Shown piece after piece: positions 1 through 64,000 of a DNA stretch of 64,000 bases (the first letter of the stretch is position 1; each line of letters begins with the position of its first letter). Position numbers and translations under genes: made by a program. The notes below the pieces were generated by a model, which had not been told where the DNA came from, ran no database searches, and saw only the letters and a program-made list of their open reading frames with translations. Source of the DNA: Meghimatium bilineatum (taxonomy: Eukaryota > Mollusca > Gastropoda > Stylommatophora > Philomycidae); NCBI GenBank assembly GCA_034231615.1, contig CM067318.1, positions 34,319,382-34,383,381 on the forward strand. The letters are read 5' to 3'.

Positions 1-3000
1 TTTATGAAATGTGTTGAAAAGTTTGAAAAAGAAAATGAAAAGATATATTTCTAGTGACAATCTACTGGTAGATAAATTTATGAGATGTGTTGAAAAGTTT
101 GAAAATTAAAAAAATATATTTCTAATGATAAACTAGATACATTTATGAAATGTGTTGAAAAGTTTCAAAATCAAAAAAATATATTTCAAATGATAAAAAC
201 TAGATACATTTATGACATGTGTTGAAAAATTTCAAAAAGAAATTCAAAATATAAATTTCTATTGATAATCTACCAGTAGATACATTTATGAGATGTGTTG
301 AAAAGTTTGAAAATCAAAAAAATATATTTCTAATGATAAACTAGATACATTTATGAAATGTGTTGAAAAGTTTCAAAATCAAAAAAATATATTTCTAATG
401 ATAAAAACTAGATACATTTATGAAATGTGTTGAAATATTTCAAAAAGAAAATCAAAAAATAAATTTCTATTGATAAACTATATACACTTATGAAATGTGT
501 TGAAAAGTTTAAATATCAAAAAATATATTTCTAATGATAAACTAAATACATTTATGAAATGTGTTGAAAAGTTTGGAAAAGAAAATGAAAAAATATATTT
601 CTAGTGATAAACTATATACATTTATGAAATATGTTGAAAAGTTTGAACAAGAAAATTAAAAAATATATATTTCTAATGATAAACTATATTCATTTATGAA
701 AAGTTTGAACAACAAAATAAGAAAAAAATATTTCTAATGATAAACTATATACATTTATGAAATGTGTTGAAAAGTTTGAAAAAGAAAGTGAAAAGATATA
801 TTTCTAGTGATAATCTACCGGTAGATACATTTATGAGATGTGTTGAAAAGTTTGAAAAAGAAAATCAAAAAATATATTTCTAATAATAAACTACTGGTAG
901 ATACATTTATGAAATGTGTTGAAATGTTTCAAAATCAAAAAATATATTTCTAATGATAAACTAGATACATTTATGAGATGTGTTGAAAAGTTTGGAAAAG
1001 AAAATCAAAAAAAATATTTCTAGTGATAAACTAGATACATTTATGAAATATGTTGAAAGGATTGAAAAAGAAAATCAAAAAATATATTTCTAATGTTAAT
1101 CTAGATACATTTATGAAATGTGTTGAAAAGTTTGGAAAAGAAAATCAAAAAATATATTTCTTGTGATAAACTAGATACATTTATGAAATGTGTTCAAAAG
1201 TTTGGAAAAGAAAATCAAAAAATATATTTCTAGTGATAAACTATATACATTTATGAAATATGTTGAAAAGTTTGAACAAGAAAATTAAAAAATATATATT
1301 TCTAATGATAAACTATATTCATTTATGAAATGTGTTGAAAAGTTTGAACAACAAAATAAGAAAAAAATATTTCTAATGATAAACTATATACATTTATGAA
1401 ATGTGTTGAAAAGTTTGAAAAAGAAAGTGAAAAGATATATTTCTAGTGATAATCTACCGGTAGATACATTTATGAGATGTGTTGAAAAGTTTGAAAAAGA
1501 AAATCAAAAAATATATTTCTAATAATAAACTACTGGTAGATACATTTATGAAATGTGTTGAAATGTTTCAAAATCAAAAAATATATTTCTAATGATAAAC
1601 TAGATACATTTATGAGATGTGTTGAAAAGTTTGGAAAAGAAAATCAAAAAAAATATTTCTAGTGATAAACTAGATACATTTATGAAATATGTTGAAAGGA
1701 TTGAAAAAGAAAATCAAAAAATATATTTCTAATGTTAATCTAGATACATTTATGAAATGTGTTGAAAAGTTTGGAAAAGAAAATCAAAAAATATATTTCT
1801 TGTGATAAACTAGATACATTTATGAGATCTGTTGAAAAGTTTGAAATTAAAAAAAAATATATTTCTAATGATAAACTAGATACATTTATGAAATGTGTTG
1901 AAAAGTTTGAAAAAGAAAGTGAAAAGATATATTTCTAGTGATAATCTACCGGTAGATACATTTATGAGAAGTGTTGAAAAGTTTGAAAAAGAAAATAAAA
2001 AAATATATTTCTAATAATAAACTACTGGTAGATACATTTCTGAAATGTTTTGAAATGTTTCAAAATCAAAAAATATATTTCTAATGATAAACTAGATACA
2101 TTTATGAAATGTGTTGAAAAGTTTGGAAAAGAAAATCAAAAAATATATTTCTAGTGATAAACTATATTCATTTATGAAATGTGTTGAAAAGTTTGAACAA
2201 GAAAATAAAAAAAAAATATTTCTAATGATAAACTATATACATTTATGAAATGTGTTGAAAAGTTTGAAAAAGAAAGTGAAAAAATATATTTCTAATAATA
2301 AACTACTGGTAGATACATTTATGAAATGTTTTGAAATGTTTCAAAATCAAAAAATATATTTCTAATGATAAACTAGATACATTTATGAGATGTGTTGAAA
2401 AGTTTGGAAAAGAAAATCAAAAAAAATATTTCTAGTGATAAACTAGATACATTTATGAAATATGTTGAAAGGTTTGAAAAAGAAAATCAAAAAATATATT
2501 TCTAATGTTAATCTAGATACATTTATGAAATGTGTTGAAAAGTTTGGAAAAGAAAATCAAAAAATATATTTCTTGTGATAAACTAGATACATTTATGAAA
2601 TGTGTTGAAATGTTTGAAATTTAAAAAAATATATTTCTAATGATAAACTAGATACATTTATGAAATGTGTTGAAAAGTTTGAAAATCAAAAAAATATATT
2701 TCTAATGATAAACTATATACATTTATGAAATGTGTTGAAAAGTTTGAGAAAGAAAATGAAAAGATATATTTCTAGTGATAATCTACCGGTAGATACATTT
2801 ATGAGAAGTGTTGAAAAGTTTGAAAAAGAAAATAAACATATATATTTCTAATGATAAACTACCGGTAGATACATTTATGGGATGTGTTAAAAAGCTTTGA
2901 AAAATAAAATAAAAAAATATATTTCTAATGATAAACTAGATACATTGCTGAAATGTGTTGAAAAATTTGAAATTAAAAAAAAATATATTTCTAATGATAA

Positions 3001-6000
3001 ACTAGATACATTTATGAAATGTGTTGAAAAGTTTGAAAATCAAAACAATATATTTCTAATGATAAACTAGATACATTTATGAAATGTTTTGAAAAGTTTC
3101 AAAATCAAAGAAATATTTTTCTAATTATAAATTAGATACATTTATGAGATGTGTTGAAAAGTTTGAAAATCAAAAAAATATATTTCTAATGATAAACTAG
3201 ATACCTTTATGAAAAGTGTTGAAAAATTTCAAAAAGAAAATCAAAAAATTCATTTCTATTGATAAACTATATACACTTATGAAATGTGTTGAAAAGTTTG
3301 AAAATCAAAAAATATATTTCTAGTGATAAACTACATACATTTATGAAATATGTTGAAAAGTTTGAACAAGAAAATAAAAATATATATTTCTAATGATAAA
3401 CTAGATACATTTATGAAATGTGTTGAAAAGTTTCAAAATCAAAAAAATATATTTCTAATGATAAAAACTAGATACATTTATGACATGTGTTGAAAAATTT
3501 CTAAAAGAAATTCAAAAAATAAATTTCTATTGATAATCTACCGGTAGATACATTTATGAGATGTGTTGAAAAGTTTGAAAATCAAAAAAATATATTTATA
3601 ATGATAAACTAGATACATTTATGAAATGTGTTGAAAAGTTTGAACAAGAAAAAAAAATATATATTTCTAATGATAAACTAGATACATTTATGAAATGTGT
3701 TGAAAAGTTTCAAAATCAAAAAAATATATTTCTCATGATAAAAACTAGATACATTTATGAAATGTGTTGAAATATTTAAAAAAGAAAATCAAAAAATAAA
3801 TTTCTATTGATAAACTATATACCCTTATGAAATGTGTTGAAAAGTTTGAAAATCAAAAAATATATTTCTAATGATAAACTATATTCATTTATGAAATGTG
3901 TTGAAAAGTTTGAACAAGAAAATAAAAAAAAAATATTTCTAATGATAAACTATATACATTTATGAAATGTGTTGAAAAGTTTGAAAAAGAAAGTGAAAAA
4001 ATATATTTCTAATAATAAACTACTGGTAGATACATTTATGAAATGTGTTGAAATGTTTCAAAATCAAAAAATATATTTCTAATGATAAACTAGATACATT
4101 TATGAGATGTGTTGAAAAGTTTGGAAAAGAAAATCAAAAAATATATTTCTTGTGATAAACTAGATACATTTATGAGATGTGTTGAAAAGTTTGAAATTAA
4201 AAAAAAATATATTTCTAATGATAAACTAGATACATTTATGAAATGTGTTGAAAAGTTTGAAAAAGAAAGTGAAAAGATATATTTCTAGTGATAATCTACC
4301 GGTAGATACATTTATGAGATGTGTTGAAAAGTTTGAAAAAGAAAATCAAAAAATATATTTCTAATAATAAACTACTGGTAGATACATTTCTGAAATGTTT
4401 TGAAATGTTTCAAAATCAAAAAATATATTTCTAATGATAAACTAGATACATTTATGAGATGTGTTGAAAAGTTTGGAAAAGAAAATCAAAAAAAATATTT
4501 CTAGTGATAAACTAGATACATTTATGAAATATGTTGAAAGGTTTGAAAAAGAAAATCAAAAAATATATTTCTAATGTTAATCTAGATACATTTATGAAAT
4601 GTGTTGAAAAGTTTGGAAAAGAAAATCAAAAAATATATTTCTTGTGATAAACTAGATACATTTATGAAATGTGTTGAAATGTTTGAAATTAAAAAAAATA
4701 TATTTCTAATGATAAACTAGATACATTTATGAAATGTGTTGAAAAGTTTGAAAATCAAAAAAATATATTTCTAATGATAAACTATATACATTTATGAAAT
4801 GTGTTGAAAAGTTTGAGAAAGAAAATGAAAAGATATATTTCTAGTGATAATCTACCGGTAGATACATTTATGAGAAGTGTTGAAAAGTTTGAAAAAGAAA
4901 ATAAACATATATATTTCTAATGATAAACTACCGGTAGATACATTTATGGGATGTGTTAAAAAGCTTTGAAAAATAAAATAAAAAAATATATTTCTAATGA
5001 TAAACTAGATACATTGCTGAAATGTGTTGAAAAATTTGAAATTAAAAAAAAATATATTTCTAATGATAAACTAGATACATTTATGAAATGTGTTGAAAAG
5101 TTTGAAAATCAAAACAATATATTTCTAATGATAAACTAGATACATTTATGAAATGTTTTGAAAAGTTTCAAAATCAAAGAAATATTTTTCTAATTATAAA
5201 TTAGATACATTTATGAGATGTGTTGAAAAGTTTGAAAATCAAAAAAATATATTTCTAATGATAAACTAGATACCTTTATGAAAAGTGTTGAAAAATTTCA
5301 AAAAGAAAATCAAAAAATTCATTTCTATTGATAAACTATATACACTTATGAAATGTGTTGAAAAGTTTGAAAATCAAAAAATATATTTCTAGTGATAAAC
5401 TACATACATTTATGAAATATGTTGAAAAGTTTGAACAAGAAAATAAAAATATATATTTCTAATGATAAACTAGATACATTTATGAAATGTGTTGAAAAGT
5501 TTCAAAATCAAAAAAATATATTTCTAATGATAAAAACTAGATACATTTATGACATGTGTTGAAAAATTTCTAAAAGAAATTCAAAAAAAAATTTCTATTG
5601 ATAATCTACCGGTAGATACATTTATGAGATGTGTTGAAAAGTTTGAAAATCAAAAAAATATATTTATAATGATAAACTAGATACATTTATGAAATGTGTT
5701 GAAAAGTTTGAACAAGAAAATAAAAATATATATTTCTAATGATAAACTAGATACATTTATGAAATGTGTTGAAAAGTTTCAAAATCAAATAAATATATTT
5801 CTAATGATAAAAACTAGATACATTTATGACATGTGTTGAAAAATTTCTAAAAGAAATTCAAAAAATAAATTTCTATTGATAATCTACCGGTAGATACATT
5901 TATGAGATGTGTTGAAAAGTTTGAAAATCAAAAAAATATATTTATAATGATAAACTAGATACATTTATGAAATGTGTTGAAAAGTTTGAACAAGAAAATA

Positions 6001-9000
6001 AAAATATATATTTCTAATGATAAACTAGATACATTTATGAAATGTGTTGAAAAGTTTCAAAATCAAAAAAATATATTTCTAATGATAAAAACTAGATACA
6101 TTTATGACATGTGTTGAAAAATTTCTAAAAGAAATTCAAAAAATAAATTTCTATTGATAATCTACCGGTAGATACATTTATGAGATGTGTTGAAAAGTTT
6201 GAAAATCAAAAAAATATATTTATAATGATAAACTAGATACATTTATGAAATGTCTTGAAAAGTTTCAAAATCAAAAAAATGTATTTCTCATGATAAAAAC
6301 TAGATACATTTATGAAATGTGTTGAAATATTTAAAAAAGAAAATCAAAAAATAAATTTCTATTGATAAACTATATACCCTTATGAAATGTGTTGAAAAGT
6401 TTGAAAATCAAAAAATATATTTCTAATGATAAACTAGATACATTTATGAAATGTGTTGAAAAGTTTGGAAAAGAAAATCAAAAAATATATTTCTAGTGAT
6501 AAACTATATTCATTTATGAAATGTGTTGAAAAGTTTGAACAAGAAAATAAAAAAAAAATATTTCTAATGATAAACTATATACATTTATGAAATGTGTTGA
6601 AAAGTTTGAAAAAGAAAGTGAAAAAATATATTTCTAATAATAAACTACTGGTAGATACATTTATGAAATGTGTTGAAATGTTTCAAAATCAAAAAATATA
6701 TTTCTAATGATAAACTAGATACATTTATGAGATGTGTTGAAAAGTTTGGAAAAGAAAATCAAAAAAAATATTTCTAGTGATAAACTAGATACATTTATGA
6801 AATATGTTGAAAGGATTGAAAAAGAAAATCAAAAAATATATTTCTAATGTTAATCTAGATACATTTATGAAATGTGTTGAAAAGTTTGGAAAAGAAAATC
6901 AAAAAATATATTTCTTGTGATAAACTAGATACATTTATGAGATGTGTTGAAAAGTGTGAAATTAAAAAAAAAAATATTTCTAATGATAAACTAGATACAT
7001 TTATGAAATGTGTTGAAAAGTTTGAAAAAGAAAGTGAAAAGATATATTTCTAGTGATAATCTACCGGTAGATACATTTCTGAAATGTTTTGAAATGTTTC
7101 AAAATCAAAAAATATATTTCTAATTTTAAACTAGATACATTTATGAGATGTGTTGAAAAGTTTGGAAAAGAAAATCAAAAAAAATATTTCTAGTGATAAA
7201 CTAGATACATTTATGAAATATGTTGAAAGGTTTGAAAAAGAAAATCAAAAAATATATTTCTAATGTTAATCTAGATACATTTATGAAATGTGTTGAAAAG
7301 TTTGGAAAAGAAAATCAAAAAATATATTTCTTGTGATAAACTAGATACATTTATGAAATGTGTTGAAATGTTTGAAATTAAAAAAAATATATTTCTAATG
7401 ATAAACTAGATACATTTATGAAATGTGTTGAAAAGTTTGAAAATCAAAAAAATATATTTCTAATGATAAACTATATACATTTATGAAATGTGTTGAAAAG
7501 TTTGAGAAAGAAAATGAAAAGATATATTTCTAGTGATAATCTACCGGTAGATACATTTATGAGAAGTGTTGAAAAGTTTGAAAAAGGAAATAAACATATA
7601 TATTTCTAATGATAAACTACCGGTAGATACATTTATGGGATGTGTTAAAAAGCTTTGAAAAATAAAATAAAAAAATATATTTCTAATGATAAACTAGATA
7701 CATTTATGAAATGTGTTGAAAAGTTTGAAAATCAAAACAATATATTTCTAATGATAAACTAGATACATTTATGAAATGTTTTGAAAAGTTTCAAAATCAA
7801 AGAAATATTTTTCTAATTATAAATTAGATACATTTATGAGATGTGTTGAAAAGTTTGAAAATCAAAAAAATATATTTCTAATGATAAACTAGATACCTTT
7901 ATGAAAAGTGTTGAAAAATTTCAAAAAGAAAATCAAAAAATTCATTTCTATTGATAAACTATATACACTTATGAAATGTGTTGAAAAGTTTGAAAATCAA
8001 AAAATATATTTCTAGTGATAAACTACATACATTTATGAAATATGTTGAAAAGTTTGAACAAGAAAATAAAAATATATATTTCTAATGATAAACTAGATAC
8101 ATTTATGAAATGTGTTGAAAAGTTTCAAAATCAAAAAAATATATTTCTAATGATAAAAACTAGATACATTTATGACATGTGTTGAAAAATTTCTAAAAGA
8201 AATTCAAAAAATAAATTTCTATTGATAATCTACCGGTAGATACATTTATGAGATGTGTTGAAAAGTTTGAAAATCAAAAAAATATATTTATAATGATAAA
8301 CTAGATACATTTATGAAATGTGTTGAAAAGTTTGAACAAGAAAATAAAAATATATATTTCTAATGATAAACTAGATACATTTATGAAATGTGTTGAAAAG
8401 TTTCAAAATCAAAAAAATATATTTCTAATGATAAAAACTAGATACATTTATGACATGTGTTGAAAAATTTCTAAAAGAAATTCAAAAAATAAATTTCTAT
8501 TGATAATCTACCGGTAGATACATTTATGAGATGTGTTGAAAAGTTTGAAAATCAAAAAAATATATTTATAATGATAAACTAGATACATTTATGAAATGTG
8601 TTGAAAAGTTTCAAAATCAAAAAAATATATTTCTCATGATAAAAACTAGATACATTTATGAAATGTGTTGAAATATTTAAAAAAGAAAATCAAAAAATAA
8701 ATTTCTATTGATAACTATATACCCTTATGAAATGTGTTGAAAAGTTTGAAAATCAAAAAATATATTTCTAATGATAAACTAGATACATTTATGAAATGTG
8801 TTGAAAAGTTTGGAAAAGAAAATCAAAAAATATATTTCTAGTGATAAACTATATTCATTTATGAAATGTGTTGAAAAGTTTGAACAAGAAAATAAAAAAA
8901 AAATATTTCTAATGATAAACTATATACATTTATGAAATGTGTTGAAAAGTTTGAAAAAGAAAGTGAAAAAATATATTTCTAATAATAAACTACTGGTAGA

Positions 9001-10735
9001 TACATTTATGAAATGTGTTAAAAAGTTTCAAAATCAAAAAATATATTTCTAATGATAAACTAGATACATTTATGAGATGTGTTGAAAAGTTTGGAAAAGA
9101 AAATCAAAAAAAATATTTCTAGTGGTAAACTAGATACATTTATGAAATATGTTGAAAGGTTTGAAAATGAAAATCACAAAATATATTTCTAATGTTAATC
9201 TAGATACATTTATGAAATGTGTTGAAAAGTTTGGAAAAGAAAATCAAAAAATATATTTCTTGTGATAAACTAGATACATATATGAAATGTGTTGAAAAGT
9301 GTGAAATTAAAAAAAATATATTTCTAATGATAAACTAGATACATTTATGAAATGTGTTGAAAAGTTTGAAAATCAAAACAATATATTTCTAATGATAAAC
9401 TAGATACATTTATGAAATGTGTTGAAAAGTTTGAACAAGAAAATAAAAAAAATATATTTCTAATGATAAACTATATTCATTTATGAAATGTGTTGAAAAG
9501 TTTGAACAAGAAAATTTTTAAAAAATATTTCTAATGATAAACTATATACATTTATGAAATGTGTTGAAAAGTTTGAAAAAGAAAGTGAAAAGATATATTT
9601 CTAGTGATAATCTACCAGTAGATACATTTATGAGATGTGTTGAAAAGTTTGGAAAAGAAAATCAAAAAAAAATATTTCTAGTGATAAACTAGATACATTT
9701 ATGAAATATGTTGAAAGGTTTGAAAAAGAAAATCAAAAAATATATTTCTAATGTTAATCTAGATACATTTATGAAATGTGTTCAAAAGTTTGAAATTTAA
9801 AATATATATTTCTAATGATAAACTAGATACATTTATGAAATGTGTTGAAAAGTTTGAGAAAGAAAATGAAAAGATATATTTCTAGTGATAATCTACCGGT
9901 AGATACATTTATGAGATGTGTTGAAAAGTTTGAAAAAGAAAATAAAAAAATATATTTCTAATGATAAACTACCTGTAGATACATTTATGAGATGTGTTAA
10001 AAAGTTTGAAAAATAAAATAAAAAAATATATTTCTAATGATAAACTAGATACATTGCTGAAATGTGTTGAAAAGTTTCAAAATCAAAGAAATATTTTTTC
10101 TAATGATAAATTACATACATTTATGAAATGTTTTGAAAAGTTTGAACAAGAAAATTTAAAAAAAAATATTGCTAATGATAAACTATATACATTTATGAAA
10201 TGTGTTGAAAAGTTTGAAAATCAAAAAAATATATTTCTAATGATAAACTAGATACATTTATGAAATGTGTTGAAAAGTTTGAAAAAGAATATCAAAAAAT
10301 AAATTTCTAATGATACACTATATACACTTATGAAATGTGTTGAAAAGTTTGAAAATCAAAAAAATATATTTCTAATGATAAACTAGATACATTTATGAAA
10401 TGTGTTGTAAAGTTTGGAAAAGAAAATCAAAAGATATATTTCTAGTGTATAAACTATATACATTTATGAAATATGTTGAAAAGTTTGAACAAGAAAATAA
10501 AAAATAAAATATTTTTAATGATAAACTATATTCATTTATGAAATGTGTTTAAAAGTTTGAACAAGAAAATTTTTTTTAAATATTTCTAATGATAAACTAT
10601 ATACATTTATGAAATGTGTTGAAAATTTGAAAAAGAAAGTGAAAAGATATATTTCTAGTGATAATCTACCAGTAGATACATTTATGAGATGTGTTGAAAA
10701 GTTTGAAAAAGAAAATAAAAAAATATATTTCTACT
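1..10735. repeat. AT-rich satellite array, monomer about 65-72 bp
   Basis: The whole stretch consists of diverged tandem monomers that share cores such as GATACATTTATGAAATGTG, TTGAAAAGTTTGAAAA and ATATATTTCTAATGATAAAC. Monomer length varies, mostly about 65, 66 and 70 bp. Some monomers carry a longer spacer with the palindrome ATCTACCGGTAGAT in place of the usual AAACTAGAT. Blocks of many monomers are themselves duplicated: the rare variant GATGTGTTAAAAAGC recurs at 2881, 4950 and 7639, giving higher-order shifts of about 2.07 and 2.69 kb. The array starts before the window, so its true length is unknown. It lies upstream of the penultimate COLGALT exon and is probably intronic. Monomers of 66 bp translate to a repeated peptide of about 22 residues, but most units break the frame. 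Confidence 0.97.
9994..10251 (+). pseudogene. Short open run through four satellite monomers (coding-like, probably not a gene)
   Basis: Four successive monomers stay in one frame and give a repeating peptide with the core NDKLxTFMKCVEKFENQ. The repeat is lysine-, asparagine- and phenylalanine-rich. Elsewhere in the array monomer lengths that are not multiples of three, together with the frequent TAATGATAAACTAG, close every frame. Either the satellite descends from a coding repeat or the open run is chance in a 66-bp unit; I favour chance, without being able to exclude the first. No start context, partner exon or known domain is visible. Confidence 0.25.
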
Positions 10736-12035
10736 AATTTGACCTCTATTTACTTTATTATTCTCTTATAAAATGGATTTAAACGAATAAAAACTTTTAA
10801 GTGAAATGACTCCTGAAAATATGAATAATGCATATACAACAAATATGATTATTAAATTGATAGATTGCGAAATGAATATATCAGTGAAAGAATAGGTATA
10901 ATATCTTGTACAGATTACATAGAGAGAGAACAGATCAAGTGGTTTGGCCACATTATGAGAATGCATCATGAAAAGTTGCCCTTACAAATCATATAACCAA
11001 ATGAGATCAGGGTACAAGGCCAGAGGAAGACCATGGAAAAGATGGATAGAAAACATCAGGGACATCCTTAACAGACACGGTCATAGCACAGCCGAGGCCA
11101 TACATCTGGCTTTAGAACGCAAGCTCTAGCTCCAATCACCCCTAGGCTTAACTGCAAGAGTGGATCACAAACCACCTAGGGAAAGACAATAGACAATAGA
11201 TAGATTATTAAATTTATGAATATTAAAACCGAACAACCTAATTTATCACAAGATCAGATTTGTAGTAAATTAGGTATTTCTACTTCTACAATAAAAAAAA
11301 AATAAGACAAGATTTAAATGTAAAATTTCCATATAAATATGATATTCCTTTTAAAAAGTAACAAGAATAAAAAAATATTGAAATTAGTAATAAAGAAACA
11401 TTAAAAATAAATAAAGAAACAAGGAAATTAAAAGTTAAAAAAATAAAAGAGAAAATTGGTAATGGAAGGGATAATAATAAATTATTTAATGTTAATAAAG
11501 CAATAGAAGAAGTGTAAATAATTTATTGTTATATTTGATGTTGAGAATTACATTCTCTAAAAATGGAAGAACTAAAATTATTTGTTAAAAAAATAAAAGT
11601 GATGAAATTAAAGAAGAAATAAAAAAACTTGAAAAACAAAATTATAAAACAAAAGATTATTTATTAAAACAATATATTGTAAAAAATACGATTAATAAAG
11701 AAGTTTAAAAAATAGTTGGTGAACAAATGATTGAGTATGAAGAAGAATTAGAAGAAAAACAATGTTTAATGAATGAATATGAAACAATAATTAATTGGTG
11801 GTGATAAATTAATGAAATAATTCAGAAATATAATAAAAAATATATCAAACAAATTGATCCTAGTAAAGTTACTTATAAAGATAAGAGTGCGTAAAAGATT
11901 ATTATATAAATTAAACAACAAAATAAAAGAATTAGAAAAGTAGAAATAATAGTATAAATAATTACTGATAAAATATATATTTTAAATTCATATTTTAAAA
12001 TTATGATTTATTTTTTTATCTATTTCTTCACATAT
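10736..12035 (+). pseudogene. AT-rich decayed coding-like region of unknown origin
   Basis: Beyond the satellite, the base composition stays extremely AT-rich, and long runs translate on the + strand as Lys/Asn/Ile/Glu-rich protein broken by occasional stops and frameshifts. A segment near 11213-11360 resembles a helix-turn-helix: SQDQICSKLGISTSTIK is readable, followed by a basic stretch. From about 11595 to 11890 a Glu/Lys-rich, coiled-coil-like segment follows (IKEEIKKLEKQNYKTKDYLL in one frame). A LINE fragment (10890-11195) splits the region, and an A-type SINE copy marks its right end. The codon use and composition differ from the host exons, so foreign origin is possible, for example a Maverick/Polinton-like or other AT-rich DNA element. 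No polymerase, integrase or capsid gene is visible, so this remains inference. Confidence 0.4.
10890..11195 (+). mobile_element. LINE 3' fragment (post-RT region)
   Basis: The + strand reads REQIKWFGHIMRMHHEKLPL, a stop, then a GRPWKRWIENIRD-type segment and ALERKL. This WFGH..R followed by GRPRxxW pattern is typical of the region after the reverse transcriptase domain in many non-LTR retrotransposons. The fragment is short and has stops. It interrupts the AT-rich region and is distinctly less AT-rich than its flanks. Confidence 0.7.
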
Positions 12036-12044
12036 TTTTACCAC

Positions 12045-12325
12045 CCGTGTGTTGTTGGGGCCCGAAAGGGGAGAAAAGAATAGCAACACCGTGTACCTTT
12101 CATGCATGTCATACGAGGTGACTAAGGAGGTTATGGGATGGAGTTGGCTGTCCCATTAAATAGGGTCAGTGACCCAAAGTCATGCTGAAGTTGGATGTAT
12201 CAGGCCGAAAGGTGCAGATATCGCAGCTTTGCTGTAAACCATGACACAACACATTCCATTCTCCGGACTACATCCTGCTAATCTGAAGGAGTTTGAGAAC
12301 GAATGCAGAAGAAGAAGAAATGTAC
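12045..12325 (+). mobile_element. SINE-like family A copy
   Basis: Near full-length copy of the commonest short repeat in the window. It starts with GTGTTGTTGGGGCCCGAAAG, contains AGAATAGCAACAC, GACTAAGGAGGTTATGGGATG and CAGATATCGCAGC, and ends GAGTTTGAGAACGAATGC followed by a (GAAGAA) tail. I call this family A: about 285 bp with a GAA-rich 3' end. I cannot see a convincing tRNA A/B box pair, so its promoter type is unassigned. Confidence 0.85.
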
Positions 12326-12384
12326 AGATGAAATGAGATGGGGGTCATTCACAAGTAGAAATTCTCATTATATTGGCATGGCTT

Positions 12385-12545
12385 CTATTGTTTCTTCATT
12401 GTTCATTCTCAAACTCCCACTGGAACTCTCTTGTTGCAGGACAATGATCCTACAAGATTTCAAGTAGGATGTAGTCCAGAGAATGGAAATGCATTGTGTT
12501 TCCGATTTATCTGCGCTAATGGCCTAATACATCGGACTTTGACTG
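12385..12545 (-). mobile_element. SINE-like family B copy
   Basis: Copy of a second short family of about 160 bp. On the - strand it ends in the same TTTGAGAATGAACGC(T/A)GAAGAA tail as family A but has a different body, with CTACAAGAGAGATCCAG-type and CTAGTAGGACCATTGTCC-type segments. Here the tail end is at the left, so the element points to the - strand. Confidence 0.8.
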
Positions 12546-12775
12546 TATTGCTAGTTTACTGTTGCATAATGGTTAGTCTGATAAGCAAATAGTGCGACCT
12601 TCAAACCTTCCACATTCAGGAACCATTGTCATTAAGTTAGCACAGACTTGAAACACTGTGTTCCTGTGTGACTGCACAACAAAGGTGATCCTTAGGATTT
12701 AACTCAACAGTTGTGAAATATGATATTGTTTACAATAAATCTAAGAAGTATTTACATGAATGATACTGTCCACAG

Positions 12776-12979
12776 ATATTTGGGAAGGAAACGTTTACGC
12801 AAAGACTTAGAGACAATGGTAGAGGGCAGCGATCGGTTGGCGTGGCCACACTATTCCTATTGGACAATCAGTTACATATTGTCTATCCGGGGTGCACGAA
12901 AACTGCTAGATCAGAAACCTTTGTCAAAGATGGTGCCTGTGGATGAGTACCTTCCAATCATGTTTGATAGGCATCCAGA
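12776..12979 (+). CDS. COLGALT: COLGALT penultimate coding exon
   Basis: The acceptor is ...CTGTCCACAG just before 12776 and the donor is GA|GTGAGTA after 12979. The exon encodes the GT25 catalytic-domain end, including YSYWT, GARKLL and the PVDEYLP motif expected near the active site. An open frame runs 56 nt further upstream without a family match, so the start at the CACAG acceptor is preferred over an ATG at 12720. Confidence 0.92.
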
Positions 12980-15900
12980 GTGAGTACTTGTTTAATTGTC
13001 AGCTAAAAGACATAATATCTTAGTGTTAACGGTGATGTTGAACAAAATACTTTTTGTTTTTTGTTTTTTATTTTGTCGTTTTCTGTTGTTTGTCTCTTGA
13101 AAAAGGTTCAATTTGAGCCGATACGTGGAGAATTGTCCTGTTTAGTTTTATTGTATGTTTTTTTTAAATATATTTTTATTAATAGGCTAGGTAAGTGTTT
13201 TAGTAACCTGTTTACTTCATTTTGCGTCTTATTTTCAAGCATGTCGTTGAAGGCGACTAAGTACAGTTGGGGCACAGTAAAGGCGACTAAGTACAGTTGG
13301 GGCACAGTAGAGGCGACTAAGTACAGTTGGGGCACAGTAGAGGCGACTAAGTACAGTTGAGGTACAGTAGAGGCGACTAAGTACAGTTGGGGTACAGTAG
13401 AGGCGACTAAGTACAGTTGGGGTACAGTAGAGACGACTAAGTACAGTTGGGGTACAGTAGAGGCGACTAAGTACAGTTGGGGTACAGTAGAGGTGACTAA
13501 GTACAGTTGAGGTACAGTAGAGGCGACTAAGTACAGTTGAGGTACAGTAGACTGACAAGTTGTCACCTGCAGAAAAATCGTTGTCACATATTGTTACAAT
13601 TTTGTCTTCCAACAAATCAACCCCCATGGATGATGAAGAGATGCCGGCAAGGAAATTGCACCTTTTGTGGCAGACTCCAATGTGACGGAGACTATGTGAC
13701 TGAGACTGTGTGACGGGGACTATGTGACGGAGAATGTTAGTTGTGTCATCACTACTGATGGGTCAATAGATCTGACATAAGAATGACAACATAGTTGGCC
13801 CAGATTTGTGTGGTGTGCTCCTGGCTCCTGGAATGCCTGCCTTTGGGGACTAAACATGCATTCAGAAACCTCCATGATGCAACAATGCCTTTGAGACAAC
13901 CTTATAGAGTCTAGGTTACACAAGAGCCTCAGTTACACAACTGAGAAGAAGCTATGCTATTGTCAGAAAGGCTATGGGCTATCAAATATAGCTCATATAT
14001 ATAGCTATATAGCTACCACCTAAAAACTAAAGGGATTCTTCTTCTTCGTTCATTCTCAAACTCCTGCAGATTAGCAGGTTGTAGTCCGGAGAACGGAATG
14101 CGTTGTGTCATGGTTTACATCATTGCTGTGATATATGCACCTTTCGGCCACCTGACACATCTGACTTCAGCATTACTAAAGGGATTATTTCATAATCATC
14201 ATTATAATACTGTGACTTGCAATGTATGTTGTAAGAGGCAGCTAAGGAGGGCTTGGAGTGTGGTTGGTTACTCCATTTCATAGAAAGACACACAAAAATA
14301 GTAGCATACCATGTATAAACTAATTCAATTATAAACCGAGCACATGATTTTAATGTCTGAAATTTGACACAAGTCTAGAATCCATTTATAGGCCGAGGTG
14401 TAGAATTCCATTATTATAATAATGAAGGGGCAAGTGCCACATGGTTTGCATCTGTGGGTATCACCAACTAGACAAACCATTAATGCAAAAGAAAGTCTTA
14501 GTAGATGGCATGCCGTTATATTGAGGTTCTCTTATAGAAGCTTCATGGCACATCACATATACAATTATGCTTTTATTTTATTGTTGCAATGTATTTTATG
14601 CTTTATTTGTATATATGTATGCACCTTCTGTGGTTGGGATAAAGCCAGAGATGTACTGTGCAGCACTGGGGAGGGGAGGAGGAAGCTGACAGCACTATAT
14701 GTTTCCTATGCTGAGGCCCATCATAGAGGCGCAATGACTTAGGAAGTGACAATCATTTTGACTTGAACATTTGGTTGCATGCCTGAAGCAATAGAGAAGT
14801 CTGACATAACCAGTAGTCAATTGGTGGCGGGGAATGAAGTGAACCCTACCTTAGCTCCAGTGATTTGAGCATTACTTAGGTAGAAAACTCACAAACCAAA
14901 TTAGACAATTACCAATTTATTATAATTATATTTTTTTTTTCATCGCATTTATTGTTTTTCATGCCATGTGCATCTTCGCTTGCGAAGGAGGAACTTCATC
15001 AGGTATCCTCTGGCTCTAACCGGGTTGGACCAAAAATCCACAGACCTCCCATCAATATAATGCTAGCACAACAAATATTATTTACAGACAAGCAGATACA
15101 AGATCGTCATAAAACAAAGTCTTCGCTTAACATCCTACAACTGAACATGGTATAGGAAACTCTTCTTCTTCAGCGTTCATTCTCAAACTCCCGCCAGATC
15201 TCTCTTGTAGCAGGACATATGTTTGCCAAATGTTGCATGAGTTTGGCTAAATGTTGTTATGTATTTGGTTAAATAATAATGCAGGGCAGAGCACCAGGGC
15301 AGAGGAGGAAAGGCAGACCAAGAAGATGATGGACTGACAACATTAAATATAACATGAATATGTCATTGGAGAATGCAAGCCGCATCGCCCACGACAGAGA
15401 ATGGTTCAGGGAGTTCATTAGAAAGACAACGTTCTGGAGAGAATATGTCACTGACAGTGTGACTAAATTTTGTATGTGTTTGACCAAATGTTGTATGTGT
15501 TTGACCAAATGTTGTATATGTTTGACCAAATGTTGTATGTGTTTGACCAAATGTTTTATGTGTTTGACCAAATGTTGTATGTGTTTGACCAAATGTTGTA
15601 TGTGTTTGACCAAATGTTGTATGTGTTTGACCAAATGTATGTGTTTGACCAAATTTTCTATGTGTTTGACCAAATTTTCTATGTGTTTTACCAAATGTTG
15701 TATGTGTTTGACCAAATTTTGTATATTTGACCAAATGTTGTATGTGTTTGACCAAATGTTGTATGTGTTTGACCAAATGTTGTATGTGTTTGACCAAATG
15801 TTGTAGATATCAAAGCCAAATGGTAAACTATGATGTAACATATTATCTTATCCGGACTACATCCTGTTCAGTCCTTTACAATGCCAAAGTCATATGTGTT

Positions 15901-17786
15901 GGGCCATTGAGGCAAATAAAACTGTGACAAAACATTTACGTTCTCTGGTGTATGTCCTGCTGGAAATCTAGTACGAACATCCTGCTACAGGAAAGATCTT
16001 ATGGGAGTATGGCAACGAGCGTAAAGAAAAGAGAAATAATATAGCCTGACATGCACGGTGTAAGAGGCAACTAAAGAGAGGAGGCAAGGTGTCTACCCTG
16101 TGTTGAATTCAAAAGTCAAGCAAAAAATAGAAACAATATGACCCGACATGCATGATGTAAGAGGCAGTTAAGATGGAATTGACTGTGTCAACTCGTAGGT
16201 TAAAGTGACCCACAAACAGTGCTTATTCTATATTTTCATGTTTATGTAATTATTGCTTATTATAAATTTGTGCTTATAAATTTTGGCTTATTATTAATTT
16301 TTACTTTTTAATAGTTTACTTATTATAAATTGTTTGCTTATTATAAATTGTTCCTTATTATGAATTGTTACTTATAAATTTTTGCAGAACAATACGGGAT
16401 CAAGGGTCCATGTATATACTATCAATTAGCGGGATTTTAAACAAACTTACAAATATTTCATACGATCAATATTTGTGTTCTTTGGTTCACACACATTTAG
16501 CGAGCTCAATGAAATTACATCATTTACAGATCTTGTCACTGTAATTCAAAATAGCTAATAGTAGTTACGCGCGGAGATTAAAACTAGCAACGATTTAATG
16601 GTTTTTGTATTTTCAAGATATGAGGTACTGTTAGAATTTAGATGTTGTGTTAGGGGGGGGGATTAGACTCAGTGTTAGGACTAATTCTAACGCAAACCCC
16701 CTTTCTGATTTAATCAATTCAAGTTGGTAACTACATTGAAAGGGAGACAAATGATTTCTGCTTACTCTTTGTTTATGTATTACCTCTCTCGCCGAAGACG
16801 GATGTGTCTGGCCATTGGCGCAAATAAAATTGTGACACAACAAATTTCCATTCTCTGAACTGGAAATCTAGTAGGACTATGGTCCTGCTACAAAGAAGAT
16901 CCAACGAGAGTTTTAGAATGAACGCTGAAGAAGAAGTATTACCTCCCATGCGAATATTTGAGCGACAATTATTGAGCAGGTTTTACATATATAAATATGC
17001 CTAGACAATAAATGGGGGAGTATTTAATTGGAGGGTTGTATGAGTGGAAACATGATTGGGTTTGAATGCAGGGTATTATTTTGTTTCGGATAGTGAATTT
17101 GATTGTCACAATAGAAGTTAAATGTCATAGTATGACACTGTGCTCATTTCCCGTTTGCAAGTACTCTTCGTGACTGCAACAATTGTACTGCGTCTTTGTC
17201 AGTCAAAGGCAAATTCAACATACATACGGCAGCCATTTTACTAAAGATATGTAGTGGAAGAGTGACGTAACGGAAGTGTGAATGGCATTACCAAGTTCTA
17301 AAAAATACGACAGGAACGCATTTTTAAAAAAAAGTGTAAGCAGGAAATGCTAGATGTACACTTGATCCTGTATTGTTCCATTTTTGCTTATAAATTGTTA
17401 CTTATTGTAAATTGTTACTTATTATAAATTGTTACTTATAAATTTAGCGTATTATAAGTTGTTACTTATTGTAAATTGTTACTTGTAATTTTTTTTTAAA
17501 TTATAAATTATCTTTTAGAGAACAGTGGAAACATCATTTTTCTCCACGGGACCTAGTTGGCCTATCAGCGGAGCCTTACCTTCTATATCCAACACATTAC
17601 ACTGGAGAACCATATTACATCTCCGACACTGAAGATTCAATCATCATTGACAAGGGTCATGCTCGTAAAGGTGCTGCAGACAGTGAACTGATGGTAGACA
17701 CAAACATAGCAAGACCTGATGAGACAGAAACACAGATTGACGGTGTTATAAAGCTGGAAGGGCCAGTTGTCAAGGATGAGTTTTAA
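12776..17786 (+). CDS. COLGALT: Procollagen galactosyltransferase, C-terminal part (GT25 family); spliced, two exons here
   Basis: COLGALT transfers galactose from UDP-galactose to hydroxylysine of collagen in the ER lumen. Join 12776-12979 with 17519-17786. The first exon enters with one base completing a codon and leaves two bases over; the second supplies the missing base, so the frame is continuous. Recognisable family blocks are YLGRKR, YSYWT, GARKLL, PLSKM, PVDEYLP and MFDRHP in exon one, and HHFSPRDL, AEP, LYPTHYTG and ISDTED in exon two, in the same order as in vertebrate COLGALT1/2. About 157 codons are present; the N-terminal galactosyltransferase part must lie upstream of the window. 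The protein ends KDEF, in the place of the RDEL-type ER-retention tail of the human enzyme. The 4.5-kb intron contains LINE and SINE pieces and two minisatellites. Confidence 0.93.
13251..13550. repeat. 30-bp minisatellite, 10 units
   Basis: Ten tandem units of AGGCGACTAAGTACAGTTGG plus GGTACAGTAG, spanning exactly 300 bp, differ by single substitutions (GGCAC/GGTAC, TTGG/TTGA). It lies in the last COLGALT intron. The 30-bp length keeps several frames open on both strands, which explains the apparent reading frames here. Confidence 0.97.
13680..13735. repeat. Short degenerate tandem repeat (GTGACGGAGACTAT)
   Basis: Four imperfect copies of a 16-18-bp unit around TGTGAC(G/T)GAGACTATG follow each other. 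Small and intronic. Confidence 0.7.
13720..13990 (-). mobile_element. Dispersed repeat family D fragment
   Basis: The reverse complement matches the unit at 18950-19210: the TCAGTTGTGTAACTGAG segment, a TTTAGTCCCCAAAGG-like block, the GGCATTCCA block and GATCTATTGACCCATC all occur in the same order. The family has at least three copies in this window (also 18950 and 23160). No coding capacity is visible. Confidence 0.6.
14035..14285 (-). mobile_element. SINE-like family A copy, rearranged
   Basis: Starts with the reversed A tail (CTTCTTCTTCGTTCATTCTC), runs through CGGAGAACGGAATGCG and CACCTTTCGGCC, then breaks at about 14180. From 14207 a short A piece in the opposite orientation (TGTTGTAAGAGGCAGCTAAG) follows. 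Two truncated copies or one rearranged copy. Confidence 0.65.
14290..15160. other. Intronic sequence, one possible shared repeat
   Basis: No exon or known element is clear. The segment 14880-15010 (AACTCACAAACCAAATTAG, then CTTGCGAAGGAGGAAC) has a diverged partner at 59950-60065, which suggests one more dispersed repeat family, perhaps a retrotransposon 3' end. Single reading frames here lack splice context or family resemblance. Confidence 0.4.
15165..15225 (-). mobile_element. SINE-like family B fragment
   Basis: Only the tail-proximal part is present: CTTCTTCAGCGTTCATTCTC followed by ATCTCTCTTGTAGCAGGAC. It stops before the diagnostic central block. Confidence 0.6.
15285..15462 (+). mobile_element. 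LINE 3' fragment, GRPRR-W type
   Basis: Reads RKGRPRR, a stop, then WTDNIKYNMNMSLENASRIA and HDREWFREFIRKTTFW. The WTDNIK...SLENASRIAHDREWFR string is the C-terminal end of a non-LTR retrotransposon protein and is closely related to the fragment at 52045-52185. It abuts the 21-bp minisatellite directly. Confidence 0.72.
15463..15805. repeat. 21-bp minisatellite, about 16 units
   Basis: Tandem units of TTGTATGTGTTTGACCAAATG with a few shortened units, for example around 15635. It starts where the LINE C-terminal fragment ends, and a degenerate relative lies at 15210-15275 (GCCAAATGTTGCATGAGTTTG). Its length, a multiple of three, generates several spurious open frames. Confidence 0.96.
15880..16215 (+). 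mobile_element. SINE B copy followed by two A fragments
   Basis: 15880-16030 reads GTGTTGGGCCATTGAGGCAAATAAAAC..., the B body in sense orientation. 16035-16105 and 16140-16210 hold two head pieces of family A (CATGCA(C)GGTGTAAGAGGCAACTAA and similar). Confidence 0.6.
16225..16390. repeat. AT-rich short tandem repeat (CTTATTATAAATTGTTA)
   Basis: Degenerate units of about 17-20 bp around TTATTATAAATTGTTAC. The same unit reappears at 17385-17480, immediately before the last COLGALT exon, so the two arrays share an origin. Confidence 0.75.
16785..16940 (+). mobile_element. SINE-like family B copy
   Basis: Sense B: GCCGAAGACGGATGTGTCTG, ATTGGCGCAAATAAAATTG, a short central gap, then GAATGAACGCTGAAGAAGAAG. 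Confidence 0.82.
17385..17485. repeat. AT-rich short tandem repeat, second array
   Basis: Five or so units of TTACTTATTATAAATTG, like those at 16225-16390. It ends about 35 bp before the acceptor of the final COLGALT exon and may affect its polypyrimidine tract. Confidence 0.7.
17519..17786 (+). CDS. COLGALT: COLGALT last coding exon with stop codon
   Basis: The acceptor is TATCTTTTAG before 17519. The exon encodes the conserved HHFSPRDL, LYPTHYTG and SDTED blocks, then a variable acidic tail and the C-terminus VVKDEF with TAA at 17784-17786. The tail is poorly conserved in the family. An acceptor two bases downstream (TTAGAG) would break the frame, so 17519 is chosen. Confidence 0.93.
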
Positions 17787-17934
17787 TCAAGTATGGGAAT
17801 AGTTAATTAATCGCTGTGTAATTATGAGAATAGGCATATAGATGAACTCTATTACTAAGCTGGAACTTAGCTCGCTAAATTAGATATGGGTTTTGTAGCA
17901 AGACAGTTAGATCTCCTTACCTACAAGTAATCAA
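17787..17934 (+). other. Probable start of the COLGALT 3' untranslated region
   Basis: No reading frame continues after the TAA. I find no AATAAA before the LINE fragment that begins at 17935, so the 3' end of the transcript cannot be placed; an ATTAAA occurs at about 18223. Confidence 0.5.
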
Positions 17935-18215
17935 TCAAGTGCCATGCCAATTGGTGTAGGTAATCATGCTTCTCCACAACTTTCTGCCTCTTGTGTTGTT
18001 AAGTAATTCAATTGATGACTTCATTTTGTACCACACTGACAACCCATCCAGAAATTTATCTCTTTGTCTTCCTCTGTCTCTTCTCCCCTTGATCTTTCCA
18101 TTTGTTATTAAATGTTGAAGTTTTACTTTTCTCATCGCACGTCTAAGACCATCGGAAAACACATATGAAGTAGCAACAAAAATAATTTTTAAATTTTGGG
18201 ACCGCCACAACATGA
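17935..18215 (-). mobile_element. LINE C-terminal fragment, HGT-ending type
   Basis: On the - strand an open frame reads LLFVA-like, then GRRDRGRQRDKFLDGLSVW, LLNNTRGRKLWRSMITYTNW and ends HGT with a stop. The pattern (RDRGRQR, then LWRSMxxYAxxHGT stop) recurs at 27830-27960 (-), 30245-30500 (+) and 42350-42490 (+), defining one LINE family. Confidence 0.78.
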
Positions 18216-18600
18216 AGAACTATTAAAGGGTTGGGGGATTAGGAAGGCTGAAGGATAGAGGGATTACACTGCATGGAGTTTATTATCTGAATCCTGTATT
18301 ATTTGTGTGTTTTATTTTCTGTGTTTTTTTATCATGAACTATTTGAAATAGATTTATGTTTTCTGTAATATTGTTGATGTTTCTCTTGTTGTTCCAGCTG
18401 ACCATTTATATTTCTTATTGTGACGTAATGTAGTTGAGTAAAACTACATTAGCTGTATAGTTTACAGAAAAGCTGCAATATGTATGCATTTTGGCCTGGT
18501 ATATTTAATTTTATGTCGCAATATTGTTGATATAGACATGCTATTTGTATCTGGAGCATTTTTCTGCGATCAATTATTATACATCCAGTTTGATATTGTT
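18215..18600. other. No recognisable feature
   Basis: AT-rich single-copy-looking sequence without splice-flanked frames or repeat matches within the window. Confidence 0.6.
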
Positions 18601-18955
18601 CACGGATGATAATGATGACATAATCCCTTTACCCGTGAGCAAGTAGCTCTTGACACTTGATGATGATAAAATAATCCCTTTAGCTGTGAACAGGTAGCTC
18701 TTTACACATGGTGATGATGAAATAATCCCTTTAGCTGTGAACAGGTAGCTCTTTACACATGGTGATGATGAAATAATCCCTTTAGCTGTGAACAGGTAGC
18801 TCTTGACACATGATGGTGATGCATCCCGTTATCTGTGAGCAGGTAGCTCTTGACACATGATGATGATGATGCATCCCGTTACCTGTGAGCAGGTAGCTCT
18901 TGACACATGATGATGATGATGCATCCCGTTACCTGTGAGCAGGTAGCTCTTGAAA
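18600..18955. repeat. About 58-bp tandem array, about 6 units
   Basis: Units contain GAACAGGTAGCTCTT(G/T)ACAC, a variable (GATGAT)n and AATCCCTTTAGCTGT or CATCCCGTTACCTGT. The last unit runs straight into family D at 18950, and CAGGTAGCT also occurs at the matching place in the D copy at 23160, so the array grew out of the edge of that repeat. Confidence 0.93.
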
Positions 18956-19290
18956 GTCCATAGCCTTTTTTGACATAAGCACAGGTTCTTCTCAGTTGTG
19001 TAACTGAGGTGCCTGCCAGACTCACGTAAGGTTGTCTCAAAGGTATGGATGGTTAGGGGGAGTTTATAGATGCATATGTTTTGTCCCCAAAGGGAGGCAT
19101 TCCACTGTGCTGAGCCAACAATCTCATCATTCTTCTGTCAGATTTGTTGACACATCCGCAGTGATGCACATTAAGTATTCCTCTGCCACAACTGGACAAT
19201 GGTGCAATGTCTGCTGGTCGGTAGCTCTTCAGCATCCATGATCAAAGATTATTTGATAGAAAACAAAAGTAAGAAATTGAAACAAGATGA
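18950..19290 (+). mobile_element. Dispersed repeat family D copy (unexpanded form)
   Basis: Contains TCTCAGTTGTGTAACTGAGG, TTTTGTCCCCAAAGGGAGGC, TCAGATTTGTTGACACATCC, GCAGTGATGCACATTAAGTA and GGTGCAATGTCTGCTGGT. The same blocks occur in the same order at 23160-24260, where the part between GCAGTGATG and GGTGCAATG has become a minisatellite. Similarity may continue weakly to about 19400. Confidence 0.75.
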
Positions 19291-20025
19291 TTTTTTCACT
19301 CAACTTTCCTTAGTAACCTATTACAACATTCCTGGAAAGAAGACAGTATCCTTATTCTTTGTACCCGGAACCAGCAGTCCAGGCCCAAGTTACTATATGG
19401 GTGATTGGTCCTGTATGGAATAGTTTGTTTAGGTTGCCATGAGTCTCCCACAGTTTGTTTTGTAGAGATATTCCTGTGGACCAGGATATTGCTCTGTCAA
19501 CAAATTCTCTGGGTTAATACTGTAGTATATATTCTGGGTAGGTGTTGTTATTCTGCACATGTTGGTTGCAGAGTCGCTAATACCGATTCGGGGTAAGTGT
19601 GCTTTTAGATGGCAATGTTCCATTCTCAGTCGAAATACCCTGACTTGTTCCTGTCAGTTGAATTTGTTCATGCTGTCTTGCTCGGGGCTGTAGTTTCCAT
19701 TTAGTTCTCTCCACTAAAGTCTCAGATTATTTTAGCGGAGACGCTACTTCCCTGAAATTTTGAAGTACGTGGGATTGAGGGAGATTATCTGCCATTTTTG
19801 ACAATTCGTCTTTGCTTTCAGGCATTTTTTTAGCATCTAATTATTCTTTATATTTGTACAATATCTTTACTTTTTCTAAATACTCTATTTAGCTGAAAGG
19901 GAAAATAGCTGTGTTTTAATTTCTAAACCACCATCCCATACTTCCTTATTTACAGATCTGGTGCTATGCCATTGTTGGAGCTAGTTTTCAAGTAGTAATG
20001 TTAAAGTTAACCATAGCATTTATTA
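19290..20025. other. Unassigned sequence
   Basis: No family match beyond a weak extension of repeat D. Short open frames lack splice sites and recognisable domains. Confidence 0.5.
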
Positions 20026-20029
20026 AATG

Positions 20030-20275
20030 CCGTAGGGGTGTAAGATGTTAATGACCTCACATTTCATTGGCTCTGCTATATGAGGGTGGTAGCCATCTCC
20101 TCTCCCTCGCAGTCTTTACTTCCTGGATTAATCCGGTACCCAATTAAGGCTGGGTTGACCCGGGAGCCTTTGTGATTTGAAAATGTTTCCGCCTCAAACT
20201 GGGGAATGAACCCAAGACCACTCATATGCGAAACCAGCCCGCTAACCACTGCCCTACCCAGCTCCCTGTATTTTT
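20030..20275 (-). mobile_element. tRNA-derived SINE
   Basis: The reverse complement carries GGGCAGTGGTTAGCGGGCTG, which fits a tRNA A-box region, and about 30 bp further GGTCTTGGGTTCATTCCCC, which fits a B box. The rest is a tRNA-unrelated body. This spacing is characteristic of tRNA-headed SINEs rather than a functional tRNA gene, since no acceptor stem pairing is apparent. Confidence 0.7.
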
Positions 20276-20375
20276 CAAGTACATGTTTTATCCGAAGATT
20301 AAGATTGTGAACTTATCACGTTTTATCCTAGGGTTAAGATTGTGAACTTCAGCCCATGTTTTATCTTAGGGTTTG
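20275..20375. repeat. Three degenerate tandem units (TGTTTTATCC...TTAAGATTGTGAAC)
   Basis: TGTTTTATC(C/T), then AGGGTTAAGATTGTGAACTT is repeated about three times with roughly 38-bp spacing. Confidence 0.7.
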
Positions 20376-20509
20376 CTTCTCACGTATATTGTTGACTGGA
20401 ATTTCTCTGTGTAATGTTGTTCTGTTAGTTTGCAGTACAGCTGAAATATTTGTACTTTCAACTTGGTATATCCATTTTTCTGCATGTCCCCAATATATAT
20501 CATTGTCTT

Positions 20510-20900
20510 CCTCTAACCGGTGTGTTGCCAGGGCACGAAAGGGGAGCAAAGACATCAACTTACCTGCCATGTAGTAAGTGGCAACTAAGGAGGTTTGTGG
20601 GTGTTATTGACATTTCCAACCCATAGGTCAAAGTGACTCTTCTTCTTCAGCGTCCATTCTCAAACTTCTGCTGAATCTCTCTTGTAGCAAGACAATGGTA
20701 CTACTAGATTTCCAGCAGGACGTAATCCAGAGAAAGGAAATTCATTGTGTCCCCATTTTATTTGCATCAGTGGCCTGACTCAAAAGTAAATCAACCATGC
20801 TCAATCTGGATCTTTCAGGTCAAAAGGTACAGATATTGCAGTCATGCTGTAAGCCAAAACAACAGAATCTATTCTCCAGACTACTTCTAGATAACCATCA
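20510..20900 (+). mobile_element. SINE A copy with a SINE B copy nested inside
   Basis: The A head is at 20515-20637 (GTGTTGCCAGGGCACGAAAG) and the A tail part at about 20795-20890. Between them lies a B element in - orientation (20638-20785, starting CTTCTTCTTCAGCGTCCATT). The order shows that this B inserted into an existing A. Confidence 0.75.
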
Positions 20901-20904
20901 GTAG

Positions 20905-21060
20905 TTTTGGGGGCATTCATTCTCAAACTCTCACTTTATCTCTTGTATAGCAGAACACTGGTCTTACTAGATTTCCAGCAGGATGTAATTTAGAGAACAC
21001 AAATACATTGTGTCGCAATTGTATTTGCGCCAATAAATCCGACTTCGGCGTTAGTAACTA
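20905..21060 (-). mobile_element. SINE-like family B copy
   Basis: CATTCATTCTCAAACTCTCAC, CTAGATTTCCAGCAGGATGT and TTGTATTTGCGCCAATAAAT follow in the B order, tail end at the left. Confidence 0.75.
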
Positions 21061-21189
21061 ATACATTCATTATTTTTACTACTTTGACTGAACAGTAAAT
21101 GTCTGTAACTGTATTGATAGTATAGTAAGCAAAGGGTGTGATTTTTCTACACTCGTCCGAATGATGGAGGACAGGTGTATGGAGGGCTT

Positions 21190-21300
21190 TGAAGGGCTTT
21201 TTGTGATAGGGGTGTTGGGAGAGCTTTTTGTGATAGGGTGTTAGGAGGACTTTTTATGATAGGGTGTTAGGAGGAATTTTTGTGATAGGGTTTTTTGGTG
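21190..21300. repeat. About 30-bp tandem repeat, about 4 units
   Basis: Units of TTTTTGTGATAGGGTGTTAG plus GAGGAC or a variant. Confidence 0.85.
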
Positions 21301-21304
21301 TGCT

Positions 21305-21375
21305 TTTTTTTCTAACATCGCCAGAGTGGAATCCCTACAACCCTGATAGGTTATGGGTCATTATTATTATACGCC
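21305..21375 (+). mobile_element. Small LINE 3'-end scrap
   Basis: ATCGCCAGAGTGGAATCCCT followed by CAACCCTGATAGGTTATGGG resembles the terminal coding and 3' end at 54545-54605 (GAGTGGCACCGC..., CGACCCTGAAGGGTTATGG). Confidence 0.5.
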
Positions 21376-21790
21376 AGACGTACGAAAGAACTGGTTCTCA
21401 TACTTGTTGTCATAGCCACAGACACACCACAGAGTTTTAGAATGAATGCAGATGAAGAACTTTACATCAGCGATGTTGTCATTTGTTTTTGTATTATAAA
21501 TATGTTTTTTCACTTAATGATTTTTCATATTATGTGATACTAATTGGTGCTAATTAGTCATGTACAGAGCTGCAGATTATGTAATATATTCTCACAAACA
21601 TATATTTTGATATTAATTGGTGCTATTTAGTCGTGTACAGAGCTGCAGACTAAACAATATATTCATATTTGATATATCAACATTGTAATCATTTAAATAT
21701 ATTTGTGCTTCACTAATGAAGATAGAAATCTTTTGAGCAGACATCAAATATTTTTTTTTGTAGGAGTGTACAAACAATTCATTATGATTT
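21376..21790. other. Short imperfect duplication, otherwise unassigned
   Basis: A segment of about 75 bp is repeated: TACTAATTGGTGCTAATTAG...GTACAGAGCTGCAGATTATG near 21540, and TATTAATTGGTGCTATTTAG...GTACAGAGCTGCAGACTA near 21610. Nothing else is recognised. Confidence 0.6.
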
Positions 21791-21797
21791 TTGGAGC

Positions 21798-22045
21798 TTT
21801 CCCTGAATGTGTGCCTACCAAAATATTTTTATTATTTCTCTTGGTTATGTTTGTCAGATAATGGGTATTTATTAGCCGAAATGCTAACCCTAACTCATAC
21901 AACTCTCCTAACCACTCATGCGATCATCTTAAATAAATAAATATTTAAGTTAATAAACATAGATAAACAAATGTATAAACATAATCAGGGAAATAATCAA
22001 AATACAATTTTATTGGGTAGGCACGCATTCGGGGACAGATCCTGA
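21798..22045. mobile_element. MITE-like element with long terminal inverted repeats
   Basis: The left arm CCCTGAATGTGTGCCTACC is matched at the right by the reverse complement CCCCGAATGCGTGCCTACC. The inverted similarity extends about 50 bp inward (TTATTATTTCTCTTGGTTATG against TTGATTATTTCCCTGATTATG). A central unpaired part of about 130 bp has no coding capacity. The structure fits a non-autonomous DNA transposon; target duplications are not obvious. Confidence 0.65.
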
Positions 22046-22069
22046 TTGTTTCTAAAATAAATCCTCAAT

Positions 22070-22350
22070 GTTTCATCTTCAGCATTTTTTTAATCAAACT
22101 TCCACTGGATCTCTCTTGTAGCAGGACAATGGATGGTCCTAGATTTTATCTCTCTTGTAGCAGGACAATGGATGGTCCTAGATTTTATCTCTCTTGTAGC
22201 AGGACAATGGTCCTAGATTTTATATCTCTTGTAGCAGGACAATGGTCCTAGATTTTCAACAGGATGTAGTCTAGAGAATGGAAATGCGTTGTGCCAAGTG
22301 TTTTATTTGTACCAATGGCCCAACACATTTGTCTCAGTGCTCTATATTAT
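22070..22350 (-). mobile_element. SINE B copy with internal tandem expansion
   Basis: The B segment TCTCTTGTAGCAGGACAATG with GTCCTAGATTTTA is present four times in a row (about 22109-22255) before the normal B order resumes with CAGGATGTAGTCTAGAGAAT. The repeated unit is 36-45 bp. Ends near the CATTTGTCTCAGTGC segment. Confidence 0.85.
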
Positions 22351-22689
22351 ATTATCCATGTACTAAGGGAAATTTTCAGCAAATTGTGTGGTTTCCTGAT
22401 GATTTATCTCTACAAATTTTGCTGTGTCAAATATTTGCTTTATAACAGTAATTAACAGACTGCCAATCTACATACTTTGAAAGTTTATGAATGACCAGTG
22501 TTGCCGTGTGATTCGTATCTTTAGTTTCTTCCAACCTCTTAGATATCACAGGGATCTCTTCCCTGCACATGATAGTGCTGGTGGTAATGACAGAACAGTT
22601 CGACTTGCTTAAAACGTGTCGAGTCTGTGAATGATCTTTATGAAGGGAAATTGAAGTGTAAAATAATGACTTTGTAACAGGACTTTAAA

Positions 22690-22860
22690 AAAAGTCCCAC
22701 CTAAGATGGATGTGTCGAGCCATTGCGGAAAAATAACAGCGACATAATTTATTTCCATTTTCTGGACTACACCCTGCTGGAAATATAAGACTATTGTCCT
22801 GCTACAAGAGAGAACCAGCGGGAGTTTGAGAATGAACGCTGAAGAGGATGAAGTAAAGAA
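22690..22860 (+). mobile_element. SINE-like family B copy
   Basis: CCTAAGATGGATGTGTCGAG, TTCTGGACTACACCCTGCTG, TTGTCCTGCTACAAGAGAG and GAATGAACGCTGAAGAGGAT are in B sense order. Confidence 0.85.
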
Positions 22861-22924
22861 TGTGTACATGCATTGAGAGATTATAAATGGCTGATGCTGC
22901 TGTGAGTCATTGATATCTCTAGTT

Positions 22925-23060
22925 TCTTCCAACCTCTTGGGTAGGGTATCTCATGGATATACTTCTCTGGACATGATACGCTCTTCCATCCTCTTGGGTA
23001 TCTCATGGATATACTTCCCCAGACATGATAAGCTCATCCATCCCCCTGGGTATCTCATGG
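22925..23060. repeat. About 58-bp tandem repeat, about 3 units
   Basis: CTTCCAACCTCTTGGGTA or CATCCTCTTGGGTATCTC, then ATGGATATACTTC(T/C) and GACATGATA, is repeated in near-tandem; a fainter copy lies at 22525-22570. Confidence 0.7.
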
Positions 23061-23639
23061 ATACACTTCCTCGGTTGTGAGGGCATTTGATGGCTGATCA
23101 CATTCTATAGAAAGTCGTATTGGCTCAGAAGTCATACTGAAGTGGGATGAAAATATCAGATGTACCTTTAGATGTACACAGGTAGCTTTAGATGTACACA
23201 GGTAGCTTTCGACAGTCCTTCTAGAAAAACCACATGTCCTCATCGGTTGAGTAACTGAGGTGATACACAAATTCACATAAGATTTACTGTTTCTTTTTCT
23301 TCAGTATTTATTCTCAAACTCCCATTGGATCTCTCTTATAGCAGGACAATGGTTAAACTATATTTCCAGCAGGATGTAGTCCAGAAAATGGAAATATGTT
23401 GTGTACCCGTTTTATTTGCACCAATGGCCCGACACATCCATCCTCTGCAGTATTTGCCATTTCAAAATTTATGGTTGTCTTAGGGAGTTTTATAGATACA
23501 TGTTTAGTCCCTGAATGGAGACATTCCAGTGTGGCAATATCCCTGTATCATCACATCGTTCTAGGAGGGCAGAATTATATGTCTGGGCCAACTAGTTCAT
23601 CCATTCTTCTATCAGATCTGTTGACCAATCTGCAGTGAT

Positions 23640-24225
23640 GCCACCTAGTCTTCCCTGCCATGTGGGATTGTACCACCTAGTCTTCCCTGCCATGTGGGAT
23701 TGTACCACCTAGTCTTCCCCGCCATGTAGGATTGTACCACCTAGTCTTCCCCGCCATGTGGGATTGTACCACCTAGTCTTCCCCGCCATGTGAGATTGTA
23801 CCACCTAGTCTTCCCCGCCATGTGGGATTGTACCACCTAGTCTTCCCCGCCATGTGGGATTGTACCACCTAGTCTTCCCCGCCATGTGGGATTGTACCAC
23901 CTAGTCTTCCCCTCCATGTGGGATTGTACCACCTAGTCTTCCCCGCCATGTGGGATTGTACCACCTAGTCTTCCCCGCCATGTGGGTTGTACCACCTAGT
24001 GTTCCCCGCCATGTGGGATTGTACCACCTAGTCTTCCCCGCCATGTGGGATTGTACCACCTAGTCTTCCCCGCCATGTGGGATTGTACCACCTAGTCTTC
24101 CCCGCCATGTGGGATTGTACCACCTAGTCTTCCCCGCCATGTAGGATTGTACCACCTAGTCTTCCCCTCCATGTGGGATTGTACCACCTAGTCTTCCCTG
24201 CCATGTGGGATTGTGCCACAAAGGT
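23640..24225. repeat. 32-bp minisatellite, about 18 units
   Basis: Units of CCACCTAGTCTTCCCCGCCA plus TGTGGGATTGTA with rare substitutions (CCTGCC, CCTCC, TAGGATT) and one 1-nt deletion near 23985. The array is very homogeneous, which suggests recent expansion. It is embedded in repeat family D; the copy at 19157-19206 shows the unexpanded state. Confidence 0.97.
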
Positions 24226-24249
24226 GCAATGTTTACTGCATCTCTTCAT

Positions 24250-24375
24250 CATCTATGATGATTTTTCACAGGTTATCATCCTTGAGACAAGACATGCAGC
24301 AACAATGATGATTTTTCATAGGTTATCATCCTCGAGACAAGACATGCAGCAGCAATGATGATTTTTCACATGTCA
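24250..24375. repeat. About 55-bp repeat, 2.5 units
   Basis: ATGATGATTTTTCA(C/T)AGGTT, then ATCATCCT(T/C)GAGACAAGAC and ATGCAGCA(A/G)CA occurs twice and begins a third time. Confidence 0.85.
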
Positions 24376-24624
24376 TCCCATCCCCCCAGCTTTCTTGTCA
24401 TCTCTCTATGACATGCCTGAAAAGAAGAGTTCCTATTTTGTGCTCCTTGAGCTAGAAGTCTAGGCCAGGGTTATCACACAAATAAAACCATGAAGGAGTA
24501 TGAGGTTGTCTAGATTCTTCCTGTGCCGGGTGGTGAAGTTTTGCTTTCATCTCCTGAAGGGTGTTTCTCGTAGCAATTTTTAAGGGAAGTTTTCCAGGAC
24601 TTTTTCAAGTCCTAGATGAATCGT

Positions 24625-24720
24625 TTACTCTTCATCAGCTGTTATTCTCAAACTCCCACTGGATCTCTCTTGTAGAAGGACAATGGTCCTACCAGATTTG
24701 CAGCAGGATGTAGTCAATCA
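24625..24720 (-). mobile_element. SINE-like family B, truncated
   Basis: The tail half only, from TGTTATTCTCAAACTCCCAC to GCAGCAGGATGTAGTC, then unrelated sequence. Confidence 0.7.
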
Positions 24721-24869
24721 TCGGCTGTGTCCCAGATGAGCGTGGTGATGTGTCATTAGCTAGACAGTATTCTACTCCAGCAGAAATCTCAACAGTTCAA
24801 GCATGGATCATATAGACATAGATCTCAGCATGGAGATACTGGTCTCAACAGACTTCATCACAGTGAACA

Positions 24870-25145
24870 CCAATGTTTTCTCTTGATCCCAAAAGAGGAG
24901 CAAAGAATAGCAACACTACCTTCCATGGCTGTCATAAGATTCAACTATGGAGGTCATGGGGTGAAGTTGGCTTTTCCATTCCATATAGGGTCAAAGTAAC
25001 TCAGAAGCCATGCTGAAGTCAGATGTGTCAAGCCAAAAGAAGCAGAAATCGGATCAAAACTACAAACCATGACACAATGCATTCTATATTTCAGACTTCA
25101 TCCTGCTTATCTGCAGAAATTTGATAACAAATGCAGAAGTTGACT
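24870..25145 (+). mobile_element. SINE-like family A copy
   Basis: CCCAAAAGAGGAGCAAAGAA, CTATGGAGGTCATGGGGTG, GCTGAAGTCAGATGTGTCAA and AATGCAGAAG mark the A order; moderately diverged. Confidence 0.8.
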
Positions 25146-25149
25146 CTTA

Positions 25150-25505
25150 TGACATGCATAGAAGGTAAAAAGTGTTGCTATTCTTTGTTCCCATTTTGGG
25201 CCACAACAACAGTGTGGTGGATCGTTCAGACACAGATCTTCGTTCTTTCTCAAACTCCTGCAGATTAGCAGAATGTAGTCCAGAGAAGGGAGTGCGTTGT
25301 GTCATGGTTTCCAGCAATGCTGCAATATCTGTGCTTTTTGGCCTGACACATCCAGCTTTAGCATGGTTTTGGGCCATGCTGACCCTATATTGGATGGGAC
25401 AGCCAACTCCATCCCATAACCTCCTTAGTCGACCCATGACATGCATAGAATATAAACATTGGTGCTATTCTTTGCTCCAATTTCGGGCCACAACAGCACA
25501 CCACA
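25150..25505 (-). mobile_element. SINE-like family A copy (one complete, one head fragment)
   Basis: 25232-25505 is a full reverse A, from TTCTTTCTCAAACTCCTGCA to CTATTCTTTGCTCCAATTTC. 25150-25215 is a separate reverse head piece (TGCTATTCTTTGTTCCC), and another head scrap lies at 25612-25670. The A copy at 24870 faces it, so the transcript could form a hairpin. Confidence 0.8.
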
Positions 25506-25844
25506 TGTGCAATGGATCGTTTCGGACACAGGTCTTAAGCAGAATTCATCGCTGCGAAGATTATGAAGTGGAGGTAAACAAGCCAAAGTTCAGCACCGTA
25601 ACCACTTATTATGACATACGTACGTAGGTAACATTGTTACTATTCTCTGCTCCTCTTTTGTATGTCCTTGTAACATATGGGTGTGTGAATCTCATTCATA
25701 ATCACATGTATATTAGTTTCCAAATGATATATTTATATCTACCGCTATATGCCATTAAATACTTTTTATTTTGTAAACTCATGTTGCACAATATAATCTG
25801 CATGCATTTTTTGTGTCACAATGAAATGTATATCATTATTCTAT

Positions 25845-26105
25845 GCTTTATTTTGGTAATTCAGAAAGTTATATTGAAAATTTTTTGGTAATTCAGAAAG
25901 TTTTATTGAAAATTTTTTTGGTAATTCCGAAAGTTATATTGAAAATTTTTTTGGTAATTCAGAATGGTATATTGAAAAAAATATTGGTAATTCAGAATGT
26001 TATATTGAACATTTTTTGGGTAATTTGGAATGTTATATTGAAAAAACTTTTGGTAATTCAGAATGATATATTGAAAACATTTTGGTAATTCAGAATGTTA
26101 TATTG
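25845..26105. repeat. About 31-bp AT-rich minisatellite, about 8 units
   Basis: Units of TTGGTAATTCAGAA(A/T)GTTAT plus ATTGAAAATTTT with small length changes. The track alternates AAAG/AATG variants. Confidence 0.94.
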
Positions 26106-26245
26106 AAGATTATAGGGGTACCGGATTGATAGCATCAACACACAGAGTCAGGATTATAGGGGTACCAGATTGATAGCATCAACACACAGAGTCAGGATTA
26201 TAGGGGTACCGGATTGATAGCATCAACACACAGAGTCAGGATTAT
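26106..26245. repeat. 44-bp tandem repeat, 3 units
   Basis: GATTATAGGGGTACCGGATT followed by GATAGCATCAACACACAGAG and TCAG three times, nearly identical. It directly follows the previous array. Confidence 0.95.
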
Positions 26246-26560
26246 ATTTTGAGCAAGTATTTTCTCTGTTTCGAATGAAACATTTCCCGCCAAAGGCGGA
26301 TGTGTTGGGCCATTGGCGCAAATAAAACGGCAACACAACGCATTTCCATTCTCTGGACTACATAACTGGAAATCTTGTAGGATCATTGTCCTGTTACAAG
26401 AGAAATCCAGTGGGAATTTGAGAATGAACGCTGAAGAAGAAGAAGAATGAAACATTTAAATATAGCTGATATTTTGAGCAAATATTTTATCTGTTTAGAA
26501 TGAAACATTTGAATATAGCTGATATTTTGAGCAAATATTTTCTCTGTTTCGAATATTATG
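26245..26560. repeat. About 57-bp tandem repeat split by a SINE B insertion
   Basis: The unit GATATTTTGAGCAAATATTT...TCTGTTT(C/A)GAATGAAACATTT is present at 26245, 26458 and 26515. The B element at 26286-26444 sits inside the first unit. Confidence 0.85.
26286..26444 (+). mobile_element. SINE-like family B copy with target-site duplication
   Basis: The 13-bp duplication GAATGAAACATTT is present on both sides (26273-26285 and 26445-26457). It fixes the element as 159 bp, from CCCGCCAAAGGCGGATGTG to a (GAA)n tail. This is the best reference for the family B boundaries in the window. Confidence 0.92.
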
Positions 26561-26609
26561 TTTATACTTTATTAATAAACAGTTTTCTAATAACATTTGT
26601 TATTTGTTT

Positions 26610-26860
26610 TTCAACTGTGTGTTGCTGGGGGCCTGAAATAGCAGCACAGAATAGAAACACTGTTTACCATTCCATGCGGGATGTAAGAGGCTGTTATGGA
26701 GGTTATGGGGTGAAGTTGACTGTCTCATCCCATATAGGGTCAAAGTGATCCAAGCCATGCTGAGGTCAGATGTCGCAGACCGAAAGGAGCATATATCCAT
26801 TCTCTAGGCTACATTCTGCTAATCTGCAGGAGTTTGAGAAAAATGCAGAAGAAGAAGTAC
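26610..26860 (+). mobile_element. SINE-like family A copy
   Basis: GTGTTGCTGGGGGCCTGAAA, ATGGAGGTTATGGGGTGAAG, TGCTGAGGTCAGATGTCGCA and AAATGCAGAAGAAGAAG in A order; a short internal piece is missing near the ATATC segment. Confidence 0.82.
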
Positions 26861-26879
26861 TTGCTTATATCATTTTATT

Positions 26880-27190
26880 GGCAGGCAATGCAGCAATAGA
26901 CAGCACAATACTGAGAAGAGATGAAGCAGACTTGATCAAGGCAGTAATAAATTCATTTCAAGATGAAGATGATGTCAATGAGGCTGAGAACGTACACATA
27001 CAGAGAATGTCAGTAATGGAAGTATCTAGAGGGGAGGGAAGGAAAAGTAAATTTTTTGGAAAGTCCCAAAGGTCACACAAGCAAGACCTGACTGGGACTC
27101 TGAGTCTACATACACTGGGATGGCTGCTGGAACGGAGAGTGGAGCACTTATGGAAGTGCCCCACGTGCTGTGATGCTAGATTCTAATCAA
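26880..27190 (+). pseudogene. Open coding-like fragment ending CPTCC-DARF, probably retroelement-derived
   Basis: An open frame of about 100 codons follows the A element and ends HLWKCPTCCDARF stop. A degraded, reverse copy of the end ([13 protein letters not shown] stop) is at 61045-61130, and both are followed by TAATCAAGAA. Because the end is dispersed, I read it as the C-terminus of a repeat rather than a host exon. The upstream part (DEADLIKAVINSFQDEDDVN) has no second copy here and could be unrelated. An acceptor-like TTGGCAG precedes it at 26877-26883. Confidence 0.4.
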
Positions 27191-27419
27191 GAATCTGGAG
27201 ACTGCCTTTTTGTATGCCTCATATATGCTTGTTTTTGTTGACTCATTTATTTCTGTAATCCATTGTTTGCAAAGGTTTGCCCCTGGTTTGTATCCATCTT
27301 GTCGGTATAGTAATGCTTTTTTGAGAGGGCCCTGTCTGATGGTAGTCTGGAAGCATGTGAGAACCTCTTATCTATTGTCTTCTGGTGTAATCGTGAATTG
27401 GCATTGTGTTTGTTACTAA

Positions 27420-27830
27420 TGTTGTTATTTCTGATTCTGTAGTTTATTATTACTGTGAGAATTTCACACGGCACAGAAGCACAGACAAACATCATGATAA
27501 ATGGGCATACATTTGAGGACGTGAATATTTTCAAATACCTCGGATCCTGCGTATGCAGCGACGGAAAACGCAAAACAGACTTAAAGATATGCCCCTAAGG
27601 CTGGAGAAATATAACTGTTATGTCAAGGTTAACTTTAATTTGGAAAAGATAAATCAGTGTTAGTGTGAAAATCTAACATTGAATCTGACTTATGTTGTTT
27701 ATTGTGTTGTGTTGGTGTGTAAGCTGAACACTCACTGCAGTCATGGAGAAAGGATACAGACCTTCGAATACAAATGTTACAGACAAATTCTGCACATCTC
27801 CTATAGAGAGCATGAGACAAATGTGTCAAT
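27420..27830 (+). mobile_element. LINE fragment, end of the reverse transcriptase region
   Basis: Reads INGHTFEDVNIFKYLGSCVC and SDGKRKTDLK, then after frame changes MSRLTLIWK and SLQSWRKDTDLRIQMLQTNS. EDVNIFKYLGS..CSDG is the hallmark that follows the RT fingers/palm in many LINEs. Several frameshifts and stops. Confidence 0.78.
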
Positions 27831-27960
27831 CAATCAAGTGCCATGCCGAATGGCATAGGCGATCATGTTTCTCCACGACTCTATCTCTCTTGTGTTGTCA
27901 ATGAGCTCGGTTTGTGAAATTTTACCGTGCCACAATACTAGTCCATCTAGCGACAAATGT
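27830..27960 (-). mobile_element. LINE C-terminal fragment, HGT-ending type
   Basis: The - strand reads NTREIESWRNMIAYAIRHGT then a stop, as at 17935-18215. It abuts the + strand LINE fragment but in an order not expected from twin priming, so two insertions are likely. Confidence 0.72.
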
Positions 27961-28164
27961 GTACATTAGAAATAAAATAGATTCATACAAGAATCATTAC
28001 TTTCAATAGTAAAGCAACAAATATACCTACTTGCATGGTTTATAGGTCTGTTGCTTAGGTGGAGGTGGGTGGTGGGAGGTGGGTGTTCAACTCCCCTCTT
28101 CCACCCTTAGGAAATCATGTTTTTTATTTGCTAGGAATTTAGCCAAAAGTTGGGTGAAATCCCT

Positions 28165-29060
28165 ACATTAACGATTTTTCACAAAACATTCATCAGCTTT
28201 CTCATCAAAAAAGTCATCAGCTTTCTCATTTAAAAAATCAACTTTCTCATCAAAAAAGTCATCAGCTTTCTCATAAAAAAAAGTCATCAGTTTTTTCATC
28301 AACAAAGTCATCAGCTTTCTCATCAAAAAAATCATCAGCTTTCTCATTAAAAAATCAACTTTCTCATCAAAAAAGTCATCAGCTTTCTCATCAAAAAAGT
28401 CATCAGCTTTCTCATCAAAAAAGTCATCAGCTTTCTCATCAAAAAAGTCATCAGCTTTCTCATTAAAATAGTCATCAGCTTTCTCATTAAAAAATCAACT
28501 TTCTCATAAAAAGTCATCAGCTTTCTCATAAAAAATCAACTTTCTCATCAAAAACGTCATCAGTTTTTTCATCAAAAAAGTCATCAGCTTTCTCATCAAA
28601 AAAATCATCAGCTTTCACATAAAAAAATTCATCAGCTTTCTCATCAAAAAAATCATCAGCTTTCTCATCAAAAAAGTCATCAGCTTTCTCATCAAAAAAA
28701 GTCATCAGTTTTCTCATCAAAAAAGTCATCAGTTTTCTCATTAAAAAGCCATCAGTTTTCTCATCAAAAAAGTCATCAGCTTTCACATAAAAAAGTCATC
28801 AGCTTTCTCATCAAAAAAGTCATCAGCTTTCTCATCAAAAAAGTAATCAGTTTTCGCATCAAAAAAGGTATCAGCTTTCTCATCAAAAAAGTCATCAGTT
28901 TTCGCATCAAAAAAGTTTTCAGCTTTCTCATTTTAAAAAAGTCATCATCTTTCTCATTCAAAAATTCATCAGTTTTCGCATCAAAAAAGTCTTCCGTTTT
29001 CACATCAAATAAGTCATCAGCTTTCTCATAAAAAAAGTCATCAGTTTTCTCATAAAAAGG
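28165..29060. repeat. 24-bp minisatellite, about 36 units
   Basis: Units of GTCATCAGCTTTCTCATCAA plus AAAA with frequent shortenings of the A run and substitutions (AGTTTTC, TTCGCATC). On the - strand the unit reads as a (KADDFFDE)-type octapeptide, but indels move it between frames every few units, so no protein is proposed. Confidence 0.96.
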
Positions 29061-29189
29061 AAGGAATTACATTAAAAAATTTAATAATTTATTATTTTAT
29101 AGGTAAATCCCCTTCCTCAATGAAAACTTGTCTGCGGCTCTGATGGTTTTTTTGGATGTGTGATGATACGATTATTCGTTATAAACTAT

Positions 29190-29360
29190 ACTACAGGGAA
29201 CAGTCGAGGTTGGAAGAAGCAGACGAAGACTAAGAAAATCATGGACAGGCAGCATCAAGGGCTGGATAGGTCAAGATATTTTCACACTCATCTGTGTCGC
29301 TGAAGAAAGAATTCGCTGGAGAACTCTGGGTGTTGTTTCATCCCATGTGGTACTACTGTG
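29190..29360 (+). mobile_element. LINE C-terminal fragment
   Basis: GTVEVGRSRRRLRKSWTGSI, KGWIGQDIFTLICVAEERIR and WRTLGVVSS fit the (G.RRGR..K.W...IK.W...) ending of non-LTR elements. Truncated at both ends. Confidence 0.65.
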
Positions 29361-29364
29361 AACG

Positions 29365-29725
29365 TGGCAGGTTATAGCAGTTTTACCCAACCTTTTCTTT
29401 AAACCTTTCCCCACCCTCAATCTTTCAAAAATTCTGATGCCACCCCCCAGTCCTACATTTTTTATAGGTCTATTCAAAAAATGACTTATTCCATAAATGA
29501 AACCTAATTATAACTTGTTCAGGACACAAGACTTGCGTTTTAGGAAGAAAACACTAGAAAATTATTAAAAGAAAAAAAAACAGTTAAGTAGGCTAAATTT
29601 TCAAAACATTTAATGGACAACTAAATCTCAAGAACACAATTATTTTTAAGTGTCCCCCAAACAATGAAATTCCCCCCCCCCCCTTTTCACCTTTGGGGCG
29701 TGTGCCACAACATCGGGTTATAGGC
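29365..29725. mobile_element. Possible non-autonomous hAT-like element
   Basis: The left edge CAGTTTTACCCAACCTTTTC resembles hAT-type termini and the right edge ends TTTGGGGCGTGTGCCACAAC with a C-rich run. The two ends are only weakly complementary, so this is tentative. Confidence 0.25.
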
Positions 29726-29729
29726 TTAT

Positions 29730-30240
29730 AGTATGGTGTGATAGCAGGGAGACGAACATGAAGTAAATGGGAACTGTCGCTGACCTTTCGTGCGAAGACG
29801 GTACCTCATCTGTAATGAATAGGCTATTGTAATGTTAAACTTCTGTCATGTTTACGGGGAAATGTCACTTTATAAAAAAAAAAAAGGAACGTGCCAACTC
29901 TGATTAAGAACCTCGAATAAATAGGTCAGACTTAGGCCTGTTCAATCAATCGTCTCATTTTATCCTCACGCTAACCCCCCCCCCCCCCCACCACAAAAAC
30001 CCAACGACCGAGAAATACAGGAATACTCAAAAACGTATACACTGTAAACTAATAACGATGTACACAGGAGACACAGTCACGTGACATTTACAGTGTATGA
30101 ATAAATGTCTCCTTAGTTGATGATTGGTCGATAAGGGATTACAACCTTTTGGTTAAGGTATATTGACATCATGGACTTAGAATATCATGGCCTGTCAGAA
30201 AAACTTATGTGGAAGTGTTGAAAGAGTCAAATGCGAAACG
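29730..30240. other. Unassigned sequence with a poly-C run
   Basis: Contains a run of C at about 29975-29990 and nothing recognisable as gene or repeat. Confidence 0.5.
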
Positions 30241-30244
30241 GACC

Positions 30245-30500
30245 CTAATAAATAATATAAGAAAAAGACAATCTTCATATTTTTGGCCACTTCATGAGAC
30301 AAGGAGGTTTGGAGAATATAGTCACAACAGGCAAGATTGAAAGCAACAGAGACAGATGGCTACAACGTGAAAATATATTAGACAGTTTGATGACATGGCA
30401 GGGAAACAACAACGAGCTTGATACATAATACTGGATACAGGGATATATGGAGAACCATGGTCGCCTACGCCAGCCGGCATGGCACCTGATGATGATGTTG
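30245..30500 (+). mobile_element. LINE C-terminal fragment, HGT-ending type
   Basis: Reading across frame breaks: RQSSYF-W, a GLENIVTTGKIE-like block, RDRWLQRENILDSLMTWQG and WRTMVAYASRHGT. The nucleotide segment GGTTTGGAGAATATAGTCAC recurs at 42365 in a second, more eroded copy. Confidence 0.7.
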
Positions 30501-30504
30501 ATAT

Positions 30505-30890
30505 CGTCTTTGCGTAAATAGGCTTCAATTTCTAGCAAGTGTACTTGCGTTACAGCAAACACAAACATCGTTAGGCTGCTTGTTGTTTGGTGAAAGCTCT
30601 ACTGGCTTCGTGAACTGTTATTCCACGTGATCTGGTGGTAAAAGTCCATTCGAACCACCGATTGTGGATTATTTTGATCGTCTGTGTCTCACGTAATCTG
30701 TGTCATGAAAATGTTCGGAGATGAACTCCGTGAACACAGCATTCATTCACAGGCATATGTTTATCAATGAACTCTCTAGTGATTGCAAAGATAGTCTTGA
30801 AAAGATAATCCATTCTTCACCAAGATCGATGCCTTCTGGTGCACACATCTGTTCAAGATAGATGGCTTCTGGTGTAAACATCTTTTCAAC
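30505..30890. other. No recognisable feature
   Basis: Contains a short local duplication (CAAGATCGATGCCTTCTGGTG and CAAGATAGATGGCTTCTGGTG near 30825 and 30855) and no gene signal. Confidence 0.5.
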
Positions 30891-30894
30891 TTCT

Positions 30895-31050
30895 TGTTTC
30901 ATCTTCTGTATCCATTCTCAAGCTCCTGCAGATCAGCAGGATATAGTCCAGATAAACGTTGTGCCATAATTGACAGCTTAACTGACAAATCGAACTTCAG
31001 CATAGCCTCTAGGTCAATTTGACACTGTGGGGTGAGACCAGTGTTATAAA
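30895..31050 (-). mobile_element. SINE-like family A, partial
   Basis: Tail half in reverse: ATTCTCAAGCTCCTGCAGAT, AGCAGGATATAGTCCAGATA, CGAACTTCAGCATAGCCTCT. Confidence 0.7.
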
Positions 31051-31054
31051 TATG

Positions 31055-33845
31055 TTATAGGTCATATAAGTAGGGGGAGGGGGGGAGGAGTAATTCCCTT
31101 TAAAAAGTCATTCGTGTGTTTTCGTGTATCAGATCTTCATGTGATGTTCCTTTTGTGAAAATCTCTACGGGGTTGGGGGAAGAGACTTTTTACCCGCATT
31201 TTGGCCAAATTTCTAATGCTAAATGGCATAGACCTATTCTGATTTGCTAAAAGACGGGAAATTGAATATCTCGACCCTACGGGCCTTTATGGGACAACAA
31301 ACTCCACCTTAAATTCCTCTTAGTTGCTGCTTACGATATGCTTGACAGGTAACAGTTTAGCTCCCCTTTCAGACCCGACAACCAAGGACGATTTCTATTG
31401 GAAATTAAGTTTATCTAACTATCACTACGTTCAGATTTTTGTTTACTAGAAACAGATTCTTAAAGAGATTCTTTCTTTTTAATTATATCAAAGAACATAG
31501 GTCAGCTGTTATGGAAATTTAATTTATTTATTGGATAATCTCCGTGACAGAAGACACATGGCAACCACATAATACTATGAATTAATTAATACTTCTACAG
31601 AAAATACCTTATGACCACTGATCTATGTATAAATAAATCAAAGTCTTCACGCTCTACCGCATTTAGGATTACCAAGCGTGTTTATTCGCTTGAACAAAGC
31701 GAGACCAAGTGTGTTGATTTGAACACGTAACACATTTCTTGTATTTGTAAACTGTTATAGAAACTGGGACATAGGCAAAACAGGGCGAGATATAAGTCAG
31801 TGTTATAAAACCAAGACAATCTTGGTGAGACCTGGACACATCTTTGCACTCAATACATACAATTACAATACATACGTGCCATTAACATAAACAAATGTAT
31901 ATTTCCGCAATTTTAGTAAGCAATGTATCAAGTCAAAATATTTTGAGTTTACATTTTTTTTAAACTCAGCTGACACAGGTGGATGTCGTTATATTGTGGA
32001 ATTGCGTTATTGTTGAAAGTAAATTTTCTCTCAAAAATAAAACGTTTTAAAACTCACAAATTGCAATCCCATTTTTTTTCTCGTGAATACTAAATTTATT
32101 TTCTTGTGTTAACGAAATTATAATTTTATCTTTTAAATTACGAATTAAGAACTATGGCCATAAAAACTGTAAGACTATATTATTACTTTGTATCAAAATT
32201 GTTTATTCTTTCCAATAAATAACAGTATCAAAAATACACAAAAATACGTTTAAATACAAATAATACTAAAATTTAGATAATTTCATGACAAAAAAGTCGA
32301 GTGAAGCACTTTCTAAGCAGCTCTCCTATACCCCCGTAATCCTCTTTCGAGGTGGTCGGACATAGCAGGCGCCGACATTCGAAAGCCACTCGGACGCTAA
32401 GTATAGCTCACCACTTAGCTGAGCACGTTTATGCTGTTAACATTCCGTACGACCGAAAACTTCACCCCGGTGACTTCGTCCTGTCTTAACATGTCATATG
32501 GGGAGGAACCAGCCTAGATCCCAATCGGTACTGTGACGAGCGAGCTGACTCGACACTGGCTGAACCTTGACCCCGCGGTGGAGTCTAAGACATGTGAACG
32601 GACTACTGACACTAGTTCCCATACAAAGTCAAGAGCCAACTTTTGTATTAGTTCCGCGGGGAACTTGAACCTTATACGGACATTATCCCTTAACATCCAA
32701 AAGTTTATGTGCCACACTTTTGTTCACCATGTCAACAGTTAGGGAAGAATGTCGTGCATATTGCTTTCAAAAAAACGTTTTTATAAATAGTAGAACGGGG
32801 AAGAGTTACATAGAATCACTCAAAATAAATGAGAGTTTATTTAAATTATATTACCACATGATCAGATCAAAATATTTGTGTTCTTATGATTTATTAATAC
32901 ATTTGCACATATTAATACATTTCACATGTATTACATCCCCTTATCTGATAGTAACTGCGGGGTTATGACCCTTAATGAATAATGAAAATGTCCACTCTCT
33001 ATAGCCCTGCTATCCTAGACAGAGCCTCAAAATATATTTCACAAAATTATTTTTCCATACAGAGCCTCAGTTTTTATCCTATTTTTTGCATTGCAATCAC
33101 GTTTTTATCTTTTTAAAACGTCAAGTTCCAAAAAGAGTCATGTTTTTATGTTGTGAGTTTAATTCAAGTACAATTAGTTTTCGCAAAAACAAAACACTTG
33201 ACATTTGTTTGGACAATCATTCAATCATGACTATTACATTTTTGTTTGTAAACGTTTTATGAGATTGTCTTTTGCTAGGTCATATCGACTTACTGTACCG
33301 TGTCTCTCGTCAAATACAGTCACGTGAACTCATTCTTCTAAATGACTTTACTTGACGTTGATTTGTCATTGGCTGTCGACACAATGTATACAAAAGTGAC
33401 CAATTAAAATCACTGTAATGGTTAAATAATGTGACTTCAGATGGATTATTTTCAAATAGTCCACACAACTAATTGAGAGACAAGATTATACAGTGTAGTA
33501 AACAATGTGTAATGGGAAATTTTTGATACCACATCGGTATATTCCGGTCATTTATATTTGTACTGGTGTCTTTCAGCAGACATGGGTTACATGCGATCTG
33601 TTGCATTCTTTATCTTTATAATAACTAATGAAACCAGTTTTCTGGTTTTCACACTTTTCTTTTATTAATATATGATATGCAAGTTGTTTGGGAAAATTAG
33701 CGGTATATTGCCCTGAATGATAGATGCACAAAATAACCACCATTTAACACGTATTGTGTTTAGGCAAGTGCCACCAACTCGTTCCGTCAAAAGCACTAGA
33801 CAACACAAATTGTTTTTAAAAAGTCACACACCATAAGTGTTTTTT
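31055..33845. other. Long stretch without recognised gene; CpG-richer block inside
   Basis: No splice-flanked conserved frame, LINE motif or tandem array is visible over 2.8 kb. The interval 32330-32690 is noticeably richer in CpG than its surroundings (for example GGTGGTCGGACATAGCAGGC, ATTCGAAAGCCACTCGGACG). It might be an upstream promoter or the end of an unrecognised repeat. Confidence 0.5.
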
Positions 33846-33854
33846 TTAAATCTC

Positions 33855-34085
33855 GAGAGGGGAACAAATAATAGCAATACTGTTTGCTTTCCATGTATAT
33901 TTTAAGAAACGACTAAGGAGGTTATATGGTGGGGTTGACTGCCCCCTCCTATATAAGGTCACAATGATACAGTGCCATTATAAAGTCGAATGTGTTAGGT
34001 CAAAAGCGAAGATCTCGCATCAATGTTGTGAACAATGACAAAACGCTAATTTGCAGGAGTTTGAGAACAAACGCAGACTCAATTA
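33855..34085 (+). mobile_element. SINE-like family A copy, diverged
   Basis: GAGAGGGGAACAAATAATAG, CGACTAAGGAGGTTATATGG and TTTGCAGGAGTTTGAGAAC in A order with several gaps. Confidence 0.75.
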
Positions 34086-34089
34086 TCCA

Positions 34090-34900
34090 GAGTGAGAACT
34101 AAGATGGAAAGCATATATGTCTTGTTGACAAGATCTCAATTTTCTTTTTATCTCCTGTTACCAGGGTTGATCACATCATCCGTAATATCACCCCCTTAAT
34201 AATCACTTGTGCTTGTGCTTCTTTCTCTCCCACTTTCATTATCCCTTGCCTCCCATTTCGTCATACGTGTGTTTCTATTCATTGTTAGTCAGCTATAGTT
34301 TGTCCTGATGATGGTTTCTTTTTCAAAACTTCGTATGTCTTTGCGTCTATTCGCTAGTATGTCGTGTGTATACATATTGACAACATTTGTATCTAAATCA
34401 GTTTTTCCTTATATTCCACTGTGTTGCCCCAGCCCTCGTATTTCCAGCCGATGTGTTGTTCCCGGCACTAGAGATTAATTCCAATAGACCAGAGAAAAAA
34501 GCTTGTCATCTTTCCTCAAGGATTATTACTATCGTATATCTTATGCGTCGCATAATTCTTTTCTCCTTCTTCCTCGTTTTCCAGCAGGTCAGATGCTGAT
34601 ATGGATTCCATCAAAGAACTGTTCTGTAGTTAGAAGCTCTAGTGCAGTAGTTAGTGCAGTAGAGCTTTCCGCCAGAATTGTTTCATATAGCCATCGTTTC
34701 TCCCTTGTGCTGTGATATAGTGGGCAGTTTTGTAAAAAGAATAGAAGCATTCAAAAACTTATTTTTATGTCGCAGATCTGGAAGAATCTGCGCCATAGTT
34801 TCATTTTTGGGTGAAATTATCCCCCTCCCTTCAAATATATAGCCCCAAACGTGGACCTAATTACATTTTGAGAACCACTGATCTTTATCTGCTTTATCTT
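34090..34900. other. No recognisable feature
   Basis: Short open frames of up to 70 codons show no domain, no repeat partner and no splice context. Confidence 0.5.
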
Positions 34901-34904
34901 TTTA

Positions 34905-35160
34905 TGTGTTCGTCCTCAAACTCCTGTATGTTATCAGGACGTAATCCGGAGAATGGAATGTGGTATGTCATGATTTACATCGTGGTTGCGATATCTGCGC
35001 CTTTCGATCTGACACACCCTATTCAGCATGATTTCTGGATGGCATGATCCTCTATTGAATAGGAGAGCCAAATCAACCCCCCCCCCCCCCCAAAAAAAAA
35101 AACAACCTTTCTTAGTCACATTTTACGATGTGCGTGGTAGATAGCAATAACAGTACCACT
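34905..35160 (-). mobile_element. SINE-like family A copy
   Basis: GTTCGTCCTCAAACTCCTGT, TCCGGAGAATGGAATGTGG and CTGCGCCTTTCGATCTGACA in reverse A order; the middle is replaced by C and A homopolymers near 35078-35100. Confidence 0.78.
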
Positions 35161-35164
35161 AACT

Positions 35165-35925
35165 TTGCTTCTTTTTCCACACCACATTGGCATCACTGAT
35201 CTAAACCACATTCACTGATCTAAACCACATATCACAGTACACACCACGCATTGTTTGTGTTTTGGTTTTTTTTACTAGTCCTAATGTTGACATCTTAAGA
35301 GCAATCTTACTTTCCTGAACTGTGCTCACGAGATAGAAATAGGGCTCTGTTTACTAGAAGAAAACTTGACTATTGTGTCTTAGATAGTCACACTGACTAA
35401 ACGTAATGCTTCATTAATAAAATACAATTTAGTCACAGTAAACAGAGAACTTCCCACTTTATAGAAAGTGGTTTTCACTTTATAGAAAGTGGTTTTACGT
35501 TTGCAATGAAGGGGAAATAATATGTACAGTTGTGAACATATTTGTTTTAATTAATTATTGTGTCAAAACAAAGTTGAGAAATCTATTCCTGATGTACTTT
35601 CACTTTAAACTTGCATTTACCAATTAGTGTGTTCTTTTTTTTAAATTGTATGTATCTGTCTAAAATATGTTTTAAAATTATTATGAAACTCTCACACTTA
35701 GGCTGACACATTAAGTGTTTCCTATATACAAAAACGATAAATTTGGATGAGATCCCCTTGTTCTATCAATTTTTAAAATATCATAGGGTTACTGTTTCAT
35801 TGTTACAGTTACTCTTACTGTAACTCATTGGAGCACCTGCCATCTGATGTTAAAATGGTGCCAAGATACTTGACTTTATCCCCATGATTTAATGTTGAAT
35901 CATAGATAGTATATATCTTCCTTCA
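35165..35925. other. No gene; a small direct repeat
   Basis: CACTTTATAGAAAGTGGTTTT occurs twice in a row at 35455-35498; each copy is itself partly palindromic (CACTTTATAGAAAGTG). Otherwise nothing recognised. Confidence 0.55.
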
Positions 35926-35929
35926 TTAG

Positions 35930-36190
35930 ACAAAGGCGTTGGACTTACATCAGCCATGTTCTCAGAATGAACAGCCTAAAAATTCCCCAGCAGTCACTAT
36001 ATTGGGTGCCACCTAGAGTAAGAAGAGGGAGACCTAGAGAAACTCTACGAAGATCCATTAATAGAGAAGGCATGTCAATGAACCTAAACAACACGCAACA
36101 ATTGAAAGACCTGGCAACACAGACAGAAATGGAAAGCTATGGTTTCTGCCCTATACGCCGTCTATGGCCCTGGAGGAACATAACATAACA
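35930..36190 (+). mobile_element. LINE C-terminal fragment, RRGRPRETLRR type
   Basis: The frame starting before 35967 reads ISHVLRMNSLKIPQQSLYW, then RRGRPRETLRRSINREGMSM and NLNNTQQLKDLATQ. The (W..P...RRGRP..T.RR) string is typical of the post-RT end of another common LINE group. Confidence 0.75.
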
Positions 36191-36199
36191 TAGATAGTA

Positions 36200-36615
36200 A
36201 TGCTGTATTCTGGCGGTGTGTATTTCTTGAAACAGCCATTACTTCTAGTTTCTTCTTGTTTAGACTGAGCTTTGTTTTCACTTTTTTGTACTACCATTTC
36301 TAACAAACTTCAAATTTCTTTTTCTCCCCCTGCAATCAGAACTGTATCGTCAGCATATCTTAGATTATTCAGATTTTGTAACCTCTAGCTGCTATTCCTA
36401 GCATGTTTTCTAAGTTTCATATAATATCCTCTGTATACAGGAAGAAAAGATCTGGTTACATTACACATCCTTGTCTGATGCCCATCTCTATCTTTTGAAA
36501 TTCTCCTACATTGCCGTCAACACTCGACACAGCTGTTTGTTTCCAATACATGTTTCTTACTATCTTTAGATCTTTTCCATAAACATAGCTGTCATCTTAT
36601 TTTTATATACAGTCA
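36200..36615 (-). mobile_element. LINE reverse transcriptase fragment
   Basis: On the - strand the palm motif YADDTVL can be read near 36340-36360 (reverse of CAGAACTGTATCGTCAGCAT), preceded by GIRQGCVM-P-LFFLYTE and followed by SLLEMVVQKSENKA. Many frameshifts; not functional. Confidence 0.78.
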
Positions 36616-36619
36616 TATG

Positions 36620-37580
36620 TAGTAGAATTTATATGCGTATTCTTATACAACTTCTGATTTATGAAACAACAGAGAATGAACAACGTAAAAACAAACTCAA
36701 TAAACTGCTTTTCGCTGACGATAAAAACATCATGTATGATGACGAAGAAAAACTGCAAACTCACATCAACTCACTATCAAGAATATGCAATAAATACAAC
36801 ATGCGGATCAACCGACAAAAGGCAGAAACTGTGCAAATAACGAGATCAACAGAGCATTTAAACATTCAAATAGAGAAAACAAAAATAATACAAGTCAAAG
36901 AGTTCAAGTACCTACGAAGTATCTTTACAGAAGACGGATGAGTCAATTGAGAGATAGAAACAAGATGTAAAAAAGGCAAATATTGGGATATACCAGATGT
37001 CACTTTTGCTATAACACCCAAAAAACAACACGGAAGTAAAGAAACACATAAGTAAGAGCATCGTTCTGCCAACACTATGCTACCAATGTCAGACTTGGCA
37101 ACTAACACCTACACATAAATAAGAGCATCTTTGTACCAACACTATGCTACCAATGTCAGACTTGGTAACTAACACCCACACATAAGAGAAAGATCGAAAC
37201 ATGCGAAATGTCTAAGTAAGACTATTTGAGTCACCAGATTCGACAAGGTGCGCAATTAGAACATCAGACGGATACTAAGTATAACATAGTGCATCAAGTA
37301 TATAGAGAAACAACCGATAAAATTGTTTGGACGTCTTATGAGGATGAACGGTCCCATTAGAGCGTATAACAAGATTTAACTAATGATAAAAAGCCAAGGG
37401 CAGACCAAGGAAAAGATAGATAACATCAAGACCATCCTGAATAAACATGACTACACTACAACCATAGCAACATACCTGGCTCTGGAACACAGACTACATC
37501 TTCTATACAAACATCTACCCTCAGCGGCAAGTGTGGACGTTACGACAATAGACAATTCTTATAAAAAAAGTCCGCATTAG
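36620..37580 (+). mobile_element. LINE reverse transcriptase and post-RT region
   Basis: Reads LLFADDKNIMYDDEEKLQTH, then INRQKAETVQIT and VKEFKYLRSIFTEDG, which are the RT palm and the following conserved block. Further on, after stops, RLMRMNGPI and the GQTKEKIDNIKTILNKHDY segment follow, ending LALEHRL as in the fragment at 10890. A 73-bp duplication lies inside (37070-37175, ACACTATGCTACCAATGTCA twice). Confidence 0.82.
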
Positions 37581-37584
37581 TAAT

Positions 37585-37905
37585 AATTACTGAAATTTAA
37601 ACCCCCTCCCTCCATTGTCCAAACTATTTTATCTGTTGTTTCTATATATATTCTATGCATGGTGTTATATCTATTATCTTTCTGATGTTCTCATTGCGCA
37701 TTTTGTTGAGTCTGGTGATTCCAATGACCTTCTTCAGACATTTCATTTTGCAAGTTTTGATCTTAAATACATCAAAAATCCTGTACACCATTCAACATAA
37801 CTGCAGAATGTTCAGAGTGCTCAATAATTACATACTTGGGTTATACATTGTTCACTTTCTCCACCTTGGATTCACTAGACATTTGGGGTGCAAAGGGAAC
37901 GCATT
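37585..37905. other. No recognisable feature
   Basis: AT-rich, two overlapping short frames, no evidence of a gene. Confidence 0.5.
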
Positions 37906-39055
37906 GCACTAGGCGGACCCAGGGTTAGCAGATAACCAAGACCCCAAATGTACCTCATCGCGGTGCACCCTGGAAACAGAAATACAGCAGCTCGAGCTGA
38001 TTCTGGCCAAATCATTTGGGGATCGTGTCCGAGAATGTGGAGGCAGCAGATGGAAAGAGATTTGACTGCATAAGAGACAGACACTATCTCCGACACCACC
38101 AGCATCACCACATATAGCGACACTGTCGACATACAGTGAAGCTAGTCAGTCCAGCCCGAACTGCAAATAGAAAGTGAAAAGAATTGCGTGAACTGCAAAT
38201 AGAAAGTGAAAAGTTTCTAGGAAAGGGGAACTACAAGCTCCGTCAGCTCGAGACGAGCTTGTAGTTACCTGTGCTTCTTACAGGCGGAGACCCAGACCCA
38301 TTCTTGAATGGATGTTAGAATTGGCGTTCGGAAAAGCAAGAAGACCTAACCCAACTCTAATGTCGAGCCTTCCTAAACCAGAAATATGCTCGCGAAGAGA
38401 AAGGGTTCCGTACCCGATGGGCTTAGGCAAGAAAGGTACACCGATTTAGTCCTGGCCCAACTCTACTGTCAAGTTTTCCTACACCGGAAGTACACTGGCA
38501 GAGAGAAAGGGTTCAGTACCTGATGGGCTCAGGCGATATTGGGACATGGTCGCTCAGCTCGAGAACGCCTTGCTCTCAAACGCGTGGTGTGAGACTCGAA
38601 CTTGGACAAGGGGTACACGATGTCGGTGAATGACACCTCGGCTAAGAAGGCGAAAGAGCCAGGGTCCAACTCTTCTGTTGAGTTCTTCCCCTTAAGGAGC
38701 CAGGATCACGGATGAGAAACGGTTCAGTACCCGATGGGCACAGGCACAATACGTCCAATTACACGAGGCAAGTTCATAGACAGTGGAACACCTCGTACGA
38801 GTCAGACGAGAGCAAAAATCGTCTTGGCGAAGAGTCACCACATACACGCGTGCCTGGAGACAGATATGGAGGCTGTCACAGGCTAGGGTAGCCCACCCGA
38901 ATTGTCAAGGCATGCCAAAATCGGATATGCTAGGCCTACACGGCGCATAACTGTGGCACAACGTAATCACGCTCCCGGCGGAAATCGCACGGATATCCGT
39001 GCTGGTTACAATGGAGCGAACGCAAAACAAACAAACAAGCAAACTAGACATTTAT
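37905..39055 (+). mobile_element. CpG-rich dispersed element with AACAAACAAAC tail
   Basis: The right 450 bp (TCGGTGAATGACACCTCGGC, GTTCAGTACCCGATGGGCAC, GGCGGAAATCGCACGGATAT, then (AAAC)n) is repeated at 45500-46035. Within the element the block AGAAAGGGTTC(C/A)GTACC(C/T)GATG occurs three times at about 110-120-bp spacing (38400, 38505, 38715). The left part (CGGTGCACCCTGGAAACAG...) has no partner here. A tail of short A-rich repeats suggests a retroposed 3' end. The family is unassigned. Confidence 0.65.
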
Positions 39056-39059
39056 GGAT

Positions 39060-39930
39060 CACATTTATGGATTTAGAAGAAACAAACAAGTTTCATCTGA
39101 CATTGGACTATTTAACAATCTCAAAAGCATTAATCTATTGTTTCTTTTGAACCCTGTGCTCGCTTTTATTGCGGCGTTCGTTGCCAGAGAAACTTCTACC
39201 ATTTACTCATTTTAACACAGGTGGAAGAGTTGTAAGGAATATCATTGTACACAGGTGGGAGAGTTGTAAGGAATATAATTTTAACAGTGTGTTGTCTAGT
39301 ATTATTATGTATAAGGGTTAGTCATGGTCGCTGTAAGTTATTGAGTAATGGATGATACGTTTGGGTTTTCTGTAACGTGATACACATGACAAATTATCAC
39401 TTTCATTTATTCCAAAGACAGTAAGTGAGAAAAGGAAGCGTGGATGTTAGAGTGTGAGGTCTATGGCACCATCTTTGTCCTTAGGTGGTATGCTAGTCAT
39501 GTTAAGCACCTACGACTCAAAGTACACAAATTGAGTAAACTGTATATTATAGGGACATCATATATATTGTTAGTTTCTTTGACATTCCTGCAATACGAAA
39601 GTTATAAATATATTTCTGAATATATAATATATTCACTGTTTACCAAAATAATCACCATTCTTCAGTTTTTCTTTAAAAAAAATAAAGAAAGTATCTTATG
39701 TCGATCTATGCGCCTTTCAGCCACAAAAAAGGTTATGTTTCAGATCATCCAGTCACCATAATTCCAATATTAACATTGTGATGACAAAAACGTATTGAAT
39801 ATATAACTCGGCGGTTATGGTTTTGCAGCACTCCCTGAAATACATACTCTCGAATTCATGGTGGCTGGATTACCCAAAGATGGCTCTATTATTATTTTAT
39901 GGTTAACAAAAAATTATTATATAACCAAAT
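39060..39930. other. No recognisable gene
   Basis: A 30-bp direct repeat (CACAGGTG(G/G)AAGAGTTGTAAGG type) sits at 39217-39275. An open frame of about 105 codons from 39444 has hydrophobic and basic stretches but no family resemblance or splice context. Confidence 0.45.
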
Positions 39931-39934
39931 TGGT

Positions 39935-40200
39935 GCCCGTGTCTTGCCAGAGGACAGATGGGGGGGGGGGGGGTAATGAATTGCAACATTATTACCTGCC
40001 AATTATGTTGTAAGAGGTGAGTAAGCAGGTCTTGGGCTCGCGTTGGTTGTTTCATCCCCAAAAAGGTCAAAGTAGTAGGATGTGTCAGACCGAAAAGCGC
40101 AGATATCGCAGCTAAGATATAAGCTATGACACAATGAACTTCGTTCTCCGAACTACATAATACTAATATTCAGGAGTCTGAGAACGAACGCAGAAGAAGA
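39935..40200 (+). mobile_element. SINE-like family A copy
   Basis: GTGTCTTGCCAGAGGACAGA, a run of G replacing the usual GAAAGGGG, TAAGAGGTGAGTAAGCAGGT, CAGATATCGCAGC and GAACGCAGAAGAAGAGG in A order. Confidence 0.82.
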
Positions 40201-40375
40201 GGAGAGAAATTGGACCATGTACGCGTTTGAAAGAAGTGCGCCTCACCATAAGGTTACTTTAAATAAAATTAATTATAAAATGTAGTACAAACAAGAGTTA
40301 GGTAATAACGAAACATGAGGATGACAAAACAGAGATTTATTAAATAAACATATTGTGATCAAAATTATTCATTGA

Positions 40376-40552
<177 letters not shown>

Positions 40553-40557
40553 GACCA

Positions 40558-40785
40558 TTTTTACATTCACATTTGAAAATTCAATTAGAATTATGACCAT
40601 GTCTAATAGTTCGTAGATGGCTAATGAGCCCTATTCGAGCTGTAAATATCCGTGCACAGTTCGAACATGGAATTACCAATGTAGACGGATTTTGACCTAT
40701 CCGTGACTTTCTAGTTACTCTCGGCTGTTAGGCTGCAACATTTCTCCTCTTTTCACAAGATGATGCGCTCTTTTTGACTGTAGAG
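40558..40785 (-). mobile_element. LINE 3' fragment, same family as 43480-44550
   Basis: GGCTAATGAGCCCTATTCGA, CCGTGACTTTCTAGTTACTC and TTCACAAGATGATGCGC match 43495-43660 at high identity and orientation, so both are 3' ends of the same - strand LINE family. Confidence 0.75.
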
Positions 40786-40789
40786 CGCC

Positions 40790-41300
40790 ATATATATATA
40801 TACATACATACATACATTAAGTGGTTTTTTTCTAGGAAAAAAGAAGGGTATACGGCGTTTACAGAATTATATGGTCAATACTTTAACATGAATGGCCACC
40901 ACCCATTCCCCTACCCCCTCCATTTGGCCGTAATAATTTTCATTTTGGGAACTTTGAAAAAAAACAAACAAGCTTATGTATGAAATATTTTGAGTAATCA
41001 TGTATTTTCTTATAGTTCTACTGTCATAATATAAAACTGGCGGCGGTGTGGTTTGTTGTGTATTCTCCGTAACATTAATTATGAGGTTGCGTTACCTAAA
41101 GAGGAAGGGTTCAACGAAGAATATTAACACTTTGATCTGCCATGCATGTCATAAGAGACTACTAATAGGTTTGCGGTTAGTGTTGAGTATGCGAACGAGC
41201 AACAAAAAGAACCACTCAAACCTTTCCATATATATATATGGGCCTCACAACCTCCACCCATACAGACATACATACAAAAATACATTAATATAAAACTTAC
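40790..41300. other. Intervening sequence with short (CATA)n and a faint SINE A scrap
   Basis: (TA)n and (CATA)n at 40790-40815 and 41225-41280. A weak A-like piece at 41135-41180 (CATGCATGTCATAAGAGAC). Confidence 0.45.
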
Positions 41301-41544
41301 TGTAGCCAGATTTATCATAAAGGCCATAATTTATTGGCACAATTAAAAGTTATTTTTCGTTTTTGCGATGTCAGGCTCTGTTCAGAGAGCTTTTGAAGTG
41401 TATCGCACATCTATCCTAAGTCTAAAATAAACTAAACAATAGTAATCTTCTTCATCAATCCCTCATATGTGCACCTATCTTATTTTTTTTTATCTCTGGA
41501 ATTATCATCTTTAGGATTTCTAAAATGACAAACTAAGTCTTTAT

Positions 41545-42045
41545 AATCCTACTAAACTGCAGATACTGAGCGAAAGTTGGATTCTACCCAACGAATGGTT
41601 AATATTCGTTGAATTTTCAACAACTTCGCTTCCAGTGAACTGGCACATACATGGAGTTCGCAATTATTCTTTTGGCGATGCGTGATAAAAACGTATCAAT
41701 TGTCAATAAATTATTTGAATCTATTAATTCCAGAAACATTCTTACCAGCATATTGGACAGATAATTCCAGATTATGCTTAGCACAGTGTCAAACAATTAA
41801 TGATGGACATTTATATTTTAATAACATTTTTTTCTACGAGAACCCAACATTACCGCTGTACCATCACAAAAAAACAAAAATTAAACATTCATTCAAGCAC
41901 TCCTCTGTCAATCCAATAGAATGAAGACATCTAATCAAAGAGGAGAAGATTCCGGCGGATGATATATCCTCTATTTCAGCTAAGTCAATAAATAAATTAA
42001 CTAGTCTGATCATTTCACAACCTGAAATTATTATATAAAATGACA
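41545..42045 (+). pseudogene. Protein-like but unidentified AT-rich stretch
   Basis: Several overlapping frames read like diverged coding sequence, for example SESWILPNEWLIFVEFSTTS then WHIHGVRNYSFGD, and further on ETFLPAYWTDNS and DGHLYFNNIFFYENP. Stops and frame changes separate them. I recognise no family. It may be a decayed transposon gene. Confidence 0.25.
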
Positions 42046-42349
42046 ACAGATTAAGTGGTTTTTACATGCTTCCAGACTACCATCAGACAGTCTTCCTTGA
42101 AAAGAATTACTATACAGGATTGAAGACTGATGGTTACAAATCCAGGAGCTGACCATGCAAACGATGAATTACAGAAATAAATGAGTCAACGAAAATAAAC
42201 ATATGAAGTGCACAAAAAGCCACCCCCAGAGAACTATTCTACCTCTGACGCTGCAATGCACAAAGGGGTATACAACGAAAAGAAAAAAAAAGACTTATAT
42301 TGTCGATGGTCACGAACAAATACATTTTTTCTGGGCTTTTTGGATTAGT

Positions 42350-42490
42350 ATTTGTATTTGTCTGGTTTAGAGAACATAGTCACAACAGACTAAATTGAAG
42401 GCAACAGAGCCACCTCCAGAGAAAATATTAGAAGTTTGACAACCTGGCACGACAAGGAAACAACAACGACTTTGATGCAGCAAGGCACCT
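42350..42490 (+). mobile_element. LINE C-terminal fragment, HGT-ending family
   Basis: GGTTTAGAGAACATAGTCAC, then AATTGAAGGCAACAGAGCC and TGACAACCTGGCACGACAAG follow the order of the copy at 30300-30420. Confidence 0.6.
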
Positions 42491-42494
42491 GATG

Positions 42495-43190
42495 ATGATT
42501 TGTCTTCTGAACAAGTTCTTGTCTAAAATATTGAGTGGTAACCTTGGACAGGAAGAAGAGTTCCGGTTGTTGAAATTGCGCGAAGTTTGCCTACTTTCTG
42601 TATAATTCCATTTGCATTTGTTTGTTAGATATTCTGCAGTTTCTAAATAAAATTGCATTGGTTATCTTCGTTCGCCATGCCCGGGTCAATTGTGCGGTTG
42701 TCTTCTGCCACAGAAGTTATTATTGATGCAGATTGTATGAGCAGGCAAGTCTGATACAAATGTGATGTGAAGATTGGCATAAAAATAACAACATTTGTCA
42801 TTTGATGTGATTATTGTGATTTAATCTATGCTATGCATGCCCTGTTGATTCAGATCGACTAAGTAATTAAATTAATTAGGCCCATAATTTAAAAAACTGC
42901 AAATATGAATTTAAATTATAGTAGGCAAATAAAATGACTTTGGCGAGCACGAAAAGAAGAGCAAAGAGTCAATAATAAATATAAATTAACAATAATGTTG
43001 CCACCACCCATGTAACAATACGTTATTCATCATTAGCCTGACCATCATCAGTAACCTGTGAAGTCATCATCACCCATGGTAGGTAATGCAGAGCATGGGG
43101 TAATGAGAAGGCAGACCTTGACAGAGAAAAAGTAACCTGTTGATGGAGGACAATGCAGGGAGTGAAAATTCAGTCCGTAAAAGTTGTTTT
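42495..43190. other. No recognisable feature
   Basis: AT-rich sequence; a weak A-head similarity near 42945 (GAGCACGAAAAGAAGAGCAA) only. Confidence 0.5.
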
Positions 43191-43199
43191 TGATTCTTC

Positions 43200-43425
43200 A
43201 CTGTGCTATAAATAGCACACTGTTCATTCTTGAACTTCTGCAAATTATCGGGATGTTGGGAAACCAGAGTGCATTGTGTCATGGTTTACAGCTTTGCTAC
43301 GATATCTGCACCTTTCGGCCTGAAACATCCAACTTCAGCATGACTTCTGGGTTGCTTTTATCCTATTTAGGATGAGACAGCCAACTCCATCCCATAACGT
43401 CTTTGTTGTTCGTCCATCACAAGTA
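43200..43425 (-). mobile_element. SINE-like family A copy
   Basis: TTCATTCTTGAACTTCTGCA, TCATGGTTTACAGCTTTGCT, CACCTTTCGGCCTGAAACAT, CAACTCCATCCCATAACG in reverse A order. Confidence 0.85.
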
Positions 43426-43479
43426 ATTATGACTATTTGTTACATCCACTGAAATTCAGTTAGAGATATGTCCTTGCCT

Positions 43480-44550
43480 ATGAGTTCCTATGATGGCTAA
43501 TGAGCCCTTTTCGAGCCTCAAATGAGCTTGAACAGTTTGGACATAGAATAACCACCATAGATGATTTTTGGTCTGTCCGTGACTTTCTAGCTACTCTCCG
43601 CTGTGAGCTGCTGCATTTCTCCTATTTTCACAAGATGATGCACCCTTTTTGACAGGCTACCTTGAGATCATGTACCCTTCTCCAGCTGACCATAGAGAAG
43701 TATCAGATGCTAATAGAGAAGTATTAGCATACGTACCACATGACCTGCCCAATGAATCTGTGTCTGCATCAGGATAGTGTCAATCCTAGGGATACCAGAT
43801 CTGTCAATGACTGTGGTAACTGGAATCTTGTCTTGCCATCTGATGTTCATAACTTTTCTGAGAAAGTTGTGTGACAGTGATTGCGTTTCCTCACATGACG
43901 TCTATACAGAGTCCATGTTTCACTAGTGTATAACAGCACTGGGAGTACCACTGCTCTGTAAACTTTCAGCTTAGTCTGTTGGTTAATGCCATTTCTATGC
44001 CACATTTGCGTACAATCTGCCGAAAGTAATGTTTGCCTTGGCAATCATTGTATACACTTCATCATCAACGTTGGCATTTTGTGATAAAGTGCTACCTAGG
44101 TATGTGAATCTATTCAAAACTTTCAGGGCTACACCATTTACCTTTATGCAGGTCTCGTGATAACTTTTGCCAGGTGCTGGTCAAAGTTGTAACATGGCGT
44201 ATGTTTTATCCATGTTAATAGAAAGTCCAATGTTGGTACAAGATTTGAAGAATCTGTCTATAATACTTTGTAGATCAGCCTCAGAGTTGGCATTTAGGGC
44301 ACAGTCATCAGCAAATAAGAGATCCCTGATTGTGTGTGATTTGACTTTGTTTTTTTCTCGGAGCCGCCAAAGATTGAATAATTTTCCATGGATGCGATAT
44401 ATGTCTACTCCCAAGTTTAGATCTCTAAAAGCATCATCCAACATAGCAGAGCACATGATGTTAAGTATTGTAGGGGCTAATACACATCATCTACCACAGC
44501 CCCTTCCTACTTACCATGTCAAATTCTTTTGTTAAGTCTATGAATGCTGT
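43480..44550 (-). mobile_element. LINE with reverse transcriptase remnant
   Basis: On the - strand from the right: DAFRDLNLGVDIYRIHGKL, LLFADDCALNANSEADLQSI (RT palm with FADD) and GLSINMDKT; then LKVYRAVVLPVLLYTSETW and YRRHVRKRN; then NIRWQDKIPVTTV, IHWAGHVVRM and YGQLEKGT. The blocks are in the right order for a CR1/RTE/Jockey-like non-LTR element, broken by frameshifts. 3' end near 43480, matching the fragment at 40558. Confidence 0.85.
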
Positions 44551-44669
44551 GTTACTATATCTACTATGAATACACAAATATCACTAGCTATCATTTGTTA
44601 ATTCCGGTCATGTAAACATTAAACATCATATGTTATATGTCGCTAAATGAGTATAGCAACTGGTTGAAA

Positions 44670-44719
44670 ATGTCTGCCGGTCTTTTACCGCAGGAAAACC
44701 GATGGCCTTTGGTTTCGTG
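44670..44719 (+). CDS. DNMT1: Candidate first coding exon of DNMT1 (weak)
   Basis: ATG at 44670 opens a 16-codon frame (MSAGLLPQENRWPLVS) that ends at TCGTG|GTAAAG. Its two leftover bases are exactly the phase required by the exon at 45327. Against it: the peptide lacks the helical leucine-rich sequence expected just before the DMAP1-binding-like exon, and the phase match has a one-in-three chance. The real 5' exon may lie elsewhere upstream. Confidence 0.2.
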
Positions 44720-44769
44720 GTAAAGTTTAAATGTGAAACTTTGCAATCGTTTAATTTATTGGAATAATT

Positions 44770-45130
44770 TTTCTGTTTTCATTCTTAAACGTTTCCTGGT
44801 TACTAGAATGTAGTCAGGATAGCAGAATGCATTGTATCATGTTTTACAGCTTGGTTGCAATATCTGCTTTTGGTCTGCCACATCCAATTTCATCATGGAT
44901 ATTTTGGTAAATTCAACCTATGAGGTGAGACTGAAACTCTTTCCCCAAACCTTAGTTGCCTTTTATGACATGCATGGGTCAAGGGTCGTGGTGTTGCTAT
45001 TCTTTGCTCCCCTTTCGGTTTGAGTAACACATGTGCTTAATGTCAATTTAATCATGACATAGTATATTCCGTTGTATGGACTATCTCCTGTATATAAGCA
45101 GGAATTTGAGAAAGAATGCAGACAAGACTA
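44770..45130 (-). mobile_element. SINE-like family A copy plus a forward tail piece
   Basis: 44770-45020 is a reverse A from TTTTCATTCTTAAACGTTTC to TTGCTATTCTTTGCTCCCCT. 45060-45125 is a forward A tail (GGACTATCTCCTGTATATAA, AATGCAGACAAG). Confidence 0.75.
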
Positions 45131-45164
45131 AAACTGACATTGATTTTTATGTTGTTTATATTCT

Positions 45165-45300
45165 TTCTAAGTCTGCGTTTGTTTTAAAACTCCTGCATCT
45201 AAGCAGAATGTAGTCTGGAGAATGTAGTGCATTGGTGTCGCAGTTTACAGCTTTGGTGTCATATTTGTGACTTCTGTCCTGACACATCTGACTTTAGCAA
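45165..45300 (-). mobile_element. SINE-like family A, tail half
   Basis: AAACTCCTGCATCTAAGCAG, TGTAGTCTGGAGAATG and CTGACACATCTGACTTTAGC. It ends 26 bp before the DNMT1 exon at 45327 and so supplies part of its upstream intron. Confidence 0.8.
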
Positions 45301-45326
45301 GAATATTAATATTTTTTGAATTTCAG

Positions 45327-45375
45327 GCTAAACAAGATTGAGTCAGAGTTCAAAGATGGAGACATAACTGTGAAG
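45327..45375 (+). CDS. DNMT1: DNMT1 exon, DMAP1-binding-like segment part 1
   Basis: Acceptor TTTGAATTTCAG, donor AAG|GTGAGA. One base completes the previous codon, then [16 protein letters not shown]. This aligns with the helix around the human CDLETKL..EELSEEGY segment. First confidently placed exon of the gene. Confidence 0.82.
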
Positions 45376-48300
45376 GTGAGATGAATTGTTTGTAGTTGGT
45401 CATATGTCTAAATGGAAGCAGAGGTTAACTTAATATTCTTTTTTTCTTCTTCGTTCGTTCTCAAACTCCTGCAGATTAGCAGGATGTAGTCCGGAGAATG
45501 GGCGCAGGCACAGCCTTCCAGGGTGACAGCACTGTTCAGCTGTTCTAGAACAAATGCTAGTCCCTGACGCTCATAAAAATGTGTATAGACTCGGACTTAG
45601 GATGAGTGGTTCATGAAGTTGGTGAACAACACTTCGGCTAAGAGGGTGAACGAGTCCGAGTCCATTTCATCTGTCAAGTTCTTACTAAACCGGAACCAGG
45701 CTTGAGGATGAGAAAAGGTTCAGTACCCAATGGGCCCAGTCACAATACGTCAAATTACATGAGACAAGTTCACTGGTGGCGGAGCACCTCGTGCAAGATA
45801 GATGTGAAGGACAAACAGTTTCGGCGTAGAATAAGTACACATTCACTGCCTGACGACAGATAGGAAGGCTGTCACAGGCTAGGGCAGTCCACCCGAAATG
45901 TCAAGGCATGTCGAAATCAGATGTGCTGGGCCTGCTAGGAACATAACGGTGGCACAATGTAACTACACTCCTGGCGGAAATCACATGAATATCTGTGCTG
46001 ATTACAATGGAGCGAACGCAAAACAAACAAACAAGATTAAATGTTTTTCTTGTCTCTTGCTGCTAACTTTATTTATGTTTAGAATAATGCCTGTGTGTTA
46101 TTGGCACAGAAAGGGAAATAACACTTACCACATGTCGTAAGAGGTAATAAAGAGGTTTAGAATAATGCCTCGCCCGTGTGTTGCCAGGGCCCAAAAGGGG
46201 AGTAAAGAATAGCAACACTGTTTACCTTCCACGCATGTCGTAAAAGGCGACTAAGGAGGTTATGGGATGGAGTTGGTATTGCACTGGATCTGTTGTTGCT
46301 GGTTGTTGATTTCCTGGTGGAGAAATCCATGTTGTTTATATTCATTATGGTTTTTTGTTCTTAACTGTTTTTGTTGTCTTGATAAAGATCCCAATTGGAC
46401 CACCACATTGACAATTGTATTTGTTCTTTTTAAAAAAAAAATTGTTATATTGTTATTTTCTATATTTTCTTATTTTATATTGATAGTTTTCTAGTAACCT
46501 ATTTACTTTATTTGCATTTACCCATATAGGGTCAGTGACCAAAGCCATGCTGAAGTTGGATGTGTCCGGCCGAAAGGTGCAGATATCGCAGCAATGCTGT
46601 AAACCATGACACAACACATTCCGTTCTCCGGACTGCATCCTGCTAATCTGCATGAGTTTGAGAAAGAACGCAGAAGAAGAATACTGCCTGTGTGTTATTG
46701 GCACCAGAAAGGGAAATAACACTTGTCACATGTCGTAAGAAGGTACTAAGGAGGTATGAGCTATTTCATCCAATGATCTTCTCTGAGCTGAAGTCTGCTG
46801 AAAACCCATTCCTGTACCTCTGGGAGAAAATTAACCCTTTTATCTGCAGGATGCTTTGAGAGTGCAAGAAAATCATGACAAAATCTCATCTAGAAATAAT
46901 ATGTCCATTTTGTAGCATTGCAACCCACAGGTACATTGCAACCCACAGGTACATTGAGTACAGCAGTCATCTAGTGCTTGCATAAACTGTGGAAAACCTT
47001 AGATAATAACAATAAGACCCAAAAACATTTAGATCGTAGGGGTGCCACACTGGTGACATCAGTAAAAGAACGCTCTCCAAATATCTATCCATAGCCACTT
47101 GGAGGGGCGTAGACAAAATCATGCCCAGACCATTCCTTGATGTTGTAAATCCAGGATTTTCTTTAGTATAAAGGTACGGCAGATCCCATAACAGTGACCT
47201 GCCGTCGGAGATGAAGATAACTTTTCGTTTGCTAAGCTGCAGCAACTACAGTATTAGATGGGATGGCCAGTTTCCTTCCTTGCTGTGTTTACCTTCCCCA
47301 ACTCATGCGTCAGGTATCCATTTACAGCTGGGTCAACTGGAGGAGCTGTCAGGAGATAAATCTAGCCCCGATTGTTTTGTCCAGATGTTATTTGGAACCC
47401 GGCACTGGCACGCTGTAATCCAGTAAGCAAGCTCACTATCAGCTAGGCCACTGCATTTCTCTTTAGTATAACCTCATAAAGAATGCCAGATAAAGACCAT
47501 CCTAGCAGGTTTTTATCATCTTTGAACTGAATAAACCCAGTTTAAAAGTATTTTTGAAATACTTTTTTTCTTTTTAATAGAAAGGTTTTTACAAGAAGAT
47601 TGATGCCATCATTGACGGTTTCCTGTTGGCAAGTGTTAACACAAACGGAACTAGCAATGGTACAAGTAGCATCGACATTGAGCATGCTCACAATGGTGAA
47701 TTTTCATCAGCGACAGTAGCCAGTGGTGGGCATATCACTAACGGATCCTCTGTTGCTGTGACATTGTCTAAATTTGCATTGGGCTCTAACATTGAAAATA
47801 ACGTAGAAAATAAAGAATTTACAAACGAGAATACAGATGGCAGAAGCAAGGTCAACTGCAAAGTGGTAAGATAAATGTTTTATTTTTGTGTTTATTTTTC
47901 TTCTGCGTTCGTACTCAAACTCCTAAAGTTTAGCAGGATGTAGTTCGGAGAATGGAATGCATTTGGTCATGGTTTACAGCTTAGCTGTGATGTCTGCGCC
48001 TTTCAGCCTAACACATCAGATTTAAGAATGGATTCTGGGTCACTATGACGGGAAGGGACAGCTAACTCCACACCAAAACCTCCTTAGTTGACTCTTATGA
48101 CATGATTGGCAAATAACAGTGTTTCTAATATGGTACATTGCCTTTTTCAGCATTCATTCCTGCAGTCCTGCTGGTTAGCAGGACATTGTCTGGAGAGGCG
48201 AATAAATTGTGTGATGGTTTACAGCTAGGCTGTATTATCTGCGCCTTCCAGCTCGGCACGTTTGACTTCAGCATGGTTTTTGGGTCACTATGACCTATGG

Positions 48301-51300
48301 AATGGGACTGCCAACTCTCTCTCACACAGACATGACCCCCTTCCCCCCCCTCCATGCATGGAAGATTAGTAATGATTTCTTTGTTTTCTTTTTGGGAAAG
48401 GCAACACGTGTGTACATTTAACACACTGTACAAGATCTAGGGGTATTAGTCTAAAAAATGTACTCAGTGACCACACCAAGAGAATTGTGTTCATACAGGC
48501 CCATATCTGCCCAAACCACTGTCTGGCACATGCAGGTCAGTATCTGCCAAAATCATTGGTTTTTAAATTCAGGTCTGTAGTTGCCCAAACTGTGGTCTAT
48601 TTTGCACATACATATCCGTATCTGCCCAAACTGCTGTGGTATGCATATCTATAGCTGCCCACACCACTGTCTGGTTTGCACATGCAGATGCTGAACGCAG
48701 AAGAAGAAGCTTTTTCAGAGGCTCATAGCTTTCTTCTTGTCTTTACTTACGTACAGTGTGCAGTTCTGTAAAATATGTTTTGTGTTTTCTGGAACTTGTC
48801 CAAAAGGGTACATATCAGTGACACCAACTCCAAACTTCCCGTACATATGTTAGAGTATTTTCTCAATCTAAACATAGTTTGTTCCTTTCTTCCAAGCTTG
48901 TAGATAGCATTGTCCTTTTGGCTGCCATGGATGAGGTGAGCTCCATTCCATGTTAATGGATCTTTTGATGATGGACTACATTTTCAGAATTAAAAATTGT
49001 TTCTTTATAACAATTACTACAAAATATGTAAAAAATAATCCGACCTTGAAATATACTATATTACTTTATGTCATCAGGATATCGCGAAGACACAGAATGG
49101 TAACCAACTATTGAACGGCGTAGGGGAAGTTGATCTGATTGAAGCAGAGATTGACACTAACGGAGCAGACAATGGGTTTGAAGATGACTTCTCACCACCG
49201 GTTAAAAAATTAAAAGGAGGTAGAAAATCCGTAGAGACACCCACTCGAAGTAAGTATAGAGGATTAATTTAATAAACAACAAATTTGTTCTCATAAGTTG
49301 TAGAAGAAATGGTTATCGTTTCTTCTTTTTCGGCGTTTATTTTCAAACTCCCACTGGGTCACTCTTGTAGCAGGACAATGATCCTACTAGATTTCCAACA
49401 CGATGTAGTTCAGAGAATGGAAATAAGCTGTGTCGCCTTTTTATGCGTTCCAATGGCCCGACACATTTGTCTTTGGCAGTTTGTTTTGGTTCCAAGAAAT
49501 TTACAGGCCATTGCGCTCGGGTGTTGCTGGAGCCCAAAAGAGGAGCAAAGAATAACAACACTTAAATTGTTGCAGGATGTTTGTACAAAATGTTTGATCC
49601 TATGTACAATGATGTGGTTTCTCTCCTACTTCCTGTGTACAGTGATGTGGTTTCTCTCCTACTTCCTGTGTACAGTGATGTGGTTTCTCTCCTACTTAAT
49701 CACCCCTTTCCCTGGGCGCCTGAGAAAAAAATACACAAAAACGCTCCACCTTATCTGAGTTATTTTGACACAAATACGGCATAAAATTATGTTTTGTTAT
49801 ATCATTAACTTACCTTATGCTGTGCGCTGTTCTTGCAAGTCGAAATACCAAAATATTGGTTTCTGGGGTAACCATATTTAGTGTAAATCCTAAAGTATCG
49901 AGCTACTGGGTTCTAAGGGTAAACACGGCATCTGGATCACTTTGACCCCATGTGAGATGGGACAACCAACTCCTACGTGTTTAATCACTTTTTAAAAAAT
50001 ATTTTTTATTTCCAGACTAATGTAATATGGACTGAACAAACTAATCAAACGTGAAGAAATCACATACAATGTCCGCTCGTTTAAGACTATGGACATACAA
50101 TGTTTTTATTTTAAATGCTGACACGTGGCACCTCTGATACATATTGTTTTTGTGTTTTTCAATGAATAAACGAACATTCTATAACATAACAACAACTAAA
50201 ACATAAAAACAGCAATTAAAACATGTAGATATCACTTTCTATGACGATCACTTGCCAATGCTACACTACATTTGATCACTTGCCAATGCTACACTACATT
50301 TGATCACTTGTCAGTGCTACACTACATTTGATAGTAAAATATGTGGTCGAAAATGGACAAATTCATTTCAGAAATTTGTTGTCAAAAATTAGCCGGCTTT
50401 TTCCTTCTTGCAATCGTAATGTGTAAAGGAATTTGACCTTTAGGCTGTGACATATTTCTTTCTAGCTTCGTGTGGCGGGAATTCTACATCATATAAGCTT
50501 TACTTCGTGTGATTCCGTGCTGATGATTTGGGGCATAGCAATGGGGGTGAATGGAGACGCCTACCGACCCAAGTTACATAATGACATCGGGGCTATAACC
50601 ACCTATAGAGCCTGTACGGTTAATTAGGTGTAATTGCTTAGTGGCATCAGAAAATATGTATATGTTTTACCTATACTCTACAGCACCTGCTCGGACTTCA
50701 GGTCGTCTCGCCTCTAAGACTCCTGATGACAAACAGCCCACAATTATGTCATTGTTTTCTGGAAGGTGAGTTACTTGAACGTACATGATTATTATTTACT
50801 TTCTTTACTGCCAAAACATGTTTGCATTAGTTTGATTAAAAAATTCAAGTAAATAGAAAACTGCAGTAAAATTGTGCACCAATTGGTAAGTAAATATATA
50901 AAAAAAAATTAAATAGCAGTTTACATAGAACAATCACTGTTTGATTTTGTGGTTCCTATTCTGTGTTTGATTGATTGATTTTGTGGTTCCTATTCTGTGT
51001 TTGATTGATTGATTTTGTGGTTCCTATTCTGTGTTTGATTGATTGATTTTGTGGTTCCTATTCTGTGTTTGATTGATTGATTTTGTGGTTCCTATTCTGT
51101 GTTTGATTGATTGATTTGGTTGTTCCTATTCTGTTTGTTTGATTGATTTGGTGGTTCCTATTCTTTGATTGATTGATTTGGTGGTTCCTATTCTGTGTTT
51201 GTTTGATTGATTTGGTGGTTCCTATTCTGTGTTTGATTGATTGATTTGGTGGTTCCTATTCTGTGTTTGATTGATTGATTTGGTGGTTCCTATTCTGTGT

Positions 51301-54300
51301 TTGTTTGATTGATTTGGTAGTTCCTATTCTATCAAATATTTTCACTTGATCAGGGTGTACTTTACCCTTTTGTTTGCTTTCAGTAGTTTTTTTTCACAAG
51401 GTCACAAAAATAGATATAATCAGTAATGAGACAATCAGACGGCAGGTGGGTATAACACGAGTGCGGAACTTCATCAGAAAACAGCAGGTCAAATGGTTCT
51501 GACATGTTACTAGTTACTAATACCATCCGAAAAGTGATGCTGTTTAAGTACAGTGGGCTTAAAGTTAGAGAGGCACCCATGAAAATATGGACAGCATAAA
51601 TAGAAGAGGTTTCTAAAACAACTTGTTTTTAGAAAGCTCACGGGTCTGTTCCAGATCTCGTCTGTTCCTGTATATCAGGGCTCCATTGAGGCAGCAAGAA
51701 ATTAAGGTTATATGAAAATATAAATGATTGGGATATATTATGAATAGCATTAATTGAGTTACATTCTTCCCAAAATGCAGTATTACTTATGAGCACTAAA
51801 CTTCCTCACAATTCTGAGCAAGTTGACATGATGCCGCCATGGGCACCTCTAAAGACTCTGAAATGTCTCTTGTCCGTTGTTATCTTTGCCTTGTTACCAG
51901 CAACTATGCCTTCCATTACTAGTTTTCTCATGCTATTACGTCTCTTTATATAACCAAAATAAACTTCAGCTTTCATGTTGTGATGTTGTTCAAGATTCGA
52001 CCCGTATCTACATTTAATGTTCTTTACATTGATTTGTCTTTCTCTGTGCATGGACCAAGAAGACGATGGACCAGCGACATCGAAGAATGTATGCACATAT
52101 CTCTGGCCAATGCAGTCCTGCTTGCCCGGGATAGAGAAGCGCTCAGAGTATCCACGATGAACACATCGTTCTGAGAAGAATATCTCACTTGATAAATAAT
52201 ATGCTTGCTCTGTCCAGATGTAATTTAGCTTGACTGCTTTTGCATTGATATTTTATTATTGATATTACTTGTTTGAAACTACTTTCTACGGAAACATTCA
52301 TAATTTCCAAGCAGGCCCAAGTTGGAACCAAAGAAAGGTCAAGAAATAGTTGCTAATGATGTTCAAGCCAAGATGACTGAATGTGACAAGTGTCCTGATA
52401 AGAGCGATGATAAGGAAAACAGTCCCAAGAGGGCCAAACTAGAAGATGAAAATAATATCAACCAACAAGAAAGGTAAGCTGATTTTTAAATTAATTACAA
52501 TCTGGCATATGACTTGGCATAGATTATGTTAACTGCATGTAGAGTGCCTGGTCTCGCCAGTGACATACCAGAACAACCACCATGCAACAACAAATCCCTA
52601 GTAGATAACGTGTATGTCGTGAATAGTATTATTTTTCTCGAATAATAATAAATGCTTCCTTTTGGGAAAAACATAAACCTATAAGCCCCCTTAACACAAC
52701 CATGCTTATACTCACCGGTATCACCTTAGTTGAGGAAGACCTGTACTTTTGTCAGAAAATCTGTCAATTTATCAGTGGACTGTCAAGCTATCTGCTTGCA
52801 GCTAAAGGTATTATTTCATCATCATCATGTGTCAAGAGCTATCTGCTCGCAGCTATAGGTATTATTTCATCATGTGTCAAGAGCTATCTGCTCGCAGCTA
52901 TAGGTATTATTTCATCATCATCATGTGTCAAGAGGTATCTGCTCGCAGCTATAGGTATTATTTCATCATCATCATGTGTCAAGAGGTATCTGCTCGCAGC
53001 TATAGGTATTATTTCATCATCATCATCATGTATCAAGAGGTATATGCTCGCAGCTAAAGGTATTATTTCATCATCATCATCTGTTTGTTTCCCCTCCCAC
53101 TTGTAATCTTTTACTTCATGTTATGAACTGTTTCTTATTTACAGAAATTCCACAGTGTTGACTTTAAGTCATACGAAAGCTCTCCCAGAAAGATGTAATG
53201 AATGTTTGAAGTACATGGACGATCAGGAACTGAAGTTATTTCCTGGTGATTCTGAAGATGCTGTAAGTTGTGTTGCTCATTTGTTTGTATCTGTGGTCAG
53301 TTAAGAAAAATGTGTCTCTTCCTTTTTTTCCTTGCATCGTTCCTTGAAGGATCATTGTAGCAAGGTTAGAAGGTAATAGTCACGTCCATAAAGTATTTTT
53401 TTTCCATTGTGCACACATTAGGCCTGCTGTCCACTAGAAGCGACTTTTGTGTAAACGAGAGACGGATCTCAATGTAAAGAATGCTACAGAACAGTGTCCT
53501 TTGTAAGTGACCGTGAGCGACCAATTTATTACTTTTCCAAAGGCCATGGTTTCGTAACACGCTTTGCATTTGGCTCAGTTATGGGTGTACTCTAGTAATT
53601 GCTTGATCTCATTGCTTTCATTAGACGGCAGGCCTTACTTAAGCTAAAATGATTATTTGTAGTCGGGCAAGTGTTGCCGGACTCAAAAGGGGAACAGAGA
53701 GTACCAACACTAAGGCCTGCCATGCATGTTGTAGGAAGTGACTAAGAGGATTTTGTGAGTTGAATTTACTGTTTCATAAACGATCTAATGTTATACTGAA
53801 GTTGGATGTGCTGGGCTGACGGGCACAGATATTGTAGTCAAGCTGCAAACTATGGTACAACTCATTCCATCCTCTGAAGTGCAGCCTGTTATATGCAGGA
53901 GTTTGAGAACAAGCTCAGAAAAAATTGTGTAGTTTTGACATACAGTCTTCTTCTTCTTTCGAACTCTGGTAACCAACACAAAAGTGCATGTGATTTTCGC
54001 CGGGAAGCATGAAGTACGTTGTAGTACTAATTTACGGCATAACTGAGTTATTTGCACCTTGGAAGGTCCTGCACATCCGATTTCGGCATGTACCATGCAG
54101 TGAATTTTTCATTTTCTCTCTTAATTAATAATTGCATCCCTAGAATTCCTGACAACTGTCTCTAATTTTTTACTTGGTATATGCTGAAGTTGGATGTGTC
54201 AGGCCGAAAGGTGCAGTCAATCTGTAAACCATGACAACATTCTTTTCTCCAGAGTACATGCTACTAATCTGCAGTTCACTTGCTATTATATTTCTGTTGG

Positions 54301-57300
54301 CCTATGTGTATTTGACGCCAACAGGAACATCTCACGGCAGTGGTGAGACATCACAAAACTTGTGTGGTTTGGCCATGAGGCATGATTTCCTTTCCAAAAT
54401 TATCTTGCAGGGAACAGCTGATGGTTGATGAAGAAGAGGTGGTAAGAGGAAAGTATGGATTGATAATATTAAAGACTGGACAAGATTAAGATTCTTCACC
54501 TAAACAAAGAACAGAGAGGCATGGCAAAATTTTTCTGTTGACATTTCAAGAGTGGCACCGCTATATTTCAAGAGTCTCAACTCTACGACCCTGAAGGGTT
54601 ATGGATATGATCATGATGTGTATTGCCAGGTCTGAAAAAGGGATCAAAGAAATAACGCTGCCACTTACCATGCATAGTGTAAGTGGTGACTAAGGATGTT
54701 TTGGTATGGACTAACTTCCTCATTCAATAAGTTGTTTTTGACCAAAAATGTCATGCGGAAGTTTGATGTGTTGGGCGAAAAATGCATGGATAGTGTAGCT
54801 TTAAACCATGATGTGATATATTTCATCTAGTAATTTAAAAACGAATCCCGAAGATTGATGTTTATAGCTAATTTTGTCTCTCATACACATAATAGATCTA
54901 TTGTAATGTCTGTAGCGGGAAATGTCAGGCTAATATTGGTTTTACTATTTCTAGGTTGAAGAGTTCATTGCCCTCACTGATCCAAAGTTGTCATTGTTTA
55001 CTGGTAACAAAGACTTTGATAAAATAACGGAAGACCGGCCACAACATAAAATCACAAACTTCAGGTAAGTCTCCCTCTTTTTTTTGAACGTTCAAAAATT
55101 ATTTGTCTCCTTCCTCGTTCTCCTATCGGAGTCAGAAGCTGATATCTTCTTTTTTCAGCGTTCATTTTAACTCATGCTGGTTCTCTCTTATAGCAGGACA
55201 ATGATCCTACAAGATTTCCAGCAGGGTGTAGTCCAGAAAATGAAAATGCATTGTGTCGCCGTTTTATTTGCGCCAATGGCAGACACATCCCGTCTTCGGC
55301 GGAGGATACACATTAAGAAAGCTAACAGAAAGCATAGCAAACTACCGAAGATGGATGTGTTGGGCCATTGGTGCAAATAAAATGGCGACAACACAATTTA
55401 ATTCTCCATTTTCATATCCATTCTCTGGACTACATCCTTCTGGAAATCTAGTAGGACCATTGTCCTAACAAGAGAGATTCAATAGGAATTTGAGAATGAA
55501 CGTTGAAGAAGAAAGCATAATAATACAGGCATTACTCTAGAACCCACAGGAAACGAGAAATAACAAGTATTATCTAGAGGAAAGAAATAGATGCAGATAC
55601 GCAAAAGTAGTTTGGTGTGGTAGAGCATGGAAAGAACTGGAAGCAAGCTAAAAATAGGACAAGATAGAGGAGTTTGTTTAAGACCTATATTCCATGAGGT
55701 GCAAATAGTTGTATAGCCAGATAGATAGACATAATAGATGATTGATTGAATATTTGATTGATAGATTCATCTGCATGCACTTTAATCTTTAAAACTGTGT
55801 TCCCTTCCAGTGTTTATGATAAGAACACACACTTGTGTGCATTTGACACCTGCCTGATTGAACGTAACAAGTATCTGTACTTCAGCGGAGTCTTGAAACC
55901 CATATTTGAAGAGGATGCCAGCCCAGAAGGTATGGATGTGAAGTTAGGTTGTTTGTATAGAGTTTCTGTAAAAGATGCCAGCAGCAAATAACTTCCATAT
56001 TTTTTCTGTTATTAGTTCTTCAGTGTAACATTTTTCTTCTATCGATTGTTTTCTCTGCTGTTACTGTTAGCTGTAGCATGGTTGAATGCTGGTCGGTTTT
56101 TGGGCAATATTACATTTGGTCGCTTGATATGCAGTAATATTGTGAGGTCTCAGAGCGTTTGTAACTCCTTTAATCCACTTTCTTCTTGGTCTTCCTTTGC
56201 CGTTTGATGTCTTCATTTATGTTGTATGCTCTGTTGTTGGCCAATACTGGTTCATTCTCATTAAGTGGCGGAACCATTTCAGTCTCTGATTTTCAATATA
56301 TTTGACCGCAGATGTTCCAGCAATTTTTAAATCTTTATATTCCCCATATGATCACTTCTTGTTTTGTTTGCTTTTTTTTCATTAGAAGATTTTCTTTTTC
56401 TATATTCATTTCACATTCCAGGATTAGCAGTTGGAGGTTACAATTTGAATAATCTAAGAAATGCTGACGATACAATTCTGATTGAAGGGAGCGAACAACA
56501 ACTTCAAGCCCTGTTGGACATGGTAGTACAAGCAAGTGAAAACAAAGGAATTAGTCTAAAAAAGAAGAAAACAAGGAATGGCTGTTTCAAAGACATACAT
56601 AAAGTTAAAATTCAGATAAACAAACATGCCAGATTTAGCATGCAGGTTTGAAGGTCTCACTAGTGTCCCATTAGACAAACTTGCTATGCAACAGCACAGA
56701 TTCCCTAGTAGATCTTCTACAGTGTTCATTCTCAAACTCCCGCTGGATCTCCCTTATAGCAGGACAATGGTCCTACTAGATTTCCAGCAGGATGTAGTCC
56801 AGAGAATGGAAATGCGCTGTGTCACTGTTATTTGTTCCAATGGTCTAACACATCCATCTTCTGCGTGGCCATAGTAAATTATATGACTACACAGGAAGCT
56901 TTTTACCTTCTGAGTGGTACATTTCTTCTCAAAGCATTGCATGCGTATAGGGAGTTGGGAGTCATGAAATACATCTCTGGAGAAACCTCAATTGCACAAA
57001 AGGATGCAAATCCTGTATTGCTCATTATTTCCAGGGATTGAAACAAAAATGACAACATCTTTTAGTCGTAGTACAGATATGTGTTAAAGTCCCATGGTAG
57101 CAACTATTAGGTGGTGTGGCCAGTTTCCTTCCTTGCTGTGTTTACCTTCCTCAACACATACTCCTGGTACCCAACTACAACCCCTGAACTGGAGGAATGA
57201 CCGTATTAAGTGAGAAATCACGACCATGATTTTTTATCTGGACTTGGTTTCAAACAAATCACATTTTCTGGTGATAGTAAACCTGGCACGCTGTAACCTG

Positions 57301-60300
57301 GTGACAGTAAGCAAACTCACTATCAACTAGGCTAGAACCTGGCACCTCTGTAACTCAGTTACAGTAGGCAAGCTCACTATCAACTAGCCTACAAGGCTTC
57401 TCATGTGTAGAAGAAAATAAAGTGTTTTCAATGTTTGGTAGTTTTTTTTCTTTAATGTGATTGTTCTATTCCAGGTGGAGTACCTTGCCGCAACATGGGT
57501 CCAATAAATGAATGGTTTGTTGCTGGCTTTGATGGAGGAGAAAATGCCTTGATTGGGTTTTCAACAGGTTTGTCATTATTTAAATTAGCCTTTATTTGAT
57601 TGTTTCAAGTAAGGGAAACTCCTATATCTCATGAATGTGATTGAATTACTTAAAAACACTTGATTATATCACAGTTTTATACATTGTATCACTTGCAATT
57701 AATCAAATGATTGGTTGGTTGCTAATCCATCTTTCCATGGCTCATGCACTTTGACCCAATTGTTTGAACGCATATCTTATTTGTCTTTGGGGGGGGGAGT
57801 TTTGTGTGTAAATAGGTCAAATCATAATTCTGTACAAGAAAATTTTAAAGGTTGTAGAATTTTGTTCCCTAACCAGTTTGTCCACCGCATTCTTGCAACA
57901 ATTTGAGTGTATTATTACTGCATACTCATGAATTTACAAGCATAATGCTTCTTGAAATTATGGAGGAGACGTAAAAACCTTGTATGCACATTCATCTGAC
58001 AAAGTGAAACATTATTTCAAACAAATAATCCGTTTTATTCCGGACGCATGTTTTTCCGGTTAACCTTTAGAGCCCAGCCCTCAATTAAAATTACACAATA
58101 TCCCCCTGGGGCCTGAATTCTTTTTTGGAAAATTTGCGTTATTGATGGTGGGTGTTTTGAAAACGCGATAACATTTTTGTTTTAACAGATATCAAAATAA
58201 TTTTTGCATATCTAAATAAAGGAGTGAATAGTGAATATAGTTGTTTTTTTGTTGTTGTTGTTGTATGTATGATATGACAGTTGTGAGCCGCCCGTGTGTT
58301 GCCAGGGCCTTAAGGGTAGCAAAGAATAGCAACACTGTTTACCTTCCATGCATGTCGTAAAAGGCGACTAAGGAGGTTATGGGATGTAGTTGGCTGTCCC
58401 ATCCCATATACTGCCAGAGACCCAAAGCCATGCTGAAGTTGGATGTGTCAGGTCAAAAGGCGCAGATACCGCAGCAATGTGTAAACCATGACACAATGAT
58501 TTCCGTTCTCTGGACTACATCCTGCTAATCTGCAGGAGTTTGAGTAGAAACGCAGAAGAAGAAGATGATAGTGGTGAGCATGATGTGAAGTTGAAAATTT
58601 GGGGAAAAATTGCAAAATCGCACATATAACTTCTTAACGACCCTAATACTTGAGCAATGTGTGGAAAAATTGATAAAATCCTCCCTAATACCTATACTTG
58701 TTGTATATATATTGTTTCATATACAAACTAATATAATATGGCCTAAAAAATGAATAAAACGTGAAGAAATCTCATAATGTCCATCCGGTCAACACTAGGT
58801 CTTGGCCGACACACAGCGTAATTATTGTCCATGCACACACGTGTCACCCCTGATACATATTATTTTTGTGTTTTTGAACGAATACACATACATTCTTAAC
58901 AAATAACAACATATTAAATACAAAAAACAACAATTAGAACATGTAGTCGCGATTACTTACCCATGGCAGGCGGTACTCAATTTGATAGTAAAATACTGCA
59001 CCGAAAATAGCTAAAGTCGCTCCAGAAATGCGTTACAAAACCAACTGGCTTTCCTCTTCTTACAATGGTAATGTGTAAAGGAATTTGATCTTTAGACTGA
59101 CGTATTCCTAGCTTCATGTGGCGGGAATTTCTACGTCTTATAAGCTTTACTTCGTGAAGTTCCGTACTCGCGATTCGGCACTATCTGTTAAGTCGCTGCG
59201 CAATATTGAGCCAATAGGCAAGATGTGGGGCACACTTTTGTTGCAAAATTGCGCCTGTAGAGTCCTAAATGTTAAGTAAAATGTACCTCTTATGGTACTT
59301 TCTTTCAACCTTAGATGTTAGTCCAATTTGGTTATATAAAGGCTTTACAACCATAAAAAAATTGTGGTTCTGGTAATCCAGTTACTACGACCTCTGGTTT
59401 GATTACAGTTACACATAATTTTTTTTTTTTCTAACTGCAGGTTTTGTCGAGTACATATTGATGCAACCCAGCGAGGCTTACAGTCCTTTCATTGAGCAGA
59501 TGAGGGTCAAAGTTCATATGTCCAAGATTGTTATTGAATTTCTCATCAACAATCCAGATGCTAGTTACGAGGATTTGTTGAATAAAATTCAGGTATTATG
59601 AATAAATTAATTATTGGAAAAATAAGTTCTTTTCTGTCAGGTATTTGTATTCACATAAAACTTCTTGTGCCCCCAGGTATCCTTCTTGTGTATTTTTCAT
59701 TCCTCTGTGTCCCTTTCATCCCCCCTGTTTAGAACTGCAGCATCGATCCTAGCTCCAGGGAGACTACAGCCCTTTATTGATCAGCTTGGCACACCCGGAT
59801 CACTGCCGACATCACTAAATTTGAAAAAAGAATGAACACTGCAGGCAATTTACGAGAGACAGAAGCAAACGGAAAAATCTTAGATCTGTCCTACTCTGGA
59901 CCCTCTGCACAAACTGCAATAGAACTTTCCTGGCACAAATCGGACATCTGCAAACTCACAAACCAAAAACAAATTAGACAATCACAAATTATTTTTTGTT
60001 CTTTTTGTTCACACCACATTTTTTGTCTTTCATACCATGTTCATCTTTGCTTGCAAAGGAGGAACATTATCAACACCAACCCCCTCCCCTTCATCTGCCC
60101 TGTTCACCTTTCACATGTGTGCGCTGACACACATACACAGTGGGTTTCATCCCTCCGTGTACCTTTCATCTTCCTTGTGTACCTTCTGTTCCACTTGTGT
60201 ACCTTCCATACCCCCTTGTCTTTCATCTTCACAGTCATAAAAGTGTCATTTTGGCTTTTTTGTGCACCAAATCAGTGAGGTTAGAAATGGCACGAACCCA

Positions 60301-62176
60301 ATGATTGTGCATTATGAAGTTACAGAAAGTGCCAGTAATCAAATTATCAACAGTGATTGCAAGAAGCAAGCAGTCACTTCCAGAATTGCATTAATGCTTA
60401 CATTTGAACATTTTAAAACTTATGAACATTTACATGTGTATTTAGATCTAGACAAATTAATGAAAGTCATGTGGTTCTTCTTCAGCGTTTATTCTCAAAC
60501 TCCCGCTGCATCTCTCTTGTAGCAGGATCATTGTCTTACTAGATTTCCAGCAGGATGTAGTCCAGAGAATGGAAATGTACTGTGGTGCCGTTTTATTTGC
60601 GGCAATGGCCCGACACATCCATCTTCAGCGGGATGTGGTTTTAAATATGCACTTCAAGAGAATTTTTGATAGAAAAATTTTGTCAAAATTTGAGCAGATT
60701 TTAAAATACCTTATATTTCTATAAATATTCTAGTTTCTATATTTACACATGGCATAACTTTATGTTCCTCAGACTACCGTACCTCCAGCTGGGCTGACAA
60801 GTTTATCAGAAGATAGCGTGCTCCAACATGCCCAGTTTGTGGTGGACCAAGTCCAGAGTTTTGATGATGCAGCAGAGGAGGATGAGTCTCTGCTCATTAC
60901 TACACCTTGCATGAGGGCGCTAATCAAACTGGCTGGCGTTACTTTGGGTAAAAGGTGTGTGAAGCACAATAAATATCTTCGCAGTCAGCTGGTGTTGTAT
61001 CATTTGTTTGTTCGCTTTCTAACTCCCTACTGGATCTTCTTGATTAGAAACTGGCCTCACAGCACGTGGGGCATTCCCATAAGTGTACTCCCTCTATTCC
61101 AGCAGCTATCTGATTTGATAGTGTTTTGAGTCTTATGCCGCCGAAACTGACGTCAACATCAGGGCACAACTCAGGCCCTTGCGGCAGGTTTCTTTGTTCT
61201 GCTGACCTACACTGTGCCCGTCCTAGTCCAAGCACAACGTTGGCATGTCGATACAACATGGTAACTGTTATCTAAGGTTACGACTACGGGATCCCCGCTG
61301 GATCTCCCTTTTAGCAGGAAAATGGTCAGACTAGATTTCCAGAAGGATGTCCAGAGAACAGATGCGTTATGTCATAATTTTATTTGCTTCAGTTGCTCAG
61401 CATGTACGACTTTGGCAGCGTTATATTATTTCACTAGCAGCATTTATAACTGATAAATGTTTATATAGCACACTCACTCAAGGCGTGTGTGTAAATGTGT
61501 ATCGAGAGTCAGTGAGATACTAAATATGCATGTACTTAAGAAAGAAAATCATATCATTTTAAATTAAATTTGGTTTGGGTGTTGTGGAATGGCATTAATT
61601 TTAACTTTTACAACACCTTTGTGTTGCCAGGGTCCGATAGGGGAACAAAGAATAGCAACACTGTTTACCTTCCACGCATGTCGTAAAAGGCGACTAAGGA
61701 GGTTATGGGATGGGGTTGGCTGTCCCATCCCATATATGGTCAGTACAGTAACCCAAAGCCATGCTGAAGTCAGATGTGTCAGGCCAAAAGGCGCAGATAT
61801 CGCAGCAATGCTGTAAACCATGACACAACGCATTCTGTTCTGCGGACTACATCCTGCTAATCTGCAGGAGTTGTTTGAGAACGAACGCAGAAGAAGCAGA
61901 ACTTTTACAATATAAAGACTTCATTTTCTGTTTTATGTCCTTCATGTAATTTTTCTAATATAAATGTAATATTTCTAATATTTATGGAATGGAGTCACTC
62001 TCGTTCTCAGGAGGCAGTTGAGAAAAGAGGTGGCCAGAGTAAAGGCTAAAAAAGAAAAACCCAAGGACACAAAAGCCACTGTGACTCCTCTTGTCCGAAG
62101 AATCTTTGACTCCATTTTCCAAGGTCAGATTGATGAGACTTCCAAGACTAAGAGACAGCTTTGTGGCATATGTGAG
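45327..62176 (+). CDS. DNMT1: DNA (cytosine-5)-methyltransferase 1, N-terminal half; spliced
   Basis: DNMT1 copies CpG methylation onto the new strand at replication forks. Exons 45327-45375, 47581-47865, 48897-48935 (candidate), 49078-49249, 50684-50765, 52315-52473, 53145-53262, 54955-55064, 55811-55929, 57475-57567, 59441-59592, 60773-60954 and 62011-62176 all have GT/AG borders and join in one frame, about 575 codons. In order: a DMAP1-binding-like start; a variable low-complexity linker; a PIP box QPTIMSLF near the place of the human QTTITSHF; a charged linker; the RFTS domain ([61 protein letters not shown]-like [26 protein letters not shown]); then a basic segment and LCGICE, the first two cysteines of the CXXC finger. 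The BAH and catalytic domains lie beyond the window. Introns are loaded with SINEs, LINE pieces and minisatellites. Confidence 0.96.
45435..45510 (-). mobile_element. SINE-like family A tail fragment
   Basis: TTCTTCGTTCGTTCTCAAAC, CAGGATGTAGTCCGGAGAAT, then a sharp change into the dispersed element at 45500. Confidence 0.75.
45500..46035 (+). mobile_element. Second copy of the AACAAACAAAC-tailed element
   Basis: Matches 38560-39045: TTCGGCTAAGAGGGTGAACG, GGTTCAGTACCCAATGGGCC, GCTAGGGCAGTCCACCCGAA, GCGAACGCAAAACAAACAAA. Truncated at the left, in the DNMT1 intron, same orientation as the gene. Confidence 0.8.
46165..46685 (+). mobile_element. SINE A copy split by a 250-bp insertion
   Basis: Head at 46170-46273 (CGTGTGTTGCCAGGGCCCAA to GGGATGGAGTTGG) and tail at 46527-46680 (CCATATAGGGTCAGTGACC to GAACGCAGAAGAAGAA) both fit one A element. 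The 250-bp insert is T-rich, includes TTGATAAAGATCCCAATTGG and ends TTTTCTAGTAACCTATTTAC, which recurs loosely at 13199 (TTTTAGTAACCTGTTTAC). Confidence 0.78.
46685..46955. other. Intronic sequence, partial duplication
   Basis: The 46690-46740 segment (TGTGTTATTGGCACCAGAAA, GGAAATAACACTTG) repeats 46090-46145, on the two sides of the SINE A copy. It looks like a duplication of about 50 bp flanking that copy. Nothing else recognised. Confidence 0.6.
46960..47205 (-). mobile_element. LINE C-terminal fragment, frameshifted
   Basis: On the - strand [19 protein letters not shown] in one frame continues as [19 protein letters not shown] and [17 protein letters not shown] in the next. The (IKEW.G.D....DVTSVAPLR) ending is that of a non-LTR element. 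Confidence 0.65.
47245..47445 (-). mobile_element. SINE-like family (tRNA-type ending)
   Basis: GGCCAGTTTCCTTCCTTGCT, GTTTACCTTCCCCAACTCAT and AAGCTCACTATCAGCTAGGC are shared with 57115-57390. The right edge, reversed, reads like a tRNA-type A-box region (CTAGCTGATAGTGAGCTTGC). Confidence 0.65.
47581..47865 (+). CDS. DNMT1: DNMT1 exon, DMAP1-binding-like part 2 and linker
   Basis: Acceptor TTTTTAATAG, donor GTG|GTAAGA, phase 0 at both ends, 95 codons. [20 protein letters not shown] begins the exon and matches the helix after the previous exon; the rest is Ser/Thr/Asn/Gly-rich, low in complexity, with no domain. The frame would run only two more codons past the donor before a stop, supporting the splice. 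Confidence 0.85.
47895..48355 (-). mobile_element. Two SINE-like family A copies in tandem
   Basis: 47897-48115 is a reverse A (TTCTTCTGCGTTCGTACTCA to TTAGTTGACTCTTATGACAT). 48150-48350 is a second, more diverged reverse A (GCATTCATTCCTGCAGTCCT, GCGCCTTCCAGCTCGGCAC). Confidence 0.78.
48480..48695. repeat. Degenerate tandem repeat, about 5 units
   Basis: The core CATATCTGCCCAAACCACTG with TCTGG and GCACATGCAGGT recurs with 35-60-bp spacing and many changes. Confidence 0.7.
48897..48935 (+). CDS. DNMT1: Candidate 39-nt DNMT1 exon
   Basis: Thirteen codons, [13 protein letters not shown], between a good acceptor (TTCCTTTCTTCCAAG) and a good donor (GAG|GTGAGC). Both flanking exons are phase 0 here, so it could be included or skipped without a frame change. 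No homology anchors it. Confidence 0.45.
49078..49249 (+). CDS. DNMT1: DNMT1 exon, acidic linker with a basic cluster
   Basis: Acceptor TATGTCATCAG, donor CGAA|GTAAGT, leaving one base. It encodes an acidic stretch ([20 protein letters not shown]) and then [18 protein letters not shown], which could serve as a nuclear localisation signal. The ending (VETPTR) is in the place of the TPRRSK-type motif of vertebrate DNMT1. Confidence 0.9.
49315..49475 (-). mobile_element. SINE-like family B copy
   Basis: TTTTTCGGCGTTTATTTTCA, CTACTAGATTTCCAACACGA and CCAATGGCCCGACACATTTG in reverse B order. A family A head scrap follows at 49510-49562 (GTGTTGCTGGAGCCCAAAAG). Confidence 0.82.
49605..49700. repeat. 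33-bp tandem repeat, 3 units
   Basis: TGATGTGGTTTCTCTCCTAC plus TTCCTGTGTACAG three times, almost identical. Confidence 0.92.
49905..49990 (-). mobile_element. SINE A central fragment
   Basis: GGATCACTTTGACCCCATGT and GATGGGACAACCAACTCC match the middle of family A in reverse. Confidence 0.5.
50005..50640. mobile_element. Dispersed element C, copy 1
   Basis: CAAACGTGAAGAAATCACAT, CACCTCTGATACATATTGTT, GTAATGTGTAAAGGAATTTG and TATAAGCTTTACTTCGTGTG are shared, in order, with 58715-59265 in another DNMT1 intron. A 28-bp unit (TCACTTGCCAATGCTACACT plus ACATTTGA) is tandemly tripled at 50248-50332 in this copy only. No coding capacity, class unknown. Confidence 0.8.
50684..50765 (+). CDS. DNMT1: DNMT1 exon with the PCNA-binding PIP box
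   Basis: Acceptor CTATACTCTACAG, donor GGAAG|GTGAGT. It encodes [20 protein letters not shown] then [14 protein letters not shown] has the Q-x-x-I-x-x-(x)-F pattern of a PIP box and stands at the place of the human DNMT1 PIP box, between two charged linkers. It should tether the enzyme to PCNA at replication foci. Confidence 0.93.
50940..51335. repeat. About 34-bp minisatellite, about 12 units
   Basis: Units of TTGATTGATTGATTTTGTGG plus TTCCTATTCTGTG, switching from TTTTGTGG to TTTGGTGG half way, and with a (TTGA) count that varies. It is wholly in a DNMT1 intron. Confidence 0.96.
51415..51620 (+). mobile_element. LINE post-RT fragment
   Basis: GTGCGGAACTTCATCAGAAA, ACAGCAGGTCAAATGGTTCT encode (VRNFI.KQQVKWF), followed by [12 protein letters not shown]. 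Same group as the fragment at 10890. Confidence 0.55.
51880..52185. mobile_element. LINE 3' end with inverted 5' part (twin-priming structure)
   Basis: 51884 to about 52045 is coding on the - strand ([20 protein letters not shown] then KAK, ending at 51884). 52052-52185 is coding on the + strand ([26 protein letters not shown]). The sequence K-A-K followed by G-(R)-PRRRW is what one uninterrupted LINE would have, so the two halves are parts of one element with its 5' part inverted. The + half matches the ending at 15285-15462. Confidence 0.75.
52315..52473 (+). CDS. DNMT1: DNMT1 exon, charged linker
   Basis: Acceptor AATTTCCAAGCAG, donor GAAAG|GTAAGC. It encodes a Lys/Asp/Glu-rich linker with [32 protein letters not shown] and NQQER. 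PKRAK is a possible nuclear localisation signal; a CDKC pair is an unusual feature here and I know of no role for it. Confidence 0.93.
52785..53085. repeat. About 50-bp tandem repeat, about 6 units
   Basis: GAG(C/G)TATCTGCTCGCAGCTA plus TAGGTATTATTTCATCATCA and TGTGTCAA, with a variable (CAT)n. It ends about 60 bp before the acceptor of the exon at 53145. Confidence 0.95.
53145..53262 (+). CDS. DNMT1: DNMT1 exon, start of the RFTS domain
   Basis: Acceptor TTCTTATTTACAG, donor GCT|GTAAGT. It encodes [20 protein letters not shown], then PGDSEDA. The C-x-x-C pair provides the first two zinc ligands of the RFTS domain as known from vertebrate DNMT1. Confidence 0.95.
53660..53935 (+). mobile_element. 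SINE-like family A copy
   Basis: AAGTGTTGCCGGACTCAAAA, GGAAGTGACTAAGAGGATTT, CAGATATTGTAGTCAAGCTG and GCAGGAGTTTGAGAAC in A order; diverged. A faint reverse A relative follows at 53945-54095. Confidence 0.78.
54180..54280 (+). mobile_element. SINE A tail fragment
   Basis: TGCTGAAGTTGGATGTGTCA, GGCCGAAAGGTGCAG and CTACTAATCTGCAG, with the 3' tail missing. Confidence 0.75.
54340..54610 (+). mobile_element. LINE C-terminal end
   Basis: ILQGTADG, a stop, [20 protein letters not shown] and [20 protein letters not shown] lead to CGACCCTGAAGGGTTATGG. The W.DNIK.W.....R.AW.......VAP pattern and the short 3' end match other non-LTR fragments here (29190, 46960). Confidence 0.75.
54615..54830 (+). 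mobile_element. SINE-like family A copy, diverged
   Basis: GTGTATTGCCAGGTCTGAAA, GTGTAAGTGGTGACTAAGGA and TGCGGAAGTTTGATGTGTTG, truncated at the tail. Confidence 0.7.
54955..55064 (+). CDS. DNMT1: DNMT1 exon, RFTS domain
   Basis: Acceptor TTACTATTTCTAG, donor [31 protein letters not shown] leads to [10 protein letters not shown], corresponding to the LSIF...LPQHKLTCFS block of vertebrates. Confidence 0.95.
55150..55305 (-). mobile_element. SINE-like family B copy (left arm of an inverted pair)
   Basis: TCAGCGTTCATTTTAACTCA, CAGGGTGTAGTCCAGAAAAT and ATTTGCGCCAATGGCAGACA in reverse B order. Confidence 0.82.
55335..55515 (+). mobile_element. SINE-like family B copy (right arm of an inverted pair)
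   Basis: ACCGAAGATGGATGTGTTGG, GGACTACATCCTTCTGGAAA and GAATGAACGTTGAAGAAGAA in sense order. With the copy at 55150 it could form a stem of about 150 bp with a 30-nt loop in DNMT1 pre-mRNA. Confidence 0.85.
55811..55929 (+). CDS. DNMT1: DNMT1 exon, RFTS domain zinc-site region
   Basis: Acceptor TTCCCTTCCAG, donor AAG|GTATGG (one base over). It reads [39 protein letters not shown]. The human VYCKHGHLC has the third zinc-ligand Cys where this protein has Asp; the His and the following Cys are kept. Confidence 0.95.
56095..56345 (-). mobile_element. LINE post-RT fragment
   Basis: On the - strand: [20 protein letters not shown], then after a stop [19 protein letters not shown]. Typical WF.H..R and GRPRRKW motifs. 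Confidence 0.72.
56400..56640 (+). mobile_element. LINE reverse transcriptase fragment
   Basis: [39 protein letters not shown], then [15 protein letters not shown] is the RT palm motif (YADD with the Tyr changed to Asn). With the preceding - strand fragment it may be one element with an inverted 5' part. Confidence 0.8.
56705..56875 (-). mobile_element. SINE-like family B copy
   Basis: ACAGTGTTCATTCTCAAACT, CTACTAGATTTCCAGCAGGA and CACATCCATCTTCTGCGTGG in reverse B order; well preserved. Confidence 0.87.
57110..57395 (-). mobile_element. SINE-like family (tRNA-type ending), second copy
   Basis: GGCCAGTTTCCTTCCTTGCT, then GCACGCTGTAACCTGGTGAC and AAGCAAACTCACTATCAACT. The last 55-60 bp are duplicated (57287-57345 and 57347-57392). 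Related to 47245-47445. Confidence 0.7.
57475..57567 (+). CDS. DNMT1: DNMT1 exon, RFTS core
   Basis: Acceptor TTGTTCTATTCCAG, donor [30 protein letters not shown] then [13 protein letters not shown]..(A/T)GFDGGE.ALIGFST is the most conserved RFTS signature and is intact. Confidence 0.97.
57570..58280. other. Intronic, nothing recognised
   Basis: Contains a G run at 57789-57798 and a (GTT)n near 58245-58262. Confidence 0.55.
58285..58565 (+). mobile_element. SINE-like family A copy, nearly complete
   Basis: CCCGTGTGTTGCCAGGGCC, CGTAAAAGGCGACTAAGGAG, AGGCGCAGATACCGCAGC through CGCAGAAGAAGAAG. The flanks (GACAGTTGTGAGC, GATAGTGGTGAGC) look like an eroded target duplication. Confidence 0.9.
58715..59265. 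mobile_element. Dispersed element C, copy 2
   Basis: Same block order as 50005-50640 (AAAACGTGAAGAAATCTCAT, GTCACCCCTGATACATATTA, GGTAATGTGTAAAGGAATTT, CTTATAAGCTTTACTTCGTG) without the 28-bp tripling. Two copies in one gene, both sense relative to each other. Confidence 0.8.
59441..59592 (+). CDS. DNMT1: DNMT1 exon, RFTS domain C-terminal lobe part 1
   Basis: Acceptor TTTTCTAACTGCAG, donor [49 protein letters not shown], then EDLLNKIQ. The acidic YED, which in vertebrate DNMT1 faces the catalytic domain during autoinhibition, is conserved. Confidence 0.97.
59735..60235 (+). mobile_element. Dispersed repeat fragment with CTTGCAAAGGAGGAAC ending, then T/C-rich sequence
   Basis: 59940-60065 shares AAACTCACAAACCAAA and TTGC(A)AAGGAGGAAC blocks with 14880-15010. 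An open frame upstream ([20 protein letters not shown]) may be a retroelement remnant. 60070-60235 is a degenerate repeat of TTCATC and GTGTACCTT segments. Confidence 0.4.
60475..60640 (-). mobile_element. SINE-like family B copy
   Basis: CTTCTTCAGCGTTTATTCTC to CCGACACATCCATCTTCAGC, full B order in reverse. Confidence 0.87.
60773..60954 (+). CDS. DNMT1: DNMT1 exon, RFTS domain end
   Basis: Acceptor TATGTTCCTCAG, donor [71 protein letters not shown]. The block aligns through its length with the vertebrate TTVPPSGL...[16 protein letters not shown] segment. A stop follows at 61128 if the intron is retained. Confidence 0.97.
61015..61260 (-). mobile_element. Repeat fragment ending CPTCCEASF
   Basis: The - strand frame ends [17 protein letters not shown] with a stop and TAATCAAGAA, the same end as at 27130-27190 on the + strand. 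The upstream parts of the two copies differ, so one or both are chimeric or very diverged. Confidence 0.5.
61285..61415 (-). mobile_element. SINE-like family B, partial
   Basis: CCCGCTGGATCTCCCTTTTA, ACTAGATTTCCAGAAGGATG and TTTATTTGCTTCAGTTGCTC; lacks the tail. Confidence 0.75.
61614..61899 (+). mobile_element. SINE-like family A copy with target-site duplication
   Basis: Flanked by the 11-bp direct repeat AACTTTTACAA (61603-61613 and 61900-61910), which sets the element at 286 bp, from CACCTTTGTGTTGCCAGGG to CGCAGAAGAAGCAG. This is the reference copy for family A. Confidence 0.92.
62011..62176 (+). CDS. DNMT1: DNMT1 exon, linker and start of the CXXC zinc finger
   Basis: Acceptor CACTCTCGTTCTCAG, donor GAG|GTAGGC. 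It encodes a basic stretch ([17 protein letters not shown]), then [20 protein letters not shown] and [22 protein letters not shown] is a conserved DNMT1 block, and C-G-I-C-E starts the CXXC finger, which must be completed by the next exon beyond the window. The last 12 nt and the donor are the template of the adjacent minisatellite. Confidence 0.97.
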
Positions 62177-64000
62177 GTAGGCTTGATTGTGGTATATGTG
62201 AGGTAGGCTTGATTGTGGCATATGTGAGGTAGGCTTGATTGTGGCATATGTGAGGTAGGCTTGGTGGCATATGTGAGGTAGGCTTGATTGTGGTATATGT
62301 GAGGTAGGCTTGGTGGCATATGTGAGGTAGGCTTGATTGTGGTATATGTGAGGTAGGCTATATTTGGCATATGTGAGGTAGGCTATATTTGGCATATGTG
62401 AGGTAGGCTATATTTGGCATATGTGAGGTAGGCTATATTTGGCATATGTGAGGTAGGCTTGGTGGCATATGTGAGGTAGGCTTGATTGTGGCATATGTGA
62501 GGTAGGCTATATTTGGCATATGTGAGGTAGGCTTGGTGGTATATGTGAGGTAGGCTATATTTGGCATATGTGAGGTAGGCTTGATTGTGGCATATGTGAG
62601 GTAGGCTATATTTGGCATATGTGAGGTAGGCTATATTTGGCATATGTGAGGTAGGCTATGTTTGGCATATGTGAGGTAGGCTATATTTGGCATATGTGAG
62701 GTAGGCTATGTTTGGCATATGTGAGGTAGGCTTGGTGGTATATGTGAGGTAGGCTATATTTGGCAAATGTGAGGTAGGCTTGATTGTGGTATATGTAAGG
62801 TAGGCTTTATTTGGCATATGTAAGGTAGGCTTGATTGTGGCATATGTGAGGTAGGCTTGATTGTGGTATATGTGAGGTAGGCTTGATTGTGGTATATGTG
62901 AGGTAGGCTTTATTTGGCATATGTAAGGTAGGCTATGATTGTGGCATATGTGAGGTAGGCTTGATTGTGGCATATGTGAGGTAGGCTTGATTGTGGTATA
63001 TGTGAGGTAGGCTTTATTTGGCATATGTAAGGTAGGCTATGATTGTGGCATATGTGAGGTAGGCTTGATTGTGGCATATGTGAGGTAGGCTTGATTGTGG
63101 TATATGTGAGGTAGACTATGATTGTGGCATATGTGAGGTAGGCTTGATTGTGGCATATGTGAGGTAGGCTTGATTGTGGCATATGTGAGGTAGGCTTGGT
63201 GGCATATGTGAGGTAGGCTTGATTGTGGCATATGTGAGGTAGGCTTTATTTGGCATATGTAAGGTAGGCTATGATTGTGTCATATGTGAGGTAGGCTTGA
63301 TTGTGGTATATGTGAGGTAGGCTTTATTTGGCATATCTGAGGTAGGCTTGATTGTGGTATATGTGAGGTAGGCTTTATTTGGCATATGTAAGGTAGGCTA
63401 TGATTGTGGCATATGTGAGGTAGGCTTGATTGTGGCATATGTGAGGTAGGCTTGATTGTGGTATATGTGAGGTAGGCTTTATTTGGCATATGTCAGGTAG
63501 GCTATGATTGTGGCATATGTGAGGTAGGCTTGATTGTGGCATATGTGAGGTAGGCTTGATTGTGGCATATGTGAGGTAGGCTTGATTGTGGCATATGTGA
63601 GGTAGGCTTGGTGGCATATGTGAGGTAGGCTTGATTGTGGCATATGTGAGGTAGGCTTTATTTGGCATATGTAAGGTAGGCTATGATTGTGGCATATGTG
63701 AGGTAGGCTTGATTGTGGTATATGTGAGGTAGGCTTTATTTGGCATATCTGAGGTAGGCTTGATTGTGGTATATGTGAGGTAGGCTTTATTTGGCATATG
63801 TAAGGTAGGCTATGATTGTGGCATATGTGAGGTAGGCTTGATTGTGGCATATGTGATGTAGGCTTGATTGTGGCATATGTGATGTAGGCTTGATTGTGGC
63901 ATATGTGAGGTAGGCTTTATTTGGCATATGTGAGGTAGGCTATGATTGTGGTATATGTGAGGTAGGCTTGGTGGCATATGTAAGGTAGGCTATGATTGTG
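62165..64000. repeat. About 25-bp minisatellite derived from the DNMT1 exon/intron junction, 70 or more units
   Basis: Units of GGCATATGTGAGGTAGGC plus a variable spacer (TTGATTGT, TTGGT, TATATTT, TTTATTT, TATGATTGT), 21-27 bp each, run to the window edge. The first unit is the real exon end GGCATATGTGAG with the real donor GTAGGC. The array therefore overlaps the exon by 12 nt. Blocks of several units are themselves repeated (for example TTTATTTGGCATATGTAAGG near 62910, 63015, 63245, 63375 and 63657). Long open frames on the - strand through the array follow from its sequence and are not genes. Confidence 0.97.

What the first reader, a model, noticed from the sequence alone, without database searches (positions are those of the whole stretch)
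62160..64000. A minisatellite made of a DNMT1 exon/intron junction: dozens of tandem copies of the 5' splice site
The repeat unit GGCATATGTGAGGTAGGC equals the last 12 nt of the exon (codons G-I-C-E of the CXXC finger) plus the first 6 nt of the intron. The array begins inside the exon, so the real donor is simply the first of some 70 look-alikes. Using the second donor would add 26 nt and shift the frame. Using the third or later ones would include a TAG made at the next unit boundary (GTG-AGG-TAG). The cell must therefore choose the outermost donor, tolerate frequent mis-splicing, or use it to tune DNMT1 level through nonsense-mediated decay. An intronic array seeded by a coding splice junction in the maintenance methyltransferase is something I do not know to be described.
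Basis: partly seen in the sequence, partly recalled or inferred. Interest (0 to 1): 0.88.

Follow-up and report, generated by a model that had tools for sequence, protein, structure and literature searches.

The report
Slug DNMT1 splice-junction minisatellite, copied
In a land slug genome, a length-variable tandem repeat grew out of the very end of a coding exon of the DNA-methylation gene DNMT1, so the likely splice site is followed by dozens of copies of itself; the stretch that was read is one of about 75 scattered, truncated copies of that gene, while the one copy with a catalytic part carries the same repeat.

Summary
The array (window 62161-64000, on to 65417) starts inside a DNMT1 exon ending LCGICE|GTAGGC; the next exon is VCQQPDCGKC in phase 0, so the inferred donor is the first of 117 AGGTAGG donors, and all 116 later ones lead to an early stop. 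But the window locus is not the working gene: it is a truncated DNMT1 (cut at ...DVFAGCGG, then aspartyl-protease exons). About 75 such copies of an RFTS exon lie on 20 contigs; in sampled copies the shared segment is about 90 kb beside a 70-bp satellite, 1.0-2.6% apart, exons as diverged as introns. The only DNMT1 catalytic exon found (chr10:38.92 Mb) belongs to a gene with the same junction array (50 donors; 49 of 49 alternatives stop). So the array predates the dispersal. Assembly sizes match the land slug Meghimatium bilineatum. A minisatellite of splice donors is known from human IFI6. Chance expectation is about 0.4 such arrays in introns this rich in minisatellites. Most likely a tolerated array: exon definition picks the outermost donor, errors go to decay. 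Dosage tuning is untested. The dispersed DNMT1 segment is the larger surprise.

The parts
1..10733 (.). 70-bp AT-rich satellite at the left edge of the dispersed segment (continues upstream of the window)
   Evidence: TRF 154.8 copies; GC 0.20; same satellite upstream in C21 and beside the C1 84.3 Mb copy, beside the C1 62.9 Mb copy and the chr10 gene
12717..12980 (+). exon of a procollagen galactosyltransferase gene upstream of DNMT1; the same DNA is in two C1 copies
   Evidence: PDB COLGALT1 chains E 1.1e-18 to 1.4e-18; no Pfam hit for this piece; copies at C1 84.3 and 62.9 Mb
59441..59592 (+). DNMT1 RFTS exon ([15 protein letters not shown]...)
   Evidence: reading frame with AG/GT ends; PF12047 match at C21:34378752-34378973
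60773..60959 (+). DNMT1 RFTS exon ([15 protein letters not shown]...), ends approximate
   Evidence: PDB DNMT1 E 8.7e-21; no Pfam hit for this piece alone
62011..62176 (+). DNMT1 exon, 166 nt, ending ...[11 protein letters not shown] (start of the CXXC finger); Leu where the chr10 gene and the other copies read have Arg
   Evidence: PDB DNMT1 E 2.3e-4; exon ends compared; gastropod alignment
62177..62182 (+). inferred 5' splice site GAG|GTAGGC, first of 117 AGGTAGG donors in the intron
   Evidence: phase and next exon; donor counts
62161..64000 (+). junction-seeded minisatellite, units mostly 23-27 bp; runs on to 65417 in window numbering

Best explanation
A tandem duplication at a DNMT1 exon end (about 15-17 coding nt of the CXXC finger plus 6-8 intron nt) founded a minisatellite that has since grown and shrunk in the intron. 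It arose before a segment holding the galactosyltransferase gene and the 5' part of DNMT1 was cut off, joined to other DNA and dispersed about 75 times. In the chr10 gene the first donor is chosen because the exon is short (166 nt) between introns of kilobase size (exon definition favours the donor nearest the exon's own acceptor). Use of a later AGGTAGG donor breaks the zinc finger and brings an early stop, so errors should go to nonsense-mediated decay. The array is most likely tolerated rather than used. Shown: anatomy, copies, frames, age order. Inferred: donor choice, decay, neutrality in the working gene.
For: Array in the one DNMT1 locus with a detected catalytic exon: C10 intron 2120 nt, 53 units, 50 donors. 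Exon end at the same place in nine of nine compared loci and ten of ten dna-search loci, one being the window. The unit core carries codons C-G-x-C-E that are invariant in four relatives, so the exon is the source. 390 of 405 core units keep GT, within the range of the other core positions (L014 and L015 are identical and both counted): no sign of donors being purged or kept. Minisatellites are dense: 14 TRF arrays in 32.7 kb of C21 (the junction array split in two of them), 12 in 27 kb of C10; expected number whose founding unit spans a junction 0.36-0.40 under assumed 26-30 junctions. Exon-definition rule: abstract of PMC9225289. Seven distinct copies: exon divergence 1.70%, intron 1.59%.
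Against: No transcript was examined. By my donor matrix (recalled human frequencies) 3 later donors in C10 score higher than the real one (GAGGTAGGT, 5.15 vs 3.68), and 21 sites in C21 do, so the first donor is not the strongest. Intron-definition models would favour inner donors. The array's persistence in the chr10 gene over about 4-7% intron divergence from the copies could be read as a sign of use. The chance estimate rests on assumed junction numbers and was not tested on other genes. PF00145 was seen in only one DNMT1 exon although the C10 gene has others (GLSEGFHQAG exon not reported), so copies with other catalytic exons could have been missed.
Confidence: 0.72

Rival explanations
1. 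Splice dial: the array competes for U1 and diverts a fraction of DNMT1 pre-mRNA to inner donors, lowering DNMT1 through decay; length changes set the level.
For: 50 of 209 GT sites scanned in C10, the real donor included, score at least as high as the real donor; 49 of 49 alternative AGGTAGG donors give stops; in IFI6 two downstream repeat units serve as donors (passage in a citing paper).
Against: No RNA evidence. No preferential conservation of donor bases within units. Exon definition predicts the outermost donor. Array density makes a chance origin plausible.
Confidence: 0.12
2. The array is a dispersed satellite that landed on DNMT1 by chance.
For: 1956 exact unit cores across the genome.
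Against: The seven further array loci that I fetched whole (the first ones of the capped list, all on C1) are copies of the DNMT1 segment. The unit contains conserved DNMT1 codons, so the exon is the source. C10 has the array at the same place.
Confidence: 0.02
3. The window locus itself is a working DNMT1.
For: The exons read are open with usable splice sites.
Against: It reads to ...LRTLDVFAGCGG and runs into aspartyl-protease exons; the only DNMT1-type PF00145 exon found is on chr10; Leu at a position that is Arg in four of four relatives aligned; the copies show equal exon and intron divergence.
Confidence: 0.02
4. The truncated copies make a catalytically dead RFTS-CXXC-BAH protein or RNA that interferes with DNMT1.
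For: Several copies are open in the exons read.
Against: Exon and intron divergence are equal among copies; 3 of 8 loci have a frameshift in one of two exons and 1 of 7 loci read (of 10) has a stop.
Confidence: 0.05

Closest known systems
[quoted passage not shown] seen only as a citation and in a citing sentence; the paper itself is not held)
   Same: Tandem repeat at an exon/intron boundary (position recalled) whose units act as splice donors.
   Different: In IFI6 two downstream repeat units are used as donors and three mRNA species result. Here every alternative AGGTAGG donor predicts an early stop, the unit holds coding zinc-finger codons, and the array also sits in about 75 truncated gene copies.
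Segmental duplications (low-copy repeats), including satellite-adjacent ones (general knowledge)
   Same: Over 90% identity, tens of kb, tandem and dispersed, adjoining satellite.
   Different: About 75 copies of one gene fragment over 20 contigs, near-equal distances between the copies compared, and truncation of a DNA methyltransferase gene.
Internal tandem repeats altering gene structure in duplicated human genes (PMC2812944, title and start of abstract in search listing)
   Same: Tandem repeats inside duplicated genes that vary between paralogs.
   Different: There gene structure changes; here the exon end stays in place and the intron array varies in length.

Membership tests
IFI6-type donor minisatellite | array starts at an exon/intron boundary | tested here: met
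IFI6-type donor minisatellite | units hold a donor-like sequence | tested here: met
   390 of 405 core units keep GT
IFI6-type donor minisatellite | several of the donors are used in mRNA | not testable with these tools
   no RNA data reachable
DNMT1 (window copy) | RFTS, CXXC and BAH parts | tested here: met
   CXXC by reading, not by profile
DNMT1 (window copy) | C-5 methylase catalytic domain | tested here: not met
   reads to FAGCGG, then protease exons follow; PF00145 only on C10 and C8
DNMT1 (chr10 gene) | catalytic exons present | tested here: met
   PF00145 E 4.2e-15, PPCQGFSGMNRF; only about 30 kb of the gene was read, its two ends were not
segmental duplication | over 1 kb and over 90% identity between loci | tested here: met
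transposable element | fixed ends, target-site duplications, own mobility genes | not tested
   ends were only bracketed by samples

The most novel reading that the evidence does not exclude
The array next to the DNMT1 donor is a fast-mutating splice dial: its changing length sets how much DNMT1 pre-mRNA is lost to inner donors and decay, so slug lineages drift or adapt in maintenance-methylation capacity through a minisatellite; exchange between array units and the exon end can also rewrite the last zinc-finger codons (changes of that kind are seen in copies L016, L018, L019).
Probability: 0.08. Interest if true: 0.85.

Novelty: new member of a known kind. Interest (0 to 1): 0.5.

Why it matters
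It gives a natural test of how the spliceosome picks one donor among 50 or more near-identical neighbours, in a gene whose dose matters, with one working locus and about 75 copies of different array length as built-in comparisons. It also shows a DNA methyltransferase gene fragment spread over most chromosomes beside a satellite; if all copies were as long as those sampled (about 90 kb) it would make up about 0.4% of the genome, a case for how large segments disperse.

Tried and rejected
Rejected: array as a foreign satellite; window locus as working gene. The first donor ranking on C10 failed because its acceptor reads GTGTGTC, not GTATGTC; corrected. In one search two of four exons were translated in the wrong frame; of those only the lengths were used. 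Stops inside PF12047 matches may lie in introns and were not used as pseudogene evidence. The right edge of the segment was not found: three C1 copies match to about 104 kb in window numbering. No tree was built; 'burst' rests on a distance matrix. No other species' DNA was reachable, so the age of the array outside this genome is unknown. Literature: the listings (15 of 274 shown; 12 of 13; 11 of 11; 10 of 52) showed nothing on DNMT1 dispersal or on such an array in snails; that is not proof of absence.

Full report
What was claimed and what is there. The array is real and starts within a DNMT1 exon. The exon matches PDB DNMT1 chains up to CGVCE. Past the window the intron ends ...TTGTAG|GTATGTCAACAACC, encoding VCQQPDCGKC in phase 0. 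The joined product CGICEVCQQPDCGKC is the form in Lymnaea. The inferred donor is therefore GAG|GTAGGC, the first of 117 AGGTAGG donors in a 4210-nt intron; 69 lie in the window part. Donor 2 adds 26 nt and reaches a stop 24 codons on; donors 3 to 5 as printed stop after 9 codons, later ones share that prefix, and 116 of 116 alternatives give a stop.

Which genome. Contig lengths C1 135,710,302, C10 41,456,156, C14 68,076,188 and C21 57,311,727 and 32 contigs of 1.612 Gb equal chr1 135.71, chr10 41.46, chr14 68.08 and chr21 57.31 Mb, 25 chromosomes plus 7 scaffolds, of Meghimatium bilineatum (PMC10770140: abstract, one section and passages read). The best DNMT1 protein hits are the gastropods Lymnaea (77% identity over 48% of the query) and Plakobranchus (51% over 96%). 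The species is thus an inference, but a firm one.

The window locus is a truncated copy. The unit core occurs 1956 times in the genome (only the first places are listed). Seven array loci on C1, the first of that list, proved to be copies of the surrounding DNMT1 DNA on both sides of the array. The RFTS profile PF12047 gives 105 exon matches: 76 of the second RFTS exon on 20 contigs, the chr10 gene and the window included, and 29 of the first (150 of 237 candidates scored, so lower bounds; three of the 76 lie within 3 kb on C19). An exon search scored 40 of 110 candidates, and all 40 exon places are 97-100% identical to the window exon. The catalytic profile PF00145 gives two matches: a DNMT1 exon on C10 and an exon on C8 that looks like the tRNA methyltransferase DNMT2 (my reading). 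That search saw only one of the C10 catalytic exons, so it cannot exclude copies with other catalytic exons. In C21 the gene reads to LRTLDVFAGCGG, then come two aspartyl-protease exons (cathepsin D by my reading). In two sampled C1 copies the shared segment runs from the 70-bp satellite and 12.3-12.6 kb to 103.6-104.4 kb in window numbering, about 91 kb without the satellite; a third matches from 18 to 104 kb. The lengths of the other copies are unknown. Sampling was sparse, some samples had no match, and insertions of a few kb seem to interrupt some copies. Samples show the chr10 gene to be colinear with the window from about 11 kb on, satellite included, and the two part at about 80.2 kb.

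Age order. The eight copies compared differ by 1.0-1.6%, except L018 (2.1-2.6%) and the pair L014/L015 (no difference). Among seven of them exons diverge as much as introns, 1.70 vs 1.59% with approximate exon limits, and some are broken (3 of 8 by frameshift; 1 of 7 read by a stop): they behave as pseudogenes of one burst. Against C10 they differ by 7.1-7.4% (left of the array) and 3.8-4.5% (right) in introns but 2.5-3.1% and 1.3-2.7% in exons, so exons on the line between them were constrained. The array is in C10 too (53 units), hence older than the burst and long carried by the working gene. Array length varies from 9 to 126 units over the eight loci, and from 13 to at least 60 donors over ten loci (six of the ten not held to the array end).

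How it works. The C10 intron is 2120 nt; 50 of 209 GT sites scanned, the real donor included, score at least as high as it with a recalled human matrix (47 identical, 3 higher), and 49 of 49 alternatives give a stop, 23 codons on for donor 2 and 8 for the next ones printed. With the exon 166 nt long between introns of kilobase size, exon definition predicts the donor nearest the exon's acceptor (PMC9225289, abstract only), that is, the outermost. I infer that donor 1 is used mainly and errors are removed by decay. Units show no special conservation or loss of the donor: 390 of 405 keep GT, within the range of the other core positions.

Exchange with the exon. Exon ends in L018 and L019 (TGTAAG), L019 (GGTATATG) and L016 (TGTCAG), and the donor of L013 (GTACGC), carry changes that also occur as array variants. 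This suggests that array units can overwrite the exon end; the count is small and L018/L019 may share one event.

Is it surprising? In these introns TRF gives 12-14 arrays per 27-33 kb (in C21 the junction array counts as two); the chance expectation that a founding unit spans a junction is 0.36-0.40, assuming 26-30 junctions. So one such gene is unremarkable in this genome. The kind is known from IFI6 (passage). New here, as far as these searches show, are the gene, the coding zinc-finger unit, the stop at every alternative AGGTAGG donor and the set of about 75 dispersed copies.

Noticed in passing
window 1-64000 and the other RFTS exon places on 20 contigs: Segment of about 90 kb where sampled, with a galactosyltransferase exon, the 5' part of DNMT1 and protease 3' exons, dispersed beside a 70-bp satellite; mechanism of spread unknown.
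   Followed up: partly
C1:53.09 and 53.13 Mb (L014, L015); C14:26.28-26.94 Mb; C19:40.744-40.748 Mb: Local clusters of copies. L014 and L015, 34 kb apart, do not differ in the flanks compared and are 99.9-100% identical in the best-paired samples: very recent, or an assembly duplication.
   Followed up: partly
window numbering 77762-80115 (L010, L011): 37-bp array shortly after the FAGCGG exon: 63.6 copies in C21 but 4.6 in the chr10 gene.
   Followed up: no
window 18606-18953 and 52786-53084: What looks like the same 51-bp minisatellite family in two places of the segment, in opposite orientation (consensus units, compared by eye).
   Followed up: no
window numbering 83729-87384, minus strand (L011): LINE-like element with endonuclease and, by eye, reverse-transcriptase and RNase H frames.
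   Followed up: no
window 28175-29058: 24-bp array, 37.6 copies, open in several frames.
   Followed up: no
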